Source: Limimonas halophila
GTDB lineage: Bacteria; Pseudomonadota; Alphaproteobacteria; Kiloniellales; Rhodovibrionaceae
Direction of reading: 5' to 3'
Assembly: GCF_900100655.1 (NCBI RefSeq)
Contig: NZ_FNCE01000017.1
Span: 1 to 32,399, forward strand
DNA length: 32,399 bases
Every line of letters starts with the position of its first letter. Position 1 is the first letter of the stretch. Below the pieces are notes generated by a model that saw only the letters and a list, made by a program, of their open reading frames with translations, made no database searches and was not told the origin of the DNA. Positions 1 to 32,399 of this stretch are shown here, in pieces. A program made the translations under genes and the position numbers.

Positions 1-94
1 TTTAGAGCAGATCGCCGTAAAGTGGAATCAGCTCTTTCGGACGCCCACTCCGCCGTGGCCGTCCCGGCGTGATTCTGCTTGCTCGTGCGTGGAC

Positions 95-159
95 AGCCGC
101 AAGGCTCGCGCGCCGCAGGCGCGGAAGCGGCCGACAGGCCGGTGAGCGCCGTAGGCGCT
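95..159. repeat. Run of four short hairpins
   Basis: Four perfect inverted repeats follow each other with 2-4 nt spacers: 95-106 (4-bp stem, GCAA loop), 109-123 (CGCGCC/GGCGCG, loop GCA), 128-141 (CGGCC/GGCCG, loop GACA) and 145-159 (AGCGCC/GGCGCT, loop GTA). No convincing gene covers it. It may be a REP-like intergenic repeat, a structured RNA, or the 3' end of a transcript from outside the window. The stems are visible in the sequence; the role is unknown. Confidence 0.5.
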
Positions 160-240
160 GAAACTGCTCGCACAGGAAAGACAGGAACCTAGCGTGAGGT
201 TTCCGGCCTTCTCGGCAGACACGATTTCACGCACGACGTT

Positions 241-588
241 TTAGTCGGTCTTCGCAGCCTCGGCGAGGGCGGCCGCACAGGAGACGGCGATGGTGCGGCG
301 GTGCTTTTCCGTGACGTTGTCCACCCAGCCGGCTTCAACCACGAAGTTGTCCTGGTTCCAGCTACGTTCCTCCAACATGCGCTGAATCTTTTCGGGCTCT
401 TTCTGGGCCTCGGCGACGCAGAGCGGCGTGAAGATCTCGGTGATCGCCGTTTTGGCGCTGGCGCGTTCCATCTTGGTCGCTGTGCCGGCGGTGACCCAGC
501 CGCCCCAGATAAAGCCGATGGCAATGGCCGCGATCGCCCCGCCGACGGCGCCGAATATGGCGGGTTTCGCCCAGTCAGGCGTTTTCAT
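241..588 (-). CDS. Small membrane-anchored hypothetical protein
   Basis: A 115-residue protein of unknown function. The start ATG at 588 is preceded by a GGAGAAACCGAG Shine-Dalgarno stretch, so longer in-frame extensions upstream were discarded. Residues about 9-34 form one glycine/alanine/isoleucine-rich membrane segment with a GGWVTxGTA border. The remainder is a soluble tail with two cysteines (about 57 and 104) and a C-terminal AVSCAAALAEAAKTD helix. The layout resembles small alphaproteobacterial proteins annotated only as hypothetical, with a single N-terminal anchor and a periplasmic Cys pair. A 6-bp hairpin (609-623) lies just upstream of the gene. It is transcribed in the same direction as the secretion operon but separated from it by 229 bp, so it is probably independent. 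Confidence 0.75.
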   Translation of the reverse strand: MKTPDWAKPAIFGAVGGAIAAIAIGFIWGGWVTAGTATKMERASAKTAITEIFTPLCVAEAQKEPEKIQRMLEERSWNQDNFVVEAGWVDNVTEKHRRTIAVSCAAALAEAAKTD

Positions 589-817
589 CTCGGTTTCTCC
601 GCTGTGTTCGGATTTCCAATCCGGCCCGCGTGCCACGCCATCGGTTCGTGAAGAGAACCACGATGGAAGAGCGGAACCCACGTGCGCGAGAAAGGAAAGC
701 AAATTCAGGTTGATGGTCCGCCCCGCGCGGTGCAACGGCGCAAAGGAGTAACGGCCGCGTACCCGCGGAGCATCGTCGCCGCACGCGGACTCCGAACGTC
801 GGTACGAAGGAGCGCTG

Positions 818-1651
818 CTACTCCCCGCCGCCCATGTCGCGGTACTTGTCGACGCGGTCGCTGACGCCGCTCTGGTTGCGGGCCCGCGCGGGCTTGCCCG
901 ATTCGGAGCTGCGCTTGGCGCGCGGGGTGACGGGTTCCGCGCCGGAGTCCTCGCCCGCCGGGATGCCGCCGGGAAGCTGCTCGTCGGCCAGGAAACCCGG
1001 CGTGTTGTCCAGCGTGTTGACGGGGGTGATGCGGTCGGCCGGCTGCTCCGGCGTGGGCCCCCCGGCGGCGCTCGCCTTCTGCGTCGGCTCGGCGTCATCG
1101 GCCGACACCGTCGCGGCGAAGGGCAGCGTCAGGCGCGTCTCCGTGCCGTCGCGGCGGAAGGTGGCCGCCTGCGCCGTGACCCGGATCAGCCGCCAGCCCG
1201 CAACGCGCTCGCCCGGCGCGAGCTGGTGCTTCGTGCCGCCGTCGCCCGTGACCACGATGGCGCGCTGATTCGAACCGGCGAGCACCACGCCCGCGAGCGT
1301 GGCGTTCAGGGTGGGCGCGGTCTCCGCCGATGGATCGTCCGGGCCGCTGTCGGCGTCCGTGTCGGCCTCGGCCTGCTTGGCCGCGTCCTCGTCGGTGTCG
1401 CGCGGCGGCGGCTGGCGCTCCGGAGAGAAGAGGTTGCGGCGCACGATAACGCTGAAGCGCGCCGAGCGCGGCGGCTCGAATCGCGGCAGCTCCGGATCGG
1501 GCACGCTGATGGCGACGTCCGCCGGTGTGTGCGGGCCCAGGGACGCGCCCGCCGGCGTTTCCAGGGTCGCCTGCACGCGGTGCCCCAGGGCGGCGGCCAG
1601 CACGCCCATCGCCAGCACGGGCACCACCGCCGGCCAGCGCCGCCGCCTCAT
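818..1651 (-). CDS. Type II secretion inner-membrane protein, GspC/GspN-like
   Basis: A 277-residue bitopic protein ending the secretion operon. Residues about 7-25 are the membrane anchor. A Pro-rich linker leads to FSVIVRRNLFSPER (about 66-79), the phrase typical of GspC/PilP homology regions. After an acidic linker there is a small beta domain, LAGVVLAGSNQRAIVV (about 118-133), followed by LAPGERVAGWRLIRV. In GspC this part touches the secretin and links it to the inner-membrane platform. The C-terminal PDZ domain of classical GspC is absent and is replaced by a low-complexity Pro/Glu/Arg tail, so it matches the short alphaproteobacterial 'GspN' type better. The ATG overlaps the gspM stop (ATGA), implying translational coupling. 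Family assignment is good; the choice between C and N is uncertain. Confidence 0.72.
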   Translation of the reverse strand: MRRRRWPAVVPVLAMGVLAAALGHRVQATLETPAGASLGPHTPADVAISVPDPELPRFEPPRSARFSVIVRRNLFSPERQPPPRDTDEDAAKQAEADTDADSGPDDPSAETAPTLNATLAGVVLAGSNQRAIVVTGDGGTKHQLAPGERVAGWRLIRVTAQAATFRRDGTETRLTLPFAATVSADDAEPTQKASAAGGPTPEQPADRITPVNTLDNTPGFLADEQLPGGIPAGEDSGAEPVTPRAKRSSESGKPARARNQSGVSDRVDKYRDMGGGE

Positions 1652-2226
1652 GAGGTGCCTCCCAGCCGGAAACCGGCCACCGTCAGCGCCACCAGCAGCT
1701 TGGGCTGCATCTTCGGGCGGCCCTCGTCCGTCTGGCGCAGCGAGCCGCTGACCCGCAGGTTGCGCACGAACAGGAGCGGGCGCTGCGTTTCCACGCGTTC
1801 CAGGATCTCGGCCAGCCCGCGCACCGTGGCCGAAATCTTCAGCCGCATGCCGATGCGGGTGAGGCCGTCGCGCGCCTGCGGCGACAGGCTCTGCACCGAC
1901 TGCGTGTTGCCGCCGGCCTCGTTCACCATGCTCTTGAGGTGCTGCTGCAGGTTGGCGGCGGCAAGGGAGTCGCTCTCCCCGCGCACGAAAAGGTCGCTGT
2001 CCGCCTGCGCCTTTTGCAGGCGGTCGACGGCCGCGCGCATGGCCTCGCCGTGCTCGGCGACGGCGCGGTAGCGGGCCAGCATCTCGCGCGCGTCCGCCAG
2101 CTCCGCGCGGGCCTGCTGGTAGCTGTTCACCGCCGGAAGCACGGCGCCCAGCGCCAGCCCCGCCACAAGCAGCACGAGGACGGCCACCGCCGCCGCGCGG
2201 TTCGCCCAGGCCGGCAGGCGGTTCAC
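1648..2226 (-). CDS. Type II secretion platform protein GspM
   Basis: A 192-residue bitopic protein. It starts with a GTG at 2226 that overlaps the gspL stop codon (GTGA); no ATG lies near this position in frame, so the GTG is preferred. Residues about 11-31 are one membrane helix, residues 35-75 a charged coiled-coil, and residues about 80-190 a ferredoxin-like periplasmic domain of the GspM/PilO class (QHLKSMVNEAGG, VRGLAEILERVE, LLFVRNLRVS). GspM pairs with GspL to anchor the GspE ATPase under the pseudopilus. The position between gspL and the gspC/N-like gene matches the usual operon order and is the main reason for naming this weakly conserved family. Confidence 0.82.
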   Translation of the reverse strand: MNRLPAWANRAAAVAVLVLLVAGLALGAVLPAVNSYQQARAELADAREMLARYRAVAEHGEAMRAAVDRLQKAQADSDLFVRGESDSLAAANLQQHLKSMVNEAGGNTQSVQSLSPQARDGLTRIGMRLKISATVRGLAEILERVETQRPLLFVRNLRVSGSLRQTDEGRPKMQPKLLVALTVAGFRLGGTS

Positions 2227-3314
2227 GAGGCACCTCCCGCCGGTCCGGCCATGTCCGCGACAATGTGGACGCGCACGCCCGCCACCCGCGAGGCCTCGGT
2301 CACCGGGGCGGCGAAGCGCACGTTGGTCAGCTGCGGCATGTTTGCGAGCTGCCCGATCAGCGTGGAGGCGTTCCGGGCGTAGCCCTTCAGCGTCACCTGC
2401 TGGCGGTCGACCTGGAGCGTCGAGAGGAAGGCGCTGTAGGGCAGGGTGCGCGTCAGCTCCGCGACCAGCTCGGTCACCATCGGCTGCTGCTGCTTGCGCG
2501 TGACCAGATCGCTGGCGCGGGCGCGCAGCGTTTCCGCCCGGGATCGCAGAGCCTGCACCGTCTCCGCCTGGCGTTTGACCGTTTCCAACTTGCGCTCGGT
2601 GCGCGCCAGCTCGGTCTGGAGCTGGTGAATGGGCAGGTAGGCCGCCGCCGTTCCCAGCACGAGCGCGACCGCCGCCGCCAGGGCCGTGAGCCGCCGCGCC
2701 GGGCCGCCGCGATCCGGCCGCATCTCCGGCGGCAGCAGGTTGCCCGTGCCGCCGCCGGCGACCTCCACGCGGTCGGGCGTGAAACCAGCGGCCGTGAGCG
2801 CGGCGAGCGCCGGGTCCACGTCGGCGCGGCGCACCACCTCCAGGTCGGTGACGATCTGCTCGCCCGAGGTGTCGGGGCCGCGGTCGGCGACGGCGTAGTA
2901 GACCTCGTCCGCCGTGAACGGGGTCTGGCGGTCCATGTCGTAGCCGACCGCCTCGACCAGGTTGCCGCGCACCGCCCTGGGCAGATGCGTCGTGCGGTGC
3001 AGCGCCCGCGAGGCCGGCACACGCACGGCCAGGGCGTCGTAGCTGCCGGCGGTGCCGCGGATCATCTCGCGCAGCGCCGTCCCGGCCGTCTCGGGATCGG
3101 CGTCGGCGGGCGGCAGGCTGCCCAGCTCGCGCCGGCGCTCCCCGCGGTGCAGGCTGAGCGTCCACTCGCCGTCGCCGACGTGGAGCGCCAGCGTGCGCCG
3201 CCAGCGCGCCAGCGTCAGCCGCACGCGCGCCGGCACGAGGGCACGCAACTCCCCCGTCCACCAGCGCCAGAAGCGCCCGCTCAGCGCCAGAAGTGGCGAG
3301 TCGGCCACAGCCAT
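2223..3314 (-). CDS. Type II secretion platform protein GspL (PilM/PilN-like fusion)
   Basis: A 363-residue protein. The cytoplasmic part (about 1-205) carries the phrase LPRAVRGNLVEAVGYDMDRQ followed by TPF, typical of GspL/PilN proteins. It recruits the GspE ATPase. One membrane helix (about 209-227) follows, then a coiled-coil (about 230-280) and a PilN-type periplasmic domain with LPYSAFLSTLQVDRQQVTLKG. The ATG at 3314 has a GGGGAG ribosome site 7 nt upstream. Only 27 bp separate it from the gspJ stop, leaving no room for gspK, which normally sits here. Its stop overlaps the gspM GTG. Length is close to other GspL proteins. Confidence 0.87.
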   Translation of the reverse strand: MAVADSPLLALSGRFWRWWTGELRALVPARVRLTLARWRRTLALHVGDGEWTLSLHRGERRRELGSLPPADADPETAGTALREMIRGTAGSYDALAVRVPASRALHRTTHLPRAVRGNLVEAVGYDMDRQTPFTADEVYYAVADRGPDTSGEQIVTDLEVVRRADVDPALAALTAAGFTPDRVEVAGGGTGNLLPPEMRPDRGGPARRLTALAAAVALVLGTAAAYLPIHQLQTELARTERKLETVKRQAETVQALRSRAETLRARASDLVTRKQQQPMVTELVAELTRTLPYSAFLSTLQVDRQQVTLKGYARNASTLIGQLANMPQLTNVRFAAPVTEASRVAGVRVHIVADMAGPAGGAS

Positions 3315-3341
3315 GCCGGTTCTCCCCGGCCCATCATCCGG

Positions 3342-3977
3342 TTAACCGCCGCCGTCGCCGCCGAAGCCGCCGGCGGCGCCCGCGACGCGCACGCGAAGCG
3401 GCGGCCAGCGACCGTCCAAGCCGCCGTTCACGCGGATCTCGATGGCGCGCGGCAAGCGCGTCGTTCCCCGCCACGTCGCGTGCCATTGCAGGCGATCCCC
3501 TTCACCCCGGCGGCCATAGTACCGAAACGTGAGGCTTTCCGCATCGGTGAACAACCGGCGCGGGCGTTCGCGCGCGCCCGCGACCACCTGCGGCCCGCCG
3601 GGGCGGAACATCGCCCAGTCCAGGTCCACGCCCGGCCCGTTCGCCGCGCGGCGCAGGTCGAAGACGTAGACGCCGCCGCGGCCGAGGTGCGCGGGCCAGG
3701 AGGCGGCGAAGCGCAGCCGGTGCGGCCCGCCGCGGAAGACGGGCGTGGCCGTGTCGCCGTCGCGAAAACTCAGCGGCTTGGCCTGTTGCAGGCGGTGGCG
3801 CAGGAAGCGGCGCACGGTGACGGCGTCGTTGGCTTCGGCCAAGCGCTCGCCGCCCGCGCTCCAGGTGCGCGCGCCCAGGCTGAGCCCGCCGAACAACCCC
3901 ACCGACAGCAGCCCCAGCAGGGTTAGGGCCACCAGCAGCTCGATGAGCGTGAAGCCGTGCTGGCCGCGCCGCGTCAT
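3342..3977 (-). CDS. Type II secretion minor pseudopilin GspJ
   Basis: A 211-residue prepilin. The N terminus has the prepilin peptidase site after a short basic leader: QHG | FTLIELLVALTLLGLLS, with the Glu at mature position 5. A hydrophobic helix follows, then a globular beta domain containing LRHRLQQAKPL and LTFRYYGRRG. GspJ joins GspI and GspK at the pseudopilus tip. The name comes from order (after gspI, before gspL) and from the FxxRLxxA-type region. The ATG at 3977 overlaps the gspI stop (ATGA). The DNA encoding the cleavage site is part of a 34-bp repeat shared exactly with gspH. Confidence 0.85.
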   Translation of the reverse strand: MTRRGQHGFTLIELLVALTLLGLLSVGLFGGLSLGARTWSAGGERLAEANDAVTVRRFLRHRLQQAKPLSFRDGDTATPVFRGGPHRLRFAASWPAHLGRGGVYVFDLRRAANGPGVDLDWAMFRPGGPQVVAGARERPRRLFTDAESLTFRYYGRRGEGDRLQWHATWRGTTRLPRAIEIRVNGGLDGRWPPLRVRVAGAAGGFGGDGGG

Positions 3978-4378
3978 GGCCGTCCCCGAGGCGCGAGGCG
4001 CAGCGTGCTCAGGTGCTGGCGGCTGCCGTCCGGCCCCACGACCACGAGCTGGACGCGCATCAGCCGGGTCAGGCGCGTGCGCGCGGGCGCGCCCGTCCCG
4101 TCATAGGGTGTGACCCGCACGCGCCAGCGGCCGGCCGCGCTCTCGCCACTGTAGGTGCCGGGTTGCAGCGGGATGCCCGCGCCCACATCCGCCATGCGGC
4201 TGCGCGCGGCGGCGAGCAGATGGGCGCGGTCGCCGCTGGCCTCGACACCGCGCACGCCCGTGCCGAAGGCGCGGAAGAGCGCCGTCAGCCCCACCGCCAG
4301 GATGGTCAGCGCGACCAGGACCTCCATGAGCGTGAAGCCGTGCCGGCCCGGACCGTGCCGGTGGTCAGCCGTCCGCAA
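3974..4378 (-). CDS. Type II secretion minor pseudopilin GspI
   Basis: A 134-residue prepilin with the cleavage site RHG | FTLMEVLVALTILAVGLTAL; FTLMEVLVAL is characteristic of GspI. The globular domain contains LLAAARSRMADVG and GRWRVRVTPYDG. The start is a TTG at 4378: the frame has a TGA two codons earlier and no ATG or GTG between there and the cleavage site, so TTG is essentially forced. The gene begins inside the end of gspH (14-bp overlap) and its stop overlaps the gspJ ATG, so translation probably depends on coupling. GspI forms the core of the pseudopilus tip complex. Confidence 0.86.
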   Translation of the reverse strand: MRTADHRHGPGRHGFTLMEVLVALTILAVGLTALFRAFGTGVRGVEASGDRAHLLAAARSRMADVGAGIPLQPGTYSGESAAGRWRVRVTPYDGTGAPARTRLTRLMRVQLVVVGPDGSRQHLSTLRLAPRGRP

Positions 4379-4844
4379 TGCTCACCCGCCCCGTCATCCA
4401 GTCGACGCCGACGGTCAGCGCCTCGCCCCCGCGCGTGAGGGTGATGCGCCCGCCGAGCGCCGTGCCGTCGGGAAAGAAGCGATAGGCCACGCGCCGGCCG
4501 CCCTCCGCCACGGTGCTCACCGCCGTGACCGCGTCGACGGCGATGCCCTCGGGCAGGGCGTGCGGCGGATCGCCCGGCACGGCGTACTGGCGCGCGCGCA
4601 GGTCCAGCGTCAGCGCCGCCGGCCGGCCCGTGCGCACGGCCCGCGCCCGCGTTTCCCGCAGCGCAGCGGCGAGCGTGCGCGCCTCGGCGTCCATCTCCAC
4701 CCCGGGCAGGACGCGCTGAAGCTGCGGCGAGGCGAGCGCCGCGATCAGGCCCATGACGGCCAGCACCACCAGCAGCTCGATGAGCGTGAAGCCGTGCTGC
4801 CCGACCGGGTTCAGGAAGTGGCGCCGTCGTCGCCGCTCGACCAA
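4365..4844 (-). CDS. Type II secretion minor pseudopilin GspH
   Basis: A 159-residue prepilin: GQHG | FTLIELLVVLAVMGLIAALA, then ARTLAAALRETRARAVRTGRPAAL, which is the typical GspH pattern after the N-terminal helix, and a beta-rich end. The leader is about 18 residues with five consecutive Arg. The likely start is a TTG at 4844, 34 bp inside the end of gspG, because no in-frame ATG or GTG precedes the cleavage site. It connects the GspG shaft to the GspI/J tip in known systems. Length is normal for the family. Confidence 0.85.
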   Translation of the reverse strand: MVERRRRRHFLNPVGQHGFTLIELLVVLAVMGLIAALASPQLQRVLPGVEMDAEARTLAAALRETRARAVRTGRPAALTLDLRARQYAVPGDPPHALPEGIAVDAVTAVSTVAEGGRRVAYRFFPDGTALGGRITLTRGGEALTVGVDWMTGRVSIADG

Positions 4845-5269
4845 TTGGTCACGTCCGCATTCTCGCCCTGGCCGCCGGGTTCGCCGTCGGCGCCGTAGGA
4901 GAAGAGGTCGAAGGCGCCGTGCTCGCCGGGGCGGCGGTACTGGTAGCGATTGCCCCAGGGGTCGGTGAGCATCTCGCGCCCCTTCTTGAGGTAGGGGCCG
5001 TTCCAGCCCGACACGCCCGCGGGCTTTTCGATCAGCGCTTCCAGCCCCTGATCGCTCGTCGGATACTGCCCGACTTCCAGTTTGTAGAGGTCCAGCACCT
5101 CGCTCAGGCGCTCGATCTGGATCTCGGCGGTGTCGCGCTTGGCGCTGGAGAGGTACTGGAGCACGCGCGGTGCGGCGAAGGCCGACACCAGCCCCAGGAT
5201 CACCAGCACCACCAGCAGCTCAATGAGCGTGAAGCCGCGCTCGGTGCGTCGTTGCGTCTGCCGTGCCAT
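4811..5269 (-). CDS. Type II secretion major pseudopilin GspG
   Basis: A 152-residue major pseudopilin that builds the periplasmic piston-like filament. A basic leader is cut before the phenylalanine in ERG | FTLIELLVVLVILGLVSAFA. The C-terminal part is highly typical: LEVGQYPTSDQGLEAL, GWNGPYLKK, DPWGNRYQYRRPGEHG and FDLFSYGADGEPGG, the last including the calcium-binding loop. The ATG at 5269 is preceded by GAGG. It is the best-supported gene of the cluster. It sits behind a 146-bp gap containing two strong inverted repeats, the only large gap within the operon. This might raise or process its mRNA separately, as the filament needs many GspG copies. Confidence 0.95.
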   Translation of the reverse strand: MARQTQRRTERGFTLIELLVVLVILGLVSAFAAPRVLQYLSSAKRDTAEIQIERLSEVLDLYKLEVGQYPTSDQGLEALIEKPAGVSGWNGPYLKKGREMLTDPWGNRYQYRRPGEHGAFDLFSYGADGEPGGQGENADVTNWSSGDDGATS

Positions 5270-5302
5270 CGGATGACGTCACCTCGTCCCTGTTCGCCGG
5301 GT

Positions 5303-5355
5303 GTCGAGCGCGATGCGACAACGCCGGGAAACCGGCGAGCCCGATCGCGCTCGAC
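5303..5355. repeat. Nested inverted repeat upstream of gspG
   Basis: A perfect 12-bp inverted repeat (5303-5314 GTCGAGCGCGAT against 5344-5355) encloses a second perfect 6-bp hairpin (5322-5327/5332-5337, 4-nt loop). It lies between gspF and gspG and would fold strongly in the operon mRNA. There is no T-run after it on the minus strand, so a processing, stabilising or attenuating role is more likely than a classical terminator. A protein-binding palindrome is also possible. Confidence 0.6.
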
Positions 5356-5368
5356 GTCTTTGGTGCGC

Positions 5369-5416
5369 GGGCATGATTCAGCGCCCGGTCCGGTGCGGCC
5401 CGACCGCATCATGCCC
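5369..5416. repeat. Stem-loop at the gspF stop codon
   Basis: GGGCATGAT (5369-5377) pairs perfectly with ATCATGCCC (5408-5416). The arm at 5408-5416 abuts the gspF stop codon (5416-5418). Inside, CGGTC (5386-5390) pairs with GACCG (5402-5406). Together with the neighbouring nested repeat it makes the gspF-gspG gap highly structured, consistent with 3'-end protection of the gspEF part of the message. Confidence 0.5.
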
Positions 5417-6645
5417 TATGCGCCCGGAATCTGATACGAGCTGAGGATCGCGGAGAGGATGGCGCCCATGATGGCGGCCACCACCACGCCCAGCAGCAGC
5501 GTGACCATGGGAACCAGGAGTTGGAGCAGCCGCTGGGTGTCGCGGCGCACCTCCTGGTCGTAGATGCCGGCGACCGTGAGCAGCATGCGGTCCAGGTGGC
5601 CGCTCTGCTCGCCCGCTTCCATCAACTGCGTCGCCAGCGGGGGAAAGGCGTTCGCCGCCGCCAGCGGCTGCGCCAGCCCCTCGCCGCGCCGCAGCTGCTT
5701 GCCCGCCGAGCCGAGCAACTGCGCCAGGCGCGTGTTGCCCACGGTGTCCACCGCCATGTCGATGGCCGTCGCCGCGTCCACGCCGTTGCGCAGCAGCGTG
5801 CCCAGGGCGCGGGCGAAGCGCGCCGCCTCGATCTTGCGGATCAGGGGCGCGATCCCCGGCAGCCGCATGGCCCAGGCGTCGCGGGCCGCGCGCACGCGCG
5901 GGCTGCGCCGGGCCTGGGCGGCCAGGAGCACCGCCGCGAGCACCGCCACGGGCAGCGCCCACCAGTAGGCGCGGAAGGCCTCGGACACCGCCAGCACCGC
6001 GCGCGCCGACCAGGGCAGGGCGTCGCCCGAGTTGGCGAAGAGCGGCTTGAATTCCGGCACCACGGCCGCCAGCAGGATGACGATGGCCGCGCCCGCCGCG
6101 ATCAGCACCAGCATGGGGTAGTTGAGCGCGGAGCGGATCTCCTGGCGCAGGCTTTCGGCCTGTTCCTGTGCGTCGGCGAGGTTGGTCAGCACCTCGTGGA
6201 GTGTGCCCCCGGCCTCGCCCGCGCGCACGAGGCCGACGTAGAAGGCCGGGAAAACGCCCGGCTGGCGCTGCATGGCATCCGCCAGCCCCGCGCCGCCGCG
6301 CACCGCGTCCAGCAGCCCCTGGGCGACGTGGGCCATGCCGCCGGCCTCGCTCTGCCCGGCCACGGTGGCGAGCGCGCGGTCGATGGGGAGGCCCGCGCCC
6401 AGCAGCGTCGCCAACTCGCGCGTGAACAGCGCCAGCCCTTGCTGCGTGATGCGGCCGCGCCGCGCCCGCCGGCCCCGCGTCTTGCCGCCGCCCGCGCGGG
6501 CCGGCCCGGTGCGCTTTTCCGTGTGCACCGGCATGTAGCCCTGATCGCGCAGCGCGCGCACGAGCCCGGCGCGGTCCCCGGCCTCCATCTCGCCGCGGAC
6601 GGTTTCGCCGGCGCTGTTCACGGCGCGGTAGTGGAAACGCGGCAT
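5416..6645 (-). CDS. Type II secretion inner-membrane platform protein GspF
   Basis: A 409-residue polytopic protein of normal GspF length. It begins MPRFHYRAVNSAGETVRGEMEA, the typical GspF opening with the Y-[KR]-A-x-[ND]-x-x-G pattern. Two T2SSF domains follow (about 80-200 and 285-400). Both contain family phrases: LALFTRELATLLGAGLPIDRAL, FARALGTLLRNGVDAATAIDM, and G-E-x-G/S turns (RAGEAGGTL, EAGEQSGHLDRML). Membrane helices are seen at about 180-205, 230-250 and 380-402. GspF couples the GspE ATPase to pseudopilus assembly. It lies 41 bp downstream of gspE. The start ATG at 6645 fits the family N terminus, although its ribosome site is weak. Confidence 0.94.
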   Translation of the reverse strand: MPRFHYRAVNSAGETVRGEMEAGDRAGLVRALRDQGYMPVHTEKRTGPARAGGGKTRGRRARRGRITQQGLALFTRELATLLGAGLPIDRALATVAGQSEAGGMAHVAQGLLDAVRGGAGLADAMQRQPGVFPAFYVGLVRAGEAGGTLHEVLTNLADAQEQAESLRQEIRSALNYPMLVLIAAGAAIVILLAAVVPEFKPLFANSGDALPWSARAVLAVSEAFRAYWWALPVAVLAAVLLAAQARRSPRVRAARDAWAMRLPGIAPLIRKIEAARFARALGTLLRNGVDAATAIDMAVDTVGNTRLAQLLGSAGKQLRRGEGLAQPLAAANAFPPLATQLMEAGEQSGHLDRMLLTVAGIYDQEVRRDTQRLLQLLVPMVTLLLGVVVAAIMGAILSAILSSYQIPGA

Positions 6646-6686
6646 GGGATCGGGGAGGCTTCCATCATCGGTTCATTGGGGCAAGC

Positions 6687-8387
6687 TCATGTATCGCGCG
6701 TGGCGCGCAGCACCTCGTCCACCGAGGTCGTGCCCGCCAGCGCCTTCGCCAGGCCATCGTGATACAGCGTGCGCAGCCCCGAGGCCACGGCGTCGCGGTG
6801 CAGCTGGCTGGCGTCGGTGCCGCGCAAAACGGCCCGGCGCAGCGCGTCGTCCAGCGTCAGCGTCTCCAGAATGCTTGCGCGTCCGCGGTAGCCGGTGTCG
6901 TTGCAGCGCTTGCACCCGACCGGTTTGTAGAGGGTGCTGCCGGGCCCGCCGCCCACGCTGGCCAGGTTGAGGCGCTCGGCCAGTTCGGGCTCGACGGCGT
7001 AGGGCTCGGCGCAGTCCGGGCACAGCCGGCGCACCAGGCGCTGCGCCGCGACGCCGTTGACCGTCGCGGTAACGAGGTATTCCTCCACGCCCATGTCGAG
7101 CAGGCGCGTGATCGTGCTGGCGGCGTTGTTGGTGTGCAGCGTGGACAGCACCAGGTGCCCCGTCAGCGCCGCCTGTGCCGCGATCTGCGCGGTTTCCAGG
7201 TCGCGGATCTCGCCGATCAGGATGATGTCCGGGTCCTGGCGCAGGATGGCGCGCAGGCAGGCGGCGAAGTCCAGCCCGATGCTCGGCTTGACCTGGATCT
7301 GATTGATGCCTTCCAGCTGGTACTCGATCGGGTCCTCGACCGTGAGGATTTTGCGGTCGTCGGCGTTGAGCCGCTTCAGCGCGGTGTAGAGCGTCGTCGT
7401 CTTGCCGCTGCCGGTGGGGCCGGTCACCAGCAGGATGCCGTTGGGCCGCGCCAGCAGCTCCTCCAGCGTCTCGCGCGCGGGGCCGGTGACGCCGAGCGCG
7501 TCGAAGTCCAGGCGCACGCTGTCCTGATCCAGGATGCGCATGACCACGCTCTCGCCGTGGAGCGTGGGGATCGTGGAGATGCGCAGGTCCACCTGGCTGC
7601 CGCGGACGGCCATCTTGATGCGGCCGTCCTGGGGCAGGCGGCGTTCGGCGATGTCCAGACGCGCCATGATCTTGATGCGTGAGACCACGGCCGCGTGCAT
7701 CGACAGCGCCGGCGCGTCGGCCTCGCGCAGCACGCCGTCCACGCGGTAGCGCAGGCGCAGGCGGTTCTCGAAGGGCTCCAGGTGGATGTCGGAGGCGCGC
7801 TGCTCGATCGCCTGCTGGATCAGGCGGTTGACCAGCCGGATGACGGGCGCCTCGCTGGCCATGTCGCGCAGGCGGGCGACATCGTCCTCGACGCTGCTTT
7901 CCAGGGTGTCCGCGACGGCGTCGGCGGCGGGCTCGCTGGCGGCGTAGAGACGCTCGATCGCCTGTTCCAGCTCCGCCGGCACCGCCACGCACGGCGTGAC
8001 GGGGGACTCGGCCAGCAGCGCCATCGCCTCTCGTGCGAATCCGGCGCCCGGATCGGCCATCGCGAGGTGCAGCGTGCCCTCGCCCTCGGCCACCGGCAGC
8101 ACGCGCGCCTCGCGCAGGAAGCGCGGGCTCAGCTTGTCGGCGTAGAGCGGCGCGGCGGGAAAGTCGTCCGGTCCCAGAAGCGGGCAGTCGTGCACTTCCG
8201 CGAGCGTGCGCGCGAGGTCGCGCTCCCCGAGCAGCCCCAGCTTGAGCAGCACCTCGGGCAGGCCCTCGCCGCTGCTGCCCGCCACGCGGCGCGCGCGGTC
8301 CAGGGCGGACTCCTCGATGCGGCCTGCGGCGAGCAGGCGCCCGGCGAGCTGGTCGTCGCGGTCGGTCAGGGTCGCGCTCTCGGGCAT
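6687..8387 (-). CDS. Type II secretion traffic ATPase GspE
   Basis: A 566-residue cytoplasmic hexameric ATPase that powers pseudopilus assembly. Domains: N1E/GspE_N (about 10-150), PAS-like N2E (about 170-290), then the RecA-like motor. Visible motifs are Walker A GPTGSGKTT (323-331), an Asp box near RKILTVEDPIEY (345-356), Walker B IILIGEIRD (388-396) and a His box GHLVLSTLHTN (410-420). The zinc-binding four-cysteine arm is intact (C456, C459, C492, C495). Length is at the upper end for the family because of the extended N terminus. It is first in the operon gspEFGHIJLM-C/N. A secretin gene (gspD), often adjacent, is absent here. Confidence 0.95.
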   Translation of the reverse strand: MPESATLTDRDDQLAGRLLAAGRIEESALDRARRVAGSSGEGLPEVLLKLGLLGERDLARTLAEVHDCPLLGPDDFPAAPLYADKLSPRFLREARVLPVAEGEGTLHLAMADPGAGFAREAMALLAESPVTPCVAVPAELEQAIERLYAASEPAADAVADTLESSVEDDVARLRDMASEAPVIRLVNRLIQQAIEQRASDIHLEPFENRLRLRYRVDGVLREADAPALSMHAAVVSRIKIMARLDIAERRLPQDGRIKMAVRGSQVDLRISTIPTLHGESVVMRILDQDSVRLDFDALGVTGPARETLEELLARPNGILLVTGPTGSGKTTTLYTALKRLNADDRKILTVEDPIEYQLEGINQIQVKPSIGLDFAACLRAILRQDPDIILIGEIRDLETAQIAAQAALTGHLVLSTLHTNNAASTITRLLDMGVEEYLVTATVNGVAAQRLVRRLCPDCAEPYAVEPELAERLNLASVGGGPGSTLYKPVGCKRCNDTGYRGRASILETLTLDDALRRAVLRGTDASQLHRDAVASGLRTLYHDGLAKALAGTTSVDEVLRATRDT

Positions 8388-8773
8388 CGCCGCGGCATCC
8401 CACCGGTTGCAGGGTTTCCTCGCGGTTAAGGCTCCGCCCCGCGGGCGGGCCGGTCAACCGGTCCGCTGCGGAGACCTTCACCCAACTGTCATGCACGCCG
8501 TAACCGGGTGGTATGCGCGCAGAACGAATCTCCTGTTGACGCTCCCCGGGAGACAATTAAAGTATCGCGTGGGGTGCAGCAATTGGGGGTTGCAGTTTAT
8601 GGGGGAACGACCCAAGGGGTAGCCGGCACGGCTGTCCCGGCAGTGGATCCGGAGTGGCAATAGCACCCTCCAACGCGTCAGGGCGACCTTCGTCCGGCGA
8701 ACGGGCGGCGTGTGTCGCGCTGCGCCGAGTTGTCCCCGGATCCCTGCTCCACGCAGGAAATCAAGGAGGCAGC
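8388..8773. promoter_or_regulatory. Divergent control region between gspE and the multicopper oxidase
   Basis: This 386-bp gene-free stretch must hold the promoters for both divergent operons. On the plus strand TTGACG (8536-8541), a 16-bp spacer and TAAAGT (8558-8563) make a plausible sigma-70-type promoter. Transcription from there would give the oxidase message a leader of about 200 nt, which contains G-rich runs (8571-8620) and a GCCGG/CCGGC hairpin near 8621-8645. No recognisable copper-regulator (CueR/CopY-like) palindrome was found. On the minus side I see CCGGTCAACCGG-type inverted repeats near 8450-8462 but no clear promoter. Confidence 0.4.
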
Positions 8774-10636
8774 ATGTTCAAGAGGCGAGACGCCCTCAAA
8801 TTCGGCCTGGCTGCTGCCGGCACCGGGCTGGCGTCGCCGCATGCGTTCGCCGCTGCCAACCACGCACGGCGGCCCTTCAATCAGGAAGGGCTGGTGTTTC
8901 CGGACACGCGAACGCCTTCCGTCGTTGCGCGGCCGAGCCCGGAGGCTCGCAGCTTCGTGACGCCGCTGTTCGTGCTTCCCGACGCCCGCGAGGCGGCGGA
9001 AGTGCGGCAGACCGACCTGGATCCGCCGCCGGATCCGGATCGCCACCAGCGCTACCACGACTTCGTGCCGCAGCGGTACTTCCGCGAGACGTTCCGCGAG
9101 AAGCGCTGGCAGTACCACATCGACCCGCCGTACAATCAGGGCTCGATCCACATCGGCTGGGACGCCGGTCACGACATCCCGATCCGGCCGGGCGACGATC
9201 GCTCGTCCAACCCCGTCGAGCCGGGCTTCTTCGTGCCGGGTCAAGTCTACCGGGTGTTCTACGACGAGCCGATCTTCGTGCGCCGCGTGAACGACATGCC
9301 GCCGATCGGCGAGCATCGCGTGGTGTTCACGAACCCCTCGTTCACGGTTCACCTGCACAACGCGCACACGGCGTCGGAGTCCGACGGCATCCCGACGGAC
9401 TACTTCAACCCCGGTGAGTTCTGGGACTACCACTACGGCAACTTCCCGGCCGGCTTCGACGAGCGCGAGAAGCTGACGTCGCTGTGGTACCACGACCACC
9501 GTCTGGACTTTACGGCGACCAACGTCTACGGCGGCATCTCGGCGCCGTACCTGCTGTTCGACGAGTTCGACTCGAACGACGAGCGCGATCCCAATCCGAA
9601 CGCCTCGCGCCTGCCGAGCGGGCCGGAGTTCGACATCCCGCTGATCGTGCACGACGTGCAGTTCGACGAGAACGGCCAGGTCGTGTGGGACTTCGGCACG
9701 CCCTCGACCCAGCAGTTCGACGATCTGGGTGAGGAGCTGTTCCCCAGCTTCCAGCACACCACCTTCGGTATGCTGGGCGACCAGCTCACGGTGAACCGCA
9801 AGATCCGGCCGTTCCACGACGTCAAGCAGCGCAAGTACCGCCTGCGCATCTACAACGGCGGTCCCAGCCGGCTGTACCGCTTCAGCTTCCAGGTCCGGGA
9901 CGCCAACGGCAACTTCAAGCGCGGCCCGGTTCCGGTCATCCAGCTGACCGAGGACGGCAACTTCTTCGACGAGCCCAAGACCGTCGAGGAGGTCGAGCTG
10001 TGGGTCGCCAACCGCGCCGATGTCGTCATCGACTTCTCCGAATTCGAGGCCGGCGATCAGGTGATCCTCACCAACCATCTGGAGATGCGCTCCACGGGCG
10101 AGGGTCCGAGCGGCCGGCGTCTGGAGCTGGGTGACCCGCTGTCCGAGGTCATGATGTTCCAGGTGGGCGAGGAGCAGCCCGAGGATCCGAGCCGTGTGCC
10201 GCAGAAGCTGCGCAAGCAGCCGACGATCGACTTCCGCGAGGTGCGCCGCGAGCGGCTGTTCACCTTCGATTACGACAACGGCCTGTTCACGGTCGACGGC
10301 CGCCTGATGGATCCCAACCGCGTGGACGCGGCGATCGAGCAGGGCTCGGCCGAGATCTGGACGTTCCGCAACGAAGGCCTGTCGTGGGGTCACCCGATCC
10401 ACACGCACTTCGAGGAATTCCAGATCTTCGAGGTCAACGGCCAGCCGATCACGCCGACGAACGTGCGTGACGCCAAGAAGGACGTCGTCCGCCTCGGCCC
10501 GGGCGACGAGATCAAGTTCTTCGGTCGCTGGCGCGACTTCTTCGGCCGGCACGTCATGCACTGCCACAACGTCGTCCACGAAGACCACGCCATGATGATC
10601 CGGTGGGACATCGTGCCGCCGGGGCAGGGCGATTGA
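8774..10636 (+). CDS. Tat-exported multicopper oxidase (CotA/bilirubin-oxidase-like)
   Basis: A 620-residue copper oxidase. The start ATG at 8774 follows AAGGAGG by 4 nt. The N terminus (KRRDALKFGLAAAG, cut probably after AFA near residue 26) looks like a twin-arginine signal, as expected for enzymes exported folded. All four copper motifs are present: HLHNAH (193-198), WYHDH (238-242), HPIHTH (540-545) and HCHNVVHEDHAMM (596-608). The last contains the type 1 Cys597, His602 and axial Met607, in CotA-like spacing. The enzyme should oxidise a substrate and reduce O2 to water in the periplasm. The HTASESDG and NPGEFWDYHY stretches resemble the phenoxazinone synthase/CotA/bilirubin oxidase group. 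The physiological substrate (metal ion, phenolic or protein partner) cannot be told. It is followed by genes for Sco-like proteins and a cytochrome, unlike typical stand-alone copper-resistance oxidases. Confidence 0.93.
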   Translation: MFKRRDALKFGLAAAGTGLASPHAFAAANHARRPFNQEGLVFPDTRTPSVVARPSPEARSFVTPLFVLPDAREAAEVRQTDLDPPPDPDRHQRYHDFVPQRYFRETFREKRWQYHIDPPYNQGSIHIGWDAGHDIPIRPGDDRSSNPVEPGFFVPGQVYRVFYDEPIFVRRVNDMPPIGEHRVVFTNPSFTVHLHNAHTASESDGIPTDYFNPGEFWDYHYGNFPAGFDEREKLTSLWYHDHRLDFTATNVYGGISAPYLLFDEFDSNDERDPNPNASRLPSGPEFDIPLIVHDVQFDENGQVVWDFGTPSTQQFDDLGEELFPSFQHTTFGMLGDQLTVNRKIRPFHDVKQRKYRLRIYNGGPSRLYRFSFQVRDANGNFKRGPVPVIQLTEDGNFFDEPKTVEEVELWVANRADVVIDFSEFEAGDQVILTNHLEMRSTGEGPSGRRLELGDPLSEVMMFQVGEEQPEDPSRVPQKLRKQPTIDFREVRRERLFTFDYDNGLFTVDGRLMDPNRVDAAIEQGSAEIWTFRNEGLSWGHPIHTHFEEFQIFEVNGQPITPTNVRDAKKDVVRLGPGDEIKFFGRWRDFFGRHVMHCHNVVHEDHAMMIRWDIVPPGQGD

Positions 10637-10687
10637 TCGCTCGCCGGCACAGCGTGGCGCTGAACGGATGACAGAAAGGATCCATCC

Positions 10688-11323
10688 ATGACGACCGATC
10701 GACGCAACATTCTCTCGCAGGTCAATGGATTCTGCAGCGGTGCCCCGGCGGACTCGCGCATTCGCGACGTGGACCTCGACGGCACCGGTGAGTTCAAGGA
10801 TCTGCAGACGGGGGAGAAGACGAACGATCCCCTGAAGTTCGATGATCCGCAGGTGCAGAAGAAGCTCGTTCTCGTGAACTTCTTCTCCTCGCGGCACGAA
10901 GAGCAGTACCGGATCATGAAGAACCTCGCCGAGGTCGCCAAGCGCCTCGACAAGAAGGTGGGCAGCGAGGTCTTCATCAACTCTGTGTCTCTCGATCCCG
11001 AGTACGACACCTTCGAGCGGCTCCATCAGCTCGCCGAGGAGCTGGAGGCGCCTGACGGTTGGTGCTTCGTCCGGGCCACGCAGAACGCCAACAACGAGTT
11101 GATGCGCCGAATGAACCGCCTTCGCGGTTACATGAGCCGTCACCTGGTGTTCTACGGCAAGCCCGGCGCCTTCTGGGGCACCTTCCCGGGCCACAACTCG
11201 CCGGACGAGCTGGCCGACCGCCTCAGCCGCAGCATCCCGGGCCCGCGCCCGGCGCAGTGGCGGCGTGCCGGCCCGGCCAAGCGCGGTCAGGAGCCGTATC
11301 CCTGGAGCGCTCGCGCCGTCTGA
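10688..11323 (+). CDS. Sco-like thioredoxin-fold protein lacking the CxxxC copper site
   Basis: A 211-residue protein with an overall Sco1/SenC plan: LVLVNFFSSRHEEQYRIMKNL (starting about residue 60), a central strand VFINSVSLDPEYDTFERLHQLAEEL, and a late HLVFYGKPGAFWGTFPGH strand. At the place where Sco proteins have CxxxCP it reads SSRHEEQ (67-73), so the metal and redox cysteines are missing. Two other cysteines (C16, and one in GWCFVRAT) are elsewhere. No Sec or Tat hydrophobic core is seen after MTTDRRNILSQ, so it may be cytoplasmic or exported bound to the Tat-carried oxidase. The ATG at 10688 has AAAGGA upstream. It lies 51 bp after the oxidase gene in the same direction. Assignment rests on fold-like patterns and is moderate. 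Confidence 0.62.
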   Translation: MTTDRRNILSQVNGFCSGAPADSRIRDVDLDGTGEFKDLQTGEKTNDPLKFDDPQVQKKLVLVNFFSSRHEEQYRIMKNLAEVAKRLDKKVGSEVFINSVSLDPEYDTFERLHQLAEELEAPDGWCFVRATQNANNELMRRMNRLRGYMSRHLVFYGKPGAFWGTFPGHNSPDELADRLSRSIPGPRPAQWRRAGPAKRGQEPYPWSARAV

Positions 11324-11392
11324 GCGGACCGCGGTCTCGCGCATTCAGCGCGCGATCGAGCCGACCGAGGGACGCAGAAACGGAGTTACATG

Positions 11393-13369
11393 ATGGTTAG
11401 CCGAAAGACGCAGTACGCCGTCGCGGCCGTCGTGCCCTCGCTGTTGTTCGCGACAGCGGCGGGGGCCCAGGATCAGGACTTCCCGGTCTTCTCAAACGGG
11501 GAGGCCTCCAACCACCCGGCACCGAACCCGGTTACCGTTCCGACGGGGGGCCTGTCGTTCGAGGACGACGGCTTCACCTGGGTGTACGAAGGGCCACAGC
11601 CGGTGTTCGAGGAGTCCGAGCCGTTCAAGGATGCGGGCGACGCCACGAACATCCTGCCCACCGTCTACGAGCGGATGATCGATCAGGGCGGCGACCGAGT
11701 CCCGAACAGCCTGCCGTCGACGCCCGAGGACCCCTACAACCTGCACCCGGACCCGGTGGTTTCGGACATCGACTCCCGCTCGCCGCGGTGGGATCTGGCC
11801 AACATCATCAACGTGCTGCACGCGGTGGTGTTCCCCGAGGACCGTGCGGCCACCAACCAGGAGGTCTTCCCGGGCGGTGAAGGCGTTCCGGCCGATCCGC
11901 GCCGCGGCCGTGTCGAGCGCAAGGAGAACGCCGGCACGATTCCGGGCGAAGTTCCCGGCGAGATCCCGATGGACCAGGTCGAGTTCGCCATCGACATCCT
12001 CGAGGGCAACGAGTTCGAGAACCGCGACCGCGCCTACGAGGGTGAGTTCGCGCTGCTCAACTACAACGGCGTGAACATGGTCAAGACCGTCACCCAGAAC
12101 GATGAGGGCGAGTGGACGGTCGAGGTCGACCAGTTCTGGATGCGCCAGCGCATCAAGGGCGACACGATGTTCTTCGATCTGTCGAACGTGCCGCCGAACG
12201 AGACCTGGGAGATCCACTACAACATCCACGCGATGCACTGGGGTCACGAGGACTTCGCCCCCTTCCAGGTCTTCTTCCAGGATCCGGATGATCGCGGCGA
12301 GGATCAGCCCCAGATCGTCCCCTTCTTCCAGATGGACCAGACCTTCTTCCCGATGGAAGAGGGCAAGAAGTACCAGTTCGAGATGTCCATGCCCCCGGCG
12401 GACATGTACAACCTGACCTACCACTGGGGCTGGCGCGTCCATCCGCCGCGCATCCAGGCGATCGAGAACGCCGGCAAGACCGTGCTGGGTCAGAACATCG
12501 TCCAGTGGGAGCGTGACGTCTTCGGCGAGAATCCGCGCGCCAGCCAGCAGGCCAAGTTGGAGGCCATCGAGCAGATCGGCGACCTCTCCCCCGCCAAGCG
12601 CATGTGGGAAGGCTTCCGCCAGCTGCGCCAGCTCGGCACGGACGCCAGCCGTCAGGAGCAGCAGGAGATCGTCGCCGAGATCGAGGCCGCGTTCGACGAC
12701 TGGAACGACCGCACGAGCCTGCCCCGCGGCGTCGAGAAGGCCCAGGCCGATGAAGGCGAGCAGGCCTACGATCAGACGCTGTTCTACGTGAACAACACGA
12801 TCTACGGCCGCGTCCACGGCGTGAAGCGGATGGCCGAGCAGACCTGGTTCGAGTTCCAGAGCCGGGGCGAAACCCTGAAGACCCGGCTGATCAACGGCGA
12901 CTACTTCCCGCACGCCTATCAGAACGTGGACTTCGGCGGTAACCGCGGTTGGGAGAACATCTACCAGAACACCATCCCGATCGGCGGTCAGGGCCCGTGG
13001 TTCACCTTCGGCCGCACGCAGTGGCAGCCGAACACCGTCCGTCCGGCCATCGTGCCCGCGGCCGAGCGGCCCGAGGACCAGCAGGTCGCCCGGCTGCTGG
13101 AAGGCAACGGCGAGGGCACGCCGCGCAAGATCGAGCCGCGTGAGACGGCCGCGACACCGCGGAACAACCCGAACGCCACGAACCACGACGAAGGCGCTTC
13201 GTGGCTGCGCATGCCTCCGACGCCGGACGGCAGCAGCGTGGTCCGTGACGAGCGTGGCCTGGGCCTCCGCGATGTGAAGGTGAACTTCAATCACGATCCT
13301 TCCACGCGGCTGCGCTACTACCAGTTCGATCCGATGCACCACAACGTCGCGATCTTCTCGGTCCACTAA
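11393..13369 (+). CDS. Large secreted His/Trp-rich protein of unknown family
   Basis: A protein of 658 residues (659 if the ATG at 11390 is used; GGAG at 11382-11385 is better spaced for 11393). A Sec signal peptide (VSRKTQYAVAAVVPSLLFATAAGA) is cut before QDQDFPVF. I do not recognise the family. It contains no cysteine. A central block holds clustered potential metal ligands: IHYNIHAMHWGHEDF (about 275-289) and LTYHWGWRVHPPR (about 342-354). A beta-sandwich-like segment (WTVEVDQFWMRQRIKGDT, FFDLSNVPPNETWEIHYN) recalls a cupredoxin edge but lacks the Cys ligand. A helical, acidic region (about 365-450) and the tail YYQFDPMHHNVAIFSVH follow. Acidic residues are abundant. Its place inside the oxidase operon suggests a periplasmic partner or substrate-binding subunit of the oxidase; this is inference. 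Confidence 0.85.
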   Translation: MVSRKTQYAVAAVVPSLLFATAAGAQDQDFPVFSNGEASNHPAPNPVTVPTGGLSFEDDGFTWVYEGPQPVFEESEPFKDAGDATNILPTVYERMIDQGGDRVPNSLPSTPEDPYNLHPDPVVSDIDSRSPRWDLANIINVLHAVVFPEDRAATNQEVFPGGEGVPADPRRGRVERKENAGTIPGEVPGEIPMDQVEFAIDILEGNEFENRDRAYEGEFALLNYNGVNMVKTVTQNDEGEWTVEVDQFWMRQRIKGDTMFFDLSNVPPNETWEIHYNIHAMHWGHEDFAPFQVFFQDPDDRGEDQPQIVPFFQMDQTFFPMEEGKKYQFEMSMPPADMYNLTYHWGWRVHPPRIQAIENAGKTVLGQNIVQWERDVFGENPRASQQAKLEAIEQIGDLSPAKRMWEGFRQLRQLGTDASRQEQQEIVAEIEAAFDDWNDRTSLPRGVEKAQADEGEQAYDQTLFYVNNTIYGRVHGVKRMAEQTWFEFQSRGETLKTRLINGDYFPHAYQNVDFGGNRGWENIYQNTIPIGGQGPWFTFGRTQWQPNTVRPAIVPAAERPEDQQVARLLEGNGEGTPRKIEPRETAATPRNNPNATNHDEGASWLRMPPTPDGSSVVRDERGLGLRDVKVNFNHDPSTRLRYYQFDPMHHNVAIFSVH

Positions 13370-13379
13370 CGGCCGGAAC

Positions 13380-13414
13380 GGGGACAGGCTCCGCGTGGGC
13401 CTGTCCCCACTTTT
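13380..13414 (+). terminator. Intrinsic terminator inside the oxidase gene cluster
   Basis: GGGGACAGGC (13380-13389) pairs perfectly with GCCTGTCCCC (13399-13408) around a 9-nt loop and is followed by ACTTTT. It lies 11 bp after the stop of the secreted His-rich protein and before the Sco gene. It probably splits the cluster into a highly expressed three-gene unit and a downstream sco-cytochrome unit, or attenuates read-through. Confidence 0.75.
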
Positions 13415-13475
13415 CGTTCATCAGGACTCGCTTGGGGCATCACGACACCAAAATCCCGCACCAGGAGGTACGACC

Positions 13476-14108
13476 ATGCGCCAGCTGACACGCCTCTCCG
13501 GTTTGCTCGTTGCGGGATTTCTCGTCGCGGGTCTGAGCGCAGCCCCCGGGCCAGGCCACGCCAAGACGGATGGCGCGGCAGCCGAGGGCTACGCGCGGAT
13601 CGAGGCGAGCTACACCACGCCGGATGTGACGCTTCGCACGCACGAGGGCGGTCAGGTGCAATTGCGGAAGCTCCTGGCCGGCGACCGGCCCGTCGCGCTG
13701 CAGTTCATCTTTACCTCGTGCCAGACGGTTTGCCCGATGATCACGGCGATGATGGCCCAGGCGCAGGACGACCTGCGCGAGGTGGCGCCGGATCTCCGGA
13801 TCGTCTCGATTTCCATGGATCCGGGCTACGACACACCAGCGCGTCTGGCCCGGTACGCCGAGAAGTTCGATGCCGAAGGCGACTGGACGTTCCTGACCGG
13901 CCAGCTCGACGCCGTGCGCACTGCCATGGGCGCGTTCAACGCCAAGTACGGGGGTAAAAACAAGATGTACCACGAGCCGTACACATACCTCCGGGCGGCG
14001 GACAGTGACACCTGGGTGCGGCTGAACGGCCTGATGAGCGCGGGGCAGTTGAAAACTGAATTCCGCAAGGCGCTCGAAACGACCGCGGCCGCCGTCGAGG
14101 GCCGCTGA
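13476..14108 (+). CDS. Sco1/SenC/PrrC-family copper chaperone
   Basis: A 210-residue exported thioredoxin-fold protein. The start ATG at 13476 follows AGGAGG by 7 nt, so the longer upstream reading is dropped. A Sec signal or membrane anchor (about 7-29) is followed by PDVTLRTHEGGQVQLRKL, LQFIFTSCQTVCPMI with the copper-binding pair C82/C86, IVSISMDPGYDTPARLARYAEKF, and MYHEPYTYLR with the likely third ligand H166. Sco proteins deliver or redox-condition copper sites, classically CuA of cytochrome oxidase. No CuA oxidase gene is in the window, so here the client may be the multicopper oxidase of the same cluster. It has its own spacing after a terminator and lies 50 bp before the cytochrome gene. 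Confidence 0.93.
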   Translation: MRQLTRLSGLLVAGFLVAGLSAAPGPGHAKTDGAAAEGYARIEASYTTPDVTLRTHEGGQVQLRKLLAGDRPVALQFIFTSCQTVCPMITAMMAQAQDDLREVAPDLRIVSISMDPGYDTPARLARYAEKFDAEGDWTFLTGQLDAVRTAMGAFNAKYGGKNKMYHEPYTYLRAADSDTWVRLNGLMSAGQLKTEFRKALETTAAAVEGR

Positions 14109-14158
14109 GGCTCGCGCCTGCGGACTCACGCACGATCCGGAAAAGGGGAGCGAACAGG

Positions 14159-15865
14159 GTGCGGCAAACGATGCGCAGCGCCGCTGCGGGAATCGCGGTG
14201 GCCATGCTTGCCGGCGGCGCCTTCGGCGCCGCAGCGGGTGAGCTGCCGGACGGCGAGGCCACAGAAGGCAAGCGTTTTTACTGGAACGGGGTGACGTCGG
14301 ACGGCGAACCCGTCCCCGCCATCGTCCAGGGCGACATCGAAAGCACCAGCGACAACTTCACCTGTGTCGGCTGCCACCGGCCGAGCGGGTTCGGCAGCAG
14401 CGAGGGCAGCACCTTCGTGCCGCCGATCACGGGTGAGGTGCTGTTCTCCGAGCGGCTGCTCAACCGTGAGCGCCGCAACCGCCGCTTCCGCGAGCTGTTC
14501 AAGCAGGAACATTCGAGCGGGTTCGACGCGCGCGTGCGCATGCCCAACATGCGCCCCGCCTACACCGAGGAAACCCTGGCGCGCGCGATCCGCGAGGGCA
14601 CGGATTCCGCCGGCCGCACGCTGTCGGAAGCCATGCCGCGCTACAAGATGAGCGACCAGGCGGTCGCCAACCTCATCGCATACCTCAAGGACCTGTCCGC
14701 GGAAAAGGACCCGGGCGTCGGCGAGAAGACGATGCACCTGGCCACGGTGGTCGGGCCCAACGTCGACGAGAGCAAGGCGCAGGCGATGCTGCGCACGATG
14801 CGGGCGTTCATCGAATGGTACAACAAGGACATCCAGACCCAGATGAACAAGCCCAACTTCTCGCCGTACTACCGCTCGGAATTCGCCGACGCCTACCGCC
14901 TGTGGGACCTCCATGTCTGGCGTCTTGAGGGCGCCCCCTCCACCTGGCGCAAGCAGCTGGAAAAGCGCTACGAGAGGCGGCCGGTCTTTGCCGTGGTCAG
15001 CGGGCTCGTCGACGGCCCCTGGGCACCGGTCGACGGCTTCTGCGACAGCAACGGGATTCCTTGCGTCTTTCCCAACACCGTGTTGCCGGACACGGACGAC
15101 GCGACCTATGGCTACAGTGTTTATTTCTCACCCGGCCTGGAGCTTGAAGGCGAAGCGCTGGCCGCGCACCTGAGCAATCAGGACCCGCAGCCGAAGCGTG
15201 TGCACCAGATTCATGCGGCCGACCCGGCGGGCACGGTGCCGGCGGACGCCTTCGCCGACAGGGCGGAACGGGCGCTGCCGGCGACGCGGATGACCTCAGC
15301 GGAAGTGGCCTCGCGCGACGCGCTCACGGCCGAAATCGCTGAGGCCGCGGACCGGGAGACGGACGTGCTGGCGATCTGGCCCGGGGATCACGTCGAGGCC
15401 GCGGTGGCGGCACTGAACGCGAACCCGCCCGCAGCCGAGCGCGTGGTTCTGCCCTCCACGGCGCTGGCAGCAGCGAAGGAAAAGCTGTCCGAGAAGTTGC
15501 GCCCCAAGGTTCGCCTCACCCATCCCTACGAGAAGCCGACCGGCTACCATCCGCGGTCCTTCCGCGTGCGCGCCTGGATGAACAGCCGCGGCATCGGTGT
15601 GTCGCACGAGCGCGTGCAGATGCAGACCTACTACGCGCTCACGCAGATGCAGTTCAGCGTCAATCACCTGGTGACGGACTTCTACCGGGACTACCTGCTG
15701 GAATACATTGAGCAGGAGGCCGAGGCCGAGCTGAACCCCGGTACGCATCCGGAACTGTCGCTGGGGCCGGGCGTGCGCTTCGCCTCCAACGGCGCCTACA
15801 TCGTCAAGCTCGATCCCGACGCCAAGGATGGCTACAAGGCCGTGTCCGAGTGGATCGTGCCCTGA
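14159..15865 (+). CDS. Cytochrome c fused to a periplasmic-binding-protein-like domain
   Basis: A 568-residue secreted fusion protein. The start is GTG at 14159, 8 nt after AAGGGGAG; an in-frame ATG four codons later is an alternative. Signal peptide about 1-26. The cytochrome domain (about 35-182) has one haem site CVGCH (69-73), candidate Met ligands in RVRMPNM (126-131) and EAMPRYKM (158-164), and a final AVANLIAYLKDL helix. From about 190 onward, ATVVGPNVDESKAQAMLRTM, VFAVVSGLVDGPWAPV, PCVFPNTVLPDTDD and later WPGDHVEAAVAALNANPP resemble a branched-chain-amino-acid-type binding protein (Peripla_BP_6-like). No ABC permease genes are near. I infer an electron carrier whose second domain senses or docks a ligand or partner, perhaps passing electrons to or from the copper oxidase. 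Confidence 0.85.
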   Translation: MRQTMRSAAAGIAVAMLAGGAFGAAAGELPDGEATEGKRFYWNGVTSDGEPVPAIVQGDIESTSDNFTCVGCHRPSGFGSSEGSTFVPPITGEVLFSERLLNRERRNRRFRELFKQEHSSGFDARVRMPNMRPAYTEETLARAIREGTDSAGRTLSEAMPRYKMSDQAVANLIAYLKDLSAEKDPGVGEKTMHLATVVGPNVDESKAQAMLRTMRAFIEWYNKDIQTQMNKPNFSPYYRSEFADAYRLWDLHVWRLEGAPSTWRKQLEKRYERRPVFAVVSGLVDGPWAPVDGFCDSNGIPCVFPNTVLPDTDDATYGYSVYFSPGLELEGEALAAHLSNQDPQPKRVHQIHAADPAGTVPADAFADRAERALPATRMTSAEVASRDALTAEIAEAADRETDVLAIWPGDHVEAAVAALNANPPAAERVVLPSTALAAAKEKLSEKLRPKVRLTHPYEKPTGYHPRSFRVRAWMNSRGIGVSHERVQMQTYYALTQMQFSVNHLVTDFYRDYLLEYIEQEAEAELNPGTHPELSLGPGVRFASNGAYIVKLDPDAKDGYKAVSEWIVP

Positions 15866-15892
15866 GGCGCGCGGCGCCCACCGCCGCGCGCC
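15866..15892. terminator. Shared hairpin between convergent genes
   Basis: A perfect 11-bp stem GGCGCGCGGCG/CGCCGCGCGCC with a 5-nt loop fills the 28-bp gap between the cytochrome stop (15865) and the fieF stop (15894). There is no T-run on either side, so it would be an imperfect bidirectional terminator or rely on Rho. Confidence 0.6.
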
Positions 15893-15893
15893 G

Positions 15894-16844
15894 TCACCCG
15901 GCCAGGACGTCCTGGTGGATGATGACGTCGGCGTCGGGGAAGGCGGTCTGGAGCTGGTGGTGGATCTCGTCCGCCACCGCCTTGGCCTCGGCGAGGGGCA
16001 TGCGGCGGTCCAGCTCCAGGTGAAGCTGGATGAAGCGTTGCGGGCCGGAGGCGCGGGTGCGCAGGTCGTGCATGCCGCCCACCGACGGGTGGGCGAGCAC
16101 GATGCGTGAAATTTCCTGGCGTTCGGCCTTCGGAAGCTCGCGGTCCATCAGCATGTCGAGCGCGTGGCGCCCGATGCCGGCGGCCGAAACCAGCAGGTAG
16201 ACCGCGATTCCCACCGCCAGGGCCGGGTCGACCCAGGCCCAGCCGGTCTGTTGCCACACGACGAAGCCGGCGATGACGGCCAGGTTCGCCAGGACGTCGC
16301 CCAGGTAGTGCACGCTGTCGCCCTGGATCGCCAGCGAGCCCGTGCGCCGCACCACGCGGCGTTGATAGGCCACGAGCGCCAGGGTCGCGAGGATCGACGC
16401 CGCCATCACGGCCATGCCGATGGCCGGGGCCTGCACGGGCCGCGGCTCGATGAAGCGCTGCGCCGCGGCGATCACGAGGAACACGGCCGAGCCGGCGACG
16501 AAGGCGGCCTGCCCGAGCGAGGCGATGGGCTCCATCTTGCCGTGGCCGAAGCGGTGCTCGCGGTCGGCCGGCTGGAGCGCGTGGCGCACCGCCAGCAGCG
16601 TGATCAGCGAGGCCGCCGCGTCCAGCAGCGAGTCCACGAGCGTCGAGAGCAGGCTGACGGAGTCCGTCGCCAGCCACGCCCCCGTCTTGGCGACGATCAG
16701 GGTGCCCGCCGTGGAAACCGAGGCGATCGTGGCGCGGTGCATGGCCCGCGCGGTCGAGGCCCCGGCGACGGGCGGGCGATGGTCGGGGTCGGGCGGCTCC
16801 ACGGCCGCACGGTGAGCGGGGTCGTGATCGTCGGGCTGGGCCAA
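15894..16844 (-). CDS. Cation diffusion facilitator metal efflux pump, FieF/YiiP type
   Basis: A 316-residue inner-membrane transporter exporting divalent metals (Fe, Zn, Mn or similar) in exchange for protons. The N-terminal 35 residues are a His/Asp-rich extension. Six membrane helices span about 38-215. The metal site of FieF is kept: D71 and D75 in LVDSLLDAAASL, H179 and D183 in VHYLGDVLANL. QPADREHRFGHGKMEPIASL is the signature loop of the FieF branch. The C-terminal cytoplasmic domain (about 220-316) has the expected H-rich ends (QLHLELDR, IIHQDVLAG). It converges with the oxidase cluster. The ATG at 16844 was taken, but the protein could start later, near the first helix. Confidence 0.9.
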   Translation of the reverse strand: MAQPDDHDPAHRAAVEPPDPDHRPPVAGASTARAMHRATIASVSTAGTLIVAKTGAWLATDSVSLLSTLVDSLLDAAASLITLLAVRHALQPADREHRFGHGKMEPIASLGQAAFVAGSAVFLVIAAAQRFIEPRPVQAPAIGMAVMAASILATLALVAYQRRVVRRTGSLAIQGDSVHYLGDVLANLAVIAGFVVWQQTGWAWVDPALAVGIAVYLLVSAAGIGRHALDMLMDRELPKAERQEISRIVLAHPSVGGMHDLRTRASGPQRFIQLHLELDRRMPLAEAKAVADEIHHQLQTAFPDADVIIHQDVLAG

Positions 16845-16930
16845 GGGCGACGGCTCCGGCGCTCGGGCGTTGCGTCGCCACGTCTAGCCATGGGCGGGGA
16901 TGTCCGCAATCCACCCGCGCCCGCGAACAT

Positions 16931-16959
16931 GAAAAGGGGGAGGGCGCGAGCCCTCCCCC
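16931..16959 (-). terminator. Rho-independent terminator of cydAB
   Basis: Read on the minus strand, GGGGGAGGGC (complementary to 16950-16959) pairs with GCCCTCCCCC (complementary to 16936-16945) around a 4-nt loop, and is followed by TTTTC. The stem is a perfect 10 bp and starts 34 bp after the cydB stop codon. Confidence 0.85.
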
Positions 16960-16993
16960 ACGACGTGCGATCCGCTGGTCCGCCGGGTGGCGG

Positions 16994-18031
16994 TCAGTGG
17001 TAGCCCTCGCCCGGTCGGACCTTGCCGCGGAACACCCAGTAGCAATAGGCGGTGTAGGCCAGGATGACCGGAAGCAGAATCACCACGCCCACCAGCATGA
17101 AGATCAGCGAGGACTGCGCCGAGGCGCCTTCCCACACGCTGATCGCGTGGGGCACGACATACGGGTACAGGCTGATCCCCAGGCCCAGGTAGCTGAGCAG
17201 AAACGTCACGATGGCCAGCACGAAGGGCTGGATCTCGCGCCGCTTCTGCAGCGAGCGCCAGAGTTGAAGGATCGCCACGGCCGTGATGATGGGCACCGGC
17301 GACAGCAGCAGGATGTTGGGCCAGGAGAACCACGTGTCGCGGATCATCGGGTGCAGGAAGGGGGTCCAGATGCTCACCACGATGAGCGCGAGCACGACGC
17401 CGCCGAGCAGGTATTCGGCGCGCTCGTAGGCCCAGTCCTGCAGCTCGCCCTCGGTCTTCATGATCAGCCAGCCGGCGCCCAGCAGCCCGTAGCCGAGCAT
17501 CAGCGCCAGGCCGCAGATGATCGAAAACGGCGTCAGCCAGTCGAACGCGCCGCCGGTGTAGACCGCCGTGGTCACATCGCCGACGGCCTGCGAGGTGATC
17601 TCCACCTGGAAGCCCTGGATGAAGGCGCCCAGCGTGATCCCCTGCATCAGCGTGGCGACCGCCGAGCCCCCGGCGAACGCCAGGTTCCACCAGTGCTTGT
17701 TCTGGTCCGCGGCCTTGGCGCGGAACTCGAACGCCACGCCCCGGAAGATCAGCCCCATCAGCATCAGGATGATGGGCAGGTAGAGCGCCGGCAGGATGGT
17801 CGAATAGGCCACCGGGAAGGCGGCGAGCAGGCCGCCGCCCCCCAGCACCAGCCAGGTCTCGTTGCCGTCCCACACGGGTGCGACGCTGTTCATCATCACG
17901 TCGCGCTCGCGCTCGCCGCGGGCGAAGGGGAACAGCAGGCCGATCCCCAGGTCGAAGCCATCCATGATGACGTACATCAACACGCCGACGGCGATCACGA
18001 CGGACCAGATCGCGGGCAGCCAGAATTCCAT
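16994..18031 (-). CDS. Cytochrome bd-type quinol oxidase subunit II (CydB/CioB)
   Basis: A 345-residue integral membrane protein with about eight or nine helices. The opening MEFWLPAIWSVVIAVGVLMY, the MDGFDLGIGLLFPFA segment and APVWDGNETWLVLGGGGLLAAFP are hallmark CydB regions. The ending YCYWVFRGKVRPGEGYH is also typical. Together with subunit I it oxidises ubiquinol and reduces O2 with high affinity without pumping protons. Only 13 bp separate it from the cydA stop codon, so the two form one operon, closed by the terminator at 16931-16959. No cydX-like small ORF or cydCD genes are seen in the window. Confidence 0.96.
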   Translation of the reverse strand: MEFWLPAIWSVVIAVGVLMYVIMDGFDLGIGLLFPFARGERERDVMMNSVAPVWDGNETWLVLGGGGLLAAFPVAYSTILPALYLPIILMLMGLIFRGVAFEFRAKAADQNKHWWNLAFAGGSAVATLMQGITLGAFIQGFQVEITSQAVGDVTTAVYTGGAFDWLTPFSIICGLALMLGYGLLGAGWLIMKTEGELQDWAYERAEYLLGGVVLALIVVSIWTPFLHPMIRDTWFSWPNILLLSPVPIITAVAILQLWRSLQKRREIQPFVLAIVTFLLSYLGLGISLYPYVVPHAISVWEGASAQSSLIFMLVGVVILLPVILAYTAYCYWVFRGKVRPGEGYH

Positions 18032-18044
18032 GGCGCGCTTCTCC

Positions 18045-19427
18045 TTATTCCGCCGGGGCGGTGCTGTCGCTCACGGCCGAGAGCGGCCGCTTCGGGTGCC
18101 CGCCGGGCTCGGGGCGCTGATCCGCTTCGGGGCCCTTCATCGCCAGCCGGATCATGTAGAACATCCCGGCACCGAAGATGATGGTGTAGACGATCCCGAA
18201 GAGAATCAGGGTCGTCAGCACGCCGCCGCCGCTGAGCGACTGGGTCACGCCCTCGCTCGTGCGCATGATGCCGTGAACGATGTAGGGCTGGCGGCCGACC
18301 TCGGTGACGATCCAGCCCGTCAGCACGGCGATGAAGCCGAGCGGGATCGCCGATGCCTGGGCCCGCAGGAACCGGCGGCTCTGGAACAGCTTGCCGCGCC
18401 ACAGCAGGAAGGCGCCGATCAGGCCCAGCGCGATCATGACCAGCCCGATGGCCACCATGATGCGGAAGGAATAGAACACCCAGCCCACGCTCGGCTGATC
18501 CTCGGGCGCCCACTCCTTCAGCCCCGTGACCTCGCCGGTCCAGGAGTGCTTCAGGATCATGCTGCCGAGATAGGGAATGCCGATCTCGAAGTGGTTGGTC
18601 TGCGCTTCCTGGTCGGGCACGGCGAACAGGATCAGCGGCGCGCCCGCCTTGGACTCCCAGTGGCCCTCCATGGCCGCGACCTTGCGCGGCTGATGCTCCT
18701 GGGTGTTGAGGCCGTGCAGGTCGCCGACGATCAGCTGCGCGGGCGCCATCACCGCCAGCAGGCCCACCGCCATGGCGCTCATGATGCGGCCGTGCTGCAC
18801 GCTCTTGCGCTTGAGCAGGTACCACGCGCCGACGCCGCCGATCACCAGCGCGGTGGACAGGAAGGCCGCGAACAGCATGTGCACGAAGCGGTAGGGGAAG
18901 GACGGGTTGAAGATGATCGCCAACCAGTCCTCGGGGTAGAAGACGCCGTTGCGCAGCTCGAACCCGGCCGGCGTCTGCATCCACGAGTTGGCGGACAGGA
19001 TCCAGAACGCGGACACCGACGTGCCGATGGCCACCAGCACCGTGGCGGTGAAGTGCATCCACCGCGGCACGCGGTTCCAGCCGAACAGCATGATGCCCAG
19101 GAAGGCCGCTTCCAAGAAGAAGGCCGTCAGCACCTCATAGGCCAGCAGCGGACCCATCACGGGCGAGGCGGCGTTGGAGAAGACGGCCCAGTTGGTGCCG
19201 AAGGAATAGGACATCACGATGCCCGACACCACGCCCATGCCGAAGGACACGGCGAAGATCTTGCTCCAGAAGCGGGCAAGCTCGTAGTAAACATCCCGGC
19301 CCGTCTTGAGCCACAACCCTTCCACGACCGCCAGCCAGGCCGACAGCCCGATGGTGAAGGCGGGGAAGAGGATGTGGAACGCGACGGTGAAGCCGAACTG
19401 GATGCGCGAGAGGATCAGCGGATCCAT
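18045..19427 (-). CDS. Cytochrome bd-type quinol oxidase subunit I (CydA/CioA)
   Basis: A 460-residue haem-bearing subunit. The ATG at 19427 is preceded by GGAG 7 nt away and gives the canonical MDPLILSRIQFGFTVAFHIL start; a 40-residue upstream extension in frame is rejected. Haem ligands are visible: H18 (haem d/b595), H183 in RFVHMLFAAF and M324 in FRIM. Glutamates E99 and E106 of the proton path are present. The Q-loop (GLNTQEHQPRKVAAMEGHWE onward) is short and GRQPYIVHGIMRTSEGVT is present, as in the cyanide-insensitive (CIO) branch. The last 25 residues are polar. Expression is probably induced at low oxygen, given the FNR/FixK-like box upstream. Confidence 0.96.
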   Translation of the reverse strand: MDPLILSRIQFGFTVAFHILFPAFTIGLSAWLAVVEGLWLKTGRDVYYELARFWSKIFAVSFGMGVVSGIVMSYSFGTNWAVFSNAASPVMGPLLAYEVLTAFFLEAAFLGIMLFGWNRVPRWMHFTATVLVAIGTSVSAFWILSANSWMQTPAGFELRNGVFYPEDWLAIIFNPSFPYRFVHMLFAAFLSTALVIGGVGAWYLLKRKSVQHGRIMSAMAVGLLAVMAPAQLIVGDLHGLNTQEHQPRKVAAMEGHWESKAGAPLILFAVPDQEAQTNHFEIGIPYLGSMILKHSWTGEVTGLKEWAPEDQPSVGWVFYSFRIMVAIGLVMIALGLIGAFLLWRGKLFQSRRFLRAQASAIPLGFIAVLTGWIVTEVGRQPYIVHGIMRTSEGVTQSLSGGGVLTTLILFGIVYTIIFGAGMFYMIRLAMKGPEADQRPEPGGHPKRPLSAVSDSTAPAE

Positions 19428-19744
19428 GATTGGTCTCCATCTCGACCCGGTTGGCTGTGGCCCCGCTGTTCCCACGAGGCTGTGCAAGACATAACCGCCG
19501 CCCGATGCCCCATCCAGGGCCATCGCCGCCGGCCGGGCGCGGCGCATGATCGCAGTCCAATCTTGCCCGACGCCGACGGCGCAGGCCAGTTAACTGTTCG
19601 TAGCGTGATATGCTTTGACCTGGATCAGAGCCGTTGGGCCGGCACGCTGGCAGGACATTCGCGGTATCCGCTCGCGGGGGTTTGCCCGACCCGGGTCGCC
19701 ACGGCACGCTTTGCACGAAGGCCTTTCCGTCGCGGGAGGCGAGG
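19428..19744. promoter_or_regulatory. Divergent intergenic region between cydA and the DUF72 gene
   Basis: This 317-bp gene-free stretch separates cydA (minus) from the DUF72 gene (plus). The notable signals are the FNR/FixK-like box at 19615-19628 and a palindromic AGTTAACT at 19588-19595, about 31 bp from the box centre on the cydA side, where a minus 10 element would be expected for a class II FNR promoter. I see no other clear motif. Confidence 0.45.
19615..19628. promoter_or_regulatory. FNR/FixK-type binding site
   Basis: TTGACCTGGATCAG fits the FNR/FixK dyad TTGAT-N4-ATCAA at 8 of 10 conserved positions and resembles alphaproteobacterial TTGATCTGGATCAA boxes. It is 188 bp upstream of cydA, whose product is typically induced by low oxygen. 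No FNR or FixK gene is in the window. Confidence 0.6.
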
Positions 19745-20482
19745 ATGACGGCTGCGGGGCGTGTGCGCATCGGCACGTCAGGCTGGAGCTACCGGCACTG
19801 GATCGGGCCGTTCTATCCCGAGGGCACAGCTTCCGGCGAGATGCTGGCGCGCTACGCGCGAACCTTCGACACGACGGAACTCAACAACACCTTCTACAAT
19901 CTGCCCGACGCGGACAGCTTCGCGGCCTGGCGCGAGGGGGTGCCCGCGGGCTTTACCTTCGCGGTCAAGGCCAACCGCTACATCACCCACATGAAGAAGC
20001 TGAAGGACCCGGATCAAAGCACGGGCACCTTCTTCGAGGCCGCCGAGGTGCTGGGCGACCGGCTGGGGCCGATTCTGTTCCAGTTGCCGCCCAACATGGG
20101 CCTGAACCTGGGCCGGTTGCGCGCCTTTCTCGAAACGCTGCCGAGCGGCCATCGCTACGCCTTCGAGTTCCGCAACGACAGCTGGTACAACGACAGCGTT
20201 TTCGATCTGCTCACGCGCCAAGACGCCGCGCTCGTCATCGCCGACATGGGCGGGCGGACCACGCCCGTCCGCGCGACGGCGTCCTTCGTCTACCTGCGCC
20301 TGCACGGCCCGGGGCAAACGGCCTACACCGGCAGCTACGACGCGGCGGCGCTGGCGGGGTGGCGCGACCGCATCGCCGCGTGGCGGGATGACGGCCGGGA
20401 CGTGTACTGCTTTTTCGACAACGACGAATCCGGCCACGCGGCGATGAACGCGCAGGCGCTGCAGACCATGCTGACCGGCTGA
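19745..20482 (+). CDS. DUF72 (YecE-like) TIM-barrel protein
   Basis: A 245-residue protein of the DUF72/YecE family. The ATG at 19745 follows GGGAGGCGAGG. Signature phrases are VRIGTSGWSYRHWIGPFYPEG (7-27), FDTTELNNTFYNLPD, FTFAVKANRYITHMKKL, GPILFQLPPNM, YAFEFRNDSWYN and a final VYCFFDNDESGHAAMNAQALQ. The conserved E/N/H residues of the barrel mouth are all present. Biochemical function of the family is not settled. Length is typical. It may share the FNR-type box with the divergent cydAB operon, though it could have its own promoter closer in. Confidence 0.93.
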   Translation: MTAAGRVRIGTSGWSYRHWIGPFYPEGTASGEMLARYARTFDTTELNNTFYNLPDADSFAAWREGVPAGFTFAVKANRYITHMKKLKDPDQSTGTFFEAAEVLGDRLGPILFQLPPNMGLNLGRLRAFLETLPSGHRYAFEFRNDSWYNDSVFDLLTRQDAALVIADMGGRTTPVRATASFVYLRLHGPGQTAYTGSYDAAALAGWRDRIAAWRDDGRDVYCFFDNDESGHAAMNAQALQTMLTG

Positions 20483-20519
20483 CGGGCGTCAGCCCATCGC
20501 GGCGCTTCGGGGCCGGGAT

Positions 20520-20939
20520 TCAGATGCCGTTCCCTGCATCCCGATGTGTGTCGGGCGGATCCTCGCTTTCGGTGCCGCGCTCGCGGTCGGCAAGGGTGCG
20601 GGTGAGCTGGGCGAGGGCGTGGCGCTTGCGTTCGTCGGTGATGTCCGAGAAGTTCCGCGCCATGTCCAGGCACAGGCGCTGGCTGGCATCCTGGCTCACA
20701 GCCGTGTCGTCCAGGCCTTGATAGAAGTAGCCGACCTCGACATCGAGGACGCGGGCGAGTTGATAGAGGCGCCCGGCGGAAATACGGTTCAGGCCGCGCT
20801 CGTACTTGTGCGCCTGCTGATAGGTGATACCCAGGCGGTCGGCCAGTTGGTGCTGGGTCATGCCCAGCATGATGCGGCGCTGACGGATGCGGCCCCCGAC
20901 GTGGGTGTCGATCTCGCGCGTGTCGGACGGCGAAGGCAC
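20520..20939 (-). CDS. XRE-family helix-turn-helix transcriptional regulator
   Basis: A 139-residue regulator. The chosen start is GTG at 20939, 6 nt after AGGGGG; an ATG 25 codons further upstream lacks a better site. The HTH lies at about 14-68: VGGRIRQRRIMLGMTQHQLA, then DRLGITYQQAHKYERGLNRI and ARVLDVEVGYFYQGL. This is the pattern of a widespread alphaproteobacterial XRE subfamily. A C-terminal helical part follows (RNFSDITDERKRHALAQLTRTLADRERG) and probably mediates dimerisation. Targets are unknown. It converges with the DUF72 gene (37-bp gap). Confidence 0.88.
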   Translation of the reverse strand: MPSPSDTREIDTHVGGRIRQRRIMLGMTQHQLADRLGITYQQAHKYERGLNRISAGRLYQLARVLDVEVGYFYQGLDDTAVSQDASQRLCLDMARNFSDITDERKRHALAQLTRTLADRERGTESEDPPDTHRDAGNGI

Positions 20940-21022
20940 GCTGGACCCCCTGCGCGTGGTTCCCCAACCCTGAGATGCACGCCCATGTATGGAACCGATC
21001 CAGCCGGGAAGCAAGGAAAAGT

Positions 21023-21080
21023 GGTGTTTTGAATGGGGTATGCCCGCAAAGCGGGAATCTCCCGAATACGGGTTTACACC
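21023..21080. other. Branched RNA-like fold after the small hypothetical gene
   Basis: Outer arms GGTGT (21023-21027) and ACACC (21076-21080) enclose two perfect hairpins: CCCGC-AAA-GCGGG (21043-21055) and CCCG-AATA-CGGG (21061-21072). The right outer arm overlaps the stop codon of the minus-strand gene at 21074. It may be a transcript end for that gene or a leader structure for the XRE regulator. Confidence 0.35.
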
Positions 21081-21469
21081 ATTAGGCTAACGCGGCGCGC
21101 AAGCTCGGCGCCGTCGGGGGGCATTTGAACGGGTCGCCGATACGCCATCGCGGCGCGCGGCGCCAGCGCGGGGCGGACTTTGGGCGGCGGCGTTTCGTGG
21201 AACAGGCTGGCGAACGCGCTGTTCGACAAGTCCAGCCCGAATCGCGGTGCACCGTGAAGCTGGGCCCCCGCGCTCGCGAAGCTGCGCTCGAGGCTGGTGG
21301 TGAAGGTTTCGCCGCCGCCGCGGCGCTGGTCGTCGGTCGGATCTTCGTGGTTGTCGGTGCTGAGCGTTTCGGCGATGGCCGGAATCGCTGGCGCGAACCG
21401 GCCCGGAACCTCGTGCCGATGCGCTTGCGTCACCGTGCTGGGAAGACCGTAGGCCGGCACCGTGACCAT
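21074..21469 (-). CDS. Small hypothetical protein
   Basis: A 131-residue protein of unknown function. The ATG at 21469 has AGGAG 6 nt upstream (AGGAGACGGCA), which supports it as a real gene. It has no membrane segment. The sequence is Pro/Ala/Arg-rich and probably partly disordered. It contains ETFTTSLERSFASAGAQLHG and PRFGLDLSNSAFASLFHETPP, and ends MAYRRPVQMPPDGAELARRVSLMV. No catalytic motif is seen. It diverges from the GGDEF/EAL gene across a roughly 200-bp gap. The codon pattern is not strongly distinctive, so the call rests mainly on the ribosome site and layout. Confidence 0.55.
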   Translation of the reverse strand: MVTVPAYGLPSTVTQAHRHEVPGRFAPAIPAIAETLSTDNHEDPTDDQRRGGGETFTTSLERSFASAGAQLHGAPRFGLDLSNSAFASLFHETPPPKVRPALAPRAAMAYRRPVQMPPDGAELARRVSLMV

Positions 21470-21673
21470 TGCCGTCTCCTGCGCAGCGTGTGCCGCCAGG
21501 ATTCGCGATCACCCGACTCGCATCAAGGCCGCCCGCATCCCCCGTTCGGTGGGCTGCAAAGTGGACCACCCGTGGTGCGGTTACGTTTTCTTAAACCCCC
21601 AACGCCTAACCTTGATGGTCGTAGGTGCGCGCGTGCCATCGCGCGACGACACGGGAGCGGTCAGGAGGCCGGG

Positions 21674-23413
21674 GTGGCGCAGGCACGCCGAGACGGCGGC
21701 AACGGCGACCCGAGCGATCCGGTTCACGCTGCGGTCGCGGCCGCGGGCGATCTCGTTTGCGCGTGGGATCTCGATGGCGACGGGGTTCGCTGGCACGGGG
21801 CCGTAACGGCGGTGTTTGGCCAGCACGCGGACAGCCCCCCGGCCACCGGCGAGGACCTGATTGCGCGCATCCATCCCGAGGACGTGGGCCGCCGGCAGCA
21901 GTCCATGGACGCGCACCTGTCCAATGGCGCCCTGCACGACTGCGAGTACCGCCTGGATACCGGCGACGGGATCTACCACTGGGTCCACGAACGCGGCGCG
22001 GCACAGCAGGGTCAGGCGGGAACGACGCTGTTGGCCACCTTGCGGCTGGTCGACGACCGCAAGGCCATGGAAGCGCGCCTGGAATACTTCGCCAATTACG
22101 ACGATCTCACCGGCCACTTCAACAAGCACCGGCTGCGGCAGGCGCTCGACCAGGCCCTGGCGGAGGCCGGGCGCTTCGGCACCACGGGCGCGTTCGCCGT
22201 GGTCGGCATCGACCAGCTCGCCATGATCAACACGGCCTACGGGCCCGAGACCGGCGACGCCGTGCTCGTGCGCGTCGGCGAGCGGCTGGACGCCAGCCTG
22301 CGCGCCGCCGACGTCATCGGCCGCATCGGCGGCGACCGCCTGGGCGTCGTCCTCATGCGCTGCGACGAGAACGAGGCCATGCGCGTGGCCGAGCGCGCGG
22401 TGGCGGACATTCGCCGCACGCCGATCGACACGCCCTCGGGCCCGCTGCGCGTGACCGTTTCCGCGGGCGTCGTGGTGTTTCCCACGCAGTCGCACAGCAG
22501 CTACGACCTCATGGCCAAGGCGGACAGCGCCCTCCACCAGGCCAAGAACATGGGGCGCAACTGCGCCGGCTTTTACCAGCTTACCGAGGAGCAGCGCCGC
22601 GCCTACCAGATCTCGCTGGACACCGGCGCGGAGGTGCAGGAGGCGCTCAAGGAAGGCCGGATCACCTTCGCGTATCAACCCGTTGTGCGGGCGCGGTCCC
22701 ACGACGTGCAGTTCTACGAATGCCTGCTGCGGCTGCAGCGGCGCGACGGCGAGATCCTCACGGCCGGGCGCTTCGTGCCCGTGATCGAGCAGCTCGGGCT
22801 CATGCGTTCCCTGGACCGCCGGGTGCTGGACCTGGCGGTGGATCAGTTGCGGGCGCAGCCGGACATCATGCTGGCGATCAACATCTCGGCGCTGACGGCG
22901 GGCGACCGCTCGTGGCTGCGCGCGCTCATCAGCAAGCTCAAGGGCCGGCCCGACGTGGCGCGGCGCCTTATCGTCGAGATCACGGAAACCACCGCCCTCA
23001 AGGACCTCGACGAGACCGCCTTCTTTGCCGAAACGGTGCGCGAGCTCGGCTGCAAGCTGGCGCTGGACGACTTCGGCGCAGGCTTCACCACCTTCCGGCA
23101 TCTGAAGTCGCTGACCGTCGACGTGGTGAAAATCGACGGCTCCTTCGTGCGCAACATCGCGGTGGAGCCACAGAACAAACTGTTCGTGCGCAACCTCGTC
23201 GGGCTGGCGCGCTCGCTCGAGCTGGCGGTCGTGGGGGAGTGCACGGAAAACGCCGAGGAGGCACGGATCCTGGCGGACGAAGGCGTCGATCTGCTGCAGG
23301 GCTTCTACTTCGGCCGGCCGAGCGTGGAGCGCCCGTGGGCGGTTCCGGCGGACGGCAGTGCCACCATGACGCCCGCGCTGGGTGCGCACAGCGGCGACCC
23401 GCAGCCCGGCTGA
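21674..23413 (+). CDS. PAS-like/degenerate GGDEF/EAL cyclic-di-GMP phosphodiesterase
   Basis: A 579-residue signalling protein. GTG at 21674 is 5 nt after AGGAGG and is preferred over the open frame that extends about 180 codons upstream. Residues 18-125 form a PAS-like sensor (AAAGDLVCAWDLDGDGVRWHG, IARIHPEDVGRR, LRLVDDRKAMEARL). The GGDEF domain (about 135-300) has IGGDRLG (218-224) instead of GGDEF, so cyclase activity is unlikely. The EAL domain (about 318-560) keeps the catalytic set: ECLLR (E349), NIS (N403), VEITET (E435), DDFGAGF (D465/D466), VKIDG (K486), GECTE (E522) and QGFYFG (Q542). It should hydrolyse c-di-GMP, with the defective GGDEF perhaps binding GTP as an activator. No membrane helix is seen. 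Confidence 0.92.
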   Translation: MAQARRDGGNGDPSDPVHAAVAAAGDLVCAWDLDGDGVRWHGAVTAVFGQHADSPPATGEDLIARIHPEDVGRRQQSMDAHLSNGALHDCEYRLDTGDGIYHWVHERGAAQQGQAGTTLLATLRLVDDRKAMEARLEYFANYDDLTGHFNKHRLRQALDQALAEAGRFGTTGAFAVVGIDQLAMINTAYGPETGDAVLVRVGERLDASLRAADVIGRIGGDRLGVVLMRCDENEAMRVAERAVADIRRTPIDTPSGPLRVTVSAGVVVFPTQSHSSYDLMAKADSALHQAKNMGRNCAGFYQLTEEQRRAYQISLDTGAEVQEALKEGRITFAYQPVVRARSHDVQFYECLLRLQRRDGEILTAGRFVPVIEQLGLMRSLDRRVLDLAVDQLRAQPDIMLAINISALTAGDRSWLRALISKLKGRPDVARRLIVEITETTALKDLDETAFFAETVRELGCKLALDDFGAGFTTFRHLKSLTVDVVKIDGSFVRNIAVEPQNKLFVRNLVGLARSLELAVVGECTENAEEARILADEGVDLLQGFYFGRPSVERPWAVPADGSATMTPALGAHSGDPQPG

Positions 23414-23458
23414 GCAGCACGCGACGGTTCGTCGGCGCCGACCACGTGCCCGCGCGGG

Positions 23459-24154
23459 TTACTGCGTGTTCGGGTCCTTGGTGGATGCGCCTTCGTCGCC
23501 GCCCTGCTCGCGGGTCAGCTGCTCGATCTTTTCCTGAAGCGTGTTGACCTGCTTCTGCAACTCGGCGAGCGACTGCTCGTCCTGGCCTTCGCGGGCCGTG
23601 TCCGGCTGCCGGCGCTGGCCTTCGCTCTCGGCCGCCGATTCCCCTTCGCCCTGCTGGTTCGCGCCGGTGCCGAAGGGTGAGAACATGCGCATCGCGCTTT
23701 CCATCAGCGCCGCGTTCTGCCGCCCGAGTTCCTGCAGGTTGCCGCTGAACGGGAACATCCCGCTCATCGTTTCCTGCATCTGCTCGCGCATGCGCTCCTG
23801 ATTGGCGGCGAAGGCCGACATCATCTGCTCCAGGTAGGCGGGCACCACGGTTTGCATGCTGTCGCCGTAGAAGCTGATGAGTTGACGCAGGAAGCTGATG
23901 GGCAGCAGATTGGTGCCCTTCGCCTCTTCCTCGACGATGATTTGGGTGAGGACGGAGCGCGTGATGTCCTCGCCCGTCTTGGCGTCATAGACGGCGAAGT
24001 CGACCTCGTCCCGCACCATCTGGCGCAGGTGCTCGAGCGTGACATAGCTGCTGGTCGCGGTGTTGTAGAGCCGCCGGTTGGCGTATTTCTTGATGACGAC
24101 GATGTCGTTCGCCTTGTTGCCGCGGGCTTTACCACCCGACGTTTCTCGTGCCAT
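23459..24154 (-). CDS. Polyhydroxyalkanoate synthesis repressor PhaR
   Basis: A 231-residue DNA- and PHA-granule-binding regulator. The ATG at 24154 has GGAG 7 nt upstream, so the 43-residue upstream extension is rejected. The PHB/PHA accumulation regulator DNA-binding domain (about 14-75) reads VVIKKYANRRLYNTATSSYVTLEHL, RDEVDFAVYDAKTGEDITRSVLTQIIVEEE. The granule/ligand part (about 78-150) includes LPISFLRQLISFYGDSMQ and VVPAYLEQMMSAF. The tail is a Gln/Glu-rich linker plus a coiled-coil (about 190-220). It represses phasin and PHA genes when no polymer is present. It diverges from the phaC unit across 170 bp containing several TGC-type repeats (about 24225-24300) that may be its operator. 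Confidence 0.95.
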   Translation of the reverse strand: MARETSGGKARGNKANDIVVIKKYANRRLYNTATSSYVTLEHLRQMVRDEVDFAVYDAKTGEDITRSVLTQIIVEEEAKGTNLLPISFLRQLISFYGDSMQTVVPAYLEQMMSAFAANQERMREQMQETMSGMFPFSGNLQELGRQNAALMESAMRMFSPFGTGANQQGEGESAAESEGQRRQPDTAREGQDEQSLAELQKQVNTLQEKIEQLTREQGGDEGASTKDPNTQ

Positions 24155-24324
24155 GAAAGTCTCCGCCTGCCGGCTCACCGCGAGCGCGCGTGCTCTATGG
24201 GAATCACGACCTAAATCTGTGAGCGTGCACAACTCGCTGTCAACGCCGTCCTGCATGCCCGTTATTGTGCGCTGCGACATCAATGCTGGTCAGCTTGCGC
24301 GAAGGGCGTTAAACTCGTGCGGCC
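24155..24324. promoter_or_regulatory. phaR / pha synthase divergent control region
   Basis: A 170-bp gap between phaR (minus) and the PhaE-like ORF (plus). Known PhaR proteins bind TGC-rich repeats. Here TGCAC, TGCATGC, TGCGCTGCG, ATGC and TTGCGC cluster between 24225 and 24300. This is compatible with autoregulation plus control of the synthase but is not proof. No clean sigma-70 promoter was seen. Confidence 0.3.
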
Positions 24325-24756
24325 ATGACCGAGCGCACCGACCCCGACGACCTTGCGCGGCGCTACCTGGATCTGTGGCAGGATCAGGTCTCGGCGCTGG
24401 CGAACGATCCCGCGACGGCGGACGCGTTGGCGCGCTTCTGGGCGGCGATGGGGCTGTGGGGCGGCACGCCCGCCGGCGGCCAGCCTGCGGGAAGCGGCGG
24501 GTTCGCTGGCCCCGCGGCCGCGCCCGCCGCGCTCTTGACGGCGATGCAGACGGCTTGGGGGCAGACCGCTTGGGGGACGCCCGCGCATGACGGAAGCGGC
24601 GGGCCCGCCGCGCCAGGGGCCGCGGCCGCTGCCGGTGCATCTGGCGGCGGCGCTGACGACCTGGACGACATCCGCCGCCGTCTGGCCGCTCTGGAAGAGC
24701 GGCTCGCTGCCCTCGAGTCCACAGGTGGCGGAAACGGCGGCGCGGCTGAGGACTGA
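24325..24756 (+). CDS. PhaE-like small coiled-coil protein upstream of phaC
   Basis: A 143-residue predicted protein. N-terminal part: TERTDPDDLARRYLDLWQDQ, then ALARFWAAMGLW, a pattern seen in PHA synthase accessory (PhaE-like) or granule proteins. A Gly/Ala/Pro-rich linker (about 48-105) leads to a C-terminal coiled-coil DDLDDIRRRLAALEERLAAL (about 112-131). The ribosome site is weak (GAAGGG, about 15 nt away). Its last 170 bp overlap the start of phaC in another frame. Coiled-coil ends are known in PhaE/PhaR-type synthase subunits, and the position before phaC supports that role; true PhaE is longer. It could instead be a phasin-like protein. Confidence 0.6.
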   Translation: MTERTDPDDLARRYLDLWQDQVSALANDPATADALARFWAAMGLWGGTPAGGQPAGSGGFAGPAAAPAALLTAMQTAWGQTAWGTPAHDGSGGPAAPGAAAAAGASGGGADDLDDIRRRLAALEERLAALESTGGGNGGAAED

Positions 24757-25855
24757 CCTCGCCGACGCCGATCCGGTCGCTTTCAACGCGGCGCTGCAGC
24801 GGTCCCTGATCGCCCGGCAGCACGCCCTGCTCGATGGCATCGAAGCCTACCGCAGCCACCCCTATCGCCGCGACATCGCTGAGCCGCCCGCGATCTGGCG
24901 CGAGGGGACGACGCGCTTGCTCGACTACGGCGCCGTGCCGGGCGGGCCGGGATCCGACGCGCCCGCCATCCTGGCGATCCCCTCGCTCATCAACCGCGCC
25001 TACATCCTCGACCTCAAGGCCGACACCAGCCTGCTGCGCCACCTGGCGGCCAGCGGCCTGCGCCCGCTGCTGGTGGACTGGGACGCGCCCGGCGAGGTCG
25101 AGCGCGGCTTCGACCTCACGGCCTACATCGCCGGCCGGCTGGAGGCGGCGCTGGATGCGGCGCGCGAAGCCGCGGGCGGCCGGCCGCTGGTGGTGCTCGG
25201 CTACTGCATGGGCGGGCTGCTGGCCCTGGCGTTGGCGCAGCGCCGCCCGCGCGACGTGGCGGGCCTGGCGCTGCTGGCGACGCCGTGGGACTTCCACGCC
25301 ACCAACCCGGGGCAGGCGCGCCTCGCCGCGCAGGCGGCCACGGCGATGGAGCCGCTGATGCAGACGATGGGCGAGTTGCCCACGGACGCGGTGCAGACCT
25401 TTTTCGCCGGGCTCGACCCCATGACGGCGGCGCGCAAGTTTACCGCCTTCGCCCGCATGCCCGGCGGCAAGCGCGCCGAGCGCTTTGTTGCCGTGGAGGA
25501 CTGGTTGAACGACGGCGTGCCCCTGGCGGCGCCCGCGGCGCGCGCGTGTTTGCACGGGTGGTACGGCGCCAACACACCCGCGCGGGGGCAATGGCGCGTC
25601 GCGGGGCGGCCCGTGGACCCGGCGGCTGTGCGCTGTCCCGCCTTCGCGCTGGTGCCGCGGGCCGACCGCATCGTGCCGCCGGAAAGCGCCTTGGCGCTCA
25701 CCCAACAGCTCGCCGACGTTCGGGTGGAAACGCCCGAGCTGGGCCACATCGGCATGGTCACGAGCAGCCGGGCGGCGGACGCCGCCTGGAAACCGCTGCG
25801 CGACTGGCTGCACGCCACGCTCGGCACGGCCGCGCCGATTGTGCAGCGCACCTAG
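24587..25855 (+). CDS. PHA synthase-like alpha/beta hydrolase PhaC
   Basis: A 422-residue polymerase-like enzyme that joins hydroxyacyl-CoA into polyester. The alpha/beta fold is clear: AILAIPSLINRAYILDL, the lipase-like box GYCMGG with catalytic C207 in place of serine (as in PHA synthases), D360 in VPRADRIVPP and H387 in ELGHIGMV. ERFVAVEDWLNDG is also typical. Length lies between class III (about 355) and class I (about 590) enzymes. I keep the ATG at 24587 because residues 11-42 (GPRPLPVHLAAALTTW...) look like real N-terminal sequence; a GTG at 24725 would remove the overlap with the previous ORF. An intergenic 9-bp hairpin (25897-25919) separates it from phaA. Confidence 0.88.
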   Translation: MTEAAGPPRQGPRPLPVHLAAALTTWTTSAAVWPLWKSGSLPSSPQVAETAARLRTDLADADPVAFNAALQRSLIARQHALLDGIEAYRSHPYRRDIAEPPAIWREGTTRLLDYGAVPGGPGSDAPAILAIPSLINRAYILDLKADTSLLRHLAASGLRPLLVDWDAPGEVERGFDLTAYIAGRLEAALDAAREAAGGRPLVVLGYCMGGLLALALAQRRPRDVAGLALLATPWDFHATNPGQARLAAQAATAMEPLMQTMGELPTDAVQTFFAGLDPMTAARKFTAFARMPGGKRAERFVAVEDWLNDGVPLAAPAARACLHGWYGANTPARGQWRVAGRPVDPAAVRCPAFALVPRADRIVPPESALALTQQLADVRVETPELGHIGMVTSSRAADAAWKPLRDWLHATLGTAAPIVQRT

Positions 25856-25896
25856 ACGCGTGCGCGCTTTGGCCGCACAATTCCGCCGACAGGACC

Positions 25897-25919
25897 CGGC
25901 CGGCGGCGAACGCCGGCCG
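25897..25919. repeat. Hairpin between phaC and phaA
   Basis: CGGCCGGCG (25897-25905) pairs perfectly with CGCCGGCCG (25911-25919) around GCGAA. No T-run follows, so partial termination or mRNA processing upstream of phaA is more likely than full termination. It ends 11 bp before the phaA ribosome site. Confidence 0.5.
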
Positions 25920-25945
25920 CAGTGTATCGAGGGAGGATGGACCCC

Positions 25946-27151
<1,206 letters not shown>

Positions 27152-27237
27152 TCCGCGTGGGTTAGCGCCCGCGCGCCATGCGCGGCTCTCTTTCCAGCGT
27201 TCGTTTAACGTGATCCCATGGGATACGGATGCGAAAC

Positions 27238-27268
27238 CCCCGGCCGCGCCATTGCGGCGGGGCCGGGG
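27238..27268. repeat. Hairpin ahead of phaB
   Basis: CCCCGGCC (27238-27245) pairs with GGCCGGGG (27261-27268) just before the GGAGGG ribosome site of phaB. A separate 12-bp palindrome ATCCCATGGGAT lies about 15 bp upstream. The 141-bp phaA-phaB gap therefore has strong structure that may tune phaB expression. Confidence 0.4.
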
Positions 27269-27292
27269 AAAGCTGGACAGGGAGGGACGAGC

Positions 27293-28018
27293 ATGGCGCG
27301 TGTGGCTCTGGTTACCGGCGGCACCCGTGGCATCGGCCACGCCATCTGCGTCGCGTTGCGCGACGAAGGCTACCAGGTGGCCGCCAACTACGGCGGCAAC
27401 GACGACGCCGCACGGGCGTTCCGCGAGGAGACGGGCATCCCCGTCTACAAGTTCGACGTCAGCGACTTCGAGGCCGTCCGGGGCGGGATCCAGCAGGTGG
27501 AAAACGACCTCGGCCCCGTGGACGTGTTGGTGAACAACGCCGGCATCACCAAGGACACCACACTCCACAAGATGGCGCCGGAGCAGTGGACCGACGTCAT
27601 CAACACCAACCTCAATTCCGTCTTCAATTGCTCGCGCAACGTGATCGAGGGCATGCGCGAGCGCGGCTTCGGGCGCATCATCTGTATTTCCTCGATCAAC
27701 GGGCAGAAGGGCCAGTTCGGCCAGGGCAACTACGCCGCCGCCAAGGCGGGCATCCTCGGCTTCGTCAAGTCGCTGGCGCTGGAAAACGCCAACAAGGGTG
27801 TCACGGTGAACGCCGTCGCGCCGGGCTACATCGGCACCGACATGGTGCAGAAGATGCCCCAGAAGGTGATCGACGAGAAAATCCTGCCGCACATCCCGGT
27901 GGGCCGGCTGGGCGAGCCCGAGGAGATCGCGCGCTGTGTCGCCTTCCTGGCGCGCGACGATTCCGGCTTCATCACCGGCTCCACGCTGACGGCCAACGGC
28001 GGGCAGTACATGATCTGA
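27293..28018 (+). CDS. Acetoacetyl-CoA reductase PhaB
   Basis: A 241-residue short-chain dehydrogenase reducing acetoacetyl-CoA to (R)-3-hydroxybutyryl-CoA with NADPH. The ATG at 27293 lies after GGAGGG (spacing 7). Cofactor motif TGGTRGIG (8-15), NNAG (81-84), and the catalytic set N107, S133/S134, Y147 and K151 (ISSINGQKGQFGQGNYAAAK) are complete. The SINGQKGQFGQxNY phrase separates PhaB from FabG. The end VAFLARDDSGFITGSTLTANGGQYM is typical. It completes the phaC-A-B route from acetyl-CoA to polymer. Confidence 0.97.
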   Translation: MARVALVTGGTRGIGHAICVALRDEGYQVAANYGGNDDAARAFREETGIPVYKFDVSDFEAVRGGIQQVENDLGPVDVLVNNAGITKDTTLHKMAPEQWTDVINTNLNSVFNCSRNVIEGMRERGFGRIICISSINGQKGQFGQGNYAAAKAGILGFVKSLALENANKGVTVNAVAPGYIGTDMVQKMPQKVIDEKILPHIPVGRLGEPEEIARCVAFLARDDSGFITGSTLTANGGQYMI

Positions 28019-28044
28019 CACCCTGGCCGTTTGACGGGGCGACG

Positions 28045-28077
28045 CGGCGCCGTTCCGGCTGCGGGACGGCGCCGTTT
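28045..28077 (+). terminator. Terminator after phaB
   Basis: CGGCGCCGT (28045-28053) pairs with ACGGCGCCG (28066-28074), with the stem extendable by TCC/GGG pairing inside, followed by a short TTT. It starts 26 bp after the phaB stop and is a fair end for the pha operon. Confidence 0.65.
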
Positions 28078-28143
28078 GCGTTCGGGCCGGTGCGGCTGTT
28101 GGCTGGCGGCAGCACAATCCACGAATGCGGGAGGACAAGCGGC

Positions 28144-29232
28144 ATGATTCGCGCATTGGCGAGCGTCCTGGCGGCCCTGGCCGTGGCGGCGGTGCTGCCC
28201 GTGAGCGCAGCGGCCCAGGACCGCGGGCTGGAGGTCGTTGCCGAGCTCGAGCAGCCGCCGGGCAACGTCGCCGTCACGCCGGGCGGGCAGGTCGTCTTCA
28301 GCCAGCACCAGTTCTACGGCCCCGAGCACCGCGTGGTGACGCTCACGGATGAGGGCGTGGAACCCTTCCCGAACGAGACGTGGGCGACGCCGCCGGGGCG
28401 GGACGGGAAGGGCCTGCACGCCGTGCTCGGGCTCGTCGCCGATCAGCGCGGCATCGTCTGGATGGCCGACAACGGCGCGCCGCAGCCGCGCATCGTCGCC
28501 TGGGATACGCGCCGCGACCGCCTGCACCGCGTCATCACGCTGCCGCGCCACGCCGCGCCCAAGGGGTCCTTCCCCAACGACCTCGCGGTCGATCCCGCTC
28601 ACGACGCGCTCTACCTGGCGGACTTCGGCGGCCCCGAGCCGGCGCTGATCGTCGTGGACCTGGAAACCGGCCATGCGCGCCGCGTGCTCGCCGGGCACGA
28701 AACCGTGGTGCCCGAGGACGTCGACATGACCGTCGAGGGCGGCGTCGTGACCCAGGGCGCGAGCGCCGACGCCGAGCCGGCGCGCGTGGGGGTGAACCCG
28801 ATCGCGATCGATCCCAGCAACACCTGGGTCTACTACGGCGCCATGAACGGGACCAAGGTGTACCGCGTGCGCGCGGCGGATCTTCTCGACGCCGAACTGA
28901 GCCGCGAGGAACTGGCCGCGCGGATCCAGACCTACGGCGACAAGCCGGTCAGCGACGGCATCACAATCGACGCTGATGGCAACGTCTACATCACCGATCT
29001 GGGCCACAACGCTGTGGGCGTGACGCGCCCCGACGGCACCTACGACCGCCTGATCCGGGACGACCGTTTGCTGTGGCCGGACGGCTTCGCCATGGGCCCC
29101 GACGGGCACGCCTACGTCACGGTGAACCAGCTCCACCGCGCGCCCTTCCTGAACAAGGGCAAGAACACGGCCGAGCCGCCCTACTACGTGATGCGCTTCG
29201 AGCCGGTCGGGCGGGCCGTGGTCGGGCGGTAA
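28144..29232 (+). CDS. Secreted major-royal-jelly/Yellow-family beta-propeller
   Basis: A 362-residue exported protein. Signal peptide (about 1-24, ending VSAAAQ). The mature part has six-bladed propeller repeats with bacterial MRJP/Yellow signatures: IVWMADNGAPQPRIVAWD, FPNDLAVDPAHDALYLADFG, VPEDVDMTVEGG, VGVNPIAIDPSNTWVYYGAMNG, KPVSDGITIDADGNVYITDL and LLWPDGFAMGPDGHAYVTVNQL. Homologues resemble SMP-30/gluconolactonase enzymes, but the substrate is unknown. The ATG at 28144 is preceded by GGGAGG with a longish gap. It follows the pha terminator and appears monocistronic. Confidence 0.9.
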   Translation: MIRALASVLAALAVAAVLPVSAAAQDRGLEVVAELEQPPGNVAVTPGGQVVFSQHQFYGPEHRVVTLTDEGVEPFPNETWATPPGRDGKGLHAVLGLVADQRGIVWMADNGAPQPRIVAWDTRRDRLHRVITLPRHAAPKGSFPNDLAVDPAHDALYLADFGGPEPALIVVDLETGHARRVLAGHETVVPEDVDMTVEGGVVTQGASADAEPARVGVNPIAIDPSNTWVYYGAMNGTKVYRVRAADLLDAELSREELAARIQTYGDKPVSDGITIDADGNVYITDLGHNAVGVTRPDGTYDRLIRDDRLLWPDGFAMGPDGHAYVTVNQLHRAPFLNKGKNTAEPPYYVMRFEPVGRAVVGR

Positions 29233-29532
29233 CCGCCGCCCGGCCACGTCCGCCGTTGCACCGCCCCCGATTCGGCACCGTCGGGCCATCGCAGCGTCAT
29301 CCCGATTACAATACCGCCAATAATGTCATTTCTGATGCCGGTACATATGCCAGAAAGTTTATCAAAGTTTTTCGTTGAAGAAGCCCGAAGGGCGTCGGCG
29401 ATGGTCCGATGTGCGTATCAGCAGCGTGAGCGCTGAATCGCAGAATCCGTGTCAAAAGCGTATCGGGGCTTGCCGGGCGGCCTGTGGACAGGTACCCGAA
29501 AGGAGAACGCGTGGCGGGATTGGTGGGGCGTC
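29233..29532. promoter_or_regulatory. AT-richer intergenic region before the ATPase pair
   Basis: A 300-bp stretch without a convincing gene. Bases about 29300-29380 are clearly more AT-rich than the surroundings (ACAATACCGCCAATAATG, AGTTTATCAAAGTTTTT) and probably hold the promoter of the following two genes. Small hairpins are visible: GCCC-GAA-GGGC near 29387 and CAGCG-TGAG-CGCTG near 29424. A good Shine-Dalgarno (AAAGGAG, 29500-29506) points to a GTG at 29511 in the wrong frame for the next gene. Confidence 0.35.
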
Positions 29533-29904
29533 ATGGCGGATCGCGGCAGGACCTACGACCCGGCCTTCGTGGAAAAGCTCCGGCGCACGCTCGCGGAGAA
29601 GGCGGAGGAGGCGCCGCCGCGAGACGCCTACACCACGCGCGAGGCCGTGCGCCAGATGCGCGACGAGATCCGCGCCATGGAGCAGGCGGGCTGGCGGCGC
29701 GAGCAGATCGTCGAGGTGCTCCGCGAGCAGGGCTTCCACGTCACGGTGAACACCCTGCGCACCTATTTGCGCGACCCCGGCAAGGCGGAGGATCTCGCCG
29801 CCGGCCGCGGGCAGCAGGGGCAGCGGCGCGGGCAGCGAGCGCCCGCGAACACCAGCCGCAGCGAGGCGGCGCGCCGGCATTCCGGGTTCGACGAGGACGT
29901 CTAG
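29533..29904 (+). CDS. Small helical protein paired with a ParA-like ATPase
   Basis: A 123-residue protein, charged and mostly helical. ATG at 29533 is preceded by GGGG at 5 nt; a GTG at 29449 in the same frame is a longer alternative. Central part: TTREAVRQMRDEIRAMEQAG, WRREQIVEVLREQGFHVTVN and TLRTYLRD, which reads like a helix-turn-helix/RHH-type small protein such as plasmid StbC/MobC/KfrA-like partners, in which 'VNTLRTYLR' is a common recognition-helix type phrase. The tail is basic and Gln-rich. It is 58 bp upstream of the deviant Walker ATPase, suggesting a two-gene unit where this protein binds DNA. The family call is tentative. Confidence 0.7.
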   Translation: MADRGRTYDPAFVEKLRRTLAEKAEEAPPRDAYTTREAVRQMRDEIRAMEQAGWRREQIVEVLREQGFHVTVNTLRTYLRDPGKAEDLAAGRGQQGQRRGQRAPANTSRSEAARRHSGFDEDV

Positions 29905-29962
29905 GGGCCCTATCCGGGCGAGCGATTCCGGCGACGTGTCAGATGCAGAAGCGAGGAGCCAG

Positions 29963-30766
29963 ATGGCACAGAAGAAGAAGCGTCGCGCCATTTTCGTGAT
30001 CGGCGAAAAGGGCGGCAGCGGCAAGACCACCTTCGCGCGCGCGCTGCTGGACCGGCTGCGCCGCGACAAGAAGACGGTCGCCGCCTACGACGGCGACGGC
30101 GCGGTCGGGCAGTTCTTCCAGTACTACGGTCAGCGCGACGAGGAGGGCCAGCTCCTCACCCAGCAGTCGGCGACGGAAGGCGTTGTGCCCTTCGATGTGC
30201 GCGACGAGCACCAGCGCGACACCCTGATGAACGTGCTGGACGAAACGGACCACCCCGACGCCATCCTGGTGGACTTGCCGGGCGGCTCGCTGCCCGAGAT
30301 GAAGCGCCTGTTCGCGGGCGGCGCGCCCGCGCTCATGCAGGAATACGCCAGCGAGGGCTTCACGCCCGTGATCGCGGTGGTGATGAGCCCGCTGCTGGGC
30401 TCCGCGCGCTCGGTGAAGGAGGCCATCGACGAATTCGGCACCGTGCCCGAGTACGTGGCGATCAAGAACCTCGGCTTCGGCGAGGCCGCCGACTTCATCC
30501 TGTTCGATGGCTACACCGATCCCGAAACCGGCGAGGTCCGCGGCGGCAAGGGCAAGGCGGCGCTGGAATGGATGGACGGCGCCGTGGTGGAGATGCCCTA
30601 TCTGAAGTCGCGCACCTACGCGCTGATGGACCTCTACAGCATGACCTTCTCGGAGGCGGTCAGCGACCGGCGCCTGACGCGCGCCGACCGCAGCCGCGTC
30701 CAGCACTGGATGAAGGGCTTCGACGAGGCGCTGGACAACGCCAAGTCCATCCTTGGCACCGGCTGA
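29963..30766 (+). CDS. ParA/TraL/StbB-like P-loop ATPase
   Basis: A 267-residue ATPase. The ATG at 29963 follows GAGGAG, better than a start 27 bp upstream. A deviant Walker A motif, EKGGSGKTT (15-23, with the signature Lys16), opens the protein: RAIFVIGEKGGSGKTTFARAL. Then VAAYDGDGAVGQFFQYYG and the Walker B-like AILVDLPGGS. This resembles the StbB/TraL class of plasmid ATPases more than chromosomal ParA, which is longer and has a different DNA-binding surface. The middle (FDGYTDPETGEVRGGKGKAALEWM) and a helical C terminus complete it. Partner gene is directly upstream and a strong terminator follows. It may be a relic of mobile DNA or an unstudied chromosomal positioning system. Confidence 0.82.
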   Translation: MAQKKKRRAIFVIGEKGGSGKTTFARALLDRLRRDKKTVAAYDGDGAVGQFFQYYGQRDEEGQLLTQQSATEGVVPFDVRDEHQRDTLMNVLDETDHPDAILVDLPGGSLPEMKRLFAGGAPALMQEYASEGFTPVIAVVMSPLLGSARSVKEAIDEFGTVPEYVAIKNLGFGEAADFILFDGYTDPETGEVRGGKGKAALEWMDGAVVEMPYLKSRTYALMDLYSMTFSEAVSDRRLTRADRSRVQHWMKGFDEALDNAKSILGTG

Positions 30767-30784
30767 GGCTGGTTCCGCGCCGGT

Positions 30785-30860
30785 CGCCCCGACAGGCCGC
30801 CGTCGGGGCGCCCGACGGTTTCCACACGGCCCGCTCGTGCGCGCGAGCGGGCCGTTTTTT
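30785..30860 (+). terminator. Tandem hairpins with strong intrinsic terminator
   Basis: First CGCCCCGAC/GTCGGGGCG (30785-30793/30802-30810), then CGGCCCGCTCG/CGAGCGGGCCG (30827-30837/30844-30854) with a 6-nt loop followed immediately by TTTTTT (30855-30860). It is the clearest terminator in the window and closes the ATPase unit. Confidence 0.92.
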
Positions 30861-30991
30861 CGACCTGTGCCGGCTTCTATCACGAAAATATGAAGGCGCT
30901 CCCCGCTTGGTGCGGCGCTGCAGCGTGGCAGCCTGCCCCCATGTATCGGCCCCGCTGGCGGCCGACGACGCACCAAAACGGGGAGGCGTTG

Positions 30992-31402
30992 ATGACGGAA
31001 GTGACCATGAGCCGGCGCGTGCCGGCTCCGGCGGACGATGTCTGGGAACTGGTCGGTGGCTTTTTCCGGCTCGCCGACTGGCATCCGGCGGTGAGCGCGA
31101 GCGAGCCCGGCGACGACGAGAACACCCGCCGGCTGACGCTCGGCGACGGCAGCCAGATCGTCGAGGAACTCGTGAACAACGACGACGGCAGCCGCACCTA
31201 CACCTACACGATGGTTCATCCGGGCCCGCTGCCGGTGAGCAACTACAAGGGCACCATCCACGTCGAGCCCGACGGCCAGGAGGCCGTGGTCACCTGGTCC
31301 AGCACCTTCGATCCGGTGGGCGAGGCCGAGCAGGCCCAGCAGGCCCTTCAGGACGTCTACGCCGCGGGCCTGGACAACCTGCGCAAGCTGTTTTCGCGCT
31401 GA
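30992..31402 (+). CDS. SRPBCC-superfamily (polyketide-cyclase/START-like) protein
   Basis: A 136-residue protein. ATG at 30992 lies 5-6 nt after GGGGAGG; the open 34-codon extension upstream is rejected. It shows the SRPBCC layout: beta strand TEVTMSRRVPAPADDVWELVGGF, RLADWHPAV, strands TRRLTLGDGSQIVEELVNND and SRTYTYTMVHPGPLPVSNYKG, VEPDGQEAVVTWSSTFDP, and a long C-terminal helix. This is a helix-grip fold for a hydrophobic ligand. The ligand is unknown. It resembles the PYR/PYL/START-like group. Highly acidic. It appears monocistronic after the preceding terminator. Confidence 0.88.
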   Translation: MTEVTMSRRVPAPADDVWELVGGFFRLADWHPAVSASEPGDDENTRRLTLGDGSQIVEELVNNDDGSRTYTYTMVHPGPLPVSNYKGTIHVEPDGQEAVVTWSSTFDPVGEAEQAQQALQDVYAAGLDNLRKLFSR

Positions 31403-31542
31403 CCGCCGCGCTTGCCGGCGCCGGGGCGGCTCGACAGGGAAACTTCTTCGGCGCAAGATTGTCCTGGTCGGGCATCAGTCCCGGTTGCCGCCGGGCCGCC
31501 CCCACGGTGCCGGCCGGTTGGTTTGCTGCGCAGGGGGTTGGC

Positions 31543-31872
31543 ATGTGCAACGTGATCGCCGGGCAGGACCCCGGCAGCTACGCCTACAAGACGCGATCGG
31601 TGCGCTTGGCGGGCTATGCCACCAGCATCCGGCTGGAAGCCCAGTTCTGGGAAATCCTGGACGAGATCGCCGCCATCCAGGGCATGACCACGCCGCGCTT
31701 CCTCGCCCGCTTGTATGAAGAGGCGCTGGAGATCCACGGCGAGGTCAGCAATTTCACCTCGCTGTTGCGCAATGCGTGCGTGCTGTATTTGAAGAACCCC
31801 GACGCCATCCGCGGCGCGGCCGATGCTCCCGCGCCAGGCGATGCGGCCGCGGCGCGCGAAGCGGCGGTGTAG
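31543..31872 (+). CDS. RHH_4-type ribbon-helix-helix protein
   Basis: A 109-residue predicted DNA-binding protein. The ATG at 31543 follows AGGGGG; the frame is open far upstream but without family resemblance. MCNVIAGQDPGSYAYKTRSV followed by RLAGYATSIRLEAQFW gives the ribbon strand, and then two helices (ILDEIAAIQGMTTPRFLARL, EEALEIHGEVSNFTSLLRNA) give the RHH fold. A closing strand CVLYLKNPD follows. The pattern matches a widespread alphaproteobacterial RHH family (PF13467-like). The C-terminal 20 residues are Ala-rich and variable. Its regulatory target is unknown; it is not obviously paired with a toxin. Confidence 0.87.
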   Translation: MCNVIAGQDPGSYAYKTRSVRLAGYATSIRLEAQFWEILDEIAAIQGMTTPRFLARLYEEALEIHGEVSNFTSLLRNACVLYLKNPDAIRGAADAPAPGDAAAAREAAV

Positions 31873-31944
31873 TAGCCGGCTACCACCACGGCGCTGGCTC
31901 GTGGGGTAGCCTGACCTCACGAGCACAGCACCATGGGAGTGGAT

Positions 31945-32340
31945 ATGGCCAAGGCGATCCACATGATGATCCGCGTCCTCGACGCGGACCGTTCCATCGA
32001 TTTTTACAACAAGGCCTTCGGGTTGCAGGTGGCTGACCGGTTCGATCTCGGCAGTGCCTCGCTGATCTACCTGCGCAATGAGGAAAACGATTTCGAAATC
32101 GAGTTGACCGTCAATCACGGCCGCGAAGAGCCCTACGATCTGGGCGACGGCTACGGCCACGTGGCCTTCGCGGTGGACGACCTGGACGCCGAGCACGCGC
32201 GCTTTCAGCAGCTCGGTCTGAAGCCCCAGGACATCAAGGAGATCAACACCGACGCGGGTCTGTCGGCGCGGTTCTTCTTCGTCCAGGACCCGGACGGCTA
32301 CAAGATCGAAGTGCTCCAACGGAAAGGCCGTTTTCAATAA
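31945..32340 (+). CDS. Lactoylglutathione lyase (glyoxalase I) / VOC-family protein
   Basis: A 131-residue VOC-fold enzyme. ATG at 31945 has GGGAG 7 nt upstream; the ATG at 31933 has a poor site. Predicted metal ligands of glyoxalase I: H6 in AIHMMIRVLD, E53 in IELTVNHG, H72 in YGHVAFAVDD and E122 in YKIEVLQ, spaced as in the nickel-type bacterial enzymes. It should convert the methylglyoxal-glutathione adduct to S-lactoylglutathione. The length is typical. The SIDFYNKAFGLQVADRF region and the PDGYKIE ending are characteristic. Other VOC functions cannot be excluded. Confidence 0.85.
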   Translation: MAKAIHMMIRVLDADRSIDFYNKAFGLQVADRFDLGSASLIYLRNEENDFEIELTVNHGREEPYDLGDGYGHVAFAVDDLDAEHARFQQLGLKPQDIKEINTDAGLSARFFFVQDPDGYKIEVLQRKGRFQ

Positions 32341-32352
32341 ACGGCGCCCCGC

Positions 32353-32373
32353 GGGACGCGGTCACCGCGTCCC
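32353..32373. terminator. Hairpin after glyoxalase gene
   Basis: GGGACGCGG (32353-32361) and CCGCGTCCC (32365-32373) form a perfect 9-bp stem with loop TCA, 12 bp after the stop codon. No T-run follows. The left arm sequence recurs at 32391-32399, where the window ends. Confidence 0.5.
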
Positions 32374-32399
32374 GAGCATGCAAGAACAATGGGACGCGG

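Follow-up and report, generated by a model that had tools for sequence, protein, structure and literature searches.

The window analysed here, a 32,399-nucleotide stretch of the Limimonas halophila genome, carries five consecutive plus-strand genes that, judging from their sequences, probably constitute an iodide oxidase cluster, ioxABCDE. All five reading frames between positions 8774 and 15865 are open (Table 1); the first-pass annotation of this DNA had placed the genes correctly, and its domain calls stand after small corrections. It had also stated that it knew of no described system having this exact set. However, the set matches the iox cluster of iodide-oxidizing bacteria and is therefore already described, the cluster of Iodidimonas and Roseovarius being that system according to the available part of the published account (PMC9415286). 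The window cluster is thus of a known kind, a relative of the secreted copper enzyme cluster that turns iodide into iodine, with its activity predicted. Its likeliest function is that IoxA and IoxC would form a secreted oxidase producing iodine from iodide and O2. Oxidation of iodide by microbes matters for the iodine cycle and for how mobile radioactive iodine-129 is. The window contributes an iox cluster whose IoxA forms a separate branch, and the comparison brings out several features of the components that are conserved but unexplained, together with an adjoining type II secretion gene set.

Table 1. Genes of the iox-like cluster and its neighbours in the window (identities are to the Roseovarius sp. 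A-2 homologues)
Gene	Position	Strand	Description	Identity or remark
gspL-like	2223..3314	-		PilN 37.5 bits; PilM_2 below cut-off
gspJ-like	3342..3977	-		N_methyl; T2SSJ 25.9 bits, below cut-off 28
gspI-like	3974..4378	-	minor pseudopilin	N_methyl only; name from position
gspH	4365..4844	-
gspG	4811..5269	-		sole T2SSG match in genome
gspF	5416..6645	-
gspE	6687..8387	-	type II secretion ATPase	divergent from ioxA
ioxA-like	8774..10636	+	multicopper oxidase, twin-arginine-type leader, four Cu motifs	53 %
ioxB-like	10688..11323	+	Sco-fold protein without CxxxC; N-terminal RR kept, no hydrophobic leader core	35 %
ioxC-like	11390..13369	+	secreted protein	40 %
ioxD-like	13476..14108	+	canonical Sco, CxxxC + His	45 %
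ioxE-like	14159..15865	+	one-haem cytochrome c fused to type I periplasmic-binding-protein domain; GTG start	52 %
FieF-type pump	15894..16844	-	cation efflux pump (Cation_efflux)	neighbour
cydB	16994-18031	-	cytochrome bd oxidase	neighbour
cydA	18045-19547	-	cytochrome bd oxidase	neighbour

Relationship to described iox clusters

The bacterial iodide oxidases studied, in the available part of the literature, are those of Iodidimonas Q-1 and Roseovarius sp. A-2; the A-2 enzyme was characterised and contained IoxA and IoxC, the latter being the second protein found in both enzymes (PMC9415286). The A-2 locus (NZ_BDIY01000001.1, L046) shares with the window the five genes, their order and their strand, at moderate identity (Table 1). 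The window encodes an IoxA-type oxidase with four copper-binding regions that falls in a Roseovarius-type clade, Sco-family genes at positions B and D (IoxB scoring below the Pfam cut-off), a gene 3 whose similarity to the A-2 homologue spans residues 70-659, and an ioxE-like gene at the next position, equivalent to its place in A-2. Both loci combine an IoxB that lacks CxxxC with a canonical IoxD, and both have type II secretion genes alongside. Unlike the window, A-2 retains a hydrophobic leader core in IoxB, and neither cydBA nor FieF was found in its flanks. The putative identification of the A-2 proteins with the published IoxA and IoxC is based on gene family, gene order and the name of the genome, and that of its fifth gene with the published ioxE would follow from gene order.

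The ioxABCDEF cluster of Iodidimonas (Q-1 and others) resembles the window by description rather than by sequence, with a multicopper oxidase IoxA, a 71 kDa IoxC, Sco-type IoxB and IoxD, and flanking gsp genes (PMC9415286, available part); no Iodidimonas record was among the matches of the sequence searches made here. The same source describes ioxF as a third Sco gene. It is absent from the window cluster, where ioxE is followed by FieF on the opposite strand, and one other Pfam-level Sco is encoded in the genome, on contig C13. Because ioxF was not found at the A-2 locus either, it was not taken as defining for an iox cluster.

The oxidase, the cytochrome fusion and the predicted substrate

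IoxA matches Cu-oxidase_2 (Pfam, 52 bits), and 12 of 12 copper ligands are kept in all 38 aligned oxidases, that of the window included. Its N-terminus, MFKRRDALK, was predicted by eye to be a Tat leader; the TAT_signal score was 10.8 bits, under the Pfam cut-off of 22.7. A tree was built from the window protein and 37 other rows, three of them plasmid oxidases, omitting L015 (cut oxidase), L024 (a copy of L023), L010 (same contig as L049) and loci without an oxidase. Here, the window IoxA lies on a long branch (0.54) and pairs with that of Ferruginivarius sediminum (support 100/100), its nearest relative at 67 % identity over 588 columns, and the pair sits in a 19-row clade (96/93) containing all 10 Roseovarius rows.

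IoxE has a CxxCH motif at residues 69-73 and an invariant Met159, and it matches Cytochrom_C at 23.3 bits (Pfam cut-off 21.3). The binding-protein half of the window protein gave no Pfam match; Peripla_BP_6 matched 6 of 19 IoxE homologues, and a predicted model of IoxE aligned with type I periplasmic binding proteins at Z up to 28.4 (343 residues, rmsd 3.8). The cytochrome match and the model uphold the fusion that had been annotated, a domain arrangement that we did not find stated for IoxE in the available part of the iox literature.

The binding-protein domain invites a different reading, in which a true iox-family oxidase would act mainly on a phenolic or other organic compound bound by IoxE. 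We regard this as rather unlikely. Besides iodide, ABTS, syringaldazine, 2,6-dimethoxyphenol and hydroquinone are substrates of the purified Q-1 oxidase (PMC9415286, available part), the structural neighbours of the IoxE model include, alongside many amino-acid binders and receptors, several aromatic-acid binding proteins, and family members are also present in Acidobacteriota and methanotrophs, in which iodide does not suggest itself as the substrate. However, according to that source iodide is oxidised by the characterised relative, which shares all five genes, and the window oxidase shares a tree clade with the Roseovarius enzymes. Iodide is kept here as the predicted substrate.

Conservation of the gene set

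Relatives of IoxC were obtained only after a search of phylum genomes with IoxA and the construction of a gene 3 alignment. As a single query, gene 3 matched only its own genome among 58 relatives (1/58) and 385 class genomes (1/385), and gave 0 matches in viral contigs, genome contigs, PDB sequences and plasmids. IoxA matched 3 of 398 phylum genomes at E <= 1e-60, its own included, and among 60 genomes of the family of one of the genomes (G766) it matched G766 alone. The IoxC profile found 3 of the 398 phylum genomes and 2 of the 385 class genomes, one of the latter through a 57-position match (E 3.7e-4) that is regarded as chance; the two samples overlap (G000 is in both).

With the alignment of gene 3, 40 loci were collected. 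An uninterrupted A-B-C-D-E order was present in 24 (including L023 and L024, from one assembly), the five types were rearranged in one (L012), seven had A-B-C, one had A-C without B (L036), and seven were short or cut and counted as neither form (L035, L040, L042, L043, L045, L047, L048). Among these last, L042 carries A-B-C and stops 198 bases past C, L035 lacks A and B in the 3.8 kb that precede C, and in L040, L043, L045 and L047 the 2.4 to 8 kb available past C contain neither D nor E. IoxA is cut in L015 and L026, and IoxE lies in two frames in L020 and L032. D and E were found together in 25 of the 40 loci and singly in none, a pattern that we did not find stated in the available part of the iox literature. 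The loci with A-B-C and neither D nor E (7/40, and G523, which is L011) were read for at least 3.6 kb past the set, and because of them the electron route via cytochrome c proposed in the first-pass annotation is not obligatory.

The identical order in 24 of the 40 loci places the arrangement beyond chance and bears out the earlier proposal that a secreted copper oxidase and dedicated Sco proteins form a conserved cluster, a proposal that was to fall if the homologues were not co-located elsewhere. The same result weighs against reading IoxA as a multicopper oxidase that works alone in copper resistance (CueO/CopA-like) or metal oxidation, beside unrelated neighbours. IoxA does match the CueO and PhsA models weakly, and a FieF pump lies nearby, but against the NCBIfam equivalog for CueO-type copper-efflux oxidases it scored 100.2 bits (cut-off 525), its order with IoxC is conserved, and FieF adjoins none of the 40 loci within the available flanks; we consider this reading very improbable.

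Other loci share parts of the arrangement. The double cluster of Ferruginivarius sediminum (L012) resembles the window in IoxC (51 % identity), in an IoxB without the leader core and in adjoining cydBA, but its order is C-D-E-A-B-C, with two IoxC copies of which the first is cut by the locus end, and no gsp genes were found within its flanks. Three-gene clusters (Methylovulum, Thiogranum, HGW-Gammaproteobacteria-3, G523 and others) have IoxA, an IoxB without CxxxC and IoxC in order; they differ in having no IoxD or IoxE and in falling mostly in a separate IoxA group (8 rows, 100/100). Plasmid sets from Skermanella and Comamonadaceae were rejected as shorter iox versions: none of these three loci yields a match to the IoxC profile, and the third gene of the S. 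mucosa plasmid set has no BLASTP similarity to IoxC. In the Skermanella oxidase-Sco pairs (L004, L006) the oxidase is 37 % identical and adjoins a Sco gene, but no IoxC was found and the Sco retains CxxxC.

Two Sco-family proteins

The copper site of Sco proteins consists of a CxxxC motif plus a histidine. IoxD, which had been annotated as a canonical Sco, matches SCO1-SenC at 78.9 bits and contains both SCQTVC and YHEP; its start was set at the first ATG (13476), a longer GTG frame beginning at 13395. IoxB scores 19.4 bits, under the cut-off of 22.8, and CxxxC is missing from the window protein and from all IoxB rows checked (0/37; 34 rows plus three added, with L023 and L024 among them being copies). 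We did not find this absence stated in the available part of the iox literature. The description of gene 2 as a cysteine-less Sco-like protein needs correcting, since two cysteines are present and it is the motif that is missing. The window IoxB keeps its RR, and past this motif the most hydrophobic 13-residue stretch scores 0.66, whereas 30 of 34 IoxB rows reach at least 1.5. Together with the missing ioxF, this might suggest a decayed, non-functional cluster, but the five open frames, the complete set of oxidase ligands, the same IoxB feature in the sister cluster of Ferruginivarius (0.68) and the A-2 locus without ioxF make decay extremely improbable.

IoxC, a predicted secreted partner

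The large secreted protein annotated at gene 3 is present, but "His/Trp-rich" overstated its composition, which is 16 His and 16 Trp, with no Cys, in 659 residues. The window protein has no Pfam match near any cut-off, no convincing Pfam family emerged from 29 IoxC members (best E 0.0074, in one member), and the IoxC profile found nothing convincing among PDB sequences (best E 1.1). A cupredoxin fold for IoxC is hinted at by weak fold matches: a Foldseek match to Fet3p had E 1.5e-5 but a TM of 0.12, and the best VIA hit (Z 5.0, 117 residues, rmsd 3.1) lies in a range that the tool calls common. A type 1 copper site with a Cys ligand is absent, there being no Cys in the window IoxC or in the majority consensus of 29 rows. 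The idea that IoxC is a duplicated multicopper oxidase was rejected, as comparison of the IoxC and IoxA profiles gave a probability of only 2.3.

A proposed route of assembly and action

What the sequences show is the gene set and its order, the homology to A-2, the conserved ligands, the RR motifs and the adjoining gsp genes; the substrate, the path of export and secretion and the functions of IoxB, IoxD and IoxE are predictions. According to the model, IoxA would fold in the cytoplasm, leave by Tat and be loaded with copper in the periplasm, aided by the Sco protein IoxD. It would then join IoxC, and the pair would be sent out through the adjoining type II secretion system. Outside, electrons from iodide would pass to the type 1 copper of IoxA and on to O2 at the trinuclear site, yielding I2/HOI and water. 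IoxB, with a Sco fold and no copper-binding CxxxC, may escort assembly instead of donating copper, and IoxD and IoxE may form one accessory maturation or redox module.

A fuller version would set the iox enzyme apart from other secreted laccases through a copper-dead, cysteine-free cupredoxin-like IoxC, a copper-free, Tat-riding Sco-fold escort (IoxB), a D-E module in which the fusion of binding protein and cytochrome, by sensing or tethering a ligand, would govern copper loading or the flow of electrons, and export of the complex by type II secretion; this version is speculative and, taken whole, unlikely. The cluster makes testable the reason for an IoxB without CxxxC, the ligand of IoxE and the export of the enzyme by the neighbouring secretion system.

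Type II secretion genes and other neighbours

The gsp genes of the window lie upstream and run divergently (E to L-like), whereas those of A-2 are on both sides, with a GspC-like gene (below cut-off) upstream and a prepilin peptidase, GspG, a pseudopilin, GspK and GspM downstream. In Iodidimonas gsp genes flank iox and their role is unclear (PMC9415286, available part). gspG adjoins all 10 Roseovarius loci; none was found next to the remaining 30 of the 40 as far as their flanks reach, which is 8 kb at most and often shorter. A-2, R. gaetbuli and R. mucosus each have a single GspG, situated inside the iox locus; in G766, G523 and a Methylobacter genome GspG lies apart from iox. GspG occurs in 26 of the 58 relatives (own genome included) and IoxC in one (single-sequence search), leaving unsupported the idea that type II secretion travels with iox. 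Given that no GspG was found at those 30 loci and that type II secretion is widespread among relatives lacking IoxC, the link to secretion does not hold generally. Neither the position of the window cluster beside the only gspG detected in the genome nor gspG beside the Roseovarius loci was found stated in the available part of the iox literature.

The type II secretion genes, which fall outside the original annotation of the cluster, are on the opposite side from FieF and cydBA. The latter had been noted as a FieF pump and cydAB and are indeed a Cation_efflux gene and cydBA. As a general part of the system they find no backing, with cydBA beside one of the 40 loci and FieF beside none within the available flanks; the Ferruginivarius iox cluster, like that of the window, is adjoined by cydBA.

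The window cluster is almost certainly a member of a described oxidase system

The five plus-strand genes proposed in the first-pass annotation all have open frames at the positions it assigned them (Table); the window itself is contig C17, and the genome measures 3.04 Mb. FieF, a cation efflux pump, and then cydBA lie 3′ of them on the opposite strand. Among PDB sequences, bilirubin oxidase and CotA were nearest to the gene 1 product, whose N-terminus (MFKRRDALK) we read as a putative twin-arginine leader, the Pfam TAT_signal model scoring below its cut-off.

Features of the window and of a related locus
Feature	Position	Strand	Result
iox cluster (genes 1-5)	8774-15865	plus	
gene 1, IoxA		plus	multicopper oxidase; Pfam Cu-oxidase_2, 52 bits
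gene 2, IoxB		plus	Sco-like, 19.4 bits, under Pfam cut-off
gene 3, IoxC		plus	Pfam search, no family near any cut-off
gene 4, IoxD		plus	canonical Sco protein; Pfam, 78.9 bits
gene 5, IoxE		plus	cytochrome c; Pfam, 23.3 bits
frame at end of gsp set	241-1098	minus	no Pfam family at E ≤ 0.001
overlapping frame	818-2263	minus	no Pfam family at E ≤ 0.001
Ferruginivarius sediminum locus (L012)	8-9791		two IoxC copies

The first-pass annotation knew of no described system with this composition, but the five-gene set is already known. According to a review, the Iodidimonas cluster comprises six genes (ioxA-F) encoding a 62 kDa multicopper oxidase (IoxA), a 71 kDa protein whose function is given as unclear (IoxC), the Sco-like IoxB, IoxD and IoxF, and IoxE, its role likewise given as unclear; the purified Iodidimonas Q-1 enzyme and the Roseovarius A-2 enzyme both contained IoxA and IoxC (PMC9415286). 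The whole cluster is reported in the Q-1 genome (Iodidimonas nitroreducens; PMC10556733), and a 2025 paper reports ioxA and ioxC homologues in some Nitrosomonas (PMC12335899). Roseovarius sp. A-2 carries the five genes in the same order as the window (53, 35, 40, 45 and 52% identity). The window cluster is almost certainly a member of the iox family, and most likely it encodes a predicted iodide oxidase that is secreted, together with genes for maturation of the enzyme; iodide is probably the physiological substrate.

The gene order recurs in a rare family

As a single query, gene 3 found no relatives in 58 relatives, 385 class genomes, viral and genome contigs, PDB sequences or plasmids. Searching 398 phylum genomes with IoxA gave two further matches, one (G766) with all five genes and one (G523) with the first three, and an alignment of the three gene 3 proteins then used as query retrieved 40 loci with record titles, Roseovarius sp. 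A-2 included. Family profiles were built from members of these loci and match them by construction, so that gene order is the informative part: A-B-C-D-E ran uninterrupted on one strand in 24 of the 40, and the order that the first-pass annotation proposed to seek in other genomes thus recurs. The Ferruginivarius sediminum locus (L012) had C-D-E-A-B-C, A-B-C was followed in seven loci by at least 3.6 kb containing neither D nor E, L036 held A-C and another seven loci were short or cut. The family is rare (3/398 genomes of the phylum sample by IoxC profile).

All twelve copper ligands are kept in 38/38 oxidases. In a tree of these 38, the window pairs with F. sediminum (100/100) inside a 19-row clade (96/93) that includes the ten Roseovarius rows, and a separate group of 8 rows (100/100) comprises most oxidases from clusters without D and E; the L028 oxidase is placed with those of five-gene clusters from Acidobacteriota and other sources.

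Downstream of the F. sediminum cluster lies cydBA, 69 and 77% identical to that of the window. In a single assembly of BD1-7 clade bacterium SB11_3, two contigs (L023, L024) each carry an iox cluster, the two agreeing in coordinates and in scores; this is either a duplication or an assembly copy. Outside Pseudomonadota, IoxC homologues occur in Acidobacteriota (L028, L032, L034, L035, L048) and in a cut locus titled Planctomycetota (L043), most of these with other iox genes. Among methanotrophs, Methylobacter (L017) has the five-gene form and Methylovulum (L039) the three-gene form.

IoxB lacks the Sco motif, and IoxD and IoxE occur as a pair

CxxxC is absent from IoxB in 37/37 rows (34 plus L023, L024 and L033), A-2 included, and kept in 24/24 IoxD rows examined and in the Sco adjoining three plasmid oxidases without IoxC (3/3). 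The cysteine loss therefore tracks IoxC clusters and is no quirk of the window genome. In 33/34 rows an RR pair lies among the 70 N-terminal residues of IoxB, the exception (L040) being cut; the following hydrophobic stretch is missing in the window, L012 and L028. IoxB of L028, L032 and L034 has a cysteine (NCMS) near the motif site, yet no CxxxC. On two Skermanella plasmids (L004, L006), a multicopper oxidase and a CxxxC-bearing Sco adjoin a protein that is Ig-like or hypothetical; these sets have no IoxC and may represent a sister system.

Window IoxC contains no cysteine; His351, 650, 651 and 659 are kept in 29/29 rows and His508 in 28. Structure comparison of its predicted fold (pLDDT 74, pTM 0.80) suggested a weak cupredoxin likeness.

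A single CxxCH and an invariant Met159 characterise IoxE (19 rows), and the model of its C-terminal part resembles type I periplasmic binding proteins (Z 28.4). IoxD and IoxE co-occur in 25/40 loci and neither is ever alone, and we therefore propose that the two act together as a single module, one that the A-B-C core does not require; the cytochrome c electron route of the first-pass annotation is dispensable, since three-gene clusters lack the cytochrome. In the iox literature searched, no statement was found of the missing IoxB motif, of the binding-protein domain in IoxE or of the pairing of D with E; primary papers may contain them.

Type II secretion genes adjoin some iox clusters

Upstream of the window cluster, and divergent from it, lie gspE, F, G, H and gspI-, gspJ- and gspL-like genes, with no gspK recognised between the last two. 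The Iodidimonas cluster is also flanked by gsp genes, their role given as unclear in the review (PMC9415286). gspG adjoins iox in 10/10 Roseovarius loci and was not found beside the other 30, within flanks of 8 kb at most. A-2 has a GspC-like gene upstream (below Pfam cut-off) and prepilin peptidase, GspG, pseudopilin, GspK and GspM downstream (Pfam); the genes checked in R. gaetbuli were GspC-like, J, K and L. The adjoining GspG is the only one found in the window genome, A-2, R. gaetbuli and R. mucosus. Because three genomes (G766, G523 and that of Methylobacter) have GspG at a site away from iox, and type II secretion is common in relatives without IoxC (GspG in 26/58, own genome included), we regard the link in the window and Roseovarius lineages as suggestive. 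The two overlapping frames of the window (Table) occupy the site where gspM/gspN-like genes would be expected.
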